Source: a bacterium (GTDB lineage Bacteria > UBP6 > UBA1177 > JAKLFG01). From it: a stretch of 64,000 bases of DNA. Shown in pieces: positions 1 to 64,000 of the stretch. Position numbers and translations under genes: made by a program. The stretch covers positions 360,603-424,602 of the forward strand of contig JAKLIW010000001.1 in the NCBI GenBank assembly GCA_022709425.1. Direction: 5' to 3'. Positions within the stretch are counted from its first letter, which is position 1, and every line of letters starts with the position of its first letter. The notes under the pieces are model-generated. The model did no database searches, was not told where the DNA came from, and saw only the letters and a program-made list of their open reading frames with translations.

Positions 1-399
1 GACCGTATCGTGACCATTGCAAAGCGCCGTACCGCGGCCGCTTATGCACAGCTCACTAAGTACATCAAGTCGGAACGGGAGATCCTCATACCGAAATTGA
101 TGGAAGAGATCGCCCCGAAGTTCGCTGATCGCAAGGGTGGCTATACCCGCGTGGTGAAACTGGGCTTCCGCCGCGGTGACGCGGCCCCCACCGCCATCAT
201 AGAATACCTCTCCGAAGTGATCGTTGGCAAGCCGGTCGTGGAAGAGACCCCGGCCGAAGAGAAACCGGCCAAGGAAAAGAAGCCGGCGGCCAAGAAGGCG
301 CCCGCGAAGAAAGAGGCGGCCCCCAAGAAAGAGGCCAAGGCGAAGAAAGAAGAGAAAGAGCCCGCCAAGAAGAAGAGCGCCAAGAAAAAAGAAGAATGA
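1..399 (+). CDS. rplQ: 50S ribosomal protein L17 (bL17), 5' truncated by the window edge
   Basis: The frame is open from base 1, and the residues match the second half of bL17, a large-subunit protein near the exit tunnel: RRTAAAYAQL, then the signature GGYTRVVKLGFRRGDAAP, then AIIEYL. Roughly the first 50 residues lie outside the window, so the start is not seen. After the conserved core the protein carries a tail of about 50 residues made almost only of Lys, Ala, Glu and Pro (KKAPAKKEAAPKK-like). Such tails occur in bL17 of some lineages and are probably disordered and RNA-binding. It is normally the last gene of the rpoA ribosomal operon, which fits the strong terminator just downstream. 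The identification is secure; the role of the tail is inferred. Confidence 0.95.
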   Translation, partial: DRIVTIAKRRTAAAYAQLTKYIKSEREILIPKLMEEIAPKFADRKGGYTRVVKLGFRRGDAAPTAIIEYLSEVIVGKPVVEETPAEEKPAKEKKPAAKKAPAKKEAAPKKEAKAKKEEKEPAKKKSAKKKEE

Positions 400-424
400 T
401 CCGCGATAGCGCGACAGCCTTTCC

Positions 425-457
425 GACGGGGGATCGCAAGTCCCCCGTCTTTTTTTT
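425..457 (+). terminator. Rho-independent terminator after rplQ
   Basis: A perfect 9-bp stem (GACGGGGGA / TCCCCCGTC) with a 7-base loop is followed by eight T residues. It starts 25 bases after the rplQ stop codon and ends the ribosomal operon just before the next gene. Confidence 0.93.
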
Positions 458-467
458 GAGGTAGGTG

Positions 468-917
468 ATGGTCGATCTTGTTTGTACCCTGATCTTCCTC
501 GGAGCGATGCTTGCCGGTTATCTGGCGGGAGGCTTCCGCGAGATACTTCGGGTCGTCGCCATGATAGGGCTTATGATCCTCTTCATGCTTCCATCGGTCA
601 AGGCGGTCTTCCTGCAGTTCGGTCCCGCCGCCAACGGTATTTTCATAGTGGCGTTCCTTGCGGTCTACTTCACGCTCAATTTTCTGGTCGCGTGGTTGCT
701 CAAAGGTATCATTGAAACGAAGGACGGGGTGCTCGGGAGCATGAACAAAGGGATCGGCGTCATGGCTGGGTTCCTCAAAGCGATGCTACTCATGGTTTTC
801 GCCGCCTATATCACCCGGTTCCTCTGGTCCAAGCAGATGCTCTCAGAGGCCAAACGGCACCTCGACGACTCCTTCATCTTCTCGCTGGCCAACGCCATCC
901 TCGACTTCCTCGTCTAA
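468..917 (+). CDS. CvpA-like integral membrane protein
   Basis: The protein has 149 residues and at least four hydrophobic segments (about 1-20, 24-45, 55-80 and 100-120). The N-terminal layout, with GYLAGGFREILR after the first helix, is that of the CvpA family, whose members have been linked to colicin V production and to envelope stress. The ATG at 468 follows a GAGG six bases upstream and lies only 10 bases past the rplQ terminator, so the promoter must overlap the terminator or transcription reads through. The family is assigned by topology and the N-terminal motif only. Confidence 0.6.
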   Translation: MVDLVCTLIFLGAMLAGYLAGGFREILRVVAMIGLMILFMLPSVKAVFLQFGPAANGIFIVAFLAVYFTLNFLVAWLLKGIIETKDGVLGSMNKGIGVMAGFLKAMLLMVFAAYITRFLWSKQMLSEAKRHLDDSFIFSLANAILDFLV

Positions 918-929
918 GCCGACATCTCC

Positions 930-958
930 TTGACATTTCCTGACATTATAATTATCGT
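930..958 (+). promoter_or_regulatory. Sigma-70-type promoter for the KilA-N gene
   Basis: TTGACA (930-935), a 17-bp spacer, then TATCGT (953-958), 27 bases upstream of the ATG at 985. The same TCCTTGACA-N17-TATCGT pattern recurs before the next two transcription units. Confidence 0.75.
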
Positions 959-984
959 GAAAACAGTTCTTGTGGGAGAGACTG

Positions 985-1815
985 ATGGATAGATTGCGCA
1001 AAGCAACAATCACGGTGAAGGGTACCGACATAGCCGTAATGGCGCATGAGAAACAGGACTATATCTCCCTGACCGATATCGCCAAACATAAGGAACCCGA
1101 CCGCTCGGATCATGTTATCCAGAATTGGTTGAGGAACCGCAATACCATAGAATATCTTGGTATATGGGAAAGTCTGAACAATCCCGTTTTCAAACCCCTC
1201 GAATTCGAGGGGTTTAGAAACAGGTCGGGACTGAACAGCTTTGTATTGACTCCCCGGCAATGGATTGAGACGACCCAAGCGATAGGGTTGGTTTCTAAAG
1301 CAGGCAGATACGGCGGCACTTTTGCCCACAAGGATATCGCTTTCGAGTTTGCTTCATGGGTGTCGGTTGAATTCAAACTATTCCTGATAAAAGAATTCCA
1401 GCGCCTCAAGGAGGACGAGAACAGCCGGCTTTCGCTCGCATGGGATCTGAACCGAACGCTGTCGAAGCTCAATTATCACATCCATACCGATGCTATACAG
1501 GCACACTTGATCCCACCCGAAGTTACTTCTGCGCAGGCCGCTATTACCTATGCCAATGAAGCGGATGTCCTCAATATCGCCTTATTCGGAAACACCGCCA
1601 GAGGATGGAGGGAAGCTAATCCGGGACAAAAGGGTAACATGCGCGATTATGCCACCGTCGAGCAATTGTTGGTGTTGGCCAATCTCGAAGGAATGAACGC
1701 CGAGTTTATTCACATGGGACTTTTGCAGGGTGAACGGCTCAAGCGTCTTAACGAGATCGCCATACGCCAGATGCGGGTACTGACAACCTCGCCGAACATC
1801 AAAATGCTCAAGTAG
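985..1815 (+). CDS. KilA-N domain protein
   Basis: A 276-residue soluble protein. Residues about 15-130 form a KilA-N domain: VMAHEKQDYISLTDIAK at the N-terminus, then WLRNRNTIEYLGIWE, and the end GGTFAHKDIAFEFASWVS. KilA-N is a DNA-binding fold found mostly in phages, large DNA viruses and mobile elements. The C-terminal 140 residues resemble the helical tails of other bacterial KilA-N proteins. The ATG at 985 follows GGGAGAG; the longer TTG start at 970 is less likely. The gene is less GC-rich than its neighbours, and its promoter is almost a copy of that of the next gene, so the pair looks acquired. No other phage gene is nearby. The target and role are unknown. Confidence 0.8.
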   Translation: MDRLRKATITVKGTDIAVMAHEKQDYISLTDIAKHKEPDRSDHVIQNWLRNRNTIEYLGIWESLNNPVFKPLEFEGFRNRSGLNSFVLTPRQWIETTQAIGLVSKAGRYGGTFAHKDIAFEFASWVSVEFKLFLIKEFQRLKEDENSRLSLAWDLNRTLSKLNYHIHTDAIQAHLIPPEVTSAQAAITYANEADVLNIALFGNTARGWREANPGQKGNMRDYATVEQLLVLANLEGMNAEFIHMGLLQGERLKRLNEIAIRQMRVLTTSPNIKMLK

Positions 1816-1830
1816 CGACCACCGCTCTCC

Positions 1831-1859
1831 TTGACATTCTCCAGCATAACAACTATCGT
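1831..1859 (+). promoter_or_regulatory. Sigma-70-type promoter for the ankyrin lipoprotein gene
   Basis: TTGACA (1831-1836), a 17-bp spacer, TATCGT (1854-1859). The surrounding 50 bases resemble the promoter region at 921-975, as if one regulatory segment had been duplicated. Confidence 0.72.
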
Positions 1860-1896
1860 GAAAATGGTTTTTCTGCGCGGGAGGGAAAAGCGGCAC

Positions 1897-2574
1897 ATGA
1901 AAAAAAGGACTTTTGCTATAGCGTATTTGGCACTTGTCTTTTTCATGTCATGCGCAATTTCTTCTTCTTTTCATCAGTTGCGCCAAGCAATAAAAGAAAA
2001 TGATGTCGCTCTGATTACAAAATATCTTGAGGCAGGCGGCGACCCCAATATTTCAGAGGAGGTACTACACTCTTCCATCTTGGATTGCGCTATTTGGGAG
2101 GGCAATCTTGAAATTGCAGAGTTGCTTTTAAAGAAAGGGGCAGATCCCTTTGCAAGATCAGACAAAACTCTTTTCTCATCAGGCAACGATGCCGTATGCG
2201 CCATCGCGCCTTCGAAATCGAGAGAGGAGAACTTTATTCGGAAAATTCTAGATCCCATTTCTGATGTAGACAAGATTGACTGCGATGGAGACACACTTTT
2301 AATGAGGGCGGCAAACTTTGGAAATCTTCCCTTGGTTCAGTATCTTGTTGGGCGACATGCTAAAATAAATATCATGGGAAACGGGCTTGGCTGTTCTCCC
2401 TTGTCGCTTGCAATAAGCAAAGGGAGCCTCGATACAGTCAAGTTTCTCGTCGAAAATGGCGCTGATGTCAACCTTCGGGGAGAACGGTGCAAGATGCCTT
2501 TGTGGATAGCGAGAAATTGGCACTTACCCGAGATAGTCACCTATCTGGAAAGTAAGGGTGCAAAAGAGGAATAA
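1897..2574 (+). CDS. Ankyrin-repeat lipoprotein
   Basis: A 225-residue protein with a lipoprotein signal (MKKRTFAIAYLALVFFMSC; the Cys at position 19 is the likely lipid anchor). It is followed by about five ankyrin repeats, with the typical pieces ITKYLEAGGDPN, IAELLLKKGADPF, LVQYLVGRHAKIN and TVKFLVENGADVN. Ankyrin repeats bind other proteins, so an envelope-anchored scaffold or inhibitor is likely; the partner is unknown. The ATG at 1897 begins the signal peptide; the frame is open upstream, but that part is not signal-like. Base composition is clearly more AT-rich than the flanking operons, which suggests horizontal transfer together with the KilA-N gene. Confidence 0.85.
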   Translation: MKKRTFAIAYLALVFFMSCAISSSFHQLRQAIKENDVALITKYLEAGGDPNISEEVLHSSILDCAIWEGNLEIAELLLKKGADPFARSDKTLFSSGNDAVCAIAPSKSREENFIRKILDPISDVDKIDCDGDTLLMRAANFGNLPLVQYLVGRHAKINIMGNGLGCSPLSLAISKGSLDTVKFLVENGADVNLRGERCKMPLWIARNWHLPEIVTYLESKGAKEE

Positions 2575-2613
2575 ACGGGTCGGCCCAAGCAACCCATTCG
2601 CAACATCGTATCC

Positions 2614-2642
2614 TTGACAAAGCATTTTGGCCCCTATATCGT
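2614..2642 (+). promoter_or_regulatory. Sigma-70-type promoter for ilvE
   Basis: TTGACA (2614-2619), a 17-bp spacer, TATCGT (2637-2642), 40 bases before the ilvE ATG. It is the third copy of the TTGACA-N17-TATCGT form in 1.7 kb. Confidence 0.78.
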
Positions 2643-2682
2643 TCCGGTGAGGGACTGTTCATAACTCTTTCAGGAGGCATTC

Positions 2683-3717
2683 ATGAGCGAGAGACAAAAG
2701 GTCGATCTCAACTGGTCGAAATTGAGCTTCACCTACATCAAGACCGATAAACGCTTCCTTGCGCACTGGAAGAACGGCTACTGGGAGAAGGGGACGCTCA
2801 CCGAGGACAATAAACTGCACATCGACGAAGGCGCCTGCGCCCTCCACTACGGCCAGCAGTGTTTCGAAGGGCTCAAGGCCTTCACCACCAAAGACGGTCG
2901 CGTGGTGCTGTTCCGCCCGCTCGAGAACGCCAAGCGGATGCAGCGTTCCGCCAACGCGCTCCTCATGGTCGCGGTCCCCGACGATATGTTCATCGAGGCG
3001 TGCGAACAGGTGGTCCGCGCCAACCTCAAGTGGATACCGCCCTACGGCCACGGCGCGTCGTTCTACCTGCGCCCGTTCCTCATCGGCGTCGGCGAGAATC
3101 TCGGCGTTCGCCCCGCCCCCGAATATCTCTTTTCGGTCTTCGGCTCTCCGGTCGGCCCCTACTTCAAGGGCGGGCTCCAGCCGGTGAAATTCAGCGTCTC
3201 CGAATTCGACCGCGCGGCCCCCAACGGCACCGGCTCGGTGAAGGTGGGCGGCAACTACGCCGCGAGCCTCCATGCCCACGATATCGCCGTCAAGGCGGGC
3301 TATGCCGACTGCATCTACCTCGATCCGTCGACCCACAAGAATATCGAAGAGGTCGGCGCAGCCAATTTCTTCGGCATCACCAAGGACAATGTCTTCGTCA
3401 CCCCGAAATCGAACTCGATACTGCCCTCCATCACCAAGTATTCGCTCATGCACATCGCCGAGCATTACCTCAAGATGAAGGTAGAGGAGCGCGATGTCCC
3501 GGTCGACAAGATCGATGAGTTCGTCGAAGCGGGCGCCTGCGGCACCGCGGCGGTCATCACCCCCATCGGCGGCATCTTCCACAACGGCAAACTCCACACC
3601 TTCTACGGCGACGGGAAGGAGGTCGGGCCGGTGTCGCGCAAACTCTATGACACCCTCACGGGGATGCAGACCGGCCTAGTCGAAGCGCCGAAGGGCTGGA
3701 TCCACGAGGTCAAATGA
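2683..3717 (+). CDS. ilvE: Branched-chain amino-acid aminotransferase
   Basis: A 344-residue fold-type IV PLP enzyme that interconverts Leu, Ile and Val with their 2-oxo acids. The length and motifs match the eukaryotic-like group of bacterial branched-chain aminotransferases: [45 protein letters not shown], and the PLP lysine at residue 187 in [12 protein letters not shown]. The later [10 protein letters not shown] and [12 protein letters not shown] match the cofactor phosphate-binding region. The ATG at 2683 has AGGAGG at the right distance. Its stop codon overlaps the start of the following lipoprotein gene, so the two are translated from one message. This one of the firmest calls in the window. 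Confidence 0.96.
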
Positions 3718-4289
3718 TGAGGGCAATGCTGATATGGCTATCACTCGGGATACTGGCCCTATGGTCGATCTCGTGCGACGAGGGGGCGCAGAGCTGTTCT
3801 TTGGGCGACAAAAAATGTGAAGATGATCGGACCGTCGTGGTCTGTTCGATCGAGCATGAATGGTTCACCTACCAGAATTGCGGCGAAGGGACCGTGTGCG
3901 GGAAGAACGCCGCCAAAGAGGTGACCTGTATCTCCGGCACGACGAAAATGCCTGCAGAACCTGACAAAAAGATATGTACATCATTAGAGACCCGCTGTCT
4001 GAACCGGGCCACGATCATCCAGTGCGAAAAGGATGAGACGAAGTGGAAGAGCAAAGATTCCTGTTATTATGATTTACAGGAATGCGACGAAACGCCGGGC
4101 GAATTGTACTACAGCGCGACCTGTGCGGCAGTACCCTGTACACGCAACGAATTGCGTTGTCTGCCGCCTAACGCGATCAAGAAATGCGATCGTAATGGCG
4201 AGTGGATAGATGAAGAAACCTGCGAGACGACCGCCTGTAACGAGACCTTCACCGACGATTCTTTCGACGCTTTCTGTACTCCCGGCTAG
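3714..4289 (+). CDS. Cysteine-rich secreted lipoprotein
   Basis: A 191-residue protein with a lipoprotein signal ending in LWSISC. The mature part holds about 20 cysteines arranged in three or four imperfect repeats of the type C...C....VVVC....W...C, for example [18 protein letters not shown] and [18 protein letters not shown]. Such Cys-rich repeats are common in surface lipoproteins of Myxococcota and related bacteria and are probably disulfide-bonded. It starts inside the ilvE stop codon (ATGATGA), so it is translationally coupled to a metabolic gene with no obvious functional link. No enzymatic motif is visible and the function is unknown. Confidence 0.8.
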
Positions 4290-4307
4290 ACGGAGTCTCC
4301 CTCAGAG

Positions 4308-5780
4308 TCACTTTTCGCTGAAGAGTTCGACCTGAAAAACCGATAATTCCGTAGACTTATCTTTGTAGCAGTTCTCCGGCAGGCCCGCCTTCTGGCTGCA
4401 GAGTTCACCGAGGAAGGTGTCGATGTCCCAGCCCGTTTCGGTGGCCACCTGCGGCAGGAAGACGCCGCCGCGCCCGCCGCTGCGCACGATGACGCCGTCG
4501 CGTTTGAGCACTATCTTTTTGTAACTGTCTATCTTCTGCGGCGGGGTGAGTATCGATATCTCGATGTCGATGTTCTTCATCTCCTCCTTTTTGACCGGCG
4601 AGAAGCGCGGGTCGTGGAAGGCGGCCGAATTGGCCATCTCGGCGACCGCTTTGTAGAGCGGGCCGCGCGCCTCCAACTGGCCGATGCAGCCGCGCAGTTC
4701 GCCGCGCACTTTGAGCGTCACGAAGACGGCGCGGTCGGCGGTCAGTATCCCGGCGTCGGGCTTGTCGGGCTTCAATTCCTCACCGTACTTGAGGTAATGG
4801 TCGATGCTCGTGCGGGCCAGTTTCAGCAGGTATTTCCGTTCGGCCGCATCGGTCGCGCCGCCGGTCGGCTCCTCTTTTGCCGCGCCGCCTTTCTTTTTCT
4901 CGAAGATGATCGCGCCGTAGCCAACCACCCCGCCGGGACGCGATTCCTGCACGATGTCGCCGGAGTTCTCGCTCTTGACGAGCGTCCCGCCGGTGACGCC
5001 GTAATGTTCAAGCACCCGCGCCGCGATGTGGAACGCGAAGAAGCCGCACGCCTCGCAGGCGCCGTTGAATATCTTCGAACGCAACGCATCCCACTTGCCG
5101 GTGCTCATGAGGTTGAGCGTCTCGCCGTCCATCTTTCGGGCGGTGTCGTAGTCGTGGAAGTGCGACAGGTCGGTGCTGACGATGATGAGTATCTTCTTCT
5201 TTGACGCATCGAGCCCTTTGACCAGTTCCTTCGCGAAGAGGTCGAGCAATGCCATGTCATTGGTCGCGGTAAGCACCGGAACTATCGAGAACGACTGTAA
5301 TTTCTCTTGCAGGAACGGCAGTTGCGCCTCGATGCTGTGTTCCGGTTTGTGTATCTCGGCCGACGGGACGAATCGTTTGTCTGCCTTACTGAGGCGGTTG
5401 ACGATATCGCGGTCGACCGGCACCGCGCCGAGCGGCGTTTCGAAATAGTCGGCGGGAGACAGCGCCACCACGCCGTTCTGGAACGAGTGGCTGGTGCCGA
5501 TGATGATGACGGTATCGAATTGCCGCGGGGTGAGCCCGGCGTAGGCGTGGGCCGCGACACGGCCCGAATAGGCGAACCCGGCGTGCGGCGAGACGATGAC
5601 AAAGGGACTAAGCGACCGCGACGCGACATCACCCGGGACCGCGGCGAAATGGCCCTTCACCTCGGCCGCGAGCGCTTTCGGATCGGCCTGATACCACTGT
5701 CCGGCGCGGGCCGGAGCGCGGGTCTCGGCCATGAGGAGCAGTGTTGCGAAGATAAGTGTGAAGGCAAGAGCGAACCGCAT
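4308..5780 (-). CDS. Exported Memo (AmmeMemoRadiSam B) - AMMECR1 (AmmeMemoRadiSam A) fusion protein
   Basis: A 490-residue protein with a signal-peptide-like N-terminus (residues 1-20). Residues about 25-290 form a Memo-family domain with the class III dioxygenase-like core: SPHAGFAYSG, IIGTSHSFQNGV, EHSIEAQLPFL, STDLSHFHDY and CGFFAFHIAARVLEHYG, which hold the usual His/Cys/Asp active-site residues. Residues about 310-490 form an AMMECR1 domain, with LRGCIGQLEARGPLYKAV, AFHDPRFSPV and GVFLPQVATETGWD. These two domains and a radical SAM enzyme form a conserved trio of unknown biochemical role; the radical SAM partner lies at 11859-12971. The gene is last in the tol-pal operon, with GGGAGGG before its ATG. 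Fusion and export are both seen here; the reaction is unknown. Confidence 0.9.
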   Translation of the reverse strand: MRFALAFTLIFATLLLMAETRAPARAGQWYQADPKALAAEVKGHFAAVPGDVASRSLSPFVIVSPHAGFAYSGRVAAHAYAGLTPRQFDTVIIIGTSHSFQNGVVALSPADYFETPLGAVPVDRDIVNRLSKADKRFVPSAEIHKPEHSIEAQLPFLQEKLQSFSIVPVLTATNDMALLDLFAKELVKGLDASKKKILIIVSTDLSHFHDYDTARKMDGETLNLMSTGKWDALRSKIFNGACEACGFFAFHIAARVLEHYGVTGGTLVKSENSGDIVQESRPGGVVGYGAIIFEKKKGGAAKEEPTGGATDAAERKYLLKLARTSIDHYLKYGEELKPDKPDAGILTADRAVFVTLKVRGELRGCIGQLEARGPLYKAVAEMANSAAFHDPRFSPVKKEEMKNIDIEISILTPPQKIDSYKKIVLKRDGVIVRSGGRGGVFLPQVATETGWDIDTFLGELCSQKAGLPENCYKDKSTELSVFQVELFSEK

Positions 5781-5814
5781 GGGAACCCTCCCGCAGTGAA
5801 GTTACGCGACGACC

Positions 5815-6537
5815 TTAGTTGGTCTTGACGAACTCGGCGCGCCGGTTCTGGAACCACGCATCCTCGGTGCTGCCGGTCGCGAGGGGCCGTTCCTCGCCGT
5901 AGGAGATGATGCGGAGGCGCTTGAGGTCGATGCCGAGTTTCCCCAGCTCGTCGCGCACCTCCTGCGCCCGCCGCTCGCCCAGCGACATGTTGAAATCGAT
6001 ACTGCCCCGTTCATCGGCGTGTCCTTCGATGCGGATGGCCGCTTCGGGGAAATTCACGAGCCACTCGGCCATGATCTTGAGGAGGGGGAGATCATCGGCG
6101 CGAACGGCATATTCGTTGTACTCGAAGTGGATGACCGGGAACTTCATGTTCGGGTCCTTGGCCGAAAGCGTCTCCTCCTCGAAACCGTCGTTCGGGGCGG
6201 CGGCCGTCTTCTGCGCCCCGGCCTCCTTTTTGGCCTTCGGGTCGCACAGGTCGGGATGGCTCCTCACGAAAGCGCCGATCTCGTCGGCCTTCTTCTTGGC
6301 CGCCATGAAGAGCTCTTCGGCCTTGTCGTAGTTCTTCTTGTTGACCTCTTCGCGGGCCTTATTGAGCAGTTCCTCGGCGGCGAGGAAATTCTCGCGGTCG
6401 CAGTCCTTGCCCGACATCGCGTCCTTGAATGCCTTCTCGGCGATCTGACGCGCCTCTTCGGGCGACTTCATCCGGCAGGAGGAGAAGGCGAGCGTCACGG
6501 CGAGGAGGGCGATGATGATGGCGGTAAAGCGTTTCAT
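5815..6537 (-). CDS. pal: Peptidoglycan-associated lipoprotein Pal
   Basis: A 240-residue lipoprotein; the signal ends in LAFSSC. Residues about 20-90 are a charged helical region (DUF4398-like). Residues about 130-240 are an OmpA-type peptidoglycan-binding domain with IHFEYNEYAVRADDLPLL, IRIEGHADERGSIDFNMSLG and RRAQEV...ISYGEERP. Pal anchors the outer membrane to peptidoglycan and binds TolB in the Tol-Pal complex. The helical insert before the OmpA domain makes it longer than the roughly 170-residue enterobacterial Pal. The start at 6537 has GGAGG and gives a clean signal peptide; the open frame upstream to 6579 overlaps the end of tolB and is not needed. Confidence 0.92.
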   Translation of the reverse strand: MKRFTAIIIALLAVTLAFSSCRMKSPEEARQIAEKAFKDAMSGKDCDRENFLAAEELLNKAREEVNKKNYDKAEELFMAAKKKADEIGAFVRSHPDLCDPKAKKEAGAQKTAAAPNDGFEEETLSAKDPNMKFPVIHFEYNEYAVRADDLPLLKIMAEWLVNFPEAAIRIEGHADERGSIDFNMSLGERRAQEVRDELGKLGIDLKRLRIISYGEERPLATGSTEDAWFQNRRAEFVKTN

Positions 6538-6548
6538 GACCACCTCCC

Positions 6549-7862
6549 TTACTGTGTGACCGGGACTTCGGGCGACCACGACGGCGTGATAGCCTCTCCC
6601 GGACCGGTGTAGATCTGAACCTGCTTATCGCCTTTGACATTCGACAGCCAGATGCCGTTTTTTCCCGTCCGGTCGGACGAGAAGACGATCAGCCGTCCCT
6701 CGGGCGAGAACGAGGGATTCTCGTTCTTTCCCTGTTTCTGCGTGAGCCGCGAGATGACCCGCGACGCGACATCGAACAGGAAGATATCGAACATGTAGAA
6801 TTCGTCGCGCCCGGTGAAGGCGATGTACTTCCCGTCGGGGCTGTAGTCGGGGTCCTGATTGTATTTCCCCTGATCGGTCAGCCGTTCGACGCGGGCCGGA
6901 TCGTTGAGGAACAGACGGTAGATATGCGGGTTGCCCGAACGGTTGGAGACGAAGGCGATCTCCTTGCCGTCGGCGCTGAAACTGGGGGCGGTGTCGATGG
7001 CGAGGTTGCTGGTGAGCCGCGTGAGCGCCTTGGATTCAAGGTTCATGAGGTAGAGTTCGGCGTTGCCGTCCTTCGACAGGCGCAGGGCGATGCTCTTGCC
7101 GTCGGGGGCGGGAGAGGCCGAGGTGTTGAGCCCCGGATGGTCCGATATGAGCGCCGACTTCTGCGTCTTGAGGTCGAACGCATAGAGGTACGGTTCGCCG
7201 CTGGTGTAGGCGGTGTAGTAGATCTTCGCGCCGTCGGAAGACCAGCTCGGGAGCGTCAGTATCTTGTCGCTGGTGAGCACCGCCGCCGCGTCGGCGCCGT
7301 CGAAATCGGCGACCATCAGTTTGTAGGTGCGGCCGCTCTTCTCAACGAAAGCGATGCGGCTGGAGAGGAACTTCAGCCGTTCCCCGGCGAGTATCTGCAC
7401 CAGATCCCGCGCGAAACTGTGGACCGCCTTGCGGATCGCCTTGGGGTTCGCCTTGTACTTCTTGTGAAGCAGTTTCTTGCCGCCCGCCACATCGAAGGCC
7501 TGCACCTCGAGTTCGACCGGATCGACCCCGGTCAGCGTCGCCTTGACGAGCCCCTTGGCGCCCACCGTGAGCCAGTTCTTGAAGTTCACCTTGTCTGCGG
7601 CCACTTCGGGCCCTTCGACGAACGACCGCTCGTCGAGCACCGCAAAATAACCGGTGAGCGTAAGGTCGCGGCGCAGCGTCTCGGTAAGGTTCTTGGCCAG
7701 TTCACCTTTCGGGTCGCCGCCCTGCGTGAAGGCGGGCACCGCGATGGCGTACTCGACCAGCGCGCCGTCGCGGACCTCGCCCTTGAGTTGGGCGTGGACC
7801 GCGCCGCCCCAGAGGGCTACCGCGCATAGGATCATCAGAGAGCGCCGGATGTGAATCCCCAT
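6549..7862 (-). CDS. tolB: Tol-Pal system beta-propeller protein TolB
   Basis: A 437-residue periplasmic protein. The first 24 residues are a signal peptide ending in AVHA. Residues about 30-170 are the N-terminal TolB domain (VPAFTQGGDPKGELAKNL, LTLTGYF). The rest is a six-bladed WD40-like propeller, with repeats such as LPSWSSDGAKIYYTAYTSG, TAPSFSADGKEIAFVSNRSG and PDYSPDGKYIAFTGRD. It binds Pal and couples to TolQRA. The start at 7862 has GGAGGG seven bases upstream and overlaps the tolA end by 28 bases. A second ATG at 7835 touches the tolA stop codon but lacks a ribosome-binding site and would shorten the signal peptide. Confidence 0.95.
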   Translation of the reverse strand: MGIHIRRSLMILCAVALWGGAVHAQLKGEVRDGALVEYAIAVPAFTQGGDPKGELAKNLTETLRRDLTLTGYFAVLDERSFVEGPEVAADKVNFKNWLTVGAKGLVKATLTGVDPVELEVQAFDVAGGKKLLHKKYKANPKAIRKAVHSFARDLVQILAGERLKFLSSRIAFVEKSGRTYKLMVADFDGADAAAVLTSDKILTLPSWSSDGAKIYYTAYTSGEPYLYAFDLKTQKSALISDHPGLNTSASPAPDGKSIALRLSKDGNAELYLMNLESKALTRLTSNLAIDTAPSFSADGKEIAFVSNRSGNPHIYRLFLNDPARVERLTDQGKYNQDPDYSPDGKYIAFTGRDEFYMFDIFLFDVASRVISRLTQKQGKNENPSFSPEGRLIVFSSDRTGKNGIWLSNVKGDKQVQIYTGPGEAITPSWSPEVPVTQ

Positions 7863-8599
7863 TGGAGTCCCTCCGTCAGTACATATTTCTTCAGTTTTTT
7901 ATCCTCCGGCAGCGGCAGGCGGGCGGTCACTTTCACCGCCTCGAGCACCGAACTGTCGTAATTCCTGTTGTCGGACGGGGTGACGACCTGTATGTCGTAG
8001 ATCTCCCCGGCGGGGGTGATGCGGAAATAGATCTCGGCCTTGAGCACCGCGAGCATGTCGTTGGTGATGATGGAGGGTATCTTCCAGTTCTTCCTGATGA
8101 GCGCCGATATCTGCCGGATGTAGAGATCGCCTTTCATCGCAAGCGCCGGATCGGTCACATCGCCGTCCTTGTCGCCATCCTGCGTCCCCTCTTTGGTCTC
8201 TTCGGCGCGGGCGTCCTTTTTGATGTCCTCGAGCGCCGAGCCGAGCAGAGAATCGAGATCGGTCGCTTTTTTCGGTTCCTCCTTTTTCTTCTCCGGCTCC
8301 TTTTTCTTGTCGGCCTCTTTGACCACCGCGTTCCCCGCGCCGGTCTTCGCGGCGACCGCCTCCTTCTTGACGATGCGCGGCAGGAGTTTCTTTTCGCGCG
8401 GCTTCTCGCCGAATTTCACCAGCCGCGCCTCGACCGCTTCGAACTGTATCTTGGGGGCGAGATTGAAGAAGGAGCCGACCCCGACGACCGACACGGCGAT
8501 GAAGACATGCAGCGCGACAGAGGCGGTGATGAACCGCTTGAGCGCCCGTTTCTCCGACTCGAAGACATGCGCCGCAAAGATGTACGACGAGCGCATCAT
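7835..8599 (-). CDS. tolA: TolA/TonB-family energy-transducing protein
   Basis: A 254-residue protein with the TolA/TonB layout. There is a short cytoplasmic N-terminus, one membrane helix (about 25-48, VALHVFIAVSVVGVGSFF), a Lys/Glu/Pro-rich periplasmic linker (about 60-150) and a C-terminal TonB-like domain (about 155-250; KNWKIPSI, AEIYFRITPAGEIYDIQVV, VTARLPLPED). Its position between tolR and tolB argues for TolA, which carries proton-motive energy from TolQR to TolB/Pal at the outer membrane. It is shorter than E. coli TolA (421 residues). The first Met codon overlaps the tolR stop; the second Met (8596) is better placed after GGAGG. Confidence 0.88.
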   Translation of the reverse strand: MMRSSYIFAAHVFESEKRALKRFITASVALHVFIAVSVVGVGSFFNLAPKIQFEAVEARLVKFGEKPREKKLLPRIVKKEAVAAKTGAGNAVVKEADKKKEPEKKKEEPKKATDLDSLLGSALEDIKKDARAEETKEGTQDGDKDGDVTDPALAMKGDLYIRQISALIRKNWKIPSIITNDMLAVLKAEIYFRITPAGEIYDIQVVTPSDNRNYDSSVLEAVKVTARLPLPEDKKLKKYVLTEGLQWGFTSGAL

Positions 8600-9015
8600 C
8601 CCTCCTCGAGCGGGTCGGTGACGAGGTATATCTTCGAGATACCCGCCTTCTTGACGATGGCCATCACGCGGACAACGAAACCGTAGGGAAGGCGCTGGGA
8701 AGCGTAGAGGAACAGTTCGCGGTCCTCTTGCAGTTTCGCGTTGGTCCGGAGCTTCTCCTCCAGCTGTTTTATCGGTATCTCGGCCTTCTCGATGAAGATC
8801 TTCTCATTCTTGAAGACGCGCAGGATGAATTTGTCCTTCGGGTTCTCTATCGGGATCGTCTCGGTCTGCGGCAGGTCGAGATCGACCCCTTGTTCGATCA
8901 TCGGCGCCGCCACCATGAAGATGATGAGGAGCACCAACATGATGTCGACCATCGGGGTGATGTTAATCTCGGCGATGGCTCTGCGCCGTTTGCCGCCGAT
9001 CGAGCCCATACTCAT
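8596..9015 (-). CDS. tolR: Biopolymer transport protein TolR (ExbD family)
   Basis: A 139-residue protein. It has one membrane helix near the N-terminus with the invariant ion-conducting Asp in the motif TPMVDIMLVLLIIFMVAAP. The periplasmic ExbD domain follows (VDLDLPQTE..., KNEKIFIEKAEI, VVRVMAIVKKAGISKIYLVT). With TolQ it forms the proton channel that drives the Tol-Pal machine. The start at 9015 overlaps the tolQ stop by one base (TGATG). The frame is open 77 codons upstream, but that part lies inside tolQ and is not protein-like. Confidence 0.95.
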   Translation of the reverse strand: MSMGSIGGKRRRAIAEINITPMVDIMLVLLIIFMVAAPMIEQGVDLDLPQTETIPIENPKDKFILRVFKNEKIFIEKAEIPIKQLEEKLRTNAKLQEDRELFLYASQRLPYGFVVRVMAIVKKAGISKIYLVTDPLEEG

Positions 9016-9743
9016 CAGACCAGACTCCGTTTTATCGAGTTGAGAAAATCGCTGGTGATGTTGGTCGCCTCCCCCTCGATCTTCTGGATGTTGCTGATGA
9101 AGTAGTTGTAGAAGATCGCCGCCGGTATCGCCGCGGCGAGTCCGAAGGCGGTGGCGATCAGCGCCTCCGATATGGCCGGGGCGATGGTGCCGAGCGTCGC
9201 ATTGCCGGTGATGCCGATGACATGGAACGCGTCCATGATGCCCCACACCGTGCCGAAGAGTCCTATGAACGGGGCCGACGAGGCGGTGGTGGCCAGCAGG
9301 GTCAGCGAGTTCTCCAGCAGTTGGTTGCGGGTCATCGATTCGCGCTTCATCGCCCGCTCAATGTTGGCGACCAGTTCGTCGACCTTGGAGCCGATGACAT
9401 GTATCCCTTTGGATTCCCACGATTTCTTGGTCTCGAAGAATTCGGTGTAGCCAGAGCGGAAGACCGTCGCGATGGGCGAATCCTGCAGTTTTTCGCTCTT
9501 GCGGTAGACCTCCTGAAAGTCCATGTTCTTCCAGAACAGTTCGATGAACTGCTCGGTCGCGATGACCGCCTTGCGATGCTGAATGAACTTGAAGATGATG
9601 ACGCCCCAGCAGAGGACCGACAGAAGGACGAGTCCGCCCAGAACGATGTTCACCACCAGCGAAGAATTCTTCACCACCGCGATGATCGAGATGGCGGTCG
9701 CGGCCTGACCGACCGCGTCGATAAGGAAAGGAACCGAGTTCAT
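9015..9743 (-). CDS. tolQ: Proton-channel protein TolQ (MotA/TolQ/ExbB family)
   Basis: A 242-residue protein with three membrane helices (about 22-45, 130-160 and 170-200). The family core is clear: TASSAPFIGLFGTVWGIMDAF, followed by GTIAPAISEALIATAFGLAAAIPA. It is first in the five-gene tolQRAB-pal operon, with tight overlaps (1-bp with tolR, 4-bp between tolR and tolA). The start at 9743 follows GGGAGC; the longer frame to 9776 adds a poor N-terminus and runs into the promoter. Confidence 0.95.
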   Translation of the reverse strand: MNSVPFLIDAVGQAATAISIIAVVKNSSLVVNIVLGGLVLLSVLCWGVIIFKFIQHRKAVIATEQFIELFWKNMDFQEVYRKSEKLQDSPIATVFRSGYTEFFETKKSWESKGIHVIGSKVDELVANIERAMKRESMTRNQLLENSLTLLATTASSAPFIGLFGTVWGIMDAFHVIGITGNATLGTIAPAISEALIATAFGLAAAIPAAIFYNYFISNIQKIEGEATNITSDFLNSIKRSLV

Positions 9744-9775
9744 GCGTACGCTCCCATGAAACCACTTACTGCGCA

Positions 9776-9804
9776 ACAGTAATATAAAAGGGAGAATGAG
9801 TCAA
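9776..9804 (-). promoter_or_regulatory. Promoter of the tol-pal operon
   Basis: On the minus strand TTGACT (9804-9799), a 17-bp spacer, TACTGT (9781-9776). The predicted start of transcription lies about 25 bases before tolQ. Confidence 0.65.
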
Positions 9805-9823
9805 CCTTATTCCCGATGCATGC

Positions 9824-11857
9824 CTAAAAATCGTTATTCCGGGAACGATCCTTATTGAGGGCGAACATGCCGATGAGCGCGAGCCCTCCCGCCACCGCGA
9901 GGGAGAGACGCAGATCAAAGAGCGGCAACATCGCCGCCCCGAAGAAAAGCCCACACAGCGCCGCGCCCGCAAGATCGGCAACATAGAACGCCGCGCCGGG
10001 AGACCGTTCTGTATCCGAACTCCGAGCAAGGTTTCCCATCGTTATGCCGAGCAATATCCCGGCGATCGCGTTCAGCGAAATATAGCCGGCCGCGCCGAGG
10101 TCGGCGGCGGCGGAAAGGAGTATCCCGGCCGAAAGAAGGGCAAGCGCGCCCAGCGATAGAAGCGAAGAGATAGTTTTTACCCGCGAAAGTAACGAACCTC
10201 CGGTGATCCCCGCCATGAAACTGATGGTAAAAAAAGCCAGAAAATGATATATCTGCCCGCTATAGACCTGCAAGAGCGACATCAACGCAATCTGGAAAAG
10301 GAAGGCACTGCCGCTCGCGGAGAATATCGCGATGCTTTGTGCCGGAGAAAGCTGTCGCCTAGTCGGGAAAGCGATGCTGATCGCACAGAAAAGAACCAGC
10401 ACGCCGCTTATCAGTATGAAAAGGATCGGATGATCAGGCAGAGTGACGAATAGGGAAGGTAACGGCTCGTCAAGGCGGCGCGCCGTATGGCGGAGCGTCT
10501 CGAGATAGGCGACAGGCCGCAGCAGGCGGTTCGTCTCCGCCGACGCCTTCTCGACCGCCGCCATGGTCAACTGACGGTGCATCGGCTCAAAAATATCGCG
10601 CACCGACGCCTCGGTGAACCATCCGCCGTTCAACTGGTTCCGCTCCATCCGTTCAGCGATGACCGCGACATCGGTGGTCGGCAGATTATTGTCGGCGGCG
10701 ACCCAGAGATGGCGGGCGGCCGGTATGAGCGCGACCGTACGGAAGACCTGCTCCAGCGCCTGTTGTACGGAACGGTTGAGCGCCGCCAGTTCAGGCGGTA
10801 ACATGCCCCGTCCGCCCGATAATCCGACCACAAGAACGGCAGAGGGTCCAGTATGTTCACGGATAAATTGAAAGAACTCTCGCGAAAAGAATCGTGAAAG
10901 TGTTATCGAAGTTGGGTCCGGCAGGTCGAGGATAATCAGGTCCTGCGGCGGTAATGCGGCGATGATGGCCGTCGGTTCGCCGATCCGCAGGGTTGCGTTC
11001 GATCTAAAATCCTTCGCCGGTTCGCTTTCCATCAACAGCGGTTCCTGCTCGATGATGGTGACTGTCGTTCGCGGCATCCGACGCGCCATCTCTGCCGCCG
11101 TACCCGAGAGAAGTCCGCCGATGACGACGACCCTGCGCGGGGCGGGATGTTGCGTCAATGCAAGGCCCGAGAACTCCTCCACCGGCCGGCTGTTCCCCGC
11201 GACCCCGGCCGCCTGTCCGTTCCAGAAATAGGTTTTTTGGTCGCCGCGGCGAGTGATGTCAAGCCGTCCGTAGTGGCCGTCGCGGGAAAGAACCAATTCT
11301 TCCGAAGGATATCGGGTCGCATAGCGATCAAAAAAAAGAGCGTAGCGTACCGGAGAGAAGAATTCTAGAAAGAGATAGAAAAGCAAAGCTCCCGCCGCCA
11401 TGCCGCTCGATTCGATGAGATATATCAATCCGGCGGGGTTTTTCTCTTTTCGGGCCGCCGCGACGCAGGCGGGAAAGGCCAGTCCGCCGAGGAGACACCC
11501 GGGGAGCAGAATGAGCGCCGCGACGGCGATCATCGCCGGTATCGACAGCGCCGCCCCGGCCACGGCGGCGAACCGCCCGGCAAGTGGGTGGACAAAAAAC
11601 AACTGGGCGATACCGACCGCCGCCAGCAGGAGTATAAGCGCCATCGTCGCGATCGGTCGGCGCAAGAAGGGAAGATGCCCGAACAGGAGCCCGCCGGTTC
11701 CGGTGAAAAGCATCCAGAGCGAAAGGGCGACCGCTACGACCAATTCGAATGCTCCGGTCGCGATCATGATTTCACGGATGAGGACGGTCTGCGTCAGCGC
11801 GGTGACCAGTCCAAGAAAAAAGGCCGGAAAATATGCGCGACGCAGAAGGACGATCAC
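9824..11857 (-). CDS. Membrane-embedded spermidine-synthase-like protein
   Basis: About 677 residues in three parts. Roughly six membrane helices come first (ALTQTVLIREIMIATGAF..., typical of membrane spermidine-synthase-like proteins). A soluble methyltransferase-fold domain (about 185-420) follows, with RRVVVIGGLLSGTAAEM and DLIILDLPDPTS. Several more helices form the C-terminus. The nucleotide loop reads GGLLSG rather than the GGGDGG of true spermidine synthases, so polyamine synthesis is doubtful. It directly follows the AmmeMemoRadiSam radical SAM gene. I prefer a GTG start at 11857 just after that gene's stop, because the upstream ATG (11905) lacks a ribosome-binding site and its codons lie under the radical SAM protein's zinc ribbon. 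The start is uncertain. Confidence 0.75.
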   Translation of the reverse strand: MIVLLRRAYFPAFFLGLVTALTQTVLIREIMIATGAFELVVAVALSLWMLFTGTGGLLFGHLPFLRRPIATMALILLLAAVGIAQLFFVHPLAGRFAAVAGAALSIPAMIAVAALILLPGCLLGGLAFPACVAAARKEKNPAGLIYLIESSGMAAGALLFYLFLEFFSPVRYALFFDRYATRYPSEELVLSRDGHYGRLDITRRGDQKTYFWNGQAAGVAGNSRPVEEFSGLALTQHPAPRRVVVIGGLLSGTAAEMARRMPRTTVTIIEQEPLLMESEPAKDFRSNATLRIGEPTAIIAALPPQDLIILDLPDPTSITLSRFFSREFFQFIREHTGPSAVLVVGLSGGRGMLPPELAALNRSVQQALEQVFRTVALIPAARHLWVAADNNLPTTDVAVIAERMERNQLNGGWFTEASVRDIFEPMHRQLTMAAVEKASAETNRLLRPVAYLETLRHTARRLDEPLPSLFVTLPDHPILFILISGVLVLFCAISIAFPTRRQLSPAQSIAIFSASGSAFLFQIALMSLLQVYSGQIYHFLAFFTISFMAGITGGSLLSRVKTISSLLSLGALALLSAGILLSAAADLGAAGYISLNAIAGILLGITMGNLARSSDTERSPGAAFYVADLAGAALCGLFFGAAMLPLFDLRLSLAVAGGLALIGMFALNKDRSRNNDF

Positions 11858-11858
11858 G

Positions 11859-12971
11859 TTACCATTTGCCGGGGATCTTCTCCCCGCAGAAAGGACACTT
11901 GCCATTCTTTAACAGGTTCTCATCGACCGAAAAACCGTTCCGCTCGATGAGCCGTTTTTTGCACTTCGGGCAGAAGGTGTTTTCGCCGTCGTCGGTGGCG
12001 ATGTTGCCGATATAAACGAAGAGGAGCCCCTCCTTCTGTGCCACGGCGCGCGCCTCGGCAAGCGTCGTGGCTGGGGTGGACGAACGGGCCGTGAGTTTGT
12101 ATGTAGGAAAGAATCGGGAGAAATGGAGCGGCGTATGGGCGCCGAGATTCTCCTTTATCCAGCGCGCCAGTTTCTTGATGTCGTCCATCTTATCGTTCGC
12201 GCCGGGAATGATGAGATTGGTCACTTCGACGAGCACGCCTGTATTTTTGAGCGCCCGCAAGGTGTCGAGGACCGGCTGGAGCCGGGCATTGGTGTAGTCG
12301 CGGTAGAACTCCTCGGTGAAACCCTTGAGGTCGATGTTGGCGGCGTCGAGATACCCGCTCAGTTCGAGAAGCGGTTTTTCGTTGATGTAGCCGCAGGAGA
12401 CCAGTATCGTCTTAAGGCCCTTTTCGTGGGCCAGTTTGGCAATGTCACGCATATATTCGAAAAAGACCGCCGGTTCGGTGTAGGTGAACGATATACTGTC
12501 GGCCCCGTGTTTCTTTGCCAGCGCCACCACCTGTGCCGGGGTCATGTCGTACGGGGTCACGCTGTCGGGGGTCGCCTGCGATATCTCCCAGTTCTGGCAG
12601 AAGTTGCAGTTCATATTACAGCCGACCGTGGCGATCGAAAGGGTCTTGGTGCCGGGGTGAAAGTGGAAGAGCGGTTTCTTCTCGACCGGGTCGTTGTTGA
12701 GCGCCACCGGTTGACCGTAGATGAGCGAGTAGAGTTTTCCCTTGATATTGCGCCGCACCTTGCAGATGCCGGTCTGCCCGTCGGAGAGCGTACAGAAATG
12801 GGGGCAGAGTTCACAGCGTACCTTGTTGCCGGGAAGTTGGACCGCATACTCGGCTTTGCGCAGGAGCGACACCTCATCGGGCGAACGGCCCGCAAGATAG
12901 AAGAAGGCCGGGGTCATGAGTACGATGATCGCGATGGCGATCATGTTCGCTGTTCGGCTCATGGGGCGCAT
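11859..12971 (-). CDS. AmmeMemoRadiSam system radical SAM enzyme, membrane-anchored
   Basis: A 370-residue protein. Residues about 8-27 are one hydrophobic helix. A Cys cluster follows (CELCPHFCTL, CKVRRN), then the radical SAM core with the CxxxCxxC iron-sulfur site in GCNMNCNFCQNWEIS, then SFTYTEPAVFFEY and NIDLKGFTEEFYR. The end is a zinc ribbon with two CxxC pairs (CPKC, CPFC). This matches the radical SAM member of the AMMECR1/Memo/radical SAM trio; the Memo-AMMECR1 fusion lies at 4308-5780. The basic N-terminus before the helix predicts N-inside, C-outside topology, which would be unusual for an iron-sulfur enzyme. It follows the PilZ gene by 17 bases. Confidence 0.9.
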   Translation of the reverse strand: MRPMSRTANMIAIAIIVLMTPAFFYLAGRSPDEVSLLRKAEYAVQLPGNKVRCELCPHFCTLSDGQTGICKVRRNIKGKLYSLIYGQPVALNNDPVEKKPLFHFHPGTKTLSIATVGCNMNCNFCQNWEISQATPDSVTPYDMTPAQVVALAKKHGADSISFTYTEPAVFFEYMRDIAKLAHEKGLKTILVSCGYINEKPLLELSGYLDAANIDLKGFTEEFYRDYTNARLQPVLDTLRALKNTGVLVEVTNLIIPGANDKMDDIKKLARWIKENLGAHTPLHFSRFFPTYKLTARSSTPATTLAEARAVAQKEGLLFVYIGNIATDDGENTFCPKCKKRLIERNGFSVDENLLKNGKCPFCGEKIPGKW

Positions 12972-12988
12972 AGGTCCCCCCGATCATT

Positions 12989-13372
12989 CTAGTGGGTCGG
13001 CGGTTTGTTCTGCTGTCGGATGTAGAACTCGATGGTCTCGCGGTCGTCGGCGCTGAGGTCGAGGAACAGAAGCCCCATTCCCGGATCTATCCCTGCCGGA
13101 AGGGAAGGGGAGGGCTGTCTGAGCCAGCGGACCTCGGCGTGCCCCGATATCTGGCGATTATCAATGATGAACGAGAGCCGAAGCCGGGTGCCGATGGGAA
13201 GCATCTGTTTGGTGGCCAGAAAGATGCCGCCGGTGCTGATGTCCTGCATGATGCCGGGGAAGAAGTTATGCGGCACATCGCTCGACACCGCGAACGATAC
13301 CGACAGCTCCAACTCGATGCGCGGGCTTTTCCGCTTGTCGATCATCGGGTTCTTTTTTTGCTCTTTGGCCAT
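12989..13372 (-). CDS. PilZ-domain protein (probable c-di-GMP receptor)
   Basis: A 127-residue single-domain protein. The RxxxR motif (RKSPR, about residue 15) and the D/NxSxxG motif (DISTGGIFLAT, about residue 45) are both present, as in c-di-GMP-binding PilZ domains; LRLSFIIDNRQISGHAEVRW and MGLLFLDLSADD complete the beta barrel. It has its own promoter and is first in a unit with the radical SAM enzyme and the spermidine-synthase-like protein. Two HD-GYP phosphodiesterase-type proteins in the window and the broken cyclase gene at 21916-23194 suggest active c-di-GMP signalling. Confidence 0.9.
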   Translation of the reverse strand: MAKEQKKNPMIDKRKSPRIELELSVSFAVSSDVPHNFFPGIMQDISTGGIFLATKQMLPIGTRLRLSFIIDNRQISGHAEVRWLRQPSPSLPAGIDPGMGLLFLDLSADDRETIEFYIRQQNKPPTH

Positions 13373-13403
13373 GATTCCCCTCTTCAGAGTTGACGGACAA
13401 AAA

Positions 13404-13432
13404 ACTATATGTTGATTTCAGAAAGAAAGCAA
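13404..13432 (-). promoter_or_regulatory. Promoter of the PilZ - radical SAM operon
   Basis: Minus strand: TTGCTT (13432-13427), a 17-bp spacer, TATAGT (13409-13404), 31 bases upstream of the PilZ start codon. Confidence 0.6.
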
Positions 13433-13468
13433 GTGGCCCGAAAAGTGCCGAAAAAATATTTTGGGAAA

Positions 13469-14557
13469 TCAATCCAGCATTTCGGTTCTGATGCGATCGA
13501 ACTCTTTTTCCCGCGCCAAGAACGCATCGATCACCGCCGGATCGAACTGCGTCCCGCCACCTTCGGTCAATATCCGACGGCTCTTTTCGTGATCGAACGG
13601 TTCTTTGTAACAGCGACGCGCCCGGAGCGCCTCGTACACATCGGCGACCGCCATGATGCGCGCCTCGAGCGGGATAGCATCCCCCTTCAACTTGTCGGGA
13701 TACCCGTTGCCGTCCCATCGTTCATGATGATGCCGCGCTACGACACGACCCATCGCGAGAAATGAATTTCTGGGATATTTCTCGCATACGGCCTGCAAGG
13801 TTTTCCAGCCGATCATGCTGTGCGTTTTCATGATCTCGAACTCTTCGGGGGTCAGTTTGCCCGGCTTGAGAAGGATCAGATCGCTGATACCGACCTTTCC
13901 GACATCGTGAAGCGGCGCGGCATAAAAGATATTTTCGATGAAGGCCCGATCGATCCGATCCCGGAACATCCCGATCTCGGACATCCTTTCGGCAATCAAC
14001 CGGCAGAATATCTGGACTCGCTCGATATGTTTACCGGTGTCGTCGTCGCGCGATTCGGCGAGTTTCGCCAGCGCGATGATGGTCGCCACCTGTGAATCGG
14101 ATATCTCCCGCACCTGTTCGGCGACGCGGACCTCCAGTTCGCGGTTATGATGCGCCAGTTCCCGTTGAAGTTGCTCGATCTTCAGATGGGTCCGCACCCG
14201 CGCCAGCACCTCGTCAAACTGGAAGGGCTTGGTGATATAATCCTGTCCGCCGACGTTGAAGGCCGAGACCTTATCCTGTGTATCGTTGAGGGCGCTGATA
14301 AAAATAACCGGAATATCGCGCAACCGTTCATTGTTTTTCAGTTTCTTGCATACCTCGAACCCATCCATCGCCGGCATGTTGATGTCGAGCAGTATCAGGT
14401 CGGGCGGCTCGGCCTCGGCGGCCCGCAACGCCAGCGCACCGCTCGGTAACGGACGCACGCGGTAACCGCTCTGTTTCAGCAGATCGCCGAGCAGTCGGAG
14501 ATTCTGGGGCGTATCGTCCACGATCATGATGTTGGACGGCCGTATCGGCTCACTCAT
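13469..14557 (-). CDS. Response regulator with HD-GYP domain
   Basis: A 362-residue protein. Residues about 9-125 form a receiver domain with IMIVDD, the phosphoacceptor Asp in LILLDINMPAMDGFEV, and the conserved Lys in DYITKPFQ. A short coiled coil is followed by an HD-GYP domain (about 165-355) with LHDVGKVGI, LLKPGKL and HHHERWDGNGYP; the metal-binding and GYP residues are all present. HD-GYP domains hydrolyse c-di-GMP. Its start overlaps the end of the hybrid kinase gene upstream by 8 bases, so it is probably that kinase's output partner. Confidence 0.93.
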   Translation of the reverse strand: MSEPIRPSNIMIVDDTPQNLRLLGDLLKQSGYRVRPLPSGALALRAAEAEPPDLILLDINMPAMDGFEVCKKLKNNERLRDIPVIFISALNDTQDKVSAFNVGGQDYITKPFQFDEVLARVRTHLKIEQLQRELAHHNRELEVRVAEQVREISDSQVATIIALAKLAESRDDDTGKHIERVQIFCRLIAERMSEIGMFRDRIDRAFIENIFYAAPLHDVGKVGISDLILLKPGKLTPEEFEIMKTHSMIGWKTLQAVCEKYPRNSFLAMGRVVARHHHERWDGNGYPDKLKGDAIPLEARIMAVADVYEALRARRCYKEPFDHEKSRRILTEGGGTQFDPAVIDAFLAREKEFDRIRTEMLD

Positions 14558-17500
14558 GGCGTTCCTCCGTTAATTTCAGCAGGGTTTCGTAATCGAACGC
14601 CTCGACCAGAGAACGAAGCGGAACGACCACATCGCGATCGGTCTCCGGAAAGCGGTCCAGCATGCGCAAAATAGCCTCGTTGTCTCCTCGGATGACCGCA
14701 TCGCGCATCTCGGCGCGGAACGGGGCGGGCACCGCCCAAACCTTTTCTCCGGACGACGAAAGGCTCTCTTTCCGTTCTTCCGCGACCGATGGTGTTCCCG
14801 TCTCACTGCCGCACTCGATATTCAGATACTTCAGCAGGTGGGAACATAATTCCTCTTCACGGAACGGTTTGCGCATGAAGCCGCTGGCCCCGACCGCCAT
14901 AACTTCCTCCTGCGTCTCTTCCAGCGCGCTTGCCGTTATCACGATGATGGGTACCTTCTCTCCTTCGGGCAATTCACGGATGCGCCGGATAGCCTCCATT
15001 CCGTCCATTTCGGGCATCCGCAGATCCATGAAGATCAGAGCAGGACGCCATTTTTGGAAGAACGTCACCGCATCGCGACCATTGACCGCCTGCGCGGTGA
15101 GAAAACCTTTCTCTTCGAGCAACAACCGCAAGACATCCCGATTCGACGCATTGTCATCGACGATGAGAACACGGTATTCCACGCCGGGCGGTAGAGGTTT
15201 CATAACGAAACGCGCCTGTTCGCTCGCCCCTTTCTGTTGGGCCGGCAACGCGCGGAAACGGAACGTGAAGGTGCTTCCCTCTCCCGGCGTGCTCGTTACC
15301 GACAAAGTTCCCTCCATCAGCGTCGCGAACTGTTTGCTGAGGGCGAGCCCGAGCCCCGTACCGCCGCCGCTTTTCACCCCCGAACTGGTCTGTTCGAAAT
15401 GATCGAAGACCCGCGCGGTCTCTTCCGCCGTCATCCCGGGACCGGTATCGACGATATCGACCGCCAGAAGATGATCGTCGCCGTAGTGGGTGGGCCCCTC
15501 GTCACGAACCGCGATCATGATCCCCCCCTCCTTGGTGAACTTCATTGCGTTGCCCACCACATTGATGAGCACCTGCCGTATCTTGCCGCCGTCGGCATGG
15601 ATATGGCGCGGCACCGTTCCCTCATGGCGCACATCCAGCGAAAGTCCCTTTTCGGTCGCCTGCACCCGGAACATCGACCGCACATCGGCCAGCAGTTGAT
15701 GCAGATCGAAATCGGCCGGATTGAGCGTGATGCGCCCCGCCTCTATTTTGGAGAGTTCCAGCACTTGATTGATGAGTTCCAACAGATGTTCTCCGCTCCG
15801 CAGGATCGTGGAAAGATATTCCCGCTGGGTATCGGTGAGCGGCTCGGACCGGCGCAGGAACTGCGTATAGCCGAGCACCGCGTTGAGCGGGGTCCGTATC
15901 TCGTGGCTCATGCTGGCCAGAAAAACGCTTTTCGCCTTGTTCGCGCGATCGGCTTCGGCCCGTGCTTCGCGTAATTGACGATTCGTTTCGGCCAATTGAC
16001 GGGTCCGCTCGGCCACCCGTTCTTCGAGAGTCTCGTTCATGGTGAGCAGGACCTCTTCGGCCTGTTTCTGACGGCTGATATCGCGCACGATCATGAAGAC
16101 CGCCTCTTCGCCGCTCTTGATGAGCCGCATTTCATGATGACGCGTCTGCCCACCCTCTTCCTCCTGATATTCGAGCGTTTGTATCTCGTCGGTGAGCAGA
16201 GTCACTGCGATCGCCGCCTCCAACTGTTCGGCGAACGGCCGCGAAAAGACCTTGGAAACATGGCGACGAAGGAATTTTGCGGGCGGCAGGAACAGCATGA
16301 GCGGATCGTTGGCGTGATAATCGAGAAAAGTCCCGTCCTTGCCTATCAGGAAGATCAGGTCGGGTACCGACCGCAGGAGCGCGGCGTTCCGCTCCATACT
16401 TTCGTGCAGTTTTTCCTCGGCTCGTTTTCGTTCGGTGATGTCGGTCGCGAGGGTGCCGAACTGCTGCTGCCCGGTCCGGAAAGCCGATATACTGAAGTAC
16501 TTGCCCATAGGTTCATAATAGGTATCGAACTGGACCGGCTTACCGCTCTGTACGACCTGCGCATAGATGTCGAGATAGGGTGGTTGAGGGGTACCGTAGA
16601 GTTCCGAAGCAAGCGCGCCGGCGGCCCGTTCACCCGGGATGCCGGTTACCCGAGAAAAAGCGGGATTGCAGTCGATTATGCGGTAATCGACCGGTCGTTC
16701 CTGTTCGTCGTAAACCAGTTGGTGGATTACCGCCATTTCGTTCATCGCCGTAAAAAGCGTCTCGAATTTCTGTTCCGCCTCCTTGAGCCGTTTGGCGGCT
16801 CGTTTCCGTTCGCTGATATCGCGTACGACCGAAAGAACCGCCGGGGTCCCTTCATACGAGAGAAGCCGAGCGCTTATCTCGACCGGGATACGGCGACCGT
16901 CCTTGGCGACATGATGGGTTTTGAACAGAGAATATCCTTCCATGAACAGTTCACGCAGAATGAGGGGAAGCCGCTGTTCCTGTTCCGGCTCATCGATGTC
17001 GGTAACATCCATATCGCGAAATTTTTCCTGCGTATAGCCGAGCATCCGGCAGGCCGTTTCGTTGACGGCGATGAATTTCCCCGGTTTCTCGCGAGAGACC
17101 CGGTACAGATAGACCGCTTCGCTGATGTTATCGAACAACAGGCGGTATCGCTCCTCGCTTTCATGAAGCGATCGTTCCGCCTCTGTCAACCGCCGTTCGG
17201 TTTCCAGCTGTTCGAGGGTCCGCTCTACCGCGAGCCCCAGTGCATTGAGGAACTGAGAGTCCTTGACGATATAGTCGCGGGCGCCGCGCTTCATCATATC
17301 GACCGCTATCCGTTCGTCGCCCCGGCCGGTCGCCACGATAAACGGAGGCAACACTATCCGCTGACGAGACGCCGCCTCGATGAAACCGGCCGCCGACATG
17401 TCGGGCAGTGAATAATCGAGCAACAACAGCGCCGGATGATGTTCTGCCACCTCCCTGAGCGCCGCTGCGCCGGTAAAAGCGATGGTGGTCTTCCATCCGC

Positions 17501-17621
17501 GTTCCTCCAAAGCGATGCCGATGAGTTCCGACAGCCCCGGGTCGTCCTCCACGATCAATATCGTGATCGGCGCCTTCACGCCGTTCTTTCCGGTCAACGC
17601 ATTCGAAGATCGATCTTTCAT
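14550..17621 (-). CDS. Hybrid histidine kinase REC-PAS-PAS-PAS-HisKA-HATPase-REC
   Basis: A 1023-residue cytoplasmic kinase with no membrane helix. Order: receiver (about 18-135; ILIVEDDPG, LLLLDYSLPDMS, RDYIVKD), three PAS domains (about 150-530; for example YRLLFDNISEAVYLY), a coiled coil, HisKA with the phosphorylated His in SMSHEIRTPLNAV, HATPase (DTGPGMT, GGGTGLGLALSKQF), and a C-terminal receiver (VLIVDDNASNRDVL, LIFMDLRMPEMDGME, FMRKPFRE) with a short helical tail that may be an Hpt remnant. The N-terminal receiver closely resembles that of the kinase at 31671-32819. The gene is preceded by a GacA/NarL-type box and is coupled to the HD-GYP regulator. Confidence 0.93.
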   Translation of the reverse strand: MKDRSSNALTGKNGVKAPITILIVEDDPGLSELIGIALEERGWKTTIAFTGAAALREVAEHHPALLLLDYSLPDMSAAGFIEAASRQRIVLPPFIVATGRGDERIAVDMMKRGARDYIVKDSQFLNALGLAVERTLEQLETERRLTEAERSLHESEERYRLLFDNISEAVYLYRVSREKPGKFIAVNETACRMLGYTQEKFRDMDVTDIDEPEQEQRLPLILRELFMEGYSLFKTHHVAKDGRRIPVEISARLLSYEGTPAVLSVVRDISERKRAAKRLKEAEQKFETLFTAMNEMAVIHQLVYDEQERPVDYRIIDCNPAFSRVTGIPGERAAGALASELYGTPQPPYLDIYAQVVQSGKPVQFDTYYEPMGKYFSISAFRTGQQQFGTLATDITERKRAEEKLHESMERNAALLRSVPDLIFLIGKDGTFLDYHANDPLMLFLPPAKFLRRHVSKVFSRPFAEQLEAAIAVTLLTDEIQTLEYQEEEGGQTRHHEMRLIKSGEEAVFMIVRDISRQKQAEEVLLTMNETLEERVAERTRQLAETNRQLREARAEADRANKAKSVFLASMSHEIRTPLNAVLGYTQFLRRSEPLTDTQREYLSTILRSGEHLLELINQVLELSKIEAGRITLNPADFDLHQLLADVRSMFRVQATEKGLSLDVRHEGTVPRHIHADGGKIRQVLINVVGNAMKFTKEGGIMIAVRDEGPTHYGDDHLLAVDIVDTGPGMTAEETARVFDHFEQTSSGVKSGGGTGLGLALSKQFATLMEGTLSVTSTPGEGSTFTFRFRALPAQQKGASEQARFVMKPLPPGVEYRVLIVDDNASNRDVLRLLLEEKGFLTAQAVNGRDAVTFFQKWRPALIFMDLRMPEMDGMEAIRRIRELPEGEKVPIIVITASALEETQEEVMAVGASGFMRKPFREEELCSHLLKYLNIECGSETGTPSVAEERKESLSSSGEKVWAVPAPFRAEMRDAVIRGDNEAILRMLDRFPETDRDVVVPLRSLVEAFDYETLLKLTEERHE

Positions 17622-17650
17622 CCGACAGCCCCCTGTTCTCTACACAGGGG

Positions 17651-17717
17651 ATACTAGCCATTTTGCAGTCTCTTTTCTGTAGGACGACGCCTTTTTTACT
17701 GTAGGATTGGGCCTACG
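17651..17717 (-). promoter_or_regulatory. Activator-type promoter with GacA/NarL-like box upstream of the hybrid kinase gene
   Basis: The palindrome TGTAGGATTGGGCCTACG (plus strand 17700-17717) has the 6-6-6 form of GacA/NarL-family sites (TGTAxG-N6-CxTACA). A second half-site, TGTAGGAC, begins exactly 22 bases away (17678). A -10 element TAGTAT (17656-17651, minus strand) lies 55 bases from the palindrome centre, placing the two sites near -42 and -64. No -35 element is visible. The same arrangement recurs at 30969-31035. Confidence 0.65.
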
Positions 17718-17738
17718 GGAAAGTCGAAGGAGGAACGG

Positions 17739-18179
17739 CTACAGTTTCGGGACCTCGATGACCATGATGAACAGCCCTAAGCGGTGAAGTTTATCGACGA
17801 AATCGGCGAACGCGATCGGCTTGGTGACATAGCTGTTGCATCCCAGCGCGTGGCACCGCTCTATCTCGCGCGGCTCGTCGGTGGTGGTCAGCATGATGAC
17901 CGGCATCTTCTTGTAGCGGGGATCGCCCTTCAGCCGCTCCAGCACCTGTACGCCATCGACCTTAGGCATCCGGATGTCGAGTAGGAGCAGGTAGGAGGCT
18001 CCTTCTTTGATTCCCGGCTTCTTTCCGTTGCCGTAAAAGAACTCCAGCGCCTCTTCACCGTCGCGGAAACGCATCACCTCGTTGAGTATCCCGACATCGT
18101 GGAGCGTCGAGGTGATCAGTTCGACATGACCGTCATCATCCTCGGCCAGCAGGATGATCACTTCGTTCTTTTCCTTCAT
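17739..18179 (-). CDS. Single-domain response regulator (Rcp1-like)
   Basis: A 146-residue stand-alone receiver. It has the acidic triad in ILLAEDDDGHVEL, the phosphoacceptor in LLLLDIRMPKVDGVQV, Thr in VIMLTTTDEP, and Lys in SYVTKPIAF. The FYGNG loop is typical of the Rcp1 group that pairs with bacteriophytochrome-like kinases. The ATG at 18179 overlaps the stop codon of the kinase gene upstream (ATGA), so the pair is almost certainly cognate. It has no output domain and probably relays phosphate or binds a partner. Confidence 0.93.
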   Translation of the reverse strand: MKEKNEVIILLAEDDDGHVELITSTLHDVGILNEVMRFRDGEEALEFFYGNGKKPGIKEGASYLLLLDIRMPKVDGVQVLERLKGDPRYKKMPVIMLTTTDEPREIERCHALGCNSYVTKPIAFADFVDKLHRLGLFIMVIEVPKL

Positions 18180-20374
18180 GTTCTTCCTCCCTTGCGTATA
18201 GTTCGATCCTGTGGCAGGACAATATAGAAAACGGTTCCTTTTCCTTGCTCGCTTTCCAGCCATGCCTTTCCGCGATTGCGCTGTACGATGCGTTTGACCA
18301 ACGCGAGCCCCAAGCCTTCCCCCGGAACGGGCCCGCCCGGATCGAGCCGCGAGAACAGCCCCCATATCTGATCCTGATGTCCCTTTTTGATGCCGATGCC
18401 GGTGTCGGCGACCGTATAGGTTACCCGATCGCCCATTACCGTACCGGAAACGGTGATAGTCAGGGGTCTTTTCGGATCGCGATATTTAATGGCGTTGTCC
18501 ACCAGATTGGAGAATGCCTGCCCGATCTCGCGCCGGTCGCCCCAACAGGAGGGGAGATCGCCAACCGTGACGACCGCCCGCGCCTCCTGCGTCTGGAATT
18601 TGAGCGCATCGAGCGTTTCGCGCATCAGTTCGTTCATGTCGATCGGTTCCGGGGTGTGGGTCGCCCGGCCGAGCCGCGAGAGTTTGAGCAGGCCGCTCAC
18701 CAGCGCATCCATCTTATCGGTGCCCGCCGTAACATAGCCGAGCGCCTTGGGGATATTGTTCCGTATGATCGGCGCGGCCGTTTCGCACATTTCAGAGGCG
18801 GAGATCTGCGCGTTGAGTATCCGGTCGAGTTCGGCGAGATATCTCCGTATCCGGTCGCTGAACCCCTGAATGTTGACCAGCGGACTGCGCAGATCGTGTG
18901 AGGCGGCGTACAGGATACTTTCCATCTCCTCGTTCTTGTGTTGCAGACTCGTCATCAACTCCTCACGGGCCAATTCCAGATCCTTACGGGAGGAGATATC
19001 CTCCACCACCGGCAGGAAGTAGCTGGGCGCCCCGGAGGCATCGCGTACCACCGTGACGGTAACATTGCTCCACACGATGGAGCCGTCCTTGCGGATATAG
19101 CGTTTTTCTCGGGACGAGACCGCCTTGCCCCCCTCCAGAATTTTTTGTATGTATATTTTGTCGGCGGCGCGGTCGTCGGGATGGGTTATCTCGGGAAAAC
19201 TCTTTTGCAGAAGCTCTTCGGAAGAGTAGCCGACGATCTCACAGAAACGTGGGTTGACCTTCATGAAGCGGCCGCCGAATGCCACCTGCGAAACGCCTAC
19301 CCCCGACTGTTCGAAAGTAGCGCGGAAATATTCCTCTCCCTCGCGCTCTTTTTTTTCCAATTCGAGAAGTTCTTTATATTGTTTTCCCCGCTGAATATGC
19401 CAGAAGAAGCCCATGAGGGAGAAAATGATATATACGACAAGACAGAGACCGCCTATAATCACGCCCGCCCGGAAACGCCATGCGGAAAAGGCCTCGGCGC
19501 TGTCTATCTTGGCGACCATATACCACGACGACGCAGGAATCTGTTTGAGCGCCGAAAGAACCGGTACGCCGCGATAATCCAGACCTTCAATGATCCCCTC
19601 CTCTCCGCGCACCGCGCGCACTGCGGGGATATCAAACCGGGAAATCGGTATCCGCAGGTTCAACGCGGTCCCTTTTTTAAGGCGCAGTTCGTTGAGGAAC
19701 ACCACCTCGTCGCCGTCGCGGCGCACCAGAAGCGTTTCGGCGCTGATGCTCTGTTCCGGCCACGACTGAATGAGCGGATAGAGGAACTCGTTCGGATCGA
19801 CCCGTAGTATAAGCGCGGCGACCGCTCTTCTCCCTTCGGTCGTATCGGAGAAAAGCGGGGCAATGACATCGAGATGAACGGCATTATGAACGGAACAACG
19901 ATATAATTCGGACAGAAACGGCCGTCCTTGCCGCAGAGAGATTCGCAGGAACGCATCCGTTTCGAGGCTGATATGCTCTTCAGCCATCCCGGCGCTGAGG
20001 CGGATATGTCCTTCGGCATCGACTATGAACGCTGAGGCATACCGATAGCCACGACGATACGATTCGAGCCGTTCGGTGATCTGCGCCGCCAACGTCGGAT
20101 CTGGCGTCGCCAGCCACTGTTTTACCGCGGCGGAGAAAAAGGGTCCCGACAACGCGACCGTGGCATCGCCGATCCGTTCGGAACGCCAGCGGGCGATCTC
20201 TTCGGCCTTGAGTTCAGCTATCGACAGAAGTTTTTGAGATTCGTCTTCGCGAATGCGACGTTCCTGCGAGTAGTAAAAGAATGCGCCGCCCACCAGAAAG
20301 GAAAGGAAAATCGCGCCGAACAACAGCCACATCGCAAGCGGCATGCGATAGGAACCAGCACCCGGCCGATCCAT
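18176..20374 (-). CDS. Membrane histidine kinase: periplasmic sensor, PAS, HisKA, HATPase
   Basis: A 732-residue sensor. There are membrane helices at about 12-34 and 310-335; the roughly 275 residues between are a Cache-like periplasmic domain (YRYASAFIVDAEGHIRLSAG). A PAS domain (about 355-470; FEQSGVGVSQVAFGGRFMKV) is followed by HisKA with the His in YAASHDLRSPLVNI. A long insert (about 70 residues) separates it from the second helix, as in phytochrome-type kinases. The HATPase motifs are NLVDNAIKYR, DTGIGIK and GEGLGLALVKRI. It is coupled to the Rcp1-like receiver downstream. The catalytic half is closely related to that of the kinase at 23220-26126. Confidence 0.92.
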   Translation of the reverse strand: MDRPGAGSYRMPLAMWLLFGAIFLSFLVGGAFFYYSQERRIREDESQKLLSIAELKAEEIARWRSERIGDATVALSGPFFSAAVKQWLATPDPTLAAQITERLESYRRGYRYASAFIVDAEGHIRLSAGMAEEHISLETDAFLRISLRQGRPFLSELYRCSVHNAVHLDVIAPLFSDTTEGRRAVAALILRVDPNEFLYPLIQSWPEQSISAETLLVRRDGDEVVFLNELRLKKGTALNLRIPISRFDIPAVRAVRGEEGIIEGLDYRGVPVLSALKQIPASSWYMVAKIDSAEAFSAWRFRAGVIIGGLCLVVYIIFSLMGFFWHIQRGKQYKELLELEKKEREGEEYFRATFEQSGVGVSQVAFGGRFMKVNPRFCEIVGYSSEELLQKSFPEITHPDDRAADKIYIQKILEGGKAVSSREKRYIRKDGSIVWSNVTVTVVRDASGAPSYFLPVVEDISSRKDLELAREELMTSLQHKNEEMESILYAASHDLRSPLVNIQGFSDRIRRYLAELDRILNAQISASEMCETAAPIIRNNIPKALGYVTAGTDKMDALVSGLLKLSRLGRATHTPEPIDMNELMRETLDALKFQTQEARAVVTVGDLPSCWGDRREIGQAFSNLVDNAIKYRDPKRPLTITVSGTVMGDRVTYTVADTGIGIKKGHQDQIWGLFSRLDPGGPVPGEGLGLALVKRIVQRNRGKAWLESEQGKGTVFYIVLPQDRTIRKGGRT

Positions 20375-20416
20375 GGATACTCCTCAGATCATACTATCCC
20401 GCCCGTGGCCGGAAGA

Positions 20417-20445
20417 ATCATATATAAGACGGTCCGAATAATCAA
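20417..20445 (-). promoter_or_regulatory. Promoter of the kinase - receiver pair
   Basis: Minus strand: TTGATT (20445-20440), a 17-bp spacer, TATGAT (20422-20417), about 43 bases before the kinase start codon. Confidence 0.62.
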
Positions 20446-20476
20446 GAAGAAACAGCGGATCGTTTTGCCGGTGCCG

Positions 20477-21787
20477 CTATGGTAACGCGGCCACGCCCGT
20501 CAGCAGGAACCGCCATGCGGGAAGTACCGCTATGGTCCCTTTTTCGACCGCTATTGTCTCTTCTTCGTTGCGCGTGACGATCATGCCCTCCCCGATCCCG
20601 AGTTCCGTCATCGCCTCCTCAAGCGCCGCGAGTTCCCGTTTTCTGGTCTTCGGCTCCCGCACGGTTTCGCATACCTGCACGAGTCGCGGGGCGCCGCCTT
20701 CCCCGGCGACGGCAAAATCGACCTCGCGGCCGCTCCGGGTCTTGTAATAGAACACCTCCGTCCGTTCGCGGCGAAGCGCGGCGAACACCAGATTCTCCAG
20801 CAAATGTCCCCCGTTCACGAGTATGCCCGACGCGACCGAGGTCACCAGCGCATGATCGACGGCGTATATTTTCTTCGGATTGGTGTTCGACCGCGCCAGA
20901 GAGGCGTCGTACACCCGCGTGGTGAAAAGGAAAAAGGACTCTTCGAACCACGCAAGATAATCGGAAACGGCGCTTTTGGGTATCCGGTGTCCCAGCGCCT
21001 TCAAATAGCCGGTCAGCGCATTCACGGTGTACAGCGACGCGGCGTTGTCGATGAGGCGGCGCGCCAGATCGACCACCGCTTTGGGGTGCGCGATGTCATG
21101 GCGTTCTATCAGATCGCGGAACAGGATCGAGTTGACATATTCCTGATGGGTCTTTATCCGCAGTTCCTTCGAAAGCGACGCCACCTCGGGGAACCCGCCG
21201 ATCTCCCAATATTCATCGAAGGCTTTCATGACATGGAGCCGTTCGGCCGAGGAAAGGACGCTCTTCACCGGGCGTCCGGTGTGGAGCAGATATTCCCGGA
21301 ACGAGAACGGGAACAGTTCCCAAGAAAGGGCCCGGCCGCGCATCTGGGTCGCTATCTCGGCCGAGAGCAGTTGGGACGAGGAGCCGGAGATATAGACCGC
21401 GCAGTTCTCGGTGCGCAGTATTCGCTCCACGAACGATTCCCAGCCGGGGAAGAGCTGTATCTCATCAAAGAAACAGTACACCTTTTCCTGTTTTTTCTCG
21501 GGATAGAGGGCGAAATAGACATCGGTCACTTCGCCGAGTCCCGTCGTTGAAAGGGCATGCAACCGGTCGTCGAAAAAATTCATGTACAGCATGTTCCGGC
21601 GATCAACCCCTTTCTTTTGTAACTGCTCCATGATCTGAAACAGAAAGGTCGTTTTGCCGCACCGCCGCACGCCGATACAGATCGTCGCCTTGCCCGGCAC
21701 CGACTCCAGTTTCATTTCCCGCGGCGTCGTGCGCGGCAGTTCCTGTGCATGAAAATCGAGGATTATTTCTTTCAGTTTCTCTCTCAT
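20477..21787 (-). CDS. AAA ATPase with DUF4143 domain
   Basis: A 436-residue protein of the AAA_14/DUF4143 group. Walker A is GVRRCGKTT (about residue 40), Walker B is VYCFFDEIQLF (about residue 105), and the sensor region is VYISGSSSQLLS. The C-terminal DUF4143 part has EIGGFPEVAS, DLIERHDI and the endonuclease-like GREVDFAV. Such proteins are widespread, often mobile and of unknown role; a nuclease-like function has been suggested from the PD-(D/E)XK resemblance. The start at 21787 follows GGGAGGT; the frame extends 10 codons upstream without support. It seems unrelated to the flanking signalling genes. Confidence 0.88.
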   Translation of the reverse strand: MREKLKEIILDFHAQELPRTTPREMKLESVPGKATICIGVRRCGKTTFLFQIMEQLQKKGVDRRNMLYMNFFDDRLHALSTTGLGEVTDVYFALYPEKKQEKVYCFFDEIQLFPGWESFVERILRTENCAVYISGSSSQLLSAEIATQMRGRALSWELFPFSFREYLLHTGRPVKSVLSSAERLHVMKAFDEYWEIGGFPEVASLSKELRIKTHQEYVNSILFRDLIERHDIAHPKAVVDLARRLIDNAASLYTVNALTGYLKALGHRIPKSAVSDYLAWFEESFFLFTTRVYDASLARSNTNPKKIYAVDHALVTSVASGILVNGGHLLENLVFAALRRERTEVFYYKTRSGREVDFAVAGEGGAPRLVQVCETVREPKTRKRELAALEEAMTELGIGEGMIVTRNEEETIAVEKGTIAVLPAWRFLLTGVAALP

Positions 21788-21915
21788 CGGACACCTCCCG
21801 TTTCTCCGGAACAACAATCCGGTTCGATATTTTTACCAGATTCCGGGCAAACTGGCAAGAAAAAAGCTTCGGCTGCGCATCAAAAAGCAAGGGATTAAAA
21901 CGGTTATCATGGTTA

Positions 21916-23194
21916 TCAAGAAGGACGCTCCGCCACGATCACCCGGTCGCGACCCTCTTTTTTGGCGCGATAGAGCGCCAGATCGGTGCGCGAGGCGCTC
22001 ATCAGGTAGAACGCGCCGTTGGAGGCGGGAAAGAGTTTCAGCATGATCTTCTCGACGATGGGCCCCGTCTCGGCGACGGTCGCGGTCGCCTGCAGGAACT
22101 GGCGTAGTTCGGTCAGGATATCGCCCCGTATCTTCTGCGATTCCAATTTTTCCACCGCGATCGAAAGCTTGTCATGAGCCAACCGGACCTCTTCGTCGGC
22201 CCTCTTCCGGTCGGAGATGTCGATGAAACTTTCGAGCAGATAGTCGTCGCCTTCTATCACGATGGGGGTGACCGTCTTGAGTATCGGGATACGCTTCCCG
22301 CCGGAGTCGAGCAGTACCCGTTCCGAATTGTCCACCGTCTGTTTCAGATCGCAGACCGGACAGCGGCCCTGTTCGGCGGGGCAGACGAACTGGTGACAGA
22401 TATTCCCGACGACCTTGTCGCGCGGCAGGCCGACCAACCGGAGCGCCGAATCGTTTATGTCGAAGATATTCCGCGACGCCCGATGGACGATGATCTTCCC
22501 GAACAGGTCGTTCTGGAAAAAGGTCGTGAGCCGTTTTTCGTTCTCGCGCAGGGTTTTCATCGTCCGCGTCCGGGATAGCATCGAGGTAAGCAGGAAGATC
22601 AGCATCAGCGTCAAGACCAGCGGCAGGGCGGCGCGGCCCGCCACCTGCCAGCGCCAGTCGTGGGCATCGATATCCATGCCCAGCGCCGCGATCAGATTCC
22701 CCGACGCGGGATCGATGATCGGCACGAGCGCCGTGACCCAAACGCCCCAGTCGTCGGCGACCGGTCCCTCGACCGTCATGTCCTTGGAGTCAAAGACCCG
22801 GGCAATACCCTCAGATGCCTCTTCATATAGTTGTCCGGGCGGCGAATAGTCCTCCGAATCGGCCGGTTCGTTGTCGACATAAAAGAAGATGTCGCCGCTT
22901 TTCGCGCGGCCCAGCAGATAAATAAAGCGGATATGTTCATCCGCGCTCCGGACCGCCGCGAGCTGTTCCTTGAGACGCCGGTAATCGGGCGAAACAAGGT
23001 CCGTCGAGGTGCCGGAAAGCGATCTGACCCGCTCTACATTGACCGCCTGCGACACAAGCCGTGTCCGTTGGAGCAACTCTTCCCTTAAATCCCGATCGGC
23101 GTGTGCGGCCAGCCAGAACGCGGAAACCGCGCCTAAGTAGTATCAGCGCAAGGATCCGTTGCCGCCGCGGCCAATGAAAGATCATCTTCGGCAT
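21916..23194 (-). pseudogene. Broken sensor diguanylate cyclase (5' frameshift and internal deletion)
   Basis: The coding sequence starts at 23194 (MPKMIFHWPRRQRILALILL), but near 23136-23140 one extra base shifts the frame. Removing it joins the first helix to LGAVSAFWLAAHADRDLREE and the rest of the protein. The remaining frame encodes a periplasmic sensor (about 150 residues), a second helix, and a PAS domain with a Cys-rich loop (CPAEQGRCPVC). The start of a GAF-like domain (IMLKLFPASNGAFYL) then jumps straight to the last 20 residues of a GGDEF domain (DLALYRAKKEGRDRV). The GGDEF catalytic core is missing. Both lesions are read from the sequence; a sequencing error could explain the frameshift but not the deletion. 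It lies 26 bases after the kinase gene upstream. Confidence 0.8.
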
Positions 23195-23219
23195 CGCGAT
23201 CACCCTCGTTACGGTCGTC

Positions 23220-26126
23220 TCAATGACTTTTCTTGCTCTTCCCGTGGTCGCGCGGCAGGGAAACGAGGAATCGCGCTCCATGACCCGGTTCCCCTTCGAC
23301 CGATATCTTGCCGTGGTTGCGTTGCACGATGCGCTGTACGAGCGCCAGCCCGAGCCCTTCTCCCGCCACCGGGCCGTTGGGATCGAGCCGCGAGAACAGG
23401 CCCCATATCTGGTCGCGATGTTCCGGCTTGATGCCGATGCCGTTATCTTCGATGCAGTAGGTGACAGAACGGTCGTCGGCCGTCGCGGAGATACGGATGA
23501 GGGGCGGCCGCGCCGGATCGCGGTATTTCAGCGCGTTGTCGATGAGGTTGGTGAACGCCTGCTCCAGTTCGCGCGAATCGCCCCAACAGGAAGGCAGTTC
23601 TTCCAGCGCGATCGTGCCGCCCGCCGCCTGAAGCGGGAATTTGAACGGTTCGACGATACAGGCCATGAGCGCTTTCATGTTGACCGTTTCCGGCAGATGT
23701 TCCGCGCGGCCGAGGCGCGAAAGTTTGAGAATGCCGTCGACGAGCCGCTGCATCTTCTCGGCGCTTTTGCCGATATACTCAACAGCCATGGGGATCTTTT
23801 CGGCGATATGCGGTTTTGCCGCGGCGCACATATCGCCCATCGGCAGATCGCTGCCCATGAGTTCCTTCAGCTCATCGAGCGACTGCCGCACCACGCCGTT
23901 GAAGCCGACAATGCTCACCAGCGGCGTCCGCAGATCGTGCGAACTGGCGTAGAGCATCCCTTCCATTTCGTCGTTCTTGTGTTTCAGGGCGGCGATGAGA
24001 TCCTCGCGCTCCAGTTCCAACAACTTTCGTTTGGTGTAGTTTTCATGGGCGATAACGACCCGGCGAGGATCGACACCCGGGAAAACGGTAACGCGACCGA
24101 CGAACCAGCGCGCCTTTTCGGGGCTGTTGCAGGGGTATTCCATCGAGAAGAAGTCGCTCTTTCCCCCGAGGACATCGCGGATACCTTGCGCGAACGGAGC
24201 CGCTTCCTGCGCATGTTCGCCGGTCGCGCCGTCGCATATCTTCAGATAGTTGCTTCCTTCGGAGACCATGTCGGCCCGCATATCGTTCTCTTCGGCGAAT
24301 TCACGCCACGCCTTGTTGGTGAGTAGTATCGTTCCCTCCTCGTCGAGCACGGCGATATGCGATGAAAGGCCGTCAATGGTCGCGCGGAGCGACCGTTCCG
24401 ATTCGCGCAGGGACTGTTCGAGTCTTTTCTTCTCGGTAACATCGCGCTCGACCGATACGGCGAACAGTTTCGAGTTGATCCACATCTCCTTTATCGAACA
24501 TTCGAACTCCCGGATCGAGCCGTCCTTGCATCGATGACTCACCATCAATACGGGGTCATTTCCGGACCGTAATATTCTTTGCCGTTCTTGGATCAGAACA
24601 GCATCGCCCGCCTTATCCTCTATGAAGGAAATCGGGCGATTTATCAATTCCTCCCGCTCGTATCCGAGTATTTGCGAAACTCTCTTATTGACATCCCGAA
24701 TGACGGGGACATTTCCGGGCACGATCTCCAGCAGAAAAATGATATCGGCCGCCTGTTCAAAAAGGCTTCGAAACCGCTCTTCGCTTTCCCGAAGTTTTTC
24801 TTCGACACGATAACGATCGGTGATATCTTTATTGACGACAATGGCGCTCAAGAGAGAGCCGTCATCGTCGAGCACAGGAGCGGTGTAGTTGAGAACGACC
24901 CTTTTTTGACCGTCGAATGCGTCGAACTCCAACAACTCATCCTGAATGGTCGCTTTATCCCGAATGGTGTGGGCCAATGCCCAATCGTCGGGGGCAATTT
25001 CTTGTCCCGACGGAAGACGGCGGGCCTTGAACACACCATACTGTTCCGGGCTCACTTTCGGTTCGGTGCCCCATATTCTGATACCTTCGGGATTCCCTTT
25101 TAGAAGTTTTCCCTCTTTATCGGTGAACCAAAGCCCTACCGGCAAGATATCGAATATTTTTTGAAGCAGACCCTCTCTTTCTTTTAACGACTGTTCAGTA
25201 TTCTTGAGGTCGGTTATGTCTATGGTAAATCCTGCTAGATATGAAGGAACGCCGGCATCGTTCATGATCGGAAATTTTATGGTAATGTAACTGCGGCCGT
25301 TGAATTCTTCCGTGATCTCGATCCGCTTTCCCTCCTTCAAAACCCGCAGATCATCGGCAACCATTTTTTTCGCGAAATCGGACGGGAACAGTTCCTCCAT
25401 GTTCTTTCCCAGCAGATCCTTTATCGGTCTGCCTAGCATGGATTCATAGTTCTTGCTTAGCCGCAAGGAACGAACATGGTCGTCCTTGAAAAACACATAG
25501 ATCGGGCTATGCTCCATGAATTGCTGGAAGATATTTTCACTCGTCCGAAGATCGGCAAGGAGTTTGTTTCGCGACACCATATCGGAAAGTATCTTGCCGA
25601 TGAACACGGTCGCCAGCGGATAAAACAACAGGATGGGGATGCCTATTTTTTTTACAACATCGAAGCCTTTACCGCCGGGAAGAAAAAACATCAGAGAAAG
25701 CATGGCCGCAGAAACCAGAATACCAAGCAGAAGGAGAGTGGCGAAGGAAGCCTTTTTTTCTTTTCGGTAATGTCGGTAATAGAAATAAATGCCTATGGCC
25801 GCCGCGGAAAGAACGCCGAGCGATCCTGCGAAAGCGCCGACGCCTCCCAGCAAAAATCGACCTGCGATCACCATCCCGGCGGTCACCGTGACCGCGAGAG
25901 GGCCGAAGAAAAAAGCGCACAGACTGATGATGATCGACCGGCCATCAAAGAACAGTCCTTCACCGTAAAGCAGAGGATTCAACATACCGACGACCGCCAC
26001 CACGCCGAAGAGAAATCCCTGTAGCAATGCAAGATGTCCCCGCCGCCAGAATTCCATGATAAAACTCGAAACGACGCTGAGCGCTACCAGAAGCGCCAGA
26101 TTGTAGACCAGTTCGATGCCGATCAT
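23220..26126 (-). CDS. Histidine kinase with 5TMR-LYT membrane sensor and multiple PAS domains
   Basis: A 968-residue kinase. Residues 1-210 form a LytS/YhcK-type membrane sensor of five to six helices (FDGRSIIISLCAFFFGPLAV is the family signature). About four PAS domains follow (215-720; for example FQQFMEHSPIYVFFKDD, FRSLFEQAADIIFLLE), then HisKA with the His in YASSHDLRTPLVSI and HATPase (NLIDNALKYR, DNGIGIK, GEGLGLALVQRI). LytS-type sensors often respond to small metabolites or membrane state. Its ATG overlaps the stop of the degenerate P-type ATPase gene by 4 bases, so the two are made from one message. Confidence 0.92.
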   Translation of the reverse strand: MIGIELVYNLALLVALSVVSSFIMEFWRRGHLALLQGFLFGVVAVVGMLNPLLYGEGLFFDGRSIIISLCAFFFGPLAVTVTAGMVIAGRFLLGGVGAFAGSLGVLSAAAIGIYFYYRHYRKEKKASFATLLLLGILVSAAMLSLMFFLPGGKGFDVVKKIGIPILLFYPLATVFIGKILSDMVSRNKLLADLRTSENIFQQFMEHSPIYVFFKDDHVRSLRLSKNYESMLGRPIKDLLGKNMEELFPSDFAKKMVADDLRVLKEGKRIEITEEFNGRSYITIKFPIMNDAGVPSYLAGFTIDITDLKNTEQSLKEREGLLQKIFDILPVGLWFTDKEGKLLKGNPEGIRIWGTEPKVSPEQYGVFKARRLPSGQEIAPDDWALAHTIRDKATIQDELLEFDAFDGQKRVVLNYTAPVLDDDGSLLSAIVVNKDITDRYRVEEKLRESEERFRSLFEQAADIIFLLEIVPGNVPVIRDVNKRVSQILGYEREELINRPISFIEDKAGDAVLIQERQRILRSGNDPVLMVSHRCKDGSIREFECSIKEMWINSKLFAVSVERDVTEKKRLEQSLRESERSLRATIDGLSSHIAVLDEEGTILLTNKAWREFAEENDMRADMVSEGSNYLKICDGATGEHAQEAAPFAQGIRDVLGGKSDFFSMEYPCNSPEKARWFVGRVTVFPGVDPRRVVIAHENYTKRKLLELEREDLIAALKHKNDEMEGMLYASSHDLRTPLVSIVGFNGVVRQSLDELKELMGSDLPMGDMCAAAKPHIAEKIPMAVEYIGKSAEKMQRLVDGILKLSRLGRAEHLPETVNMKALMACIVEPFKFPLQAAGGTIALEELPSCWGDSRELEQAFTNLIDNALKYRDPARPPLIRISATADDRSVTYCIEDNGIGIKPEHRDQIWGLFSRLDPNGPVAGEGLGLALVQRIVQRNHGKISVEGEPGHGARFLVSLPRDHGKSKKSH

Positions 26127-27802
26127 GATGCTGTCCTCGGATCAGTTAATTCCTGCTGAACGCTCTTCCCCGCGATGAGGCGCGATGCGTTGAGTATGGT
26201 GATGATCGCCGCGATGGTGTCGGCGAACACCACCTCCCAGAGTGACGCAATGCCGACGGCGGCAAGAAAGAGCAAAGTTCCTTTCACCGCAAGCACGAGA
26301 AAGAGATTCTGTCCGACTACGGCGCGGCCCCGGCGGGCGAGGCGAAGGGCCTCGTACAGGAGCGCCGGACGTTCGCTGGTCAGCACGATGTCGGCCGCTT
26401 CGGTGGTGATGGGGTCATGCATCTTTCCCAACGAGACGCCGACATCGGCCCGGGCGAGGAGCAGGGCATCGTCTATGTCGTTTCCCATGAAAACGACCGT
26501 TCCGCGGGCGGTAGCGAGCACCTGTTCTATCTTTTCCAGTTTTCCCCGCGGGGTGAGGGCGCCCCACGATTCCGCTATTCCCGCCGCGCGGGCCGTCTGT
26601 CGGACCATGAATTCGCTGTCGCCCGACAACACCGCCATTTGTCGGATACCGTTCTTTTTCAATGCGGCGATCATCGCGGGAACTTCGTCGCGCAGTTCGT
26701 CGGCGACCACCACGCACCCTATGTAGTAACGACTGAGCGCAACATGAATGGTGGTGCCGAATGTGGCATCGGGAAGAGGAACAACTCCTAGTTCGCGGAG
26801 AAACAGGGCGGTGCCGGCGGCCACCTCCTGTTCATCGACCCATGCGATCACCCCTTTTCCCGGCGTTTCGGTCAGTTCGTTCGCCGCATCATAGGGGATC
26901 GGTTTGCCGTAAGCGGCTCGGATGGCGGCGGCGACGGGATGGGCCGCCTGCGATTCGGCGAGCGCCGCGTAATGGAGGAACCGTTCTTTGGGCATTCCTC
27001 CCTCCACCGGTAACACCTCGATGACGGCGTAGCGTCCTTTGGTGAGGGTGCCGGTTTTGCCGAACAGTATGGTGTCGGCGCGGCTCAGGGTATCGAGATG
27101 GTCGGCTCCCTTGACAAGTATTCCCTGCTGTGAGGCGGTTTCGACGGCGGCATACCAGCCGATCGGTATCGCTATGAGCAGGGCGCTGGGGCAGGCGATC
27201 ACCAGAAAGGAAAGGGCCCGGTAGACGCTTTCGGTGTAGGGGATATCGGCCGACAGGAGCGGCGGCAGAAAGGTCATGAGGAACGCGGCCGCGATCAAAA
27301 TCGGTGTATACCAACGGGCGAAATGGGTGATGAATCGTTCTGAAGGCGCTTTTCGAGCCGCGGCCTGATCCACCAACGCTCGGCTCTGGGCCCGATCGAC
27401 CGGCGATTGAACGCGCGTTGCCGCCGTGGGGTCATCGTCGTCGGTATTCGCTCCACGGGATTGATTGCCCAGTGACCGTATGGCTTCCTGTGTGCGGGCA
27501 ACAATCCGCGTTAACAGATAGTCGCCGAGCCGATAGAGCAGAACGACGAGGACCGCCTCTTGGTACCGGCCGATAGCCACCGCGCCGCCGCCGGCGAGGG
27601 TTATCAGGAAATATTCATCGAGAAAATGGCCATGGCGGAGGTGGTGGAAAAAATGGAAAAAAAGAGGCAGGCCGATAAGTATCCACGCGCAAAGAAGAAA
27701 AGAGGGGGAATAATGCTCCGTCGCCCCGGCGATGCCGACAACGAACAGCAACATGCCGACGATATCAGGTAGGTAACGCACTAATGCGGGAAATGACGGC
27801 AT
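26123..27802 (-). CDS. Degenerate P1B-type (heavy-metal) ATPase, predicted inactive
   Basis: A 559-residue intact frame with the membrane helices and nucleotide domain of a heavy-metal P-type ATPase. The phosphorylated Asp of DKTGT is Gly (LFGKTGTLTKG; codon GGC, at about 27057-27077). The actuator domain with TGES is absent: the helix ending LYRLGDYLLTR leads through about 60 residues, including an Asp/Gln-rich linker, straight to KAPSERFITHFARWYTP. The metal motif is CPS rather than CPC, and the hinge GDGxND reads GNDIDD. The HP motif (AAHPVAAAI) and the fold remain. It cannot form the phosphoenzyme, so transport by the usual cycle is excluded. Overlap with the kinase gene suggests a metal- or ligand-sensing co-receptor. 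A decaying gene is the alternative, but there is no stop or frameshift. Confidence 0.85.
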   Translation of the reverse strand: MPSFPALVRYLPDIVGMLLFVVGIAGATEHYSPSFLLCAWILIGLPLFFHFFHHLRHGHFLDEYFLITLAGGGAVAIGRYQEAVLVVLLYRLGDYLLTRIVARTQEAIRSLGNQSRGANTDDDDPTAATRVQSPVDRAQSRALVDQAAARKAPSERFITHFARWYTPILIAAAFLMTFLPPLLSADIPYTESVYRALSFLVIACPSALLIAIPIGWYAAVETASQQGILVKGADHLDTLSRADTILFGKTGTLTKGRYAVIEVLPVEGGMPKERFLHYAALAESQAAHPVAAAIRAAYGKPIPYDAANELTETPGKGVIAWVDEQEVAAGTALFLRELGVVPLPDATFGTTIHVALSRYYIGCVVVADELRDEVPAMIAALKKNGIRQMAVLSGDSEFMVRQTARAAGIAESWGALTPRGKLEKIEQVLATARGTVVFMGNDIDDALLLARADVGVSLGKMHDPITTEAADIVLTSERPALLYEALRLARRGRAVVGQNLFLVLAVKGTLLFLAAVGIASLWEVVFADTIAAIITILNASRLIAGKSVQQELTDPRTAS

Positions 27803-27843
27803 CTACGTCCCTCCCCAGAGAACGCTCCGACAATACGTAAAAG

Positions 27844-28716
27844 TTAGGTTATATCTACCGCTATGCCGCTATGGAGCGCCAATATCGGTTCCAATAATCG
27901 CAAAAAGTTCCGGGCACGCAAAAGGTCGCTGCGATCAAAGAAGAGAGAGACCATTTTGTCGGTGAGATTGAGAACGCCGTGAATCTCGCCGTTCAGGAAT
28001 ATCGGGACGATGAGAAAATAATCCTTACTGTAGCCGTCGCTTTTCTTCTTGAAGCGTTGATCTTTGGAGATATCTTCTACAAACAGCGGCTTTTTCGTCT
28101 CCATGACGCTCCATGCGGGGGAGCTGGGATCGGGTTTCACCTCCAGCCCGATGAGGTGTTGCTTGGTCGATGCCTCAATGACGAGATTTCCCTTGTCGTT
28201 GAGCAACATGATGGAGCCTTTGTCGGCGAACAGAAAATCGAGCAGGTGGGTAAGAGCGCAACCCAATGCGTTGCGGAACGAAAGCGTGTTGTCGAAGAAG
28301 GGTTCCAGCACCGGTTTGTGATGCTGAAGAACGAATTCGTTGAACTTGGTGCGGCGCAGTTCATCCATGTGAGCAACGATACGGGTGAACAGGAGCGGTA
28401 GCAATTTGTGTTCGACGGCAAAGTATTTGTATGGATAACGAACGGTGTTCACCCACTCTTTGTCGGGCGATTTGGGATCAAATACAAAAATGACCGGCAG
28501 TAAGTTGAATTTGCAGGAATTATGAAATTCTATCAAATTGAGGATCCCGTGATAACTCTCTTCGACGATGAAAAGCGAATCGTAGACACGCACTTCGTTG
28601 ATAATGTCATCGAGGTGGACCGGATGAACCTCATGATCGTTGGCGTGAATGAGCGCCACGACTTGATTCTCGAACTGTGTATCCCTCAAGGCGGTGTATA
28701 TCTTGAGTTGATTCAT
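27844..28716 (-). CDS. GAF-domain protein with receiver-like N-terminus
   Basis: A 290-residue soluble protein. Residues about 1-125 look like a receiver fold in secondary structure, but the phosphoacceptor position is not an Asp in the usual LLDxxMP context (YDSLFIVEESYHGI), so it is a pseudo-receiver. Residues about 150-285 form a GAF domain (GSIMLLNDKGNLVIEAST, PLFVEDISKDQRF, IVPIFLNGEIHGVLNLTDK). It carries no output domain, so it may act as a protein-protein adaptor in the surrounding signalling network. GGGAGG precedes its ATG. Confidence 0.8.
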   Translation of the reverse strand: MNQLKIYTALRDTQFENQVVALIHANDHEVHPVHLDDIINEVRVYDSLFIVEESYHGILNLIEFHNSCKFNLLPVIFVFDPKSPDKEWVNTVRYPYKYFAVEHKLLPLLFTRIVAHMDELRRTKFNEFVLQHHKPVLEPFFDNTLSFRNALGCALTHLLDFLFADKGSIMLLNDKGNLVIEASTKQHLIGLEVKPDPSSPAWSVMETKKPLFVEDISKDQRFKKKSDGYSKDYFLIVPIFLNGEIHGVLNLTDKMVSLFFDRSDLLRARNFLRLLEPILALHSGIAVDIT

Positions 28717-28752
28717 GATGCGCCTCCCGCCCCCCTTCTCTATGGCCGGTTG

Positions 28753-28780
28753 ATTATAACAAAAGAAAAACTACTTGCAA
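28753..28780 (-). promoter_or_regulatory. Promoter of the GAF-domain gene
   Basis: Minus strand: TTGCAA (28780-28775), a 16-bp spacer, TATAAT (28758-28753), 37 bases before the start codon. Confidence 0.65.
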
Positions 28781-28825
28781 TCTTATGTGCGCTCATGGTC
28801 TACAATTTCTCGCCTGCTCCGGCAA

Positions 28826-29449
28826 TCAGAGCAACCCCTTTTCCTCTGCTCTGCGGATCATTTCGATATCGTTACGAACGCCCAGTTTTCGCCAGATCCG
28901 GGTATGGAACGTGCTCGCCGTTTTGGGGCTGATGCCCAGATCCAGTGCTATGTCCCGGACCGATTTGCCCGCGACCAGCATCCGCAGAACGGTCGATTCG
29001 CGGTCGGAAAGTTCTTCGCGGGGCGTTTTTCCCGCGCGGCTCATTTCTTCGGCCAGCCGTTCCATCGTCGCGGCGCTGAAGTAACGCCCTCCCGCAACGA
29101 TCTTCGTGAGCGCTTTCACCAACTCTTCGGCGGCGCATTGTTTGTTGAGATATCCGTTCGCGCCCGCTTTCAGCACCCGCATGGCCATCTGTTCTTCAGG
29201 AGCACTGCTGAGCACCAGTACCGGAAGCGCAGGTTGTTGCCGCCGCACCTCGTCGAGCACCGCCAGACCTTCGGAGTCCGGCATATAGAGATCGAGCACC
29301 AAGGCATCCCAACGCTGAAAGGCTATCTCGTCGAGCGCTTCTTTTCCGTTCGCCGCTTCGCCGATGATGATGCCGGGAAATTCGTCGGCGAGAAGTTGCG
29401 ACAATCCCTTTCTTAAAACCGCATGATCGTCCGCGAGCAGTATCTTCAC
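28826..29449 (-). CDS. NarL/LuxR-family response regulator
   Basis: A 207-residue regulator. The receiver (1-120) has ILLADDHAVLRKGL, the phosphoacceptor in LVLDLYMPDSEG, and the Lys in GYLNKQ. The C-terminal LuxR-type helix-turn-helix (about 145-205) reads LSDRESTVLRMLVAGKS, DIALDLGISPKTASTFHTRI. It starts with GTG, set by GGAG five bases upstream. It is a close paralogue of the regulator at 31051-31674. It lies 31 bases after the FG-GAP lipoprotein gene, whose promoter carries a box of the kind such proteins bind, so autoregulation is plausible. No kinase is directly adjacent. Confidence 0.93.
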   Translation of the reverse strand: MKILLADDHAVLRKGLSQLLADEFPGIIIGEAANGKEALDEIAFQRWDALVLDLYMPDSEGLAVLDEVRRQQPALPVLVLSSAPEEQMAMRVLKAGANGYLNKQCAAEELVKALTKIVAGGRYFSAATMERLAEEMSRAGKTPREELSDRESTVLRMLVAGKSVRDIALDLGISPKTASTFHTRIWRKLGVRNDIEMIRRAEEKGLL

Positions 29450-29480
29450 GAAAACTCCATCTTGTGGTGTTAGGTGTTCG

Positions 29481-30923
29481 TTACAAACAACGGCCGACGC
29501 AGAGTCCGGATGCCGACCCGTGATAGAAGAACGCGGCTCCTTCGTCGTACTGGCCGTTATCGTACAAACTCGCTCCCACCAACACGTCGCCGTAGCCGTC
29601 GCCGTTCACATCGCCTGCCGACGCGACCGACCGGCCGAAAAAGGCATCCGCCTGATTCGATTCGAACTTTTGGTTTGCCGATATACTCAGGCCGTCCGCT
29701 GAGCCGCGATAGAAAAAGGCGGCCCCTTCGTCGGTCTTGTTGCCGTCGTACGAACGGGCGCCGACGATCACATCGTCGTAGCCGTCGCCGTTCACATCGC
29801 CCGCGGAGGCGACCGCGGCGCCGAAATTCGCCCCCGCCTGATCCGGTTCGATCATCCGGTCGTATACCGCGCCGCAACCGTTAACCGAGCCGTGATAGAT
29901 AAAAACGGCCCCCTCATCGGTCTGGCCGTGATCGTACAGGTAGGCACCGACGACCACATCGTCGAAGCCGTCGCCGTTCACATCGCCCGCCGACGCGACC
30001 GAATAGCCGAAATAGGCGCCCGCCTGATCCGGTTCGATCGTGCGGTCCGCAGTCATGCCGATGCCGTTCGCCGATCCGTGATAGATGAACGCGGCCCCCT
30101 CGTCGGTCTGTCCGTTGTCGTACAGGAACGCGCCGACGACCACATCGCCGTAGCCGTCGCCGTTCACATCGCCCGCCGACGCGACCGAATAGCCGAACCA
30201 CGCGCCCGCCTGATCCATTTCCAATCTCCGGGCATACTGCGCACCGACGCCGGTGGCCGATCCGTGATAGATGAATGCGGCCCCCTCGTCGGTCTGACCG
30301 TTGTCGTACAAGAATGCGCCGACGATCACATCGCCGTACCCGTCGCCGTTCACATCGCCCGCCGCCGCGACCGAGATGCCGAACGAGGCGTTCGCCTGAT
30401 CCACTTCGAGACGCCGAGCGTAGGCAGGAGCGATACCGGTCGCCGAACCGTGATAGATATAAACCACCCCTTCATCGGTCTGGCCGTTGTCGTACCGGTA
30501 TGCGCTGACGATCACATCGCCGTAGCCGTCGCCGTTCACATCGCCCGCAGAGGCGACCGACCAACCGAGGCGCGCGTCCTTTTGATTCGATTCGAGCCGT
30601 ATAGCATAGGCGGTCTTGATACCGGTCGCCGAACCGTGATAGATATAAACCACCCCTTCGTCGGTCTGACCGTTGTCGTAGAAATTGGCGCCGACCGCGA
30701 CATCGCCGTAGCCGTCGCCGTTCACATCGCCCACCGAGGTGACCGCAATACCGAAGTTCGCCGCCTTCTGGTTCACTTCGAGGATATTGCTTATCGTTAC
30801 GGGAGTCTTCGCGGTCTTTCCGGCAAGGGACACGGCGACCTCTTCCTCCGGCGCTTGGTTCTCGCAGGAGAGGGCGATCAGCGCTATCGCCAAACACGAG
30901 ACACACAGAAGATTTCTTTTCAT
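29481..30923 (-). CDS. FG-GAP repeat lipoprotein (integrin-alpha-like propeller)
   Basis: A 480-residue lipoprotein (signal ending in LIALSC). After a short linker come seven nearly identical repeats of about 60 residues, each with the calcium-binding DVNGDGYGDVxVGA motif and the phrase YDNGQTDEGxxxIYHGSA. Seven FG-GAP units build a complete integrin-alpha-type beta-propeller at the cell surface, usually used for adhesion or ligand binding. The start at 30923 has GGAGG; the frame to 30953 is longer but gives no better signal. It is first in a unit with the response regulator downstream and sits behind a GacA/NarL-type box. Repeats are very similar at DNA level, so unit number may vary by recombination. 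Confidence 0.9.
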   Translation of the reverse strand: MKRNLLCVSCLAIALIALSCENQAPEEEVAVSLAGKTAKTPVTISNILEVNQKAANFGIAVTSVGDVNGDGYGDVAVGANFYDNGQTDEGVVYIYHGSATGIKTAYAIRLESNQKDARLGWSVASAGDVNGDGYGDVIVSAYRYDNGQTDEGVVYIYHGSATGIAPAYARRLEVDQANASFGISVAAAGDVNGDGYGDVIVGAFLYDNGQTDEGAAFIYHGSATGVGAQYARRLEMDQAGAWFGYSVASAGDVNGDGYGDVVVGAFLYDNGQTDEGAAFIYHGSANGIGMTADRTIEPDQAGAYFGYSVASAGDVNGDGFDDVVVGAYLYDHGQTDEGAVFIYHGSVNGCGAVYDRMIEPDQAGANFGAAVASAGDVNGDGYDDVIVGARSYDGNKTDEGAAFFYRGSADGLSISANQKFESNQADAFFGRSVASAGDVNGDGYGDVLVGASLYDNGQYDEGAAFFYHGSASGLCVGRCL

Positions 30924-30968
30924 GACGACCTCCATTTTTCGTTCCCGAACCACTCGATCATCGATGAC

Positions 30969-31035
30969 AGGATATCTTTTTTAAGGTCGTTTTTCTGTAG
31001 GACGCGGCTTTTTTTCGTGTAGGATTGTGCCTACG
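30969..31035 (-). promoter_or_regulatory. Activator-type promoter with GacA/NarL-like box upstream of the FG-GAP lipoprotein gene
   Basis: The palindrome TGTAGGATTGTGCCTACG (31018-31035) and the half-site TGTAGGAC (30996-31003) are 22 bases apart. A -10 element TATCCT (30974-30969, minus strand) lies 55 bases from the palindrome centre. Spacing is identical to that at 17651-17717, although the intervening bases differ. Confidence 0.65.
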
Positions 31036-31050
31036 GGGAACTTGGAAGGA

Positions 31051-31674
31051 TCAGAAGATATCGTGTTCCAACGCGTAGCGGACCATGTCGGCATCGTTGG
31101 TGACGCGCAATTTATGCCAAATGCGCGTGTGGAAGGTGCTCACCGTTTTCGGACTGACATTCAGTTCGGCCGCGATATCCTTGATCGATCGCCCCGCCAC
31201 CAACATCCGCAGAACGGTGTATTCCCGGTCGGAGAGCTCCTCCTGCGGCGTCTTTTCGGTGCGTCCGACATCTCCGGCGAGTCGTTCCGCCGTCGCGGCG
31301 CTGATGTACCGACCGTGCGCCATCACCTTTCTGATGGCCGACACCAGTTCCTCGGGGGCGCATTGTTTGTTGAGATAACCGCGGGCCCCCGCCTTGAGCA
31401 CGCGAACCGCCATCTGTTCTTCCGGCGCACTGCTGAGCACCAGCACCGGCAATTCGGGGTAAAGGCGGCGCACTTCGTCCAGAACGGTCAATCCTCCCGA
31501 CCCGGGCATGAAAATATCGAGTATCAACAGTTCCCACTTCTGCAGAGCCAGTTCCGTCAAAGCTTCGGCGGCGGATCCGGCCTCTCCGATGACGGCGGCG
31601 GAAATTTCATCGGCGATGAGACGGGCGAGACCTTTTCGAATGACGGCATGGTCATCGACGAGCAGTATCCTCAT
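31051..31674 (-). CDS. NarL/LuxR-family response regulator paired with a NarX-type kinase
   Basis: A 207-residue regulator with a receiver (ILLVDDHAVIRKGL; phosphoacceptor in LILDIFMPGSGG; GYLNKQ) and a LuxR-type helix-turn-helix (LSDREYTVLRMLVAGRS, DIAAELNVSPKTVSTFHTRI). It is collinear and highly similar to the regulator at 28826-29449, including the stretch LPVLVLSSAPEEQMA. The start codon overlaps the kinase stop (ATGA), so kinase and regulator are a cognate pair. The gene ends only 16 bases from the GacA/NarL-type box in front of the FG-GAP gene, which it may bind. Confidence 0.94.
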   Translation of the reverse strand: MRILLVDDHAVIRKGLARLIADEISAAVIGEAGSAAEALTELALQKWELLILDIFMPGSGGLTVLDEVRRLYPELPVLVLSSAPEEQMAVRVLKAGARGYLNKQCAPEELVSAIRKVMAHGRYISAATAERLAGDVGRTEKTPQEELSDREYTVLRMLVAGRSIKDIAAELNVSPKTVSTFHTRIWHKLRVTNDADMVRYALEHDIF

Positions 31675-32819
31675 GACGGCGCCTCCCCGGTCGGAGCCTT
31701 TATTTTCTGAGGCAGACGGACCTCTACCGTGGTTCCACGGCCTTTCTCGCTTCTGATGTCGGCGACCCCGCCCAGTAGCGCCGCCCGCTCTCTCATGCCG
31801 ATCAGCCCGATCGACAGCGGATCTTTGAGCGTCGCCGAAGAAAATCCTTTGCCGTTATCCGTTACGGTCAGCGACAAACCGTCGCCATCCGAGCGCAGGC
31901 AAACTTCGACCAGCGTGGCGGCGGCATGACGTCGGATGTTGTTCAAACTTTCCTGCAGGATGCGGAATAGCGCGGTCGCCCGGTCCCGGTCGACGGTCGG
32001 GTCTTTTTGTGGGATCTTCGCGCGACAAACGATGCCGTATCGCTCTTGAAATTCGCGGCACTGCCACTCCACCGCGGCGCATAATCCGAGACTGTCGAGC
32101 ACCGCCGGACGCAGTTCGGTGGCGATCTTCTGCACACAATTTATCGCGCCGTCGGTCAGGGCGATCATTTCGGCGACTCGTTCTTTGAGAACAACGGCGG
32201 GGGGAGCGCTCTTGGCGAGCTGACCATTCAACCAGACAAGGTCCAATTTCAATCGAATCAGATCTTGCGCGACTTGATCATGTATCTCGCGGGCGATCCG
32301 GGTCCGTTCCTGTTCCGGCACCACAAGCAGACGATCGGCCAACGCCCGCAATTCTTCCCGGGAAGCGAGAAGCGCTTCGTCATGTTCCCGCAGAAGTTGC
32401 CGGGTCTCTTCCAGTTTCCGTTCGACATCGAGTTGTTCCAGCACCCGTTCGACCGCTATGGTCAGCACATTGAGGAATTGTGTATCCTTGACGATGTAAT
32501 CGCGCGCGCCGCGCTTCATCATATCGACCGCTATTCGCTCGTCGCCCCGGCCGGTGGCCACGATGAACGGCGGCAACGCAATGTTCGTCCGTTCGGCGGC
32601 GGCGATGAAATCGGCGCCCGACATGTCGGGGAGCGAGTAATCAAGAAGGATCAGCCGCGGCCGCCGTTCCCGGGACATCGCCAACGCCTCTTCGCCCGAA
32701 AAGGCTTCCGCCGTATCCCATCCGTGTCCGCGAAGCGTAATGGCGATAAGTTCCGACAAGCCCGGGTCGTCTTCCACTATAAGTATGGTCGTTTTTTCAT
32801 TTCCGGCGTTTTTCTTCAT
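31671..32819 (-). CDS. Cytoplasmic receiver - NarX-type histidine kinase
   Basis: A 382-residue protein. An N-terminal receiver (about 9-125; ILIVEDDPGLSELI, LILLDYSLPDMSGADF, RDYIVKD) is followed by a coiled coil and a HisKA_3 dimerization domain with the phosphorylated His in RIAREIHDQVAQDLI. The HATPase has LRPAVLDSLGL, DNGKGF and GLIGMRERAALLGG. It has no membrane segment, so its input must come through the receiver. The start is set at 32819, where homology to the paralogous receiver at 14550-17621 begins; the open frame upstream overlaps the peptide gene at 32884-33033 in another frame and is not coding. It is coupled to the regulator downstream. Confidence 0.92.
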   Translation of the reverse strand: MKKNAGNEKTTILIVEDDPGLSELIAITLRGHGWDTAEAFSGEEALAMSRERRPRLILLDYSLPDMSGADFIAAAERTNIALPPFIVATGRGDERIAVDMMKRGARDYIVKDTQFLNVLTIAVERVLEQLDVERKLEETRQLLREHDEALLASREELRALADRLLVVPEQERTRIAREIHDQVAQDLIRLKLDLVWLNGQLAKSAPPAVVLKERVAEMIALTDGAINCVQKIATELRPAVLDSLGLCAAVEWQCREFQERYGIVCRAKIPQKDPTVDRDRATALFRILQESLNNIRRHAAATLVEVCLRSDGDGLSLTVTDNGKGFSSATLKDPLSIGLIGMRERAALLGGVADIRSEKGRGTTVEVRLPQKIKAPTGEAPS

Positions 32820-32883
32820 CGGGGATTTATACCCTTTCCTATTTGGAAAAGCAAGAAGAGCGGTTGTTGTCGGTGTTCGGCGG

Positions 32884-33033
32884 TCAGCAGGGCTGTCCTT
32901 CGCTTTGCCCGGGGTTATGGCAGATGGGCTCGCACTTTTTTCGGTTCTGGAAGATGCATGCAAAAAAAAGCTCCTTTTCCAGCAAGCGCTCTTCAATTAT
33001 GGCCGGTTTCTCGTAGCCGCGACAATTCATCAT
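32884..33033 (-). CDS. Small Cys-rich peptide, candidate RiPP precursor 2
   Basis: A 49-codon frame (or 48 from the second ATG at 33030) under a strong promoter. Residues 7-26 match residues 2-21 of the peptide at 35505-35633 at 13 of 20 positions, in the pattern KPxIxEERxxEKxLxFAC. The remaining 23 residues hold Cys at 34, 38 and 49 besides Cys26, and a Ser-Glu-Gly at 44-46. A conserved charged leader followed by a divergent Cys-containing tail is typical of RiPP precursors. It lies 250 bases downstream of the HprK-related kinase gene and 64 bases upstream of the kinase gene at 32819. The ribosome-binding site is weak (TGAGACC). The 32820-33283 interval otherwise holds only the promoter and AT-rich sequence. 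Confidence 0.78.
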   Translation of the reverse strand: MMNCRGYEKPAIIEERLLEKELFFACIFQNRKKCEPICHNPGQSEGQPC

Positions 33034-33074
33034 GGTCTCAACAAATATCTTTTCACAACAAACAAAACAACGCC

Positions 33075-33103
33075 AGTATATACTCGCAGGGGAACTTTGT
33101 CAA
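33075..33103 (-). promoter_or_regulatory. Strong promoter of the second peptide gene
   Basis: Minus strand: perfect TTGACA (33103-33098), a 17-bp spacer, TATACT (33080-33075). This leaves a leader of about 35 bases before the peptide ATG at 33033. It is the best consensus match in the window. Further upstream, 33104-33283 is AT-rich and I see no gene in it. Confidence 0.82.
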
Positions 33104-33283
33104 TAGAAAGAAATTCATAACACACTGAAAATGCTTTGGATATAAACATACTCAAAGGTCCTTAATAGGAAAAAGGCTGTGATTATGAGGAGTAATGAGG
33201 TTGCTTAAAAAAGACAAAACTTGTAAGCCGACGCCTATCAATAATAAGTGGGTCGGGGCCTACTAACGGTTCTTTCGGTGTGT

Positions 33284-34039
33284 TTAGCGGTATTCGCTTT
33301 CGAGGAGCGTCGTTATCCGTTCGGGCGGATCGGTCAGGTTGTGGAAGAAGGGCCGTACCGGATAGTTATCGCAGAGATCGTTCACCATGCGATGATATGC
33401 GCCAAAGTATTCGCGACGGGTGTAGGGTGTGCTCACCTGACCTTCTACGAGATACCGCCAGAGCGCATCTTCGGTGATCACTGCGCCGATGTGAGAATGA
33501 GCGGCGCTTTCTTTCTGGAGCAGGCATATCCTTTTGAGCGGTGCGGTGATATTGCTGATGACCGCCTGTTTGAGTTTCGGGATCGTGTAAAAGGGGGTCG
33601 AGGCGACAAACAGCACGCCGTTACGCCGGTAGAGGATGTTGGTCTCGTCGTTGCCGCCGGTCATGAGGCCGCGCATCTTGCGGGCGAGCGTGCTCTTGCC
33701 GGTCCCGGAGGTGGCGAGGAACAGGTGTCCGCCACCGTCGCGATCCACGAGAAAACACGAATGAAGCAGAAGAAACAATTCCTCGCGCTCGAACCCCTCG
33801 TAGGCGAGCACTTTGGGTAGATAGAGATACGGCCGGTGTCGCGATATCTGCCATGCGCCATCAACGCGCTGAAGATTGTTGAGGTCGGCGCGCTCCTGAG
33901 CTTCTATCCGAACGGGCATATCGCCTGTCGTCGTCGTTTCAAACAAGCGGAACGGCGCGGGAAGCACCATTCGGGAGCCATATGAGATATTGAGTAAAAA
34001 ACCCCCTATTGAAAACTGACGATTCTTCAGATTTGGCAA
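33284..34039 (-). CDS. HprK-related kinase (RiPP-type)
   Basis: A 251-residue protein. The C-terminal two thirds resemble the HPr kinase/phosphorylase P-loop domain: Walker A is ATSGTGKSTLARK (residues 109-121), the acidic motif is GGNDETNIL (Asp131), and a VASTPFYTIP segment follows. True HprK has a double Asp and acts with HPr; no PTS gene is present here. HprK-related kinases occur in RiPP clusters, for example those phosphorylating a Ser of lasso peptide precursors. The start is TTG at 34039, fixed by GGAGG four to five bases upstream and overlapping the radical SAM gene by 13 bases. The peptide substrates nearby are the inferred target. Confidence 0.82.
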   Translation of the reverse strand: MPNLKNRQFSIGGFLLNISYGSRMVLPAPFRLFETTTTGDMPVRIEAQERADLNNLQRVDGAWQISRHRPYLYLPKVLAYEGFEREELFLLLHSCFLVDRDGGGHLFLATSGTGKSTLARKMRGLMTGGNDETNILYRRNGVLFVASTPFYTIPKLKQAVISNITAPLKRICLLQKESAAHSHIGAVITEDALWRYLVEGQVSTPYTRREYFGAYHRMVNDLCDNYPVRPFFHNLTDPPERITTLLESEYR

Positions 34040-35040
34040 GGATCCTCCGCGGCGGTACCGGTTTTTTGAGCCCCGAGGGTACTCATCTTCCGTTTAAGTT
34101 CCGCGATCCGTTTGCGTACCGCTGAACAGCCGCAGAGAGAATCACCATCCAACAGGGCTTCGGCGGGGCAAGGGTTACAGTAAGCGAACAGGTCGCAGTC
34201 GTTGCATTTCCGATTACGGATGATGAGTGGCCGTTCCGCCGCCGCCTTTCGCACCAGTGCGGCAAAGTCGTCGGTCAGGATGTTGCCGAGCGGCACGGTG
34301 CATTTGCCGCAGGCGTAGATGTCGCCTGCACAGTTTATGCGGAAGGTCGAAGGATCGCCGTAGTGGCAGAGGAACGAAGCCTCCTTCGGCGCGTAAAAGT
34401 TCATCTCGTCGCCTTCAACACTGAACTGGAACCGGATCGCCGCTTCGAGTTCCTCGTCGGTCAGTTTCACCGTTTCGACCTCTGGCCGATGATCGAACGA
34501 ACTGAACAGGCCGTAGTCGATGACCAGTTGCAGGTCGCGCTCCTTGGCAAAGGCGGTCAGCCGCGCGAGATCGGGGAGGGGGCGCAGAAGCGGCGCGGCG
34601 AGTACGATCTTGATGCCCGCCTCACGCAGATGGTCAATTCCCGCCATGATGCGGTCGTAGGCGCCGGAGACACCGGCGCAGCGGTCATGTTCGTTACGAT
34701 CGGCCGAATAGAGAGAAAGATGGACCGTGCCGACATGGAGCGCCTTCAGCCGCGCGACGTTTTCGGCGGTGAGATGGAGTCCGTTGGTCTTGAGATTGAC
34801 GAAGAACCGGCGCTTGCGGGCCGCTTCGATGATCTTGAACAGGTCGGGATTGGTGAACGGCTCATAGCCGCTGAAGGTGACATCGAGATATTCGTTATCG
34901 GCAAGGATGTCGAGCGTCCGCTCCATCTCGGCGAGAGTCATGAGCCGGTGGCCGCATTCCCGCGGCTGGTAGCAGTGCAGGCACCGCGCATCGCACCGGT
35001 CCGCGATCTCGAAAAGGATGCCGGGGCGTTTGATGGTCAT
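34027..35040 (-). CDS. Radical SAM/SPASM peptide-modifying enzyme
   Basis: A 337-residue enzyme. The radical SAM cluster site CxxxCxxC is at residues 16, 20 and 23 (DRCDARCLHCYQPRECG), with the barrel continuing (DVTFSGYEPF, FFVNLKTNGL, VHLSLYSADRNEHD). The C-terminal SPASM/twitch region carries more cysteines (NCAGDIYACGKC, then CNDCDLFAYCNPCPAE and CGC) for auxiliary iron-sulfur clusters. SPASM enzymes with a PqqD partner install thioether, C-C or other cross-links on peptides. Its ATG overlaps the S24/S26 gene stop (ATGA). It probably modifies the small peptides at 35505-35633 and 32884-33033. Confidence 0.92.
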   Translation of the reverse strand: MTIKRPGILFEIADRCDARCLHCYQPRECGHRLMTLAEMERTLDILADNEYLDVTFSGYEPFTNPDLFKIIEAARKRRFFVNLKTNGLHLTAENVARLKALHVGTVHLSLYSADRNEHDRCAGVSGAYDRIMAGIDHLREAGIKIVLAAPLLRPLPDLARLTAFAKERDLQLVIDYGLFSSFDHRPEVETVKLTDEELEAAIRFQFSVEGDEMNFYAPKEASFLCHYGDPSTFRINCAGDIYACGKCTVPLGNILTDDFAALVRKAAAERPLIIRNRKCNDCDLFAYCNPCPAEALLDGDSLCGCSAVRKRIAELKRKMSTLGAQKTGTAAEDPCQI

Positions 35041-35495
35041 AGGTGTTCCATGCCCCGTTTGCGGCCGGACAGTTTTTTCTTCAACTCCGAGAACAACAGA
35101 CGCAACGGACGCGGCGTGTGGTGACGAATACGGTTCCGCAAAAGGTAGTACCAGAATGCCCCGCGTGACCGTTTCCCCTCGACCACCCCAACGATGTCAA
35201 AGAGCGATATCGGCGGATCGCAGTAGGGATTGTTGTCGCCTTTGGTCCGCGCCACGAACCCCTTTTTCCACACCAGCCGGTGTGCGACGAACACCTCGCC
35301 CGAACGAAACACCACCACATCGCCGGGACGCAGATGTTCACGGTCTGCCGGTGCGATGTGAATGAGTTCTCCGGGTTTGATAGAAGGAAGCATGGAGTTC
35401 TGTGAACCGAACAGCACCACCCCGGGACCACCGCCGGTGGAGAAGGTCGTTATGAGTTGGTCGAAGGGGATGTCAGACATAATGGGCAGGGGCAC
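35037..35495 (-). CDS. S24/S26-family peptidase (signal-peptidase-like, Ser/His type)
   Basis: A 152-residue protein. From a GTG start, the catalytic Ser is residue 34 in GSQNSMLPSIKPGE and the second catalytic residue is His72 in VFVAHRLV. A TKGDNN motif follows, as in the SipW/eukaryotic-type signal peptidases that use His instead of Lys. No convincing N-terminal membrane helix is present; only a weak hydrophobic patch (FWYYLLRN) lies near the C-terminus. Such small S24/S26 proteins recur in PqqD-containing RiPP clusters and may cleave the leader. The ATG at 35480 is an alternative start; neither has a good ribosome-binding site. The gene begins 9 bases after peptide 1. Confidence 0.85.
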   Translation of the reverse strand: MPLPIMSDIPFDQLITTFSTGGGPGVVLFGSQNSMLPSIKPGELIHIAPADREHLRPGDVVVFRSGEVFVAHRLVWKKGFVARTKGDNNPYCDPPISLFDIVGVVEGKRSRGAFWYYLLRNRIRHHTPRPLRLLFSELKKKLSGRKRGMEHL

Positions 35496-35504
35496 TGATT
35501 GCGC

Positions 35505-35633
35505 TCAAAGGCCTTCGCTTGCAGTATTGAGAGTGCCTCCCTCGAGCTCACACCCCTCATCACTCATATAACAGGCGAAAAGGAGTTTTTTCTCAATGAT
35601 TCTTTCTTCGACGATCATGGGCTTGATATACAT
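35505..35633 (-). CDS. Small peptide, candidate RiPP precursor 1
   Basis: A 42-codon frame that starts at ATG 35633 with GGAGG four to five bases upstream. It sits 17 bases after the giant lipoprotein gene and 9 bases before the S24/S26 peptidase gene. The first 21 residues (KPMIVEERIIEKKLLFAC core) are strongly charged and match peptide 2 at 13 of 20 positions. The tail of 21 residues after Cys21 has a second Cys at 28, Thr34 and Thr37, and a Ser-Glu-Gly at 39-41. The Y-x-K-P start resembles leaders of other radical SAM-processed peptides. It has no signal peptide or membrane helix. The position between all the predicted maturation enzymes is the main support; the mature product is unknown. 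Confidence 0.8.
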   Translation of the reverse strand: MYIKPMIVEERIIEKKLLFACYMSDEGCELEGGTLNTASEGL

Positions 35634-35650
35634 GAGGACCTCCACAATAC

Positions 35651-38600
35651 TCAATAATAATGGATGACACAATTACCGGTGTCGGTATTCCGGTAACAGA
35701 GAACGATGCCATACGACAGGATCGTCGTCTGTACATTACCGGAGGCTATCGGAAGAGGCAGATACATGGAGGGATGTTTGGTAAAGAAATTGCCAAGCCC
35801 ACTGTAGAGATATTGCGACTGCACTCCGCTGACAAAGAAATCGGCAAGACCGTCACCATCAAAATCTTCAGTAGCGCCAGAGCTACCCACACCCCAAGCT
35901 CCGGTTTCGGCGCCGACCGTTTCGTCCATAATGCCGCTCCGGGTGATCTGGTTGGTCCCTTCGACCCAACTGGTGGAGAAATCGATCCCGCTTCCATCAT
36001 CTTCGCCGAAGAAGAACTTTATCTTGCCGCTCTCGATGACGGCAAAATCGCTATAAGCATCGCCGTTGAAGCTGCCATAGAATCCGCTACGAAGTTGAGT
36101 AAGACCGGCGAGGGTGGCATCATAGGAAGAAATAGTCGTATCGGCGGGACTGGCAGAACCATAAATCGCCTTTATCTTGGTTTGGTTCGTTGCGGTATTA
36201 TAGTTGCCGCCTACGAACGACCCGAGCGGTATGCCACCATTGTTCTGGTTCTTGATGTTGCCTGCCTTGCGCACGGTGTAACCAAAACGGTCGCCGACGG
36301 CATTGCCGATGTACGATACGCCGGTCTGCGCGGTGTAGTCGCCGCCGCAGGTCTTACCCGCCGCTCCCTTGTCGTCACCGTACAGGACAAAAACGCGTCC
36401 GGCGTTCGAGTTGTAATTCGACTGCGCTACGGCAAGATCATCGCACCCATCGCCATTGAAATCATCGATGCCATCGATATCGTTGATGTTGTCCACAAAA
36501 GTCAACATATCGCCGCGAACCGTATCGACAGAATCGACAACACCATAATAAATATGGATGTTCTTACCGCCCAGATCGCTCACTATCACATCCATATGCT
36601 TGTCGCCGTTCAGGTCGGCTGCGGCAAGGCGGAAGCCGAAAGAGGTCCCGGCATCGACCGGTTTTGTCAGTTCCACCTTTGAGGGAGGGGTCACCTTTTT
36701 AGTTTCACTATCGACATTGCTGATGAATACATATGCTTTCTGCTGACCCGAATCGGAAACGGCGAAATCGGTTTCGCCATCTTTGTTGATGTCGCCCATG
36801 TTCTTGATATTCATGGTGTGCGACCCTAGCGAGGCCACTATCAGTTCGTATGCCGTCAACTGTACCGCTCCTTTGTCCACGACATGAGTAGACAGAACGG
36901 GGGCGGTGTTTGTCGCAAGTATCGTCCCATCCTGCGCGTAGATGCCGTCGCTGGCGCGGACCGCGAAGCAGTACTGGTCGCCGTTCCGGTGGATGTCGGC
37001 GGTGATCGTCGTGGCTACGTTAGAGCGTTTCTTCATGTAGAACAGGTAGTTCTGCGCCTCGCCCGCCGCTTTCGGGGTGACGAAGTCGTCGCCGTTGAGC
37101 GACGGATCGGCCACCGAGAAGTTGGCCAGCGGTGTTATCGCCACGCCGGTGTCGAACACGCTCTCGCCGTCGTCGAGCGAGCAGGAGGCGCCATAGGCCT
37201 CATATTTCACCTGATATTCGTACACGCGGTCTTGGAACGCGCCGCCGTAGGTCGAGTTGTTGCCGATGACGGCGCTCCACTCGACGAATGCCTCGCCGCG
37301 GGCCGGGTCGGTCGTTACGGCCGGGGTGATTCCTTCGGGCCGTTCGAGGTTCACATGGACCCAGATCGTCTTGGTGAAGGTGTTGCCCGAGGGCTGTTCG
37401 GTTATCGTCATGAGCATCTCGATGTCGGTCTGGCCGCCCACGACGCTGTCCTCGAAGGTCAGATCGTCGAACTCGGCGACCATGTCGGCGCCGACTTTTT
37501 CGATGTTGACCGTGGTGTTCCCGCCGATCGCGTCGACCGGGTCGACCGCCGTCAGGACGACCGTACCGTGGTTCGGGTAGCCGACGATATCCTCGATACC
37601 GTCGATGGTGAAGATGAGGCGACGGGCCGAAGCGCCGTCGAGTTCGAGGATCGTCGTGGTGTCATGGTCGATATCATCGTTCCAGCCGTAGCCGATCTCC
37701 CAGATGCCGGCGTGGACATAGGGCTCCGGATTGACATCGGTCACCGGGTCGAGCGTCGGATCGGTGTTGTCGGCACGGACATAGTAGGTGTCGGTGGCGA
37801 TGGTGGCGCCGTTGTTGACCGTCAGTTCGATGGTGTTTTCGAGGCCGCCGGCGTTCAACGAAACGAACGCGAAGTCTGCGCGACCATCCAAAACATTGGA
37901 GCAGATATCGGCGCCGCCGTTGACGCTGATGCAGGCGTTGTTGGTGCCGTTCGGCGAATCGGTCTCGACATAGAGATTGTAGGTCGGCCCACCGTCGTTG
38001 CTGTTGAGCCAGGTCGGTACGGTCTGCGTTCCGTTGATCACCTTGTCGTTGGCCGTCAGGTGAAGCGTCGAACAGGCTACATCGGTCACCACCTCGACAT
38101 CGATTTGCTGGTCGACCGGCAGAAGGGCGGTATCGTAGACATTCAAATGGTCGTCGGTCACCTTGACCGTTAGACGCCAGAAGCCGTCGCCAAGCCGCAG
38201 GAGCGGGGCGACCGTCGGGAATATCTGGTCCGCGCCGTCGAGGGTGGCGGTGAAACCGTTCCACGACTTGCGGTTCCGCGCGGTGTCCTCGACGCCACCG
38301 AGGGCGTCTATCGGTATCGCGAGGATATCGATGGTCGAGGCGGTCCCGGTCGGCGTCTGGAGTTTGGTGAGGTCGAGATGCATCGTGAACTGGATGCCCG
38401 ATTCGCCGGGATCCTCGTCATAGTCGGGATCGATGGAGATATCGAGCACCGTGCCGTCGGTCGGATAGGCGATAACGGCGTTGGGGGTCTTCGCGTCGAC
38501 CTCGTAGGTCAGCGCGGCTACACGGACGTTGCCGCGGGCATCCGAAACGGTGATCTCGAACTCATGCTGATTGTAGGCGAGCGCCGGCAGGTCGATGGTG

Positions 38601-41600
38601 ACGGTGGTGCCGACGATGGTCATCTCTCCCAGGCCGTAGGTGTGGGTCGACTGTTCGACATCGGCATAGTCGTAGATCGTATGTTTGACCACCGGGGTCG
38701 CGTTGTTCCAATCGCCGGTGATCTTGAATTTCAGTTGCTGGCCGGTCAGTTCGTCGGCGACCACCGTGCCGTCGCGCGCCGTGAGCCAGAGCTGATGGCC
38801 CGAGGTGGCGCCGGTCGGCCCTTGGAACAGCACGCTCGGCGGCGTGGTGTCGACGGTGATGTTCTTCGACGACTCGTCGGAGGTGTTGCCGCCGCAGTCG
38901 ACGACCGTCGCCCCGAAGGAGTTGGGGGTGAGCAGCTCCGGTATCGTGATGCTGGTGAAGGTGGCGGTCCGGTCGCCCGCGACCGTCGCGGTGTAGATGT
39001 TGCCGGTGGTCTTGTTACGGAGCGTCACGGTCCGACCGATGTCGATATCGTCCTGTATCGTGATGACGATGGTCGCCTGCATCCCGTTCGCCGGGGTGGC
39101 GTCAAGGTCTTCGGCGGCGACAAGGAAATTATCGCTGTTCGCATCGTTCACGACGACAAAGGAGGATATGACCGGCTTGTCGCGGTCGAAGGTGAAAGAA
39201 CGCAGGCCTTCCGCAAGGATTGTCGGCGCTGCGATCCGGTTGTCGGTGTAGCGATCAACGGAGTCGACACCGTCGTTGACCTTGGCGTAGAGTTTGTAGG
39301 TGCCGCATTTGTCGGGCAGGTCGAGCGGTATCGAGAGATCTTCCTGAGCGTTGCACAGCGATCCGGCGGTCGTTCCGCTGGCCACGGCAAGCCCGGTGTC
39401 AGCGTCAATGATCTCAACCGTTTCGCCCGCTTCGAGGTTCTTGGTGCGGTAGACGAAACTCGGCACCGCCGAACCGGCCTTGTAACTGGTACCGTTTGGC
39501 GGCAGGGACCACTGGAAGGTCGGCGTGGTGGTGTTGAGCGAGAAGGAGGTGTTCTGGGTATCGCTGTTGTTTGCGTCGTCGGTCGCGGTGACGGTGAGGG
39601 TGTAGGTGCCTTCACCATTGGCAAGGGTATAGCCGTAGGAGCCGCCGCAGGCGCTCGGTGTACCGTTACCGGCGGGGGTGTCGAACCGGCAGGTGGTGGT
39701 GGTTGCGCCGGTCACGGTGAAGGTGATGGTGCCGGTCGTCCGGCGGGTGCAGGCATTGACCGGATCTATGAGCACGGTGGGCGGCGTATTATCGACATCG
39801 AATGTATCCGACGGCCCGGCCGCGAGAGCTGTGTTACCGGCGTTGTCGCTGGCGGTGCCAGCCGCGATGCTGATGCCGAGCGTACCGTTGCCGGTAAGAT
39901 TGGATATCGTTACGGTGCGGGTCGTTGTGCCGGAACCGGTCACCGTGACGGTGCCTGAAGCGCCGTCGGTCGTGTTGAGCGTTATGTGGCCCGTCGCCAG
40001 CGTCACGCTGTCGGCGCCGGTATAAGTGACGGTGTAGAGGACCGAATCGCCGGTTTTCGCCTCGGTCGCCGAGGGGGCGCCGATCACAAGGGTCGGCTCG
40101 GTAGTGTCTATCGTGATGGCGAAACTGCCGCTGTCGGACCAGTTGCCGAGAGCGTCGGCTGCCTGCACATAAAGCGTGTAGGTACCGGCGGTGAGCGTGG
40201 TGGCGGTGAATGAATTTGCGACGGTCGTCGTCCAGTCCGATTCATCGTAGCTGTAGCGGAAGTTGACCGTATCGGCCGGTGTATCCCACGACCAGAGGGG
40301 TGTGGTATCATTGGTCGGTGTGGTTCCGTTCACCATCGGTGCGGCCGGCGCCTCGGTATCTATCACTATCTCGAAAGAGCCGCTGTCGGACCAGTTGCCG
40401 AGCGCGTCGCGCCCCTGGACATAGAGCGTATAGGAACCATCGATGAGGGGGCTGGGGGTGAATGAATTTGCGACGATCGTCGTCCACGAAGATTCATCGT
40501 AACTATAACGGAATTCAACCGTGTCGGTCGGGGTGTTCCATGACCATGTCGGCGTGGGGTTGTTCGTGGGAGAGATTCCGTCCACCGTCGGTGCGTCGGG
40601 GCCGGTGATGTCTATCTCGACGGTGAAGTAACCGCTACCCGACCACGTGCCGACGCCGTTGCGGGCCTGCACGAAGAGTGTATGGGACCCTTCGGTGAGC
40701 GCCGACCCCGGGGTGAAGGAAAGGTCGGTCGTCGTCGCCCAACCGTTGCCGTCGGTGAAACTGTAGCGGTATTCGACCGCGTCGGTCACCGCATTCCATG
40801 ACCATTCGGGGGTCGTATCGTTGGTCGGCGACGTACCGGTCACGACCGGTGCATCGGGCACCGACAGGTCTATCACGACCTCTTTCGAGCCTGAGAGCGA
40901 CCAGTTGCCGGCGGCATCCTGCGCCTGCACATAGAGGGTGTAGGTTCCGGCGGTAAGCGTTGCGGCGGTGAAGGAGGTATTCGTCGTTTCGGTCCAGTTC
41001 AAACCGTCGGTGTAGCTGTAACGATAATTGACCGCGTCGGTGACCGGTATCCAGGTCCAGTTCGGCGTGGGATCGTTGGTCGGCGTGGTGGCGAGCACCG
41101 TCGGGGCGTCGGGCGCCGACGTGTCTATCGTGATGGTGAACCAGCCGCTATCGGACCAGTTCCCTGCCGCGTCACGGGCCTGCACGAAAAGGGTATGCTC
41201 CCCTTCGATAAGTGCATCATCGGGGGAGAAGGTCACTGCCGAAGTGGTGGTCCAGTCGATATCGTCGCCGGTATAATTGAAGCGATACTCGACCGCACCG
41301 GCCGGTGTGTTCCATGACCAGGCGGGGGTCGTATCGTTGGTCGGCGTGGTGCCGGTGACCGTCGGGGCGGCGGGGGCGGTGGTGTCGATCACGATGGCGA
41401 AAGAGCCGCTGGTTGACCAGTTGCCCGCCGCATCACGACCCTGCACATAGAGGGTGTGGGTGCCTACCGCGAGCGCTGTGGCGGTGAAGTCGGTATCGGT
41501 CGTTACGGTCCAAGGGGAGCCGTTAGTGAAGCTGTGACGGAATTCAACGGTGCCGGCCGGTGTGTTCCATGACCACGTGGGGGTCGTATCGTTGGTCGGT

Positions 41601-43690
41601 GTTATGCCGTCGACCGTCGGGGCAGCGGGCGCCGTGGTGTCGATCACGATGGCGAAAGAGCCGCTCGTTGACCAGTTGCCCGCTGCATCGCGGCCTTGGA
41701 CATAGAGCGTGTGGGTGCCTACTGCGAGCGCTGTGGCAGTGAAGTCGGTATCGGTCGTCACGGTCCACCCGGAGCCGTCGGTGAAGCTGTAACGGAATTC
41801 AACGGTGTCGGCCGGGGTGTTCCATGACCACGTGGGGGTCGTGTCGTTGGTCGGCGTGGTACCGGAAACCGTCGGGGCGGCGGGAGGCAGTGAGTCGACC
41901 TGCACCGTCAGGGCGGCGGTGCGCAGAACGCCTAGATGCATGACCGACGCCGTGATCGAATCTTCGCCGTCGGGGAGGGTAGTGGTATCGAATATCGTCA
42001 GACCGCCGGTTCCGATCGTTTCCACTATCGGTGTTTCATCGTTGATCGTAAGCGATACTTCGGTCGTCGCCGATTCGATGTCGGTCGTCCGGACGATGAC
42101 GGTGCACTGGACGCCGGCGGCGAGTTGGTCGCCGTCATCGGCCGTGTTCAGCTGCATGTTCATGGCCGGGGTTCGGGCGCAGATGGTTTGGAAGGCTATC
42201 GCCGGATCGTTCACATAGACCTTAAGGGGGACCTCGACGACCGTTTCGTTGCCGATAGCGTCGCGGGCGGTGACGGCAAGGGTCAGCGCCTCGTTGGTCT
42301 CGGTGAAGGATATCTCCGCCACGGTGAAGGGACCATCGCCGGTCGTATCGCCGAGCAGCGTCGTGCCGTTGCGCACCTCGACCGCGACCGAGTCGGAGAG
42401 TTCGTCGATCGCCTTGCCGGTAACGGCGATCTGTATTCCCTCGGTCGTCGTATTGATGTCGTCGACCGGCGTGAGGGTGGCATTCTCGACCGGAGCGGTG
42501 ATAGAGAGCTCCGGCGGGGTGATATCGATGAACAGGCCGGTGACGGTCATCGAACCGGTCGCCGAACTGTCATCATCCTTCATGACCACCGTGAGGGTAT
42601 GTGTGTCGGCCTGACTGATGCTTTCGGGCAGTGTGATCGACTGTTCAACGGAGGCGGCGCCGAGCGTCAGCGTCTCGTCGGGCTCATCGGTCCCCGGCGT
42701 GCCGTCGATGTATATCTCGATCGCCGAACCAACCGAACAAAGGTCGGAGACATCGCTGATGATAAGCGTTTTTTGAAGGTTGTTGAGGCCGGTGTTCTCA
42801 TCGTCGGCGATGCCGAACCGGTCGTCGTTCTGGATGTTAAGGGCAAAGCCGCAGGATTGTTCCGATGCGGCGCTGAAAGAGAGGGTGTCCTCATAGGTGC
42901 CCGTTTTCACTTTCATTACGATGTTGGCCGCTATCGGCACCGTTATCTCGGGGAATGTCGCGACGCCGTTCTGTATGTTCGCGGAGCCTACCGGCGTATT
43001 GCTGAGAGCCTCGATGAAGAGGTCGACCTTCTGTCCGTCGGGATAACCGGTGGTCACCGCTTCCATCTTCACTTGGAAAAGATCGGTGTCCTTTTTTAGG
43101 TCGTCGTTGTCGTCGAGATCCGCACCTTCCAGTATCGTGGGAACGGTCCCGGCCTTGTAGTAGCGCATGACGAGCGTTTCGATCTCGTCATAGCTCACCG
43201 TAAGGGTCGCCGTCACCTTGATGGCGGGGCTCAGGGTGATATAGGCGGTCACGGTATGGGTTCCCGCCTCAAACGGGATGCTGAGGAACCGGGCGGTACC
43301 ATTCACGAGGGTCCCGGCGTAATTTTTAACGGTGGGTTGCGCAGAGCCGCTAACTGCGTCGGTATCGGTCTGTTCGGCGGCGCTCTTCACTTCGAGGGTG
43401 AGCGAAGTGCCGTCTTTTATCGCGCCGGCGGTCGTTTGCGCGGCGACGGTGATGTTGATTTGGATGAGATCGTCGCTTTTATCGACATCGTCCGCGGTCG
43501 TTACGATCTGGCCATCGGTGATATCTTGGAAGAGAAGCTTCACCTCGATCTGGTGACACTTCTGATCATCTCCGCAGGCGTATCCCGCCTTGCAGTCGCT
43601 GTCGGCGCTACACTGTTCTTTGGAGGAACAGGCGCCCGCTACAAGGGACAGGAACACAACCCAAATAAGAAGAGCGACGATACGTCTCAT
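35651..43690 (-). CDS. Giant secreted lipoprotein with Ig-like repeats and C-terminal FG-GAP units
   Basis: A 2679-residue protein. The signal ends in LVAGAC (Cys21, likely lipid-anchored). Four cysteines spaced exactly five residues apart follow (27, 33, 39, 45), as in Myxococcota surface proteins. Residues about 50-600 hold varied Ig/cadherin-like domains. Residues about 600-1200 hold seven near-identical units of about 85 residues (PTNDTTPTWSWNT..., LYVQGRDAAGNWSxSGSF). More Ig-like domains run to about 2250, and the last part has five FG-GAP-like calcium sites (DINKDGETDFAV, DFNGDGCDDLAV, DFDGDGLADFFV). It is probably a long surface adhesin or stalk. It lies between the PqqD gene and peptide 1, 17 bases from the peptide, so it may present or anchor the modified peptide; that is inference. 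Confidence 0.9.
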   Translation of the reverse strand: MRRIVALLIWVVFLSLVAGACSSKEQCSADSDCKAGYACGDDQKCHQIEVKLLFQDITDGQIVTTADDVDKSDDLIQINITVAAQTTAGAIKDGTSLTLEVKSAAEQTDTDAVSGSAQPTVKNYAGTLVNGTARFLSIPFEAGTHTVTAYITLSPAIKVTATLTVSYDEIETLVMRYYKAGTVPTILEGADLDDNDDLKKDTDLFQVKMEAVTTGYPDGQKVDLFIEALSNTPVGSANIQNGVATFPEITVPIAANIVMKVKTGTYEDTLSFSAASEQSCGFALNIQNDDRFGIADDENTGLNNLQKTLIISDVSDLCSVGSAIEIYIDGTPGTDEPDETLTLGAASVEQSITLPESISQADTHTLTVVMKDDDSSATGSMTVTGLFIDITPPELSITAPVENATLTPVDDINTTTEGIQIAVTGKAIDELSDSVAVEVRNGTTLLGDTTGDGPFTVAEISFTETNEALTLAVTARDAIGNETVVEVPLKVYVNDPAIAFQTICARTPAMNMQLNTADDGDQLAAGVQCTVIVRTTDIESATTEVSLTINDETPIVETIGTGGLTIFDTTTLPDGEDSITASVMHLGVLRTAALTVQVDSLPPAAPTVSGTTPTNDTTPTWSWNTPADTVEFRYSFTDGSGWTVTTDTDFTATALAVGTHTLYVQGRDAAGNWSTSGSFAIVIDTTAPAAPTVDGITPTNDTTPTWSWNTPAGTVEFRHSFTNGSPWTVTTDTDFTATALAVGTHTLYVQGRDAAGNWSTSGSFAIVIDTTAPAAPTVTGTTPTNDTTPAWSWNTPAGAVEYRFNYTGDDIDWTTTSAVTFSPDDALIEGEHTLFVQARDAAGNWSDSGWFTITIDTSAPDAPTVLATTPTNDPTPNWTWIPVTDAVNYRYSYTDGLNWTETTNTSFTAATLTAGTYTLYVQAQDAAGNWSLSGSKEVVIDLSVPDAPVVTGTSPTNDTTPEWSWNAVTDAVEYRYSFTDGNGWATTTDLSFTPGSALTEGSHTLFVQARNGVGTWSGSGYFTVEIDITGPDAPTVDGISPTNNPTPTWSWNTPTDTVEFRYSYDESSWTTIVANSFTPSPLIDGSYTLYVQGRDALGNWSDSGSFEIVIDTEAPAAPMVNGTTPTNDTTPLWSWDTPADTVNFRYSYDESDWTTTVANSFTATTLTAGTYTLYVQAADALGNWSDSGSFAITIDTTEPTLVIGAPSATEAKTGDSVLYTVTYTGADSVTLATGHITLNTTDGASGTVTVTGSGTTTRTVTISNLTGNGTLGISIAAGTASDNAGNTALAAGPSDTFDVDNTPPTVLIDPVNACTRRTTGTITFTVTGATTTTCRFDTPAGNGTPSACGGSYGYTLANGEGTYTLTVTATDDANNSDTQNTSFSLNTTTPTFQWSLPPNGTSYKAGSAVPSFVYRTKNLEAGETVEIIDADTGLAVASGTTAGSLCNAQEDLSIPLDLPDKCGTYKLYAKVNDGVDSVDRYTDNRIAAPTILAEGLRSFTFDRDKPVISSFVVVNDANSDNFLVAAEDLDATPANGMQATIVITIQDDIDIGRTVTLRNKTTGNIYTATVAGDRTATFTSITIPELLTPNSFGATVVDCGGNTSDESSKNITVDTTPPSVLFQGPTGATSGHQLWLTARDGTVVADELTGQQLKFKITGDWNNATPVVKHTIYDYADVEQSTHTYGLGEMTIVGTTVTIDLPALAYNQHEFEITVSDARGNVRVAALTYEVDAKTPNAVIAYPTDGTVLDISIDPDYDEDPGESGIQFTMHLDLTKLQTPTGTASTIDILAIPIDALGGVEDTARNRKSWNGFTATLDGADQIFPTVAPLLRLGDGFWRLTVKVTDDHLNVYDTALLPVDQQIDVEVVTDVACSTLHLTANDKVINGTQTVPTWLNSNDGGPTYNLYVETDSPNGTNNACISVNGGADICSNVLDGRADFAFVSLNAGGLENTIELTVNNGATIATDTYYVRADNTDPTLDPVTDVNPEPYVHAGIWEIGYGWNDDIDHDTTTILELDGASARRLIFTIDGIEDIVGYPNHGTVVLTAVDPVDAIGGNTTVNIEKVGADMVAEFDDLTFEDSVVGGQTDIEMLMTITEQPSGNTFTKTIWVHVNLERPEGITPAVTTDPARGEAFVEWSAVIGNNSTYGGAFQDRVYEYQVKYEAYGASCSLDDGESVFDTGVAITPLANFSVADPSLNGDDFVTPKAAGEAQNYLFYMKKRSNVATTITADIHRNGDQYCFAVRASDGIYAQDGTILATNTAPVLSTHVVDKGAVQLTAYELIVASLGSHTMNIKNMGDINKDGETDFAVSDSGQQKAYVFISNVDSETKKVTPPSKVELTKPVDAGTSFGFRLAAADLNGDKHMDVIVSDLGGKNIHIYYGVVDSVDTVRGDMLTFVDNINDIDGIDDFNGDGCDDLAVAQSNYNSNAGRVFVLYGDDKGAAGKTCGGDYTAQTGVSYIGNAVGDRFGYTVRKAGNIKNQNNGGIPLGSFVGGNYNTATNQTKIKAIYGSASPADTTISSYDATLAGLTQLRSGFYGSFNGDAYSDFAVIESGKIKFFFGEDDGSGIDFSTSWVEGTNQITRSGIMDETVGAETGAWGVGSSGATEDFDGDGLADFFVSGVQSQYLYSGLGNFFTKHPSMYLPLPIASGNVQTTILSYGIVLCYRNTDTGNCVIHYY
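40095..41895 (-). repeat. Tandem array of seven coding repeats in the giant lipoprotein gene
   Basis: Seven units of about 255 bp encode Ig-like domains of about 85 residues, each opening with PxAPTVxGxTPTNDTTP. The first two units (about 41390-41895) are almost identical in DNA, which indicates recent duplication. Copy number may vary between strains, and short-read assembly could miscount units here. Confidence 0.85.
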
Positions 43691-43742
43691 ACGATACTCC
43701 CACAGAAGGTTCTTCTAACAAGACCGGGTGCCGATGATAGCA

Positions 43743-44045
43743 CTACCTGTTGGTATTGTCAACAATTTGTTCGACCAGTTGACGGTCGATAAGGTCCCGC
43801 AACATCTCATGAGTATCGCGTTCTAGGGTCGCACGGTCGACGCCGTCGGAACCCCCGAATTTTTCATACAGTCCGTCGACGACCGCGGCGACGTTTCGTT
43901 TCCCGTCGAGCAGTTCCCAGATGATCCCCGCCGTCGCGTTGATCGATATGATCTTTTCGACGAGCGGCGAAACGATGGTCACCGTTCCGTCCTTCATCTT
44001 GCGCCACGCGATCTCATCGCGGATCCGGTAGACATGGTCGTTCAT
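43743..44045 (-). CDS. PqqD-family peptide chaperone / RiPP recognition element
   Basis: A 100-residue protein of the PqqD fold (winged helix): WRKMKDGTVTIVSP, then the family hallmark INATAGIIWELLDGKRNVAAVVDGL, then DTHEMLRDLIDRQLVE. PqqD proteins bind the leader of a peptide substrate and deliver it to a radical SAM enzyme. It is the first gene of the minus-strand cluster that ends with the HprK-related kinase. The ATG at 44045 follows AGGAG; the frame to 44075 runs into the promoter. Partner assignment to the radical SAM enzyme at 34027-35040 is by gene context. Confidence 0.9.
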   Translation of the reverse strand: MNDHVYRIRDEIAWRKMKDGTVTIVSPLVEKIISINATAGIIWELLDGKRNVAAVVDGLYEKFGGSDGVDRATLERDTHEMLRDLIDRQLVEQIVDNTNR

Positions 44046-44073
44046 TCGTCTCTCTCCTTCGAGAACAGGGCCC

Positions 44074-44101
44074 ATTGTATGCGCCGCGTCCCGTTTTTCA
44101 A
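44074..44101 (-). promoter_or_regulatory. Promoter of the PqqD - giant lipoprotein - peptide operon
   Basis: Minus strand: TTGAAA (44101-44096), a 16-bp spacer, TACAAT (44079-44074), 28 bases before the PqqD start. It is divergent from the promoter of the MFS gene. Confidence 0.62.
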
Positions 44102-44118
44102 ATAAAATCTGGCCTCAT

Positions 44119-44147
44119 TTGACTCGTCATACCGTTTCTGCTAGCAT
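44119..44147 (+). promoter_or_regulatory. Promoter of the MFS transporter gene
   Basis: TTGACT (44119-44124), a 17-bp spacer, TAGCAT (44142-44147), 31 bases before the ATG at 44179. Confidence 0.62.
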
Positions 44148-44178
44148 CGCGCGACATCAACGGTTCACGGAGCGCCCC

Positions 44179-45780
44179 ATGATCCCCGAACGCGATATCA
44201 GTTGGATCTATTATTTCCTGTACCCGGTGCTGGCCGCCGCCGCCGGCTACCTGATATTCATCATTTATCAGTATGGCCGGGGACTGAAAGATTCACCGCG
44301 CGAGATATGGTTCGTCTCCATTTCGCAGGTGACCGAGTTCATCGCGTGGTCGCTGATGCTTTCGACGCTCACCCTCTTCCTCTCGAGCGATGTCGGCCTT
44401 TCCGACATCTCGGCGAGCAACATCGTCGGCGGGTGGAATGTCTCCTACACGGTGCTCATGTTCGGCGTCGGGGCGCTGGTCGACGCGGTGGGGGTCAAGC
44501 GGGTGCTCGTCATCGGAACGGTGCTCGCCATCGCCTCGCGGCTCGTCTTCGCCGTATCGACTAACATCTATACCCTCATCCTTTTCGGGTTCGCGGTGCA
44601 GGCGGTGTCGGTCGCGTTCCTGTCGCCGGTCATCACCGTCGCGATCAAGCGCTACACCAAGTCCGACACCTCGGCGATGGGCTTCGCGATGTTCTACACC
44701 CTGATGAATGTCGGATTCGCCGTCGGCGGCTGGATGTTCGACTACATCCGCAATACGCTCGGCGAATACGGCACGACGGTGGTCCCCCTGCTGGGCACCA
44801 TGTCGACCTACCGGTTCATCATGCTCGTTGCCTTCTTTATGTCGATACCGGCGATGATCTTCATCGCCCTTTTGCGCGACGGCATCAACCTCCACGACAA
44901 CGGCCGCATCGAGATAACGCCGCCCAAAAAGAGCGAAGGGGCCTTCTTCCCGGCGCTCGGCAAGACGGTGCGCGACGCCTTCACCGACGCCTATCGCATC
45001 TTCATCGATGTCATGAAACAGCCCGCCTTCTGGAAATTCATGCTACTTCTCACGATACTGCTCGGGGTCAACTATGTCTTCTTCCACTTCCACTACACCT
45101 TCCCCAAATACGGCATCCGCGTGCTGGGCGAAGGGGCGAAGGTAGGCAGTGTCTACGGGATGCTCAACCCGGTCATCGTGATATTCTTCGTGCCGCTCAT
45201 CGCGTGGGCGACCCGCACGTGGAGCCCCTACCTGATGATCACCTTCGGCTCGTTCGTATCGGCCTTCGCCGTGTTCCTCGTGACGCTCCCCGAACGGTTC
45301 TTCATACCACTCGTGGACACGGTGTTCGGCCGTCTCATCTGGCAGGTGTGGCTGGGGCTCGACCCCGCCATCGGCGAGGGGAAACTGGCCATCTACATCG
45401 CGCTGACGATCTTCGTCGGCCTGTTCACCGTCGGCGAGGCGATCTGGTCGCCGCGGCTGATGGAATACACCGCCCGCATCGCCCCCGAAGGACAGGAGGC
45501 GAGTTACATGACGCTCTCCATGCTGCCGAAGTTCATCAGCCAGCCGCTGGTCGCTCTCATGTCGGGACAACTGCTCGCGAATTATGTGCCGGTGCAGGAT
45601 AAGCTCGGCCCCGACGGCAAGCCGCTTCTCAACGAAGCGGGACAGGTGGTGCAGGTGGTGGGCGATGTCTCGGATCACCGGATGGTCTGGGTCTGGATCG
45701 CGGCGCTCGCCGTCACATCCCCCATCGGCATGCTCATCCTCCGGAAATGGGTGAATCCCAAAGAACCGGTCAAGGACTAA
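44179..45780 (+). CDS. Major facilitator superfamily transporter
   Basis: A 533-residue membrane protein with about 12 helices. The MFS loop motif between helices 2 and 3 appears as GALVDAVGVKRVLVIGT, and the layout (long central loop about 225-270, extended loop at about 490-510) resembles peptide/POT-like carriers. The substrate is not clear from sequence. The ATG at 44179 (MIPERDISW) is preceded by an ACGGAG; an upstream TTG in the same frame falls inside the promoter. It converges with the hybrid kinase gene, whose end is 15 bases away. It stands alone as a transcription unit and shows no obvious link to the peptide cluster, although export of a product cannot be excluded. Confidence 0.82.
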   Translation: MIPERDISWIYYFLYPVLAAAAGYLIFIIYQYGRGLKDSPREIWFVSISQVTEFIAWSLMLSTLTLFLSSDVGLSDISASNIVGGWNVSYTVLMFGVGALVDAVGVKRVLVIGTVLAIASRLVFAVSTNIYTLILFGFAVQAVSVAFLSPVITVAIKRYTKSDTSAMGFAMFYTLMNVGFAVGGWMFDYIRNTLGEYGTTVVPLLGTMSTYRFIMLVAFFMSIPAMIFIALLRDGINLHDNGRIEITPPKKSEGAFFPALGKTVRDAFTDAYRIFIDVMKQPAFWKFMLLLTILLGVNYVFFHFHYTFPKYGIRVLGEGAKVGSVYGMLNPVIVIFFVPLIAWATRTWSPYLMITFGSFVSAFAVFLVTLPERFFIPLVDTVFGRLIWQVWLGLDPAIGEGKLAIYIALTIFVGLFTVGEAIWSPRLMEYTARIAPEGQEASYMTLSMLPKFISQPLVALMSGQLLANYVPVQDKLGPDGKPLLNEAGQVVQVVGDVSDHRMVWVWIAALAVTSPIGMLILRKWVNPKEPVKD

Positions 45781-45795
45781 AAGAAACGATATCGG

Positions 45796-47703
45796 TTAGT
45801 TGTGGCGGTGCCGTTCCAGTAGCCGCGCGAGGTCGCCGAGAGAAAAGGGTTTGGCGATGCTGTCGGTGAACCCGTATTTGCGCGGATCGGCCATGACCGG
45901 GTCGTCGGCGTAGCCCGAAAGGACGAAGATCGGGACCGTTTCGTCCCGTTTGCGCAGTTCGACCACCGCCTCCTTGCCTCCCATGCCGCCCGGCACCGTG
46001 AGATCGAGCAGGACCGCCGCGAACGGACGCCCCTCCCGACGCGCCTCGTCGAAGGTCCAGAGCGCCGCGCCGCCGTCCTTCACGCAGACCGTCGTATAGC
46101 CCAGCCGTTCGAGCATCGGGGAGAGGATGCCGAGTATCACCTCTTCGTCGTCCATCGCCAGTATCCGTCCGGCGCCGTGATGGAACGCCCCCGCCGCCGC
46201 GGACTGTCCCGCCGCGGTCCGGTCGGAGGCGGGCAGGTAGAGGATAAAGGTCGAGCCTTTCCCCGGTTCCGATTCGACCTCGAGGGCGCCGCCGTGACGC
46301 GCCACGATGGAGTAGGATATGGCCAGCCCGAGTCCGCTCCCCTTCTGCTTGGTAGTGAAAAAGGGATCGAAGATGCGCGGCCGGATATCGGCCGGGATGC
46401 CCACCCCGTGATCGCGGATCGTTATCCGCAGATACCGACCCGGCGCGAGCGTCGGATGCGCGCCCCCATCGATCGACACCGCCGTCGCCGCCGCCTCGAT
46501 GACGCCGCCCGCCGGCATCGCCTGCTGGGCGTTGAGAATGATATTGTTGAAGACCTGTCCTATCTGATCGGGATCGTGGTCGCACAATGGCAGATCGTCG
46601 GGCAACTCGGCGCGGAACGAAACGTTCGACCCCGAAAGTGTGAAGCGCGCCGTTTCGTGGATAAGCGGCTGTATCGGCCCGGTGCGCCGCATCGGAGCGC
46701 CCCCCTTGGCGAAGGTGAGCAGTTGCCGGGTCAGTCCCCGCGCCCGCCCCATTGCCTGTAGCGCCTCCTCAAGATAGTGACCGGTCTGCGGCTCCTTGGT
46801 GACCATCCGGGCAAGATCGATAAAACCGAAGATGCCGCCGAGCAGGTTGTTGAAATCATGGGCGATACCGCCCGCAAGTACCCCGAGCGACTCGATCTTC
46901 TGCCCCTTCTGAGCCTCCTCCCACAACTGTTTCTTCTCAGTGATGTCGACCGAAACACCCAGCAGCGCCGGCATCCCGGAGAAGTTGAACGGTATCTTTA
47001 CCGTCGAAAGGAGGTGTATCTTGCCGGTCGCGTCGGTGATCGGCTCTTCGGGTATCAGTTTGGCCTTTCCCGAGTCGATGACCGCCTGATCGTCGGCGCG
47101 GAAATGTTCCACCTCCGCCGGCGTGGCGCCGAAATCGACATCGCTTTTCCCGGTAAGCGCCTCGACGGTGGTGCCGTAGTTGTCGGCGACCGCCTTGTTG
47201 ACAAGGATGAAGCGGCTGTCGCGGTTCTTGGCGAAGATGAAATGGGGCACGAGGTCGATAATCTGCCGCAGGAGTCGCTCGCTATCACGGAGCGCCAGTT
47301 CGGCCTCGCGCCGCTCGGTGATGTTGCGTCCCTCGGCCACCATCTGGACCACCCGACCCGAATCGTCGCGGATCGGATAGAGATTGAATTCGATGATGAT
47401 CGGACCGCGCTTGGTGAGGACCTTGGTCTCGCGCCGGATTACTTCGCCCACCGCAGCGCGACCGATGTCGTTTTTCAACAGTTCATGATCGCCGCCGCGC
47501 CACCAGAAGGAATCCCAGAACTTGATCCCGAGCAATTCCTCTTCGATCAATCCCGCCGACTCGACCGGCGCGCGGTTGAGATAGCGGATCGTCCCATCCA
47601 GATCGAGCAGTCCGATGAACTGATACAAACCGTCCAGTATCTGCGCCATCTGATGGGCGTTCGACCGGACGAGCGCCTCGGTCCTTTTCTGTTTGTTCGG
47701 CAT
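45796..47703 (-). CDS. Hybrid histidine kinase PAS-PAS-HisKA-HATPase-REC (NtrB-like core)
   Basis: A 635-residue soluble kinase. Two PAS domains occupy about 15-130 and 140-255 (ILDGLYQFIGLLDLDGTIRY; HFIFAKNRDSRFILVNKA). HisKA follows, with the His in AGGIAHDFNNLLGGI (the His-Asp-Phe-Asn-Asn type), and the HATPase has NIILNAQQAM, DHGVGIP and GSGLGLAISYSIV. The C-terminal receiver reads ILAMDDEEVILGIL, AVLLDLTVPGGMGG and IAKPFSLGDL. The ATG at 47703 follows GGGAGGGG. The genes beside it are a metal exporter and an MFS carrier, so the cognate output is not evident here. Confidence 0.93.
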   Translation of the reverse strand: MPNKQKRTEALVRSNAHQMAQILDGLYQFIGLLDLDGTIRYLNRAPVESAGLIEEELLGIKFWDSFWWRGGDHELLKNDIGRAAVGEVIRRETKVLTKRGPIIIEFNLYPIRDDSGRVVQMVAEGRNITERREAELALRDSERLLRQIIDLVPHFIFAKNRDSRFILVNKAVADNYGTTVEALTGKSDVDFGATPAEVEHFRADDQAVIDSGKAKLIPEEPITDATGKIHLLSTVKIPFNFSGMPALLGVSVDITEKKQLWEEAQKGQKIESLGVLAGGIAHDFNNLLGGIFGFIDLARMVTKEPQTGHYLEEALQAMGRARGLTRQLLTFAKGGAPMRRTGPIQPLIHETARFTLSGSNVSFRAELPDDLPLCDHDPDQIGQVFNNIILNAQQAMPAGGVIEAAATAVSIDGGAHPTLAPGRYLRITIRDHGVGIPADIRPRIFDPFFTTKQKGSGLGLAISYSIVARHGGALEVESEPGKGSTFILYLPASDRTAAGQSAAAGAFHHGAGRILAMDDEEVILGILSPMLERLGYTTVCVKDGGAALWTFDEARREGRPFAAVLLDLTVPGGMGGKEAVVELRKRDETVPIFVLSGYADDPVMADPRKYGFTDSIAKPFSLGDLARLLERHRHN

Positions 47704-47734
47704 AGTTCCCCCTCCCGCATCCGGCAGAGAAAAG

Positions 47735-47761
47735 GTTATAAACAATTTGTTGCAATGTCAA
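47735..47761 (-). promoter_or_regulatory. Probable promoter of the hybrid kinase gene
   Basis: Minus strand: TTGACA (47761-47756), a 15-bp spacer, TATAAC (47740-47735), 31 bases before the start. The spacer is short, so the match is weaker than others. Confidence 0.45.
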
Positions 47762-47770
47762 CGAGAATTT

Positions 47771-48664
47771 TTACGGACAACACCGCGAACAGGATTCATT
47801 CGATCCCTCGATCTCGATGGTGCAGTGTCTGATGCCGAGATCGTTCATCGCGGCGTTCGCCTCCCGCTTGACGCGGCAGGAGATCTCCGGCGTCACCGGG
47901 TCGTCGAGCACCAGATGGACCGTCAGTATCGTGTGTTCGCCGTCAAGGCTCCAGAGATGAAGGTCGTGGAACGAGGCGACCCCGGCGACCGTCGCAAGCC
48001 GCTCCTCTATCGCGGCAAGGTCCACCCCATCCGGTATCCCCTGTAGCAGTATTTTCGCCGAAGAGCGCAGGGCGCCGAGCGCCGTGACGAAGATGAACGC
48101 GGCGATGCCGAGCGACAGGAGCGGATCTATCCAGTACCAGCCGGTGAAGTGCATGATGAGCGCCCCGACGAGGACCGCCCCCCAGCCGAGTACATCCTCA
48201 AGCAGGTGGAGCGCCACCACCTTCGCGTTCTGCGAACTCCCTTTTTTGAGCCGCAGGACCGCCGCGCCGTTGACCACGATGCCGAGCACCGCGAGCGCCA
48301 GCATACCGAGGGTGACGGTCGGCTGGGGCGTGATGAGACGCGGGATGGCGGCGAAGACGATGACCACCGATCCGACCACCAGTATCGCGCTCCCGACGAC
48401 CGCCCCGAGCAGCGAAAAACGGCGGTAACCGTAGGTGTAGCGCCGGTCGCGGCCGCGGTCCGACACCTTTTGCAGGTACCACGCCAAGGCGAGAGCGAGG
48501 CTATCGCCGAGGTCGTGGAGCGCGTCGGACAGTATCGCGATGCTGTTGGTCAGCAGTCCGCCCGCTACCTCGATGAGCGCGAAAGAGAAATTGAGCAGGA
48601 ACGCGACGCCGATGTGGCCGGTGTCGCCGTGATCGTGATGGTCGTGGCCGTGATCGTGGCTCAT
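47771..48664 (-). CDS. Cation diffusion facilitator (CDF) metal exporter, CzcD/ZitB type
   Basis: A 297-residue protein. A His-rich N-terminus (HDHGHDHHDHGD) is followed by six membrane helices. The metal site residues of helices 2 and 5 are present (SDALHDLGDSLAL and HLLEDVLGW, the HxxxD pairs), as in zinc-exporting CDF proteins. The C-terminal cytoplasmic domain (about 205-290; DLHLWSLDGEHTILTVHLVL) binds metal and dimerises; a CSRCC tail adds further Cys ligands. It exports Zn(II) or a similar ion against the proton gradient. It follows the YchF-like GTPase gene by 9 bases. Confidence 0.93.
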   Translation of the reverse strand: MSHDHGHDHHDHGDTGHIGVAFLLNFSFALIEVAGGLLTNSIAILSDALHDLGDSLALALAWYLQKVSDRGRDRRYTYGYRRFSLLGAVVGSAILVVGSVVIVFAAIPRLITPQPTVTLGMLALAVLGIVVNGAAVLRLKKGSSQNAKVVALHLLEDVLGWGAVLVGALIMHFTGWYWIDPLLSLGIAAFIFVTALGALRSSAKILLQGIPDGVDLAAIEERLATVAGVASFHDLHLWSLDGEHTILTVHLVLDDPVTPEISCRVKREANAAMNDLGIRHCTIEIEGSNESCSRCCP

Positions 48665-48673
48665 GCGCTTCGG

Positions 48674-49696
48674 TCAGACGTTGAAGCGGAAGTTGATGAT
48701 GTCGCCGTCCTTGACGGTGTACTCCTTCCCCTCGAGGCGGTAGTGGCCCGCCTTCTTGCATTCGGCCTCGGAACCGTATTTATTGAAATCGTCGAAGTGT
48801 ATCGTCTCGGCGCGGATGAAACCGCGCTGGATGTCGCTGTGGATCTTTCCCGCCGCCTCGACCGCCGGGAGTCCCTTGCGGATGGGCCATGCCCGCACCT
48901 CGTCCTCCCCCGCCGTGAGGAACGATATGAGCCCGAGCGTCTCATAGGCGGTCCGGATGAACCGGATGCGCGCCGCTTCGGCAAGGCCATACCCTTTGAG
49001 AAATTCAAGCTGTTCTTCCTCAGCCATCTGCGACAGGTCCTTCTCGAGCGTCGCGCAGACCGGGAACGAGAGAACACCGTCGGCCGCGATGGCGGCGGTG
49101 AAATCGGCAGAAAGCGGCGCGCCCCCCTCCGGATCGTTCACGAGCGCTATCCGTTTCTTGAGCGTCAGGAAACTGTAGTTCGATATGAGGGCCAGTTCGT
49201 CGGTGGTGAAAGTGCCGGGAGCCGGGAATTCGTTCTTTTCAAGTATCGTATGGAGCTTTTTTATCGCCGGCATCTCGGGCGGATTCTTCTTCTCCTTCGC
49301 CTCGCGCTCTATCCGCTTCTCGGCGATGATGAGATCGGTCAGGAGCAGTTCGTCCTTGAGTTTCCGGTATTCGGTCAGCGGGTCTTTCGGTTCGGCGGTC
49401 ATGATGGAGTCGAAATTGCGCAGAACGAAGATGAGCAGGTCGGCCTTCTGGATGAGATTTTTCACTTGAGAAGGAAGAAGCGCATCTTTCGTGGCGGCGA
49501 TATTGTAATCGGTCAGGACGAACTCGGCGTAGGTCTTCTTTTTCGGTTTATAGATCTCGGCGAGCCGGTCGATGCGGGCATCGGGAACCTTGATGGTGCC
49601 GATGTTCTCCTCTTTCTTCGCCTCCGGGATACCGGTAAGCGCCTCGAAAACGGTCGTTTTTCCCGAAACAGGAAGTCCGATAAGGGCCGCGCGCAT
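48674..49696 (-). CDS. Divergent YchF/OBG-type GTPase with DUF933/TGS-like domain
   Basis: A 340-residue protein. The P-loop is GLPVSGKTTVFEALTG, followed by the YchF-like NIGTIKVPDARIDRLAEIY. The C-terminal DUF933/TGS-type domain is clear: SFLTAGEDEVRAWPIRKG, IHSDIQRGFIRAETI, YTVKDGDIINFRF. Two features depart from YchF: the P-loop lacks the NVGKS sequence, and the usual DIAGL G3 motif is replaced by TDYNIA. A helical insert sits in the middle (about 120-190). Typical YchF is an ATP/GTP-binding ribosome-associated factor. Altered catalysis is inferred; no canonical ychF is visible in this window. It has its own promoter and precedes the CDF gene. Confidence 0.85.
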   Translation of the reverse strand: MRAALIGLPVSGKTTVFEALTGIPEAKKEENIGTIKVPDARIDRLAEIYKPKKKTYAEFVLTDYNIAATKDALLPSQVKNLIQKADLLIFVLRNFDSIMTAEPKDPLTEYRKLKDELLLTDLIIAEKRIEREAKEKKNPPEMPAIKKLHTILEKNEFPAPGTFTTDELALISNYSFLTLKKRIALVNDPEGGAPLSADFTAAIAADGVLSFPVCATLEKDLSQMAEEEQLEFLKGYGLAEAARIRFIRTAYETLGLISFLTAGEDEVRAWPIRKGLPAVEAAGKIHSDIQRGFIRAETIHFDDFNKYGSEAECKKAGHYRLEGKEYTVKDGDIINFRFNV

Positions 49697-49726
49697 GGTG
49701 CCTCCACCTGAAAAAGACAGGAATGT

Positions 49727-49754
49727 ACTATACCTGTGCCGGGAAAAGAGTCAA
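49727..49754 (-). promoter_or_regulatory. Promoter of the YchF-like GTPase - CDF operon
   Basis: Minus strand: TTGACT (49754-49749), a 16-bp spacer, TATAGT (49732-49727), about 30 bases before the GTPase start; divergent from uvrA. Confidence 0.68.
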
Positions 49755-49792
49755 ATTCAGAGCTTGCCCAAGCCGCGATGTCTGGTAAAAAA

Positions 49793-49820
49793 TTTACAAG
49801 CATCCCGTTCGGCGTACGAT
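49793..49820 (+). promoter_or_regulatory. Promoter of uvrA
   Basis: TTTACA (49793-49798), a 16-bp spacer, TACGAT (49815-49820), 30 bases before the uvrA ATG. I see no LexA-type palindrome in the 150-base intergenic region. Confidence 0.58.
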
Positions 49821-49850
49821 GTTCTCGCTGTTCTAACTGAAGGAGCGCCC

Positions 49851-52634
49851 ATGTCCCGCACCATCTCCATCAAAGGGGTCCGCCACCACAACCTGAAAGG
49901 GTTCGACCTCGACATCCCCCACGAAAAGATCGTCGTCATCACCGGCGTCTCGGGCTCCGGCAAGACCTCGCTCGCCTTCGACACCATCTACGCCGAAGGA
50001 CAGCGCCGCTATGTCGAATCGCTCTCGAGTTACGCCCGCCAGTTCCTCGAACTGTCGGCCAAGCCCGATGTCGAGCACATCGAAGGCCTGTCGCCCAGCA
50101 TCGCGATAGAACAGCGCGGCCTCAATAAGAGCCCCCGCTCGATCGTCGGTACCACCACCGAGATATACGACTACCTGCGGCTGCTGTTCGCCCGCGCCGG
50201 GACGGTCCACTGCCACGAATGCGGCCGGGCCATCGTCAAGACCCCCGCCGCCCGTATTGTCGAGGAGATACTGAAACTCGCCGGCGAGAAGCTCTACCTC
50301 ATCGCCCCCGTCGTTTCGGGACGCAAAGGGACCTACGAGAAACTGTTCGACGAACTCCGCGGAGAGGGGTTCCTGCGCATCGTCATCGACGGGACCGAAT
50401 ACCGGCTCGACGAGGCGCTGCCGAAACTCGACAAGCAGAAGAAGCACGATATCGGGATCGTGGTGGACCGTATCGCGGTGCGCGACGGCGCTGACCAGAA
50501 CCGCATCCGCGCATCGGTCGAAACGGCGCTGCGGAAAGGCGAAGGGAAACTGCTCCTGCGGCAGAGCGACGGCACGACGAAACTCTTCAGCGAGCAGTTC
50601 GGCTGTCCCTACTGCGGCATTTACTACGACGAGATAGAGCCGCGCTCGTTCTCGTTCAACAGCCCGGCGGGCGCCTGCCCCACCTGCAACGGACTCGGTT
50701 TCACGATGCGGATGGACGAAAAACTCATCGTCACCGACCCGGGCAAACCGCCGACGCGCGGCGCGATACCGTCGCTGTGGAATTTCACCACGCAGATGAT
50801 CGAACAACTGCTCGACCACTATAAGATAGACAAGAAGACGCCGCTCAATAAGTTGCCGGAAAAGGTGCGCAAGGCGATACTCTACGGGAGCGACGAGCAG
50901 ATAAAATTCTCTGTGAAGACCGAGAACATGAAGCACGATTTCGACCGCCCGTTCGAGGGGGTCATCACGGCGCTTGAGCGGCGCTACAAGGAGACGACGA
51001 GCGAGATGATCCGCGAGGAACTCGCGAAATACCTCGTGCAGGGGGTGTGCGAGACCTGCGGCGGGAAACGGCTCCAACCCAAAGCGCTCGCGGTGAAGGT
51101 CGCCGGGATGAATATCCACGAGATGGGGGAGATGCCGGTCGAGGAACTCGCAAAAGTCTTCGGCGACGATAAACGGATGAAATTCAGCGACTTCCAGAAG
51201 GAGGTGGCCCACAAACCGGCGACCGAGATCCATGCGCGGCTCGGCTTTCTCGACCGCGTGGGACTCGGCTACCTCACGCTCAACCGCAAAACGGCGACGC
51301 TGTCGGGTGGCGAGGCGCAGCGGATACACCTCGCGACGCAGATCGGCAGTGCGCTGACCGGCGTCACCTACGTCCTCGACGAGCCGTCGATAGGGCTCCA
51401 CGCCGCCGACACCGAGAAGCTGGTATCGATACTCAAAAATCTGCGCGATCAAGGGAACAATGTCATCGTCGTTGAACACGACCGCGATATCATGGAGTCG
51501 GCCGATGTTCTTGTCGATCTCGGACCCGGCGCGGGACGGAAGGGGGGAGAACTGCTCTACGCCGGACCGACCGAAGGGATAGGGGCGGTGAAGCGGTCGC
51601 TCACCGGGAAATACCTCACCGGAGAACTCTCGATACCGGTGCCGAAAACACGCCGCAAAGCGAACGGCCGTATGCGGATAAAGGGAGCAACGACGAATAA
51701 TCTCAAGAATATAGATGTCGATATCCCGCTCGGGGTCCTCTGCGTGGTGACCGGTGTGTCGGGGTCGGGGAAGTCGTCGCTCATCATGGAAACGCTTCTC
51801 CCGGCGCTCGAAGGAAAGCCGGCGCCGCTCAAGAGTTTCAAGGTCGACGGCGAACTCGACGAATTCCTCGAGATCGATCAGTCGCCCATCGGCCAGACAC
51901 CCCGTTCCAACCCGGCGACCTACACGCAGGCCTTCGGCCCGATACGCGATCTGTTCGCCCAACTGCCCGAAGCGCGGGCCCGCGGTTATCAGCCGGGCCG
52001 TTTTTCCTTTAATGTAAAGGGTGGCCGGTGCGAGACCTGCGAGGGGGGCGGTGTCATCCGCATCGAGATGAATTTCATGCCCGACACCTATGTCACCTGT
52101 CCCGACTGCGGCGGGAAGCGGTTCAACCCCGACACGCTCGAGATCCGCTACAAAGGGAAGAGCATTTACGATGTTCTTGAGATGGAGGTCGACGAGGCGG
52201 TCGATTTTTTCCACCCCTTCCCGGCGATACGGCGCAAGATAGAACTACTCCACCAGATCGGGCTGGGCTACATCACGCTCGGCCAGCCGGCCCACACGTT
52301 GTCGGGCGGCGAGGCCCAGCGCATCAAGTTATCGAAAGAACTGGCGAAAAAGAAAGCCGACCGGACGCTTTACATCCTCGACGAACCGACGACGGGGCTC
52401 CATTTCGACGACATCAAGAAACTTATCGCGATACTCGACCGGCTCGTCGGCCACGGCGCATCGGTGCTGGTCATCGAACACAACCCCGACATCGTCAAGT
52501 GCGCCGACCATATCATCGACATCGGCCCGCTCGGCGGCAACAAAGGGGGCGAGATCGTCGCCTCTGGCACCCCCGAAGAGGTGGCGAAAAGCAAGCGGTC
52601 GCTCACCGGCCGGATGCTCAAAGATATCCTGTAG
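49851..52634 (+). CDS. uvrA: Excinuclease ABC subunit UvrA
   Basis: A 927-residue DNA damage sensor of nucleotide excision repair. It has two ABC ATPase halves, with Walker A GVSGSGKTSLAF and GVSGSGKSSLIM and signature LSGGEAQRIHLA and LSGGEAQRIKLS. Zinc modules are visible as CPYC...CPTC and CETC...CPDCGGKRF. The Q-loop and the UvrB-contact regions are present, and the length matches E. coli UvrA (940). The ATG at 49851 follows AAGGAG; the open frame 93 codons upstream lies across the GTPase promoter and gene and is not coding. It is followed 16 bases later by a small membrane protein. Confidence 0.97.
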   Translation: MSRTISIKGVRHHNLKGFDLDIPHEKIVVITGVSGSGKTSLAFDTIYAEGQRRYVESLSSYARQFLELSAKPDVEHIEGLSPSIAIEQRGLNKSPRSIVGTTTEIYDYLRLLFARAGTVHCHECGRAIVKTPAARIVEEILKLAGEKLYLIAPVVSGRKGTYEKLFDELRGEGFLRIVIDGTEYRLDEALPKLDKQKKHDIGIVVDRIAVRDGADQNRIRASVETALRKGEGKLLLRQSDGTTKLFSEQFGCPYCGIYYDEIEPRSFSFNSPAGACPTCNGLGFTMRMDEKLIVTDPGKPPTRGAIPSLWNFTTQMIEQLLDHYKIDKKTPLNKLPEKVRKAILYGSDEQIKFSVKTENMKHDFDRPFEGVITALERRYKETTSEMIREELAKYLVQGVCETCGGKRLQPKALAVKVAGMNIHEMGEMPVEELAKVFGDDKRMKFSDFQKEVAHKPATEIHARLGFLDRVGLGYLTLNRKTATLSGGEAQRIHLATQIGSALTGVTYVLDEPSIGLHAADTEKLVSILKNLRDQGNNVIVVEHDRDIMESADVLVDLGPGAGRKGGELLYAGPTEGIGAVKRSLTGKYLTGELSIPVPKTRRKANGRMRIKGATTNNLKNIDVDIPLGVLCVVTGVSGSGKSSLIMETLLPALEGKPAPLKSFKVDGELDEFLEIDQSPIGQTPRSNPATYTQAFGPIRDLFAQLPEARARGYQPGRFSFNVKGGRCETCEGGGVIRIEMNFMPDTYVTCPDCGGKRFNPDTLEIRYKGKSIYDVLEMEVDEAVDFFHPFPAIRRKIELLHQIGLGYITLGQPAHTLSGGEAQRIKLSKELAKKKADRTLYILDEPTTGLHFDDIKKLIAILDRLVGHGASVLVIEHNPDIVKCADHIIDIGPLGGNKGGEIVASGTPEEVAKSKRSLTGRMLKDIL

Positions 52635-52650
52635 TGATAGGAGGTTCCTT

Positions 52651-53343
52651 ATGAAACGGCACGACGCTCTGTTCATCGCCGGCGTGGCGGTGTTCTTCTC
52701 TCCGTTCTTCTTTTCCGACGCGGTGCTCGAGGGCTACAAGGCCTTCAATCTCGAACACGGCATCATCATGGGCGCGATAAAGTTCGGCATCCTCGCGACG
52801 CTCGGCGAGGTGATCGGCCTGCGCATCCGAACCGGCAACTACAACGCCCCCGGCTTCGGCATCCTGCCGCGCGCCGTGGTATGGGCGGGACTCGGCATGG
52901 CCATCGCCTACGCATTCATCGTCTTCCCGGCGGGGACCATTAAATTCCTCAGTTACATGGGTCTTGCGGTGACCCCCGACACGCTGAAAGGGGCCATCAC
53001 CGGGCTCCAGTTCGTGACCGCCTTCGCCATCAGCGTCGGGATGAACCTCATCTTCGCGACGTGGATGATGACTTTGCACAAGATCACCGACGAACACATC
53101 GCCCGGACCGGCGGCACCCTCGCCGGCTTCTTCCGCCCCATCGCGTTCGGCGATATCCTCGCCAAGATAAACTGGCAGGTGATGTGGGGCTTCGTCTTCA
53201 AAAAGACCATACCGCTATTCTGGATACCGGCCCACACCATCACCTTCCTGTTGCCGGAACAGCACCGTATCCTCTTCGCGGCGGTGTTGGGCGTAGTACT
53301 CGGCGTGTTCCTTGCTATCGCCAGTCTGATGGGGAAAAAGTAG
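52651..53343 (+). CDS. Membrane protein resembling the Mpv17/PMP22 family
   Basis: A 230-residue protein with four or five hydrophobic segments. The C-terminal pattern WGFVFKKTIPLFWIPAHTITFLLP followed by a last helix (AAVLGVVLGVFLAIASL) resembles bacterial members of the Mpv17/PMP22 family, which are thought to form small pores or channels in eukaryotic organelles; in bacteria the role is unknown. It starts 16 bases after uvrA with AGGAGG before the ATG and may be read with it, or alone. I am only moderately sure of the family. Confidence 0.6.
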   Translation: MKRHDALFIAGVAVFFSPFFFSDAVLEGYKAFNLEHGIIMGAIKFGILATLGEVIGLRIRTGNYNAPGFGILPRAVVWAGLGMAIAYAFIVFPAGTIKFLSYMGLAVTPDTLKGAITGLQFVTAFAISVGMNLIFATWMMTLHKITDEHIARTGGTLAGFFRPIAFGDILAKINWQVMWGFVFKKTIPLFWIPAHTITFLLPEQHRILFAAVLGVVLGVFLAIASLMGKK

Positions 53344-53355
53344 GATCGTCCGCCG

Positions 53356-55020
53356 TTAGAACGACGGCTTATTCATGTACAGCAGTTCGATGGTGTCGAC
53401 AAGGGCCGTTCCTTTGATGTCCTCTATGCCGCCGGTGATATACATCATCTTGTCGGCGGTCACCACGGTGCGGTGGAGCGCCCGCTTCACCTTGATGTAT
53501 TCATAGGCCGTGTCGTTGAAATCCATCGTGTCGATGCTCACATGTTCGAGGAAATTGTTCGCTTCGATATTTGCCGCCGTCGTGTCGAATCCGCCGACGC
53601 CGCCGACCACGCTGAAATAGCCGTCGGTCCCATTGAATACCATATCGTGGAGCCACGTGCCCCAGAAAAGAGGTCCTTCGGAGCCGGTGCTGTCGGAAAG
53701 ATTGAAGCGATAGCTGTTGCCGTTCATCGAGAAGGCGGTCGCATCCTTGGGCAGTTCAAGGCCGCTTGCCGCAACGACGATATTGTTCACGGTGTCGGCC
53801 GCTATTGACCCGAAGAATAGGTTGGGAGCGTTCCCGGACCATTCTTCCAAAGTTCCGGCGGAAATAAGATGCGCAAATTTCGAAGAGGTCTTCGGATGTC
53901 CTCCCAGAACGAACACGCGATCGGTGCCGGCCGCCGCGACGAGCGGCGCGACAAAGGTCTCGGTGTTGGTGGAGTTATACTGATTCACGGTGGCGGTGAC
54001 CTTTTGATCTTCGCCGACCGATATCTCGACGCCGTAGATGTTCGGAAGACCCGCGCCGTCTTTCACGCCGCCCACCATGAAGATCGTGCCGGCGCCGGTC
54101 TCTTCGTCGGAACGGACATAGGCATAACTCTGAAAGGGGAAGAACTTGTCATCGCTCAGATCGATGTATTCAACCGTACTCGCATCCACCACGCCGTCGG
54201 GGCGTTGATTCTTCTTGGCCAAATTGACGGTGTAGAGCTCGACGCCGACCGGAGAGGTCTTAAAGGTCAACGGTAGATCGGGATAGCCGCTTTCGTCGGT
54301 CATATCCAGAGCCTTCATGTCGAGTTCCTTCACACCGCCGGTGATGACCACACGGCCGTCGGGCAATGCGACGGCGACATGGAATGCGCGGTACTCTTTC
54401 ATAGCGGTGAGTTGATCCACCGTGCCGCTTTCGGGATCGAGCAGTTCAACCTTATCGGTCGCCTGCCAAACACCATTGCTGGTCTCGGTGAATCCGCCGG
54501 AAACAAGGAGGCGACCGTCGGGCAGTTCAGTCACGGCATGACCGAACCGGGGAGAGAGAAGAGTCTGCGGGAAACAACCCATGCCGTAGACCGGATACAG
54601 AACGACCGAGACCACGGTTTCTTTACCTTTTTTGAAGTCGACCCCGCGGACCACGCCGCGCCATTTCGGCGAACTGACATTATTTTTCTCAAAACCGGAG
54701 AACACGACACGGGCATTGTTGATGTCGGGTATGCCGGTGACCTTGACCTCATCGGAGAGGTTGTCGTCCGAAAGCGAAACGGCGTTCTTACCGTTCACTT
54801 TTACCAACGTACCCGCCTCCGTATAAAACTGTACGGCGAGAGATCCCAACTGCTCTTTAATATTGCTTCCGCCGATGTAATCGGGACATTCGGCCGCAAG
54901 CAGGGTAAGGGCGATCTGCGAGTCATCGCCGCCGACCTGATCGGAGGCGTCATCGCCGCCGCAGGAAAGAACAAGCATCGAAATGATCGTTACGAAAAGA
55001 AGAAAGAACCTGTTCGTCAT
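53356..55020 (-). CDS. Kelch-like repeat lipoprotein
   Basis: A 554-residue lipoprotein (signal ending in LVLSCGG). After a linker of about 140 residues, kelch/galactose-oxidase-like repeats appear: LLSPRFGHAVTELPDGRLLVSGGF, FHVAVALPDGRVVITGGV, IFMVGGV, VFVLGGH, and LHRTVVTADKMMYITGGI at the end. Such repeats build a beta-propeller on the cell surface. The pattern is common in Myxococcota and other delta-type lineages. Ligand and function are unknown. The start at 55020 follows GAGGAGA and gives a clean signal; the longer frame to 55038 adds only six residues. Confidence 0.85.
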   Translation of the reverse strand: MTNRFFLLFVTIISMLVLSCGGDDASDQVGGDDSQIALTLLAAECPDYIGGSNIKEQLGSLAVQFYTEAGTLVKVNGKNAVSLSDDNLSDEVKVTGIPDINNARVVFSGFEKNNVSSPKWRGVVRGVDFKKGKETVVSVVLYPVYGMGCFPQTLLSPRFGHAVTELPDGRLLVSGGFTETSNGVWQATDKVELLDPESGTVDQLTAMKEYRAFHVAVALPDGRVVITGGVKELDMKALDMTDESGYPDLPLTFKTSPVGVELYTVNLAKKNQRPDGVVDASTVEYIDLSDDKFFPFQSYAYVRSDEETGAGTIFMVGGVKDGAGLPNIYGVEISVGEDQKVTATVNQYNSTNTETFVAPLVAAAGTDRVFVLGGHPKTSSKFAHLISAGTLEEWSGNAPNLFFGSIAADTVNNIVVAASGLELPKDATAFSMNGNSYRFNLSDSTGSEGPLFWGTWLHDMVFNGTDGYFSVVGGVGGFDTTAANIEANNFLEHVSIDTMDFNDTAYEYIKVKRALHRTVVTADKMMYITGGIEDIKGTALVDTIELLYMNKPSF

Positions 55021-55080
55021 TATCGTTCTCCTCGCCAAAAAATGTCGTAATCCATAGTTGGTCCGTTCATGGTCGGGCCC

Positions 55081-55108
55081 ATATTACCCGTGGGAATAAA
55101 AAATGCAA
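55081..55108 (-). promoter_or_regulatory. Promoter of the kelch-like lipoprotein gene
   Basis: Minus strand: TTGCAT (55108-55103), a 16-bp spacer, TAATAT (55086-55081), about 60 bases before the start codon. Confidence 0.55.
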
Positions 55109-55138
55109 CAATTCTTTGGGGTCGCGCGAGAGGGCAGG

Positions 55139-55768
55139 CTATGGGGCGCTCTGATCGACGAAGCGGGATCGCCGGTCCTCGCCGGTGACGAAGATGCCGA
55201 GCGGCAGCCGGGAAAAGGCCGTTTCGACCATCTCTTCAGCCAGCGTCAGATACTGTGAAAGCAGGGCGTTGGAGGCGGCGTTGACAACGGACTGCAACAA
55301 GCTGTCGGAGCGCGCCCCGGAACCTTTCGATCGGGTGACGCTCGTTTCCCAGAGAAGCGTTCCGCTCTGTACGTCGACCAGCCGGAAGGTCGCGGCTACC
55401 GTTACGGTCGAGGCGACCACCACATATTTCGTACTCCAGTCAGTGAGCGTTACCATGAGCAGGGCATCGGCATGAAGCATCTCGCCCAACTCTTTGATGG
55501 AGTAGGCATTCATTTGGCCGCCTTCACGCACGTTCTTCTCTTCGGCGAGCATCTCGAGAGAAAGAACCGGCGGGACGATGTAGTAATCCTTGTCCTCAAG
55601 TGCGCGAACGATCATCGGGTAGACCAGTTTGGGAGCCTCGATATCGATCGTTTCGTTGTAGAGCGGCAACACCGCGATACGTTTCGGATGGTGTGCGCGG
55701 AAGTCGGTACTGCGACACGAAACGGAAAGTAACAGGAAAGCGAGGATCACAAATAACAGCTTTTTCAT
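55139..55768 (-). CDS. DUF799 (GNA1162-family) lipoprotein
   Basis: A 209-residue outer-membrane-type lipoprotein (signal ending in LSVSCRS). The family shape is clear: PKRIAVLPLYNETIDIEAP, AVLPL strand pattern, YYIVPP, HADALLMVTLTDWSTKY, VAATFRLVDVQSGTLLWET. GNA1162 proteins share the fold of TolB-N/LpoB-like proteins and are usually encoded with CsgG-like and DUF4810 lipoproteins. Its start overlaps the end of the DUF4810 gene by 4 bases (ATGA). A CsgG partner is not found nearby. Confidence 0.85.
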   Translation of the reverse strand: MKKLLFVILAFLLLSVSCRSTDFRAHHPKRIAVLPLYNETIDIEAPKLVYPMIVRALEDKDYYIVPPVLSLEMLAEEKNVREGGQMNAYSIKELGEMLHADALLMVTLTDWSTKYVVVASTVTVAATFRLVDVQSGTLLWETSVTRSKGSGARSDSLLQSVVNAASNALLSQYLTLAEEMVETAFSRLPLGIFVTGEDRRSRFVDQSAP

Positions 55769-56205
55769 GGAGCACCTTCCGTTGCCGGAGCAATTTCCGG
55801 GGAGGTGGTCGGTTCTGTGGGTGTGGCCGGCGGTGTTGGTACGGTTGGTTCTGCGGGCGTTACAGGGGGTATCGGCGCGGCGTTCAGGGTGAACCGTTCG
55901 TGAATAAAGGCGATGTAGTCCTTTACGAGCGGATCATGGTACAGCTCATATTCCTTATCGAGCAATGCTATCCCTTCTTCTATGCAGCCCTGTTTGATGT
56001 TCGTGACACCGAGAGAGGCATAGGTTCCCGGCAGGAGATAGCCGGTGTCCGCGGCGCTCTGGAAAAACGCCTGCGCCTCGTCGTGCGCATCGAAGTAATA
56101 GTACTTCACCCCTTTCGCGTAAAGCCGCGAAGCCTCTTTCTGCGGGGCGCCGCACGCCGAAAGAAAAAGTATCGCCGCACAACAGAAAAAGGTCATTCGG
56201 GCCAT
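55765..56205 (-). CDS. DUF4810 TPR-like lipoprotein
   Basis: A 146-residue lipoprotein (signal ending in LFLSACGAP). The mature part has YAKGVKYYYFDAHDEAQAFFQ and an SLGVTNIKQGCIEEGIALLDKEYELY helix pair typical of DUF4810, with TPR-like arrangement. The last 35 residues are a Pro/Thr-rich tail (PVTPAEPTVPTPPATPTEP). DUF4810 normally comes with DUF799 and CsgG-like genes in a secreted envelope module. It starts inside the end of the phosphodiesterase gene (13-base overlap). Confidence 0.82.
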   Translation of the reverse strand: MARMTFFCCAAILFLSACGAPQKEASRLYAKGVKYYYFDAHDEAQAFFQSAADTGYLLPGTYASLGVTNIKQGCIEEGIALLDKEYELYHDPLVKDYIAFIHERFTLNAAPIPPVTPAEPTVPTPPATPTEPTTSPEIAPATEGAP

Positions 56206-56699
56206 GAGAGGATACTCCGTTTGGTCGTTGCATCGAAGATATCTATCTGTGCCACCGCGCCGTCGCGAAGGGTGACAAGCGCGTAGGTCAACCGCCCTGA
56301 AGAAATGCCGGCGCGGCCCAAAGAGCCGGGGTTGAGGTATATCACACCGCTTTTTTCTTTGACGAGGAATTCATGCGTGTGGCCGAAAACGACCACGCGA
56401 GGATGATTCGCGGCAAGTTCCGCAGTGTTCGATGAAGAGATGCGGTGCGGCGCGGTAAGATTGTGGACCAAAAAAAAGCGGACGCCGTCGACAGAGAAGG
56501 TCAGTCGTTCGGGAAGGGTCGGCAGGGTAGCGTCCATATTGCCCCGGACGGCATGCACCGTGTTGAAGCAATGGAGCTGGGTCAGCGTACGGTCATCGCA
56601 GATGTCCCCGGCGTGCAGAACGGCGTCGGCGGGTATATCGCAGAGCCATTCGGGTATTGTGCCGTGTGTGTCCGATATGACCAGAATGCGCCGTTCCAT
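56193..56699 (-). CDS. YfcE/MJ0936-type metallophosphoesterase
   Basis: A 168-residue calcineurin-like phosphoesterase. Metal ligands are visible: ISDTHG (residues 8-13), HAGDI, GNMD, VHNL, and GHTHE near residue 120, then YLNPGSLG. Members hydrolyse phosphodiesters, including cAMP-like or model substrates, in the cytoplasm. The ATG at 56699 follows GAGG; the upstream frame is not supported. It is the first gene of a unit with the two lipoproteins, a link that is probably chance. Confidence 0.92.
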   Translation of the reverse strand: MERRILVISDTHGTIPEWLCDIPADAVLHAGDICDDRTLTQLHCFNTVHAVRGNMDATLPTLPERLTFSVDGVRFFLVHNLTAPHRISSSNTAELAANHPRVVVFGHTHEFLVKEKSGVIYLNPGSLGRAGISSGRLTYALVTLRDGAVAQIDIFDATTKRSILSWPE

Positions 56700-56787
56700 C
56701 AAATGCCTCGCGTGACGACCGACTATAGCACGGGGCGTAGGTGAAGTCAAACCGAACGAAAAAAGCGGAAGGGAAAAAAGGATCTGA

Positions 56788-58530
56788 TCAACTTTCGGCC
56801 GATTGTTCGGGTTCTTTTTCCATCATGTCGAGGAAGGCCTTGCCGGTCTCCGGGCAGAACTGTTTACCGAGATTCTCACGGATGATCTGAAGTGCGTCCT
56901 CGCGGGAAAGAGCCTTGCGGTAGGGGCGATCGGAGGTGATGGCGTCGAAGGTGTCGGCGATGGCGATGATGCGGGCGCCCAGCGGGATCTTGTCGCCTTT
57001 TATCATTGAGGGATACCCGCGGCCGTCCCATCGTTCATGATGGAAGAGAATGAGCGGTACGATACTTTCAAGAAGTCGGAGCGGTCGCAGTATCTCGGCG
57101 CCGATGATGGCGTGCTCCTGTATCTTGGCGTACTCGTCGTCGGAGAGGCGTCCCGGCTTGAGCAGAATGTCGTCGCGTACGCCGATCTTGCCGACATCAT
57201 GCAGATTCGCGCCGATCTCGAGATCGTTGAGGGCATACGACGAAAGACCGAGGAACCGACCGAGTCGGGCCGAATAAGAACTCACCCGTTGCGTGTGACC
57301 TTTGGTGTACTGGTCGCGCGCCTCGAGCGCCGTGATGAGCGACTTTATCGTCGAGAGCATATATTCATATTCTTTCTTGTAGATGTTGTATTTCTCAAGA
57401 AGCAACTGTTCAACGACGATGACGAGCTTTTCGACATCGAAGGGTTTAATGAAATAGCGCGATATGCCGAGTTTCTCTCCGCGTTTGATGTCGCTGCGCT
57501 TGTCGCGCGTGCTCATCATGATCAGCGAGGTCTCCTTGAGCTCCGGATGTTCGCGCACTTGTTTGGCCAGATCGTAGCCGTTGAGATTCGGCATCTCGAT
57601 ATCGGTGATGATGATGTCGGGGCGCTCGCGGACCGCCAGTGCGTATGCCTCGCTGCCGTCGGAAGCGTGAATAACATTCAGACTGTTTTTGAGAAGCGCA
57701 TGGCTGATGATCTCGCTCGACACCTTGCTGTCGTCGACCAACAGAACCTTGTTGCGTCGCTTGCGATCGAGCACCGAGAAGTATTCGTCTATCTTATGGT
57801 TCAATTCTTCGGCGGTCGTTGGTTTCACCAGATAATCATCGGCGCCGATATCGAAAGCGGTGTCGATGTCGATAGGCTTCTTTTTATTGGAAAGTATGAT
57901 GATCGGGATAAAGCGGCCGCGGTTGTTTTCCTTTATTTTCTTGCAGAGCTGTAGCCCATCCATTCCGGGCATCTCGATGTCGGTAATGACAAGATTGGGC
58001 AAATGTTCCTGATAGAGTTCCCATGCCTCGAGACCATCGGCGGCGATATGGACCGTCACCCCCTCGCGGTCGGCGAGGGTGCGGCGGAAGAAATGACGCA
58101 TCACGGCGCTGTCGTCGGCGAACAGGATGGAGCGGCTGCTATCAGTAACATCGTTCCCTTGGGTATCGGGGGAGCGGGAGGAAAGAAGTTTCTCAAACTT
58201 GCGGGTGAAGTCATGTTTATCATAAAAGAAGAGATCTTCTCCCTTTTTGCCCATGCGCGAAAGCCGCTCTGCGGTCTCGCGATCTTCTTTGAGAAAGAAA
58301 ACGATTATCGGGGCCGCCGTGAGGGATCTGATCTGAGAGACCATCTCTTCGACCGGTATATTATAGTACTGATGCTGAAGAAGAACCATGTCGGGCTGGA
58401 ATTGGGGAAGATGCTTCTCTATGGTCTCCTTGTGTGGTATGATGAAAAGATACTCAAGTCCATGGGCCAGATAAAATTTGTTCAAGAATATTTTAAGCAG
58501 ATTGAGGTCGATGATGTTTAAAATCTTCAT
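56788..58530 (-). CDS. Multi-receiver response regulator with HD-GYP domain
   Basis: A 580-residue protein. An N-terminal receiver-like domain (about 1-120) has the Asp context replaced by LLQHQYYNIP, so it is a pseudo-receiver. Two genuine receivers follow (about 133-250, SILFADDSAVMRHF, LVITDIEMPGMDGLQL; about 258-380, VLLVDDSKVSSEI, IIITDIEMPNLNGYDL). The C-terminal HD-GYP domain (about 395-570) has LHDVGKIGV, LLKPGRL and HHERWDGRGYP, with all metal ligands. It probably integrates two phosphorylation inputs to control c-di-GMP breakdown. It is a single gene with its own promoter. Confidence 0.94.
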   Translation of the reverse strand: MKILNIIDLNLLKIFLNKFYLAHGLEYLFIIPHKETIEKHLPQFQPDMVLLQHQYYNIPVEEMVSQIRSLTAAPIIVFFLKEDRETAERLSRMGKKGEDLFFYDKHDFTRKFEKLLSSRSPDTQGNDVTDSSRSILFADDSAVMRHFFRRTLADREGVTVHIAADGLEAWELYQEHLPNLVITDIEMPGMDGLQLCKKIKENNRGRFIPIIILSNKKKPIDIDTAFDIGADDYLVKPTTAEELNHKIDEYFSVLDRKRRNKVLLVDDSKVSSEIISHALLKNSLNVIHASDGSEAYALAVRERPDIIITDIEMPNLNGYDLAKQVREHPELKETSLIMMSTRDKRSDIKRGEKLGISRYFIKPFDVEKLVIVVEQLLLEKYNIYKKEYEYMLSTIKSLITALEARDQYTKGHTQRVSSYSARLGRFLGLSSYALNDLEIGANLHDVGKIGVRDDILLKPGRLSDDEYAKIQEHAIIGAEILRPLRLLESIVPLILFHHERWDGRGYPSMIKGDKIPLGARIIAIADTFDAITSDRPYRKALSREDALQIIRENLGKQFCPETGKAFLDMMEKEPEQSAES

Positions 58531-58559
58531 GTCAAGACCCTCGATTAACGACGAGGAGG

Positions 58560-58587
58560 ATTATAGCGAAAAAACACTTCCATGCAA
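58560..58587 (-). promoter_or_regulatory. Promoter of the multi-receiver HD-GYP gene
   Basis: Minus strand: TTGCAT (58587-58582), a 16-bp spacer, TATAAT (58565-58560), 30 bases before the start codon. Confidence 0.7.
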
Positions 58588-58695
58588 GAAGAAAAAAGAG
58601 TTTTTGATAAGATTTTTACCCGGCTAATACATCGTTTCTCTTAAAAGTAATCGTTCCATGTTTTTTGTTGAGATAAAAGGAAAATCTCGAAACAT

Positions 58696-58724
58696 AAAAA
58701 AACCCCTCCCGTTGCCGGGAGGGG
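58696..58724 (-). terminator. Rho-independent terminator of the HU gene
   Basis: On the minus strand a perfect 9-bp stem CCCCTCCCG / CGGGAGGGG with a 4-base loop (GCAA) is followed by seven T residues. It lies 28 bases past the HU stop codon. The roughly 70 bases between it and the HD-GYP promoter are AT-rich and hold no gene. Confidence 0.93.
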
Positions 58725-58751
58725 GCGAAAACGGCTTCGAGGAACTGACGA

Positions 58752-59060
58752 TTACAGTTCTTTCTTGAAGCTCGGGGTGGGACGGAAGCCGACGGTCTTG
58801 GAGGCCTTGATCTTGATCTCCTTGCCGGTCTGCGGGTTGCGGCCCATGCGCGCCTTGCGGTTCGACACCTTGAAGGTACCGATGCCGTTAAGGTTGAGCT
58901 TGTTCTCGGCGGCGATGGTGTCCTTCATGATCTGAACGAACACATCGTACACCTTCTTGGTCTGCTCATTGGTCAGGTTCACGTGCTTGGCAAGGCCGTC
59001 TTTCATAACCTTAAGGAAATCGGTCTTGGTCTTCGCAACCATCGTCACTTTCTTCGCCAT
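58752..59060 (-). CDS. HU/IHF-family DNA-binding protein
   Basis: A 102-residue nucleoid protein. The HU fold is clear: helical N-terminus (KTKTDFLKVMKDGLAKH), then VYDVFVQIMKDTI, and the DNA-binding beta arm with GIGTFKVSNRKARMGRNPQTGKEIKI followed by KTVGFRPTPSFKK. The RxGRNPxTG motif of the arm tip is present. It is slightly longer than E. coli HU (90) because of the N-terminal Lys-rich extension. The start at 59060 (MAKKVT) follows GGGGAG; the GTG three codons upstream is less likely. Confidence 0.95.
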   Translation of the reverse strand: MAKKVTMVAKTKTDFLKVMKDGLAKHVNLTNEQTKKVYDVFVQIMKDTIAAENKLNLNGIGTFKVSNRKARMGRNPQTGKEIKIKASKTVGFRPTPSFKKEL

Positions 59061-59101
59061 GATTTTCACTCCCCTGTGAAAAGTTACTAAACAACACAGC
59101 C

Positions 59102-59130
59102 ATTATTAAGAAAGGAAAAAGCAAAGTCAA
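59102..59130 (-). promoter_or_regulatory. Promoter of the HU gene
   Basis: Minus strand: TTGACT (59130-59125), a 17-bp spacer, AATAAT (59107-59102), preceded by a T-rich stretch that could act as an UP element. The rest of the 59131-59355 interval is very AT-rich, with no gene seen. Confidence 0.65.
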
Positions 59131-59355
59131 TAAAAAAATGAAAAAAAAGTGAAAAAAGTTCTTTAATGTGGGGTGGTTCCCCGATTTGTATAATTTTTCG
59201 TAAGAAAAAAACGACCAATTTCTGTCGCTATTTTTTATTCGAAATCTTTTACACGTTTGAAATCAAATAGTTACCGATTGTAGTGTCTTGGAAAGGCCCA
59301 GCGACCGGCCTTTTCAAGAGTGAAACATCGACCGCAAGGCTGATTTACGGCCTAT

Positions 59356-61560
59356 TCAGGGTGCCGGAGTGCGAAAAAGCCAAGAAAGACCGCTTTTGGT
59401 CAGTACGCGGTAGTGTCTTCCCTGATTCTCGATGTGGGCGACACCCTCATGGGAACAGCCTGCGGGGCACGCGCCGCTGGCGATGCTTTTAAGGGTGCAG
59501 ACCCGCGAGATGAAGAGCGGCGGGTTAAAGGCAGGACCAGTTCCGAACAAAGGTAGCGGATAGGGGCTATCGTCGAACGCTCGTCCCTCCTCTATCCAGC
59601 GGTACCCGAAAAGGATCCGGTCACCCAGAAAGTCCCGACAGAACGGGATGGTGTAGCGGTTGGCGACATAGCAGAAGATGTCGAGGAAAAAGAAAACATC
59701 AGTCCGGACCGCTATTTCACGGCAGAGCGGAAGGTGGCCGATGTTGTTGATCCCCAGTACTATCGGGCCGTCGATGGTATCGAGAAAAGAGGTCAGCGCG
59801 GCAAAGTATCTCTCTTCATCAGCTACGAACGGCATGAGCGGGATGACGGTCACGCCGTTGCTGAAAAAGTTTGCGCGGTCGTGCAGTGCGGAAATGTCCG
59901 CAAACGGGATTTCTTTCGTGGAGTTACCATTTATTGTATGCTTTGGCGAAAAGAGGGTGCGGTCGGCGGCGAGGGAAAGCAGATTATCGAACTTTTTCAA
60001 AGAAATATTACGCGGTATAGAAGCGGTCACGACCGTCTGGGTCGTTTCCCGAGTCCGCTCTTCGAATGCGGCGTCGAGCGTCTGGAAGAAGGCGTTCTTC
60101 AGCCGTTTGAGACGTGAGGGAGGAATGAATATCCGTTCCGGCAGTGTGGGGTCATCGGCACGTTCAAAAGCGACTATAGAGGGAACAAAAAGCGAATCTC
60201 CCGATTCGAAAAGAAGCGGCTCGAAAATAGCGGCAAGATCATCGCCGCGGGCGGGAGAAATATCAACAGGTTCAGAATGTTGTATGCAGATTGAGCCGAG
60301 ATCGGTCGAAAGGGCCAGCTCTTTCGCTCCGGCGCGAACCGTCACGGCGACCGGTCGTTTCCACGGACGATAACTGCCGGGAGTGATCGCCTTGAGGTCG
60401 AGCGAACGCGAGCTGACGAGGAATAACTGCGTGCCGACGGCGGGCGTTGTATCGGCGGCGATAGTGATCTTTTCACCGGCGCGGGCGGTACGCCGCGGCT
60501 TTCCGGCGGCGTCGAACAGTTCACGCAGAGAGAAAATGATCGGTTCGCGACCATCGTGTTTGAAGAACTGCAAACCATCGCGCAGGCCGACGGGATGGCC
60601 GATGGTAAGGGTGAATCGGCCGTTGTCGACATCCGTCACGGTGCCCAGAAGAAGGCCGCGATGGCCCGGGAACGCGGTATCGGTGAGCGGTGCTTCCGTA
60701 TGAAGAAGATGTCCTTTGCTCAGCGTGCGCGAGAAGATGATGCGGGCGGCGGCACGCGCTTCAACCGTCGATGTTCCGTCGAGGATTGCGCGGTAGAGCC
60801 GCGCGGTGTGATAGACATACTCGGGCGATTTCATCCGTCCTTCGATCTTGAGTCCGTCGATGCCGAGGTCGCGCAGGCGACGGACATCGTCATCGAGTGC
60901 GAGGTCGCGGCAGGAGAACCAGTGACCGGCGCGGCGGTCGTGCGAGAAATAGCTGCGGCAGATCTGGGCGCAGGCGCCGCGGTTGCCGGAGCGGCCGAGC
61001 GTCAGCCCTGAGGCGAGGCATTGTCCCGAAACGCTGTAGCAAAGGGCGCCGTGGATGAAGACCTCCAGTTCGATATCGCGATGGGCGGCGCGGATGCGGG
61101 CTATCGTGTCGAGGTCGAGTTCGCGGGCAAGGATGACGCGGCGGAACCCCGCCTCCTTGAGCGCCGCGACACCGGCGGCGGTGTGGGCCGCGAGCTGGGT
61201 GGAGGCGTGGAGCGGCAGTGCCGGGAAGTGTTCGCGAGCGATGCGGGCGACGCCGAGATCCTGCACGATGAGGCCGTCTATCTGTAGAAGGTCGAGAAGC
61301 GCGAGCGTCGTGATGAGTTCGGGCAGTTCATCATCGGTGATGAGCGTATTGACGGCGGCGTAAAGTTTTTTCCCCTGCTGGGCGGCCATCGTCTTGAGGC
61401 GGCGCAATTCGTCGGTGTCGAAGTTGGCGGCCGATTGTCGCGCCGAAAAGCGTGAAAGTCCGAAGTAGACGGCGTCGGCGCCTCCCGCAAAGGCATAATG
61501 GGCGGCGGCGAACGATCCGGCGGGTGAAAGGAGCTCCGGCCGGAAGGGGGTATCGTTCAT
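59356..61560 (-). CDS. U32 peptidase-family protein (RlhA/TrhP-like RNA hydroxylation)
   Basis: A 734-residue protein. The N-terminal barrel (PELLSPAGSFAAAHYAFAGG, ADAVYFGLSRFSARQ) and the Cys-rich segment (HGALCYSVSGQC, GACAQICRSYF) mark the U32 family, as does DGLKIEGRMKSPEYV. Members of this family that have been studied, E. coli RlhA and TrhP, hydroxylate rRNA or tRNA; protease activity is described for others. The protein is longer than RlhA (about 650) with a C-terminal region of about 300 residues containing several more Cys near the end (VCTLKSIASGACPAGCS). Its start overlaps the S9 peptidase stop by 4 bases. Substrate is not assignable here. Confidence 0.85.
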   Translation of the reverse strand: MNDTPFRPELLSPAGSFAAAHYAFAGGADAVYFGLSRFSARQSAANFDTDELRRLKTMAAQQGKKLYAAVNTLITDDELPELITTLALLDLLQIDGLIVQDLGVARIAREHFPALPLHASTQLAAHTAAGVAALKEAGFRRVILARELDLDTIARIRAAHRDIELEVFIHGALCYSVSGQCLASGLTLGRSGNRGACAQICRSYFSHDRRAGHWFSCRDLALDDDVRRLRDLGIDGLKIEGRMKSPEYVYHTARLYRAILDGTSTVEARAAARIIFSRTLSKGHLLHTEAPLTDTAFPGHRGLLLGTVTDVDNGRFTLTIGHPVGLRDGLQFFKHDGREPIIFSLRELFDAAGKPRRTARAGEKITIAADTTPAVGTQLFLVSSRSLDLKAITPGSYRPWKRPVAVTVRAGAKELALSTDLGSICIQHSEPVDISPARGDDLAAIFEPLLFESGDSLFVPSIVAFERADDPTLPERIFIPPSRLKRLKNAFFQTLDAAFEERTRETTQTVVTASIPRNISLKKFDNLLSLAADRTLFSPKHTINGNSTKEIPFADISALHDRANFFSNGVTVIPLMPFVADEERYFAALTSFLDTIDGPIVLGINNIGHLPLCREIAVRTDVFFFLDIFCYVANRYTIPFCRDFLGDRILFGYRWIEEGRAFDDSPYPLPLFGTGPAFNPPLFISRVCTLKSIASGACPAGCSHEGVAHIENQGRHYRVLTKSGLSWLFRTPAP

Positions 61561-63431
61561 AGGTCGGGCGAGCAGCCCTCAAGGAAGGCCGCAATGCGCT
61601 CATGGTAGGTGATACGGTTCTTCTTTTTGCGGAAGCCGTGCCCTTCGTCGTCGAAGATGAGCATGTCGGGCTTGTTACCGGCGGCGGTGAGTTTCTCGGC
61701 GAGGATGTAGGCGTCGCTCACCGGGACGCGCGGATCGTTGGCGCCGTGGGCGATGAGAAGTTTCCCTTTGATGCGGTCGGCCATGGTGGTGGGGCTGATC
61801 GAACGGAGGAATGCTTCATCCTCCGACGGCCCGTATTCCACCTCGCGCAATGCCTTGCGGTACGATTTGGTGTTCTTGAGGAAGTTGATGAAGTCGACCA
61901 CTCCCACGGTATCGACGCCGCAGCGGAACCGGTCGGGGAACTGCGCCATCGAGGCGACCGTCATGAAGCCGCCGTAACTGCCGCCCATCGCGATGAAGCG
62001 GTCGGGGCGCGACAGTCCGGCCTTCACCAGATCGTCGAGCACCGCGCCGGCATCCTTCACCGAATCCATCCGCAGTTTGTAGTTGTCCAGTTCGGTGAAA
62101 CGGCGGCCGTAGCCGGTCGAACCGCGGACATTGGGGGCGGCGACGGCGAACCCTTTTCTCAGGTAGTATTGGAAGATGGCGTTGAAACCGGGAAGGAACT
62201 GTCCTTCGGGGCCGCCGTGATAGAAGACGATGGTGCGGTAGGGAGGTTTTCCGTTCTTCGGGGTGAAGAGAAAGTAGGGGATATTCAGGCCGTCGAACGA
62301 AATGGCGCGGCGCAATTCCGGTGCGGCGAACGCGGCCACATCGATGCCGCGTGGATCGGTGAGCCCGAACTCTTCGGTGCGGTTGTCGGTCAGCCGCAGC
62401 AGAGCGGGCCGCGGTATGGCGTCGGGGCGCGACAGGGTGTAGACGATCGTGTCGCCCGACAGATCGCCCAGCGTCACTACTCCGGCGCCGGTGGGCAGTG
62501 TGGTCACGGCGCCGTTCTGCCAGCGGCGGCAGACCGACCAGCCATCCTCGTTGGTGCAGAACACGATGCGGGTCCGGTCGCGCGGATCGATGAGCGCCTG
62601 TTCGACCGGCCACGGTCCGGCATGGAGCGTTTCGCGGCGTCCCTGTTTGTCGCGCAGTTCGAGGTAGGGGGTGTCGCTCCCTTCGTCGGTGATGAGGGCG
62701 ATGCGGCCATCGTTCAGGAACCCGACGGGCTGGTAGTAACGCTCATCCTGCGCTCCTTTGAGCTTGCGCGCGGTACCGTTCTCATAGAGATAAGGAATGG
62801 TGCTGGTACTGCTCAATATAGTATGGAAGAGGAACTGATCGGCGCTTTTGGCGTCGTCGATGGAGTGGGTCCCTTTCTTATCGGAAAGAAGCCGTTTCTT
62901 GCGGGCGGCGATATCGTAGAGGTAAAGGTAAAAATCGCGGGGGCTCACCTCGTTGGCCGCGTAGAGGAACCGGTCATCGTCGAGCCAGACGACATTCCCG
63001 AATTTCACCGCAGGGTCGGCGAGCAGCGGTTCTATCTTTCCGTCGGCAAGCGTCAGCAGATGGATACCATACTGTTCGTTGCCGCCCGGCGCCGAAAGGA
63101 AGAGCAGGCGTGTGCCGCCGGGATTCACTTCGTAACTATCGACCGAATCGACGCCGTTGGTAAGTTGCCTTTGCTCGGCGCCATTCTCGATGTAGAGTTG
63201 TTTGACCTCGCCCGGCCCGCGCGACAGGAACAGTTTCCGTCCGTCGGGAAGCAGGCGGCCCGCCCCCGAATCGACGATCTCGAGATAGTCGCGTACCCGA
63301 TCGCCCGGTTTCGCAGCGTTGTCGGCATCGACCGATACCGGCGCGGCGCGCGAACAGGAGAGAAGGAAAAGAAGGAGAAAAAGACCGCCCGCAACGAGGC
63401 GTATATGACTAGAATTCTTCGAACTGGTCAT
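61557..63431 (-). CDS. S9-family prolyl-oligopeptidase-type lipoprotein
   Basis: A 624-residue lipoprotein (signal ending in LFLLSCSRA). Residues about 45-370 form a beta-propeller of TolB/WD40-like strands. The C-terminal hydrolase domain (about 380-620) carries the catalytic triad of the dipeptidyl-aminopeptidase/acylaminoacyl-peptidase group: Ser in GGSYGGFM, Asp in HGANDPRVP, and His in DDEGHGF. It also has the oxyanion-loop motif FYHGGPEGQF and NVRGSTGYGRRF. It degrades or trims short peptides, and the lipobox places it in the envelope. Its start overlaps the end of the chemotaxis receptor gene. Confidence 0.93.
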   Translation of the reverse strand: MTSSKNSSHIRLVAGGLFLLLFLLSCSRAAPVSVDADNAAKPGDRVRDYLEIVDSGAGRLLPDGRKLFLSRGPGEVKQLYIENGAEQRQLTNGVDSVDSYEVNPGGTRLLFLSAPGGNEQYGIHLLTLADGKIEPLLADPAVKFGNVVWLDDDRFLYAANEVSPRDFYLYLYDIAARKKRLLSDKKGTHSIDDAKSADQFLFHTILSSTSTIPYLYENGTARKLKGAQDERYYQPVGFLNDGRIALITDEGSDTPYLELRDKQGRRETLHAGPWPVEQALIDPRDRTRIVFCTNEDGWSVCRRWQNGAVTTLPTGAGVVTLGDLSGDTIVYTLSRPDAIPRPALLRLTDNRTEEFGLTDPRGIDVAAFAAPELRRAISFDGLNIPYFLFTPKNGKPPYRTIVFYHGGPEGQFLPGFNAIFQYYLRKGFAVAAPNVRGSTGYGRRFTELDNYKLRMDSVKDAGAVLDDLVKAGLSRPDRFIAMGGSYGGFMTVASMAQFPDRFRCGVDTVGVVDFINFLKNTKSYRKALREVEYGPSEDEAFLRSISPTTMADRIKGKLLIAHGANDPRVPVSDAYILAEKLTAAGNKPDMLIFDDEGHGFRKKKNRITYHERIAAFLEGCSPDL

Positions 63432-64000
63432 CGTCGAAAAAGCCGTTCTCGCGCGATTTTTGCGCCCCTTCGGGAGCGGTGGCCGGGAGCGGTTTGCGCT
63501 TCGGCGGTGTCACGGGCGCCGGTGTGACCGGCGGTACGACCGGTTCGCGGGGCGGAGCGGCCGGGACCGTGATCGCCGGCGGTTCAAAACGCATATAGGT
63601 GGCGTTCTGCTGTTCCGAGACGCGGAACTTCTCGAGTTCTCCGGCCAGCTGGCGCGAGATGTTGGCCATATCCTCGGCCGAACTAGCGAGCTCTTCGACC
63701 AGCGACGCATTGCGCTGGGTCACCTCGTCCATCTGCATGATGGCCGAATTTATCTGATGGATGCCCGACGCCTGTTCCTTCGACCGTTTCTCGATATCCT
63801 GAATGGAGAGGCTCGCCTCCTGTATGCGGCTCACCAGCTGAAGAAGGACCTTGGTGGTCTTGGTCGACAGTTCGGTGGCGTTGCGGATGTTCTCTTCGTT
63901 CTTCTCGACGAGCGTGCGCTCGCCCGTGTCGATGTTCACGCGGTAGACGTCGTGATAGCGGGCGTCGCGATCGTTGAGGCTCACCAGAATTTCGTTCGGG
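63409..64000 (-). CDS. Methyl-accepting chemotaxis protein, C-terminal part (5' end outside window)
   Basis: The frame is open to the window edge. The signalling domain end is visible: EEIRN-type helices (ENIRNATELSTKTTKVL), EKRSKEQASGIHQINSAIMQMDEVTQRNASLVEELASS, and LAGELEKFRV, typical of the last third of an MCP. A Pro/Ala-rich linker (about 45 residues) leads to an acidic tail ending in DDDQFEEF. Tails of this form sometimes bind CheR or CheB; here that is a guess. The sensor and the tip of the signalling hairpin lie outside the window. It overlaps the S9 peptidase start by 23 bases. Confidence 0.9.
   Translation of the reverse strand, partial: PNEILVSLNDRDARYHDVYRVNIDTGERTLVEKNEENIRNATELSTKTTKVLLQLVSRIQEASLSIQDIEKRSKEQASGIHQINSAIMQMDEVTQRNASLVEELASSAEDMANISRQLAGELEKFRVSEQQNATYMRFEPPAITVPAAPPREPVVPPVTPAPVTPPKRKPLPATAPEGAQKSRENGFFDDDQFEEF

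What the first reader, a model, noticed from the sequence alone, without database searches (positions are those of the whole stretch)
32884..44045. A RiPP-like locus with two unannotated homologous precursor peptides
Seen: on one strand lie PqqD (43743-44045), a giant lipoprotein, a 42-residue peptide (35505-35633), an S24/S26 peptidase, a radical SAM/SPASM enzyme and an HprK-related kinase with short gaps or overlaps, followed by a separate 49-residue peptide (32884-33033). The peptides match at 13 of 20 leader residues (KPxIxEERxxEKxLxFAC) and then diverge. Known: PqqD binds leaders for SPASM enzymes, and HprK-like kinases and S24/S26 peptidases occur in RiPP clusters. Inference: a two-precursor pathway, possibly a new family. 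I know of no described system with this gene set plus a 2.7-kb-residue-scale surface lipoprotein.
Basis: partly seen in the sequence, partly recalled or inferred. Interest (0 to 1): 0.93.

Follow-up and report, generated by a model that had tools for sequence, protein, structure and literature searches.

The report
RiPP locus tied to giant lipoprotein
Two related small peptides, enzymes likely to modify and cut them, and a giant predicted surface lipoprotein are encoded together in this uncultured bacterium, and many relatives in its phylum keep the peptide, its likely binding protein and the lipoprotein side by side, so they likely form an uncharacterised peptide-maturation system related to the recently described polyphosphorylated peptides of Bacillota.

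Summary
Both peptides recur in the same operon in three close relatives, and their leader family (Y-x-K-P) recurs across the phylum. Taking the giant lipoprotein by its own C-terminal profile, 15 of 15 are followed within 1-22 nt by a leader peptide, and 13 of 13 with sequence upstream are preceded by PqqD. Kinase, SipW-like protease and radical SAM genes vary; an NTP transferase, mostly unlinked, tracks the cassette (16 of 17 versus 1 of 11 genomes). In one genus the PqqD-lipoprotein-peptide-kinase set is a ~6-kb unit, missing from the matching site in three relatives.

In that genus the leader is frozen (near-saturated synonymous change, no amino-acid change) and tails of its type are hypervariable with two cysteines or none: precursor behaviour. 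The nearest described system is LPP (Popov 2026: RRE, HprK-like kinase, SipW-like leader peptidase); PqqD here keeps the Asp that holds the leader Tyr in LppB. A different leader, a radical SAM enzyme, the lipoprotein and no linked exporter set it apart, so I do not file it as LPP. The lipoprotein's role is inferred; nothing has been tested at the bench.

The parts
43743..44045 (-). PqqD-type RiPP recognition element (RRE)
   Evidence: PF05402 47.1 bits; best solved relatives are the RREs TbiB1 (5v1u) and LppB (9x8z); Asp equivalent to LppB D70 in 15 of 15 cassette PqqDs
35651..43690 (-). giant lipoprotein (2679 aa), Ig-like repeats and a C-terminal FG-GAP region predicted as a beta-propeller, integrin-like
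   Evidence: C-terminal profile 486-775 bits in 15 genomes, next best unrelated proteins about 100 bits or less; fold search best hit integrin alpha5, other propellers follow
35505..35633 (-). precursor peptide A (42 aa)
   Evidence: conserved in G001, G002, G004 at the same place
35037..35495 (-). SipW/archaeal-type S24/S26 leader peptidase; start likely the ATG at 35480 as in the relatives
   Evidence: TIGR02228 49.2 bits, cut-off 51.85; S34, H72, D87 and D93 invariant in 4 of 4; matches SEC11A at E 1e-4
34027..35040 (-). radical SAM enzyme with a Cys-rich C-terminal region
   Evidence: Radical_SAM 83.3 bits; CxxxCxxC and C-terminal Cys conserved in 4 of 4; orthologues at 83, 74 and 74% identity; no PF13186 match
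33284..34039 (-). HprK-like kinase
   Evidence: P-loop GKST, preceding His and the D of the ND motif invariant in 14 of 14 sequences; predicted fold matches PEPCK/HprK
32884..33033 (-). precursor peptide B (49 aa)
   Evidence: leader conserved and tail variable in G001, G002, G004

Best explanation
The locus is predicted to be a RiPP-type maturation operon in which the PqqD protein would bind the Y-x-K-P leader of two likely precursor peptides, the HprK-like kinase and the radical SAM enzyme would modify their tails, the SipW-like protease would cut the leader off, and the mature peptide likely acts together with the giant predicted surface lipoprotein encoded in the same gene row. Shown here: the gene set and its conservation; in genus g4 a frozen leader and, for its leader type, hypervariable tails; conserved active-site motifs in kinase and protease; the leader-binding Asp in PqqD; tight PqqD-lipoprotein-peptide linkage; co-occurrence with a mostly unlinked NTP transferase. 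Inferred from the LPP precedent: PqqD presents the precursor; the kinase phosphorylates a Ser or Thr of the tail (S-[D/E] in the window's type, one of the first three tail residues in the g4 type), perhaps followed by the NTP transferase; the protease cuts near the conserved F/Y-A. Untested: that the radical SAM enzyme acts on the tail cysteines, that the product is exported, and that it binds or is joined to the lipoprotein.
For: Linkage, taking the lipoprotein by its own C-terminal profile (15 genomes): a leader peptide follows in 15 of 15, with a possible start codon 1-22 nt behind the lipoprotein stop, and PqqD precedes in 13 of 13 where the upstream side is assembled (in G002 on a second contig). 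Precursor behaviour: in five g4 species the 24-codon leader is identical in protein while synonymous sites are near saturation (97 differences over 125 sites, summed over 10 pairs); 34 peptides with that leader type have 34 different tails. Kinase site: S or T in the first three tail residues in 34 of 34 of these (shuffled mean 11, max 23 in 5000); S-[DE] in 10 of 10 tails of the window's type (shuffled mean 2.1, max 8). Cysteines: 2 (28 tails) or 0 (6), never odd, in the g4 type. RRE: LppB-D70 equivalent is Asp in 15 of 15. Enzymes track the cassette (17 of 28 genomes): HprK-like 13 of 17 versus 0 of 11, S26-like 11 of 17 versus 0 of 11, NTP_transf_5 16 of 17 versus 1 of 11, and within g4 5 of 5 versus 0 of 10. 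Empty site in G008, G010 and G013 where G020 has PqqD-lipoprotein-peptide-kinase. Mechanistic precedent: LPP.
Against: No product, binding or modification has been measured. In the window neither peptide has S or T in the first three tail residues, and in 27 peptides outside the g4 type only 12 do. G025 and G027 have no HprK-like hit. G003, of the window's own family, has one peptide directly before an HprK-like gene and no S26 or close radical SAM hit (65% complete). G014 has a second kinase-radical SAM-peptide set without a lipoprotein beside it (L026), and G006 has a giant lipoprotein without a PqqD hit. Six of 21 PqqD hits lie in other settings. Fourteen peptides hold a single cysteine. 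G007 lacks the clean empty-site arrangement, and in G011 the flanking gene lies about 50 kb from the cassette. No exporter gene is in the window's cassette. The kinase is not called by Pfam; its model has mean pLDDT 72.8 and TM-scores to PEPCK/HprK of 0.45 or less on its own length.
Confidence: 0.7

Rival explanations
1. It is a RiPP pathway, but the giant lipoprotein is an operon passenger with an unrelated surface role; the peptide is released and works elsewhere.
For: No physical link between peptide and lipoprotein is shown; G014 has a second peptide-kinase-radical SAM set with no lipoprotein beside it; G006 has a lipoprotein without a PqqD hit.
Against: The lipoprotein lies between PqqD and peptide in 13 of 13 loci with both sides assembled, in three families (f1, f2, f4), while kinase, protease and radical SAM genes vary; within g4 the 5 genomes with the cassette have it and the best matches in the 10 without score 55 bits or less, and the set is missing as a whole at the empty site.
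Confidence: 0.22
2. The peptides are not precursors of a released product: the constant part is an adaptor or chaperone subunit that binds PqqD, and the tails are under weak constraint.
For: The g4 leader is conserved along its whole length, beyond the Y-x-x-P part; six g4-type tails have no cysteine.
Against: Tails are not drifting freely: cysteines come in twos or not at all in 34 of 34 g4-type tails, and S/T lies in the first three residues in 34 of 34. S26-like protease and NTP transferase track the cassette.
Confidence: 0.12
3. It is a true member of the LPP family that spread outside Bacillota.
For: Same three functions (RRE, HprK-like kinase, SipW-like peptidase), the Y-x-x-P leader motif, an NTP transferase in the genome, and in G026 kinase, protease and NTP transferase beside the peptide.
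Against: The leader lacks the rest of the published LPP motif (YxxPxVLxHQxIxFETxxS), no exporter gene is in the window's cassette, and a radical SAM enzyme and lipoprotein are added. The paper states LPPs are restricted to Bacillota.
Confidence: 0.1
4. It is a lasso peptide cluster with unrecognised cyclase and protease.
For: Y-x-x-P leader, PqqD-like RRE, HprK-like kinase and NTP transferase are shared with paeninodin-type lasso clusters.
Against: PF13471 (lasso B2 protease) has no match in the window's genome; its matches in 22 of 28 genomes are frames of 320-531 aa, none on a cassette contig. No cyclase is among the window's cassette genes; PF00733 was not searched genome-wide.
Confidence: 0.02

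Closest known systems
Linear polyphosphorylated peptides (LPP), Popov et al. 2026, PMC13381572 (read: abstract, Introduction, Results sections 6, 7, 8, 9 and 11, Discussion; not section 10, Methods or supplements)
   Same: Discrete PqqD-like RRE binding a Y-x-x-P leader, HprK-like kinase, archaeal/SipW-type peptidase with Ser-His-Asp, NTP transferase (here mostly unlinked), conserved leader with variable tail, one to three precursors
   Different: Other leader sequence after Y-x-x-P; radical SAM enzyme in the window and some relatives; giant lipoprotein between RRE and precursor; no MsbA-like exporter in the window's cassette; an uncultured phylum instead of Bacillota
Paeninodin-type lasso peptides (as described in PMC13381572; passages of PMC5067487)
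   Same: RRE, HprK-like kinase, Y/W-x-x-P leader
   Different: No B2 protease at the locus and none found in the window's genome; SipW-like protease instead; cyclase not searched genome-wide
SynChlorMet cassette (NCBIfam TIGR04248-04251; model names, gene content recalled)
   Same: PqqD-like, HprK-like and radical SAM proteins; matches to ScmC, ScmD, ScmE, ScmF
   Different: All matches far below the curated cut-offs; no SipW-like peptidase, peptide family or giant lipoprotein that I recall in that cassette
PQQ and GeoRSP pathways
   Same: PqqD plus radical SAM enzyme
   Different: Scores below cut-offs for both; kinase, protease and lipoprotein are extra

Membership tests
LPP | discrete RRE of the PqqD fold | tested here: met
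   PF05402 47.1 bits; LppB (9x8z) second among solved relatives at E 0.0045
LPP | HprK-like kinase | tested here: met
   motifs and predicted fold, though no Pfam call; found in 13 of 17 cassette genomes
LPP | SpI/SipW-like leader peptidase with Ser-His-Asp | tested here: met
   S34, H72, D87, D93 invariant in 4 of 4; TIGR02228 49.2 bits, just under the cut-off of 51.85
LPP | NTP transferase in the gene cluster | tested here: inconclusive
   In the window's genome on another contig (G000:C75); beside the cassette peptide in G026
LPP | MsbA-like exporter in the gene cluster | tested here: not met
   None among the window's cassette genes; the neighbours are an MFS and a CDF gene. An unlinked exporter was not searched for
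LPP | precursor motif YxxPxVLxHQxIxFETxxS | tested here: not met
   Only Y-x-x-P and following aliphatic residues agree
LPP | Ser3 of the core polyphosphorylated | not testable with these tools
   Needs mass spectrometry; sequence shows S/T near the tail start in the g4 type, not in the window
Lasso peptide | B2 leader peptidase (PF13471) | tested here: not met
   0 matches in the window's genome; matches in 22 of 28 genomes, none on a cassette contig
Lasso peptide | macrolactam cyclase (PF00733) | not tested
   No genome-wide search was run; none among the window's cassette genes
SynChlorMet | ScmC, ScmD, ScmE, ScmF above NCBIfam cut-offs | tested here: not met
   19.7 of 125, 19.9 of 100, 52 of 400 and 49.4 of 400 bits
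PQQ biosynthesis | PqqD and PqqE equivalogs | tested here: not met
   39.1 of 46 and 67.2 of 381.35 bits

The most novel reading that the evidence does not exclude
A new class of RiPP-like system whose product is a hypervariable, disulfide-paired or radical-SAM-bridged phosphopeptide matured for display on, or capture by, the integrin-like propeller of a giant surface lipoprotein: a dedicated peptide tag of the cell surface, gained and lost as one unit, that could serve recognition between cells.
Probability: 0.3. Interest if true: 0.88.

Novelty: new variant of a known kind. Interest (0 to 1): 0.76.

Why it matters
RiPP pathways are mostly read as makers of released peptides. Here the genes that stay together over a phylum are not the modifying enzymes but the recognition protein, the peptide and a giant predicted surface lipoprotein, which points to a cell-surface job. 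It also puts the LPP enzyme logic (RRE, HprK-like kinase, SipW-like protease, NTP transferase) into an uncultured phylum outside Bacillota and adds a radical SAM step, and it gives a defined test set (58 further peptides, loci in 17 genomes, an empty site) for the open question of what phosphorylated RiPPs are for.

Tried and rejected
Homologue search with the two window peptides alone found only themselves; the wider alignment from relatives was needed. NCBIfam and Pfam had no model for the peptides. The first peptide profile gave two weak hits outside the phylum among 290 genomes, G038 and G159 (E up to 0.01); neither reached E 0.001 with the wider profile in 386 genomes, where one outside hit remained, G130 (E 3e-4). 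Its 4.4-kb contig shows a leader-like peptide and, by their first residues, none of the cassette proteins. The paralogous radical SAM gene at G000:C1:155005 has no PqqD, kinase or peptide profile hit beside it. The spermidine-synthase-like gene behind the kinase in four of the five g4 cassette genomes was considered as a pathway member and rejected: it is present in 14 of 15 g4 genomes whether or not the cassette is there. A lasso reading was tested and dropped. The general rule 'Ser/Thr in the first three tail residues' was rejected outside the g4 type (12 of 27). 'PqqD always precedes a giant lipoprotein' was rejected as a general rule: 15 of 21 PqqD hits do, six do not. Rows dropped before counts: P0054, a longer start of P0048; P0001 and P0002 were among the 63 rows but not the 61. 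Literature: 'SynChlorMet' 0 papers; HPr kinase + PqqD + precursor peptide 3 papers; RiPP, HprK, signal peptidase, nucleotidyltransferase, at least 3 of 4, 3 papers, only the LPP paper relevant by its listing; RiPP, precursor peptide, surface lipoprotein, PqqD, at least 3 of 4, 41 papers, none of the 10 listed holds 'surface lipoprotein'. No paper with this gene set was seen in these searches; the library lacks most subscription papers. PMC12710340, PMC7470986 and PMC5067487 were seen as passages only.

Full report
What is in the window. On the minus strand, from 44045 down to 32884, lie a PqqD gene, a 2679-residue lipoprotein, peptide A, an S24/S26 peptidase, a radical SAM enzyme, an HprK-like kinase and peptide B. 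The two peptides share 13 of 20 residues from Tyr to FAC. The DNA pattern for the leader core occurs nowhere else in the 3.01-Mb assembly. The radical SAM gene has no PF13186 (SPASM) match.

Close relatives. The radical SAM protein has orthologues at 83, 74 and 74% identity in G001, G002 and G004. Contigs of the same lengths in the named collection belong to three uncultured metagenome-assembled bacteria. All three carry peptide A directly behind the lipoprotein, then protease, radical SAM gene, peptide B and kinase. Peptide A is conserved along its length, B mainly in its leader. S34, H72, D87 and D93 of the peptidase are invariant in 4 of 4. G003, the fifth genome of the family (65% complete), shows lipoprotein end, one peptide and an HprK-like gene directly behind it.

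Across the phylum. 28 genomes are held. PqqD (PF05402) gives 21 hits in 16 genomes. Fifteen of the 21, in 15 genomes, are followed directly by a giant lipoprotein gene (cut by a contig end in G002, G015 and G018). The other six are two loci with other genes (G014:C189, G015:C212), two PqqD domains inside ~490-residue radical SAM-like frames (G013:C94, G023:C5) and a second small PqqD in G025 and G026. Independently, the lipoprotein's C-terminal profile finds 15 genomes at 486-775 bits; apart from second pieces of the same proteins in G002 and G016, no other match exceeds about 100 bits. Of these 15, PqqD precedes in 13 of 13 whose upstream side is assembled (G003 and G016 are cut; G002 spans two contigs), and a leader peptide follows in 15 of 15, with a possible start 1-22 nt behind the stop. 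With G015 and G018 (contigs end inside the lipoprotein) this makes 17 cassette genomes in three families. G006, in a fourth family, has a cut giant lipoprotein but no PqqD hit.

Enzymes vary. HprK-like: 13 of 17 cassette genomes, 0 of 11 others. S26-like by profile: 11 of 17 versus 0 of 11; G025 and G027 have an S24-like protein next to the NTP transferase (27.9 and 20.0 bits, cut-off 23.3). NTP_transf_5: 16 of 17 (not G015) versus 1 of 11 (G006). In genus g4, 5 of 15 genomes have the cassette; NTP_transf_5 is in 5 of 5 versus 0 of 10 (Fisher p 3.3e-4) and S26-like in 4 of 5 versus 0 of 10. In those four the S26-like gene overlaps a family-2 glycosyltransferase gene by 4 bases; the S26-like proteins themselves fall below Pfam cut-offs. 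Genomes within a genus are related, so p-values are guides only. In G026 kinase, protease and NTP transferase sit beside the peptide on the other strand.

One unit. In G020 the PqqD, giant lipoprotein, peptide and kinase genes (about 6 kb) lie between a small CSSK-type lipoprotein gene and a spermidine-synthase-like gene. In G008, G013 and G010, without the cassette, those two genes lie 143, 147 and 145 bp apart (the small lipoprotein genes are matched by their first residues). In G007 other frames lie between. In G011 the spermidine-synthase-like gene lies about 50 kb from the cassette. G005 has the cassette beside that gene with a different gene on the other side.

Precursor logic. A search of 5.8 billion proteins with 19 peptides returned 59 proteins at E up to 1, one of them the window's peptide A, the rest unnamed or 'hypothetical protein'. 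All 63 sequences compared contain Y-x-[KR]-P. In five g4 species the 24-codon leader is identical in protein, while 97 synonymous differences fall on 125 synonymous sites summed over 10 pairs; the 10 counted non-synonymous steps come from AGT/TCA serine codons. The 34 peptides with the g4 leader type (chosen by leader pattern, most from metagenomes) have 34 different tails of 13-23 residues, rich in P, D, E, G, C and N, with two cysteines (28) or none (6). Independent binomial odds for never-odd are about 1e-10, but the peptides are related, so this overstates it. S or T lies in the first three tail residues in 34 of 34 (shuffled mean 11, maximum 23). Tails of the window's type carry S-[DE] in 10 of 10 (shuffled mean 2.1, maximum 8). 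Outside the g4 type the first-three rule holds in 12 of 27, and 14 peptides hold a single Cys, all in C-[ST]-T.

Recognition. The best solved relatives of this PqqD are TbiB1 (5v1u, E 5e-5) and LppB (9x8z, E 0.0045); RadA chains follow at E 0.1 and above, as noise. Both are RREs solved in leader complexes according to the LPP paper. LppB D70, which holds the leader Tyr, is Asp in 15 of 15 cassette PqqDs; N33, which fixes the kink at the leader Pro, is Asn in 12 of 15 and Glu in the three f4 genomes.

Kinase and lipoprotein structure. The kinase alignment keeps a His before the P-loop, GKST and the D of an ND motif in 14 of 14; the model (mean pLDDT 72.8, low over the first third) matches PEPCK and HPr kinases with E down to 2e-5 but TM-scores of 0.45 or less on its own length. 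The lipoprotein's C-terminal 599 residues (mean pLDDT 68.7) match an integrin alpha chain best, with other propeller folds close behind; the conserved C-terminus most likely closes a propeller.

Mechanism and its precedent. In LPP the kinase puts phosphates on core Ser3, the SipW-like protease needs the RRE to cut the leader, and the function is unknown. The window's operon has the same three functions plus a radical SAM enzyme, and I infer the same order of events. What LPP is not reported to have is the lipoprotein, and here it is, with PqqD and the peptide, the most constant part. My reading is that the mature peptide works at the surface with the lipoprotein. That step is inference from linkage, not from binding data.

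Against it: G014 has a second kinase-radical SAM-peptide set with no lipoprotein beside it, G006 has a giant lipoprotein with no PqqD hit, G025 and G027 lack an HprK-like hit, the window's peptides do not follow the g4 serine rule, and peptide B's ribosome-binding site looks weak.

Where it is found. A profile of 32 peptides hit 15 of 28 genomes of the phylum and 1 of 358 others; that other contig showed no cassette genes.

Noticed in passing
L090:6833-9508 and L091:3826-6636: In G026 and G025 a second small PqqD sits beside an ATP-grasp protein and a PLP-dependent decarboxylase (Pfam run on the G026 copies) whose own N-terminus reads like a leader (YESPII / YERPVL), as if a leader were fused to an enzyme.
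   Followed up: partly
L115:6071-7254, L116:4768-5951, L117:6150-7363, L118:3627-4813: In four g4 cassette genomes the unlinked S26-like protease gene overlaps a family-2 glycosyltransferase gene by 4 bases, hinting at glycosylation of the peptide.
   Followed up: partly
L026:5771-7436: G014 has a second kinase - radical SAM - leader peptide set (peptide with CTYCPG) on a contig with no giant lipoprotein in the 12 kb held.
   Followed up: partly
L126:4594-10581: G006 encodes a giant lipoprotein of the same N-terminal type behind an unrelated 1011-residue frame, without a PqqD hit in the genome; the contig ends inside it.
   Followed up: partly
window 27844-32819 and 29481-30953: A run of response regulators, a histidine kinase and a GAF protein with an FG-GAP repeat protein lies directly downstream of the cassette; possibly its control or a second surface protein.
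   Followed up: no
L078:8496-9962, L079:6049-7512: PqqD domain inside a ~490-residue radical SAM-like protein in G023 and G013, a separate system.
   Followed up: no
L141:318-527: A leader-like peptide (MKQYRKPEIISEQVLEKVALSC...) in a genome outside the phylum (G130), on a 4.4-kb contig.
   Followed up: partly
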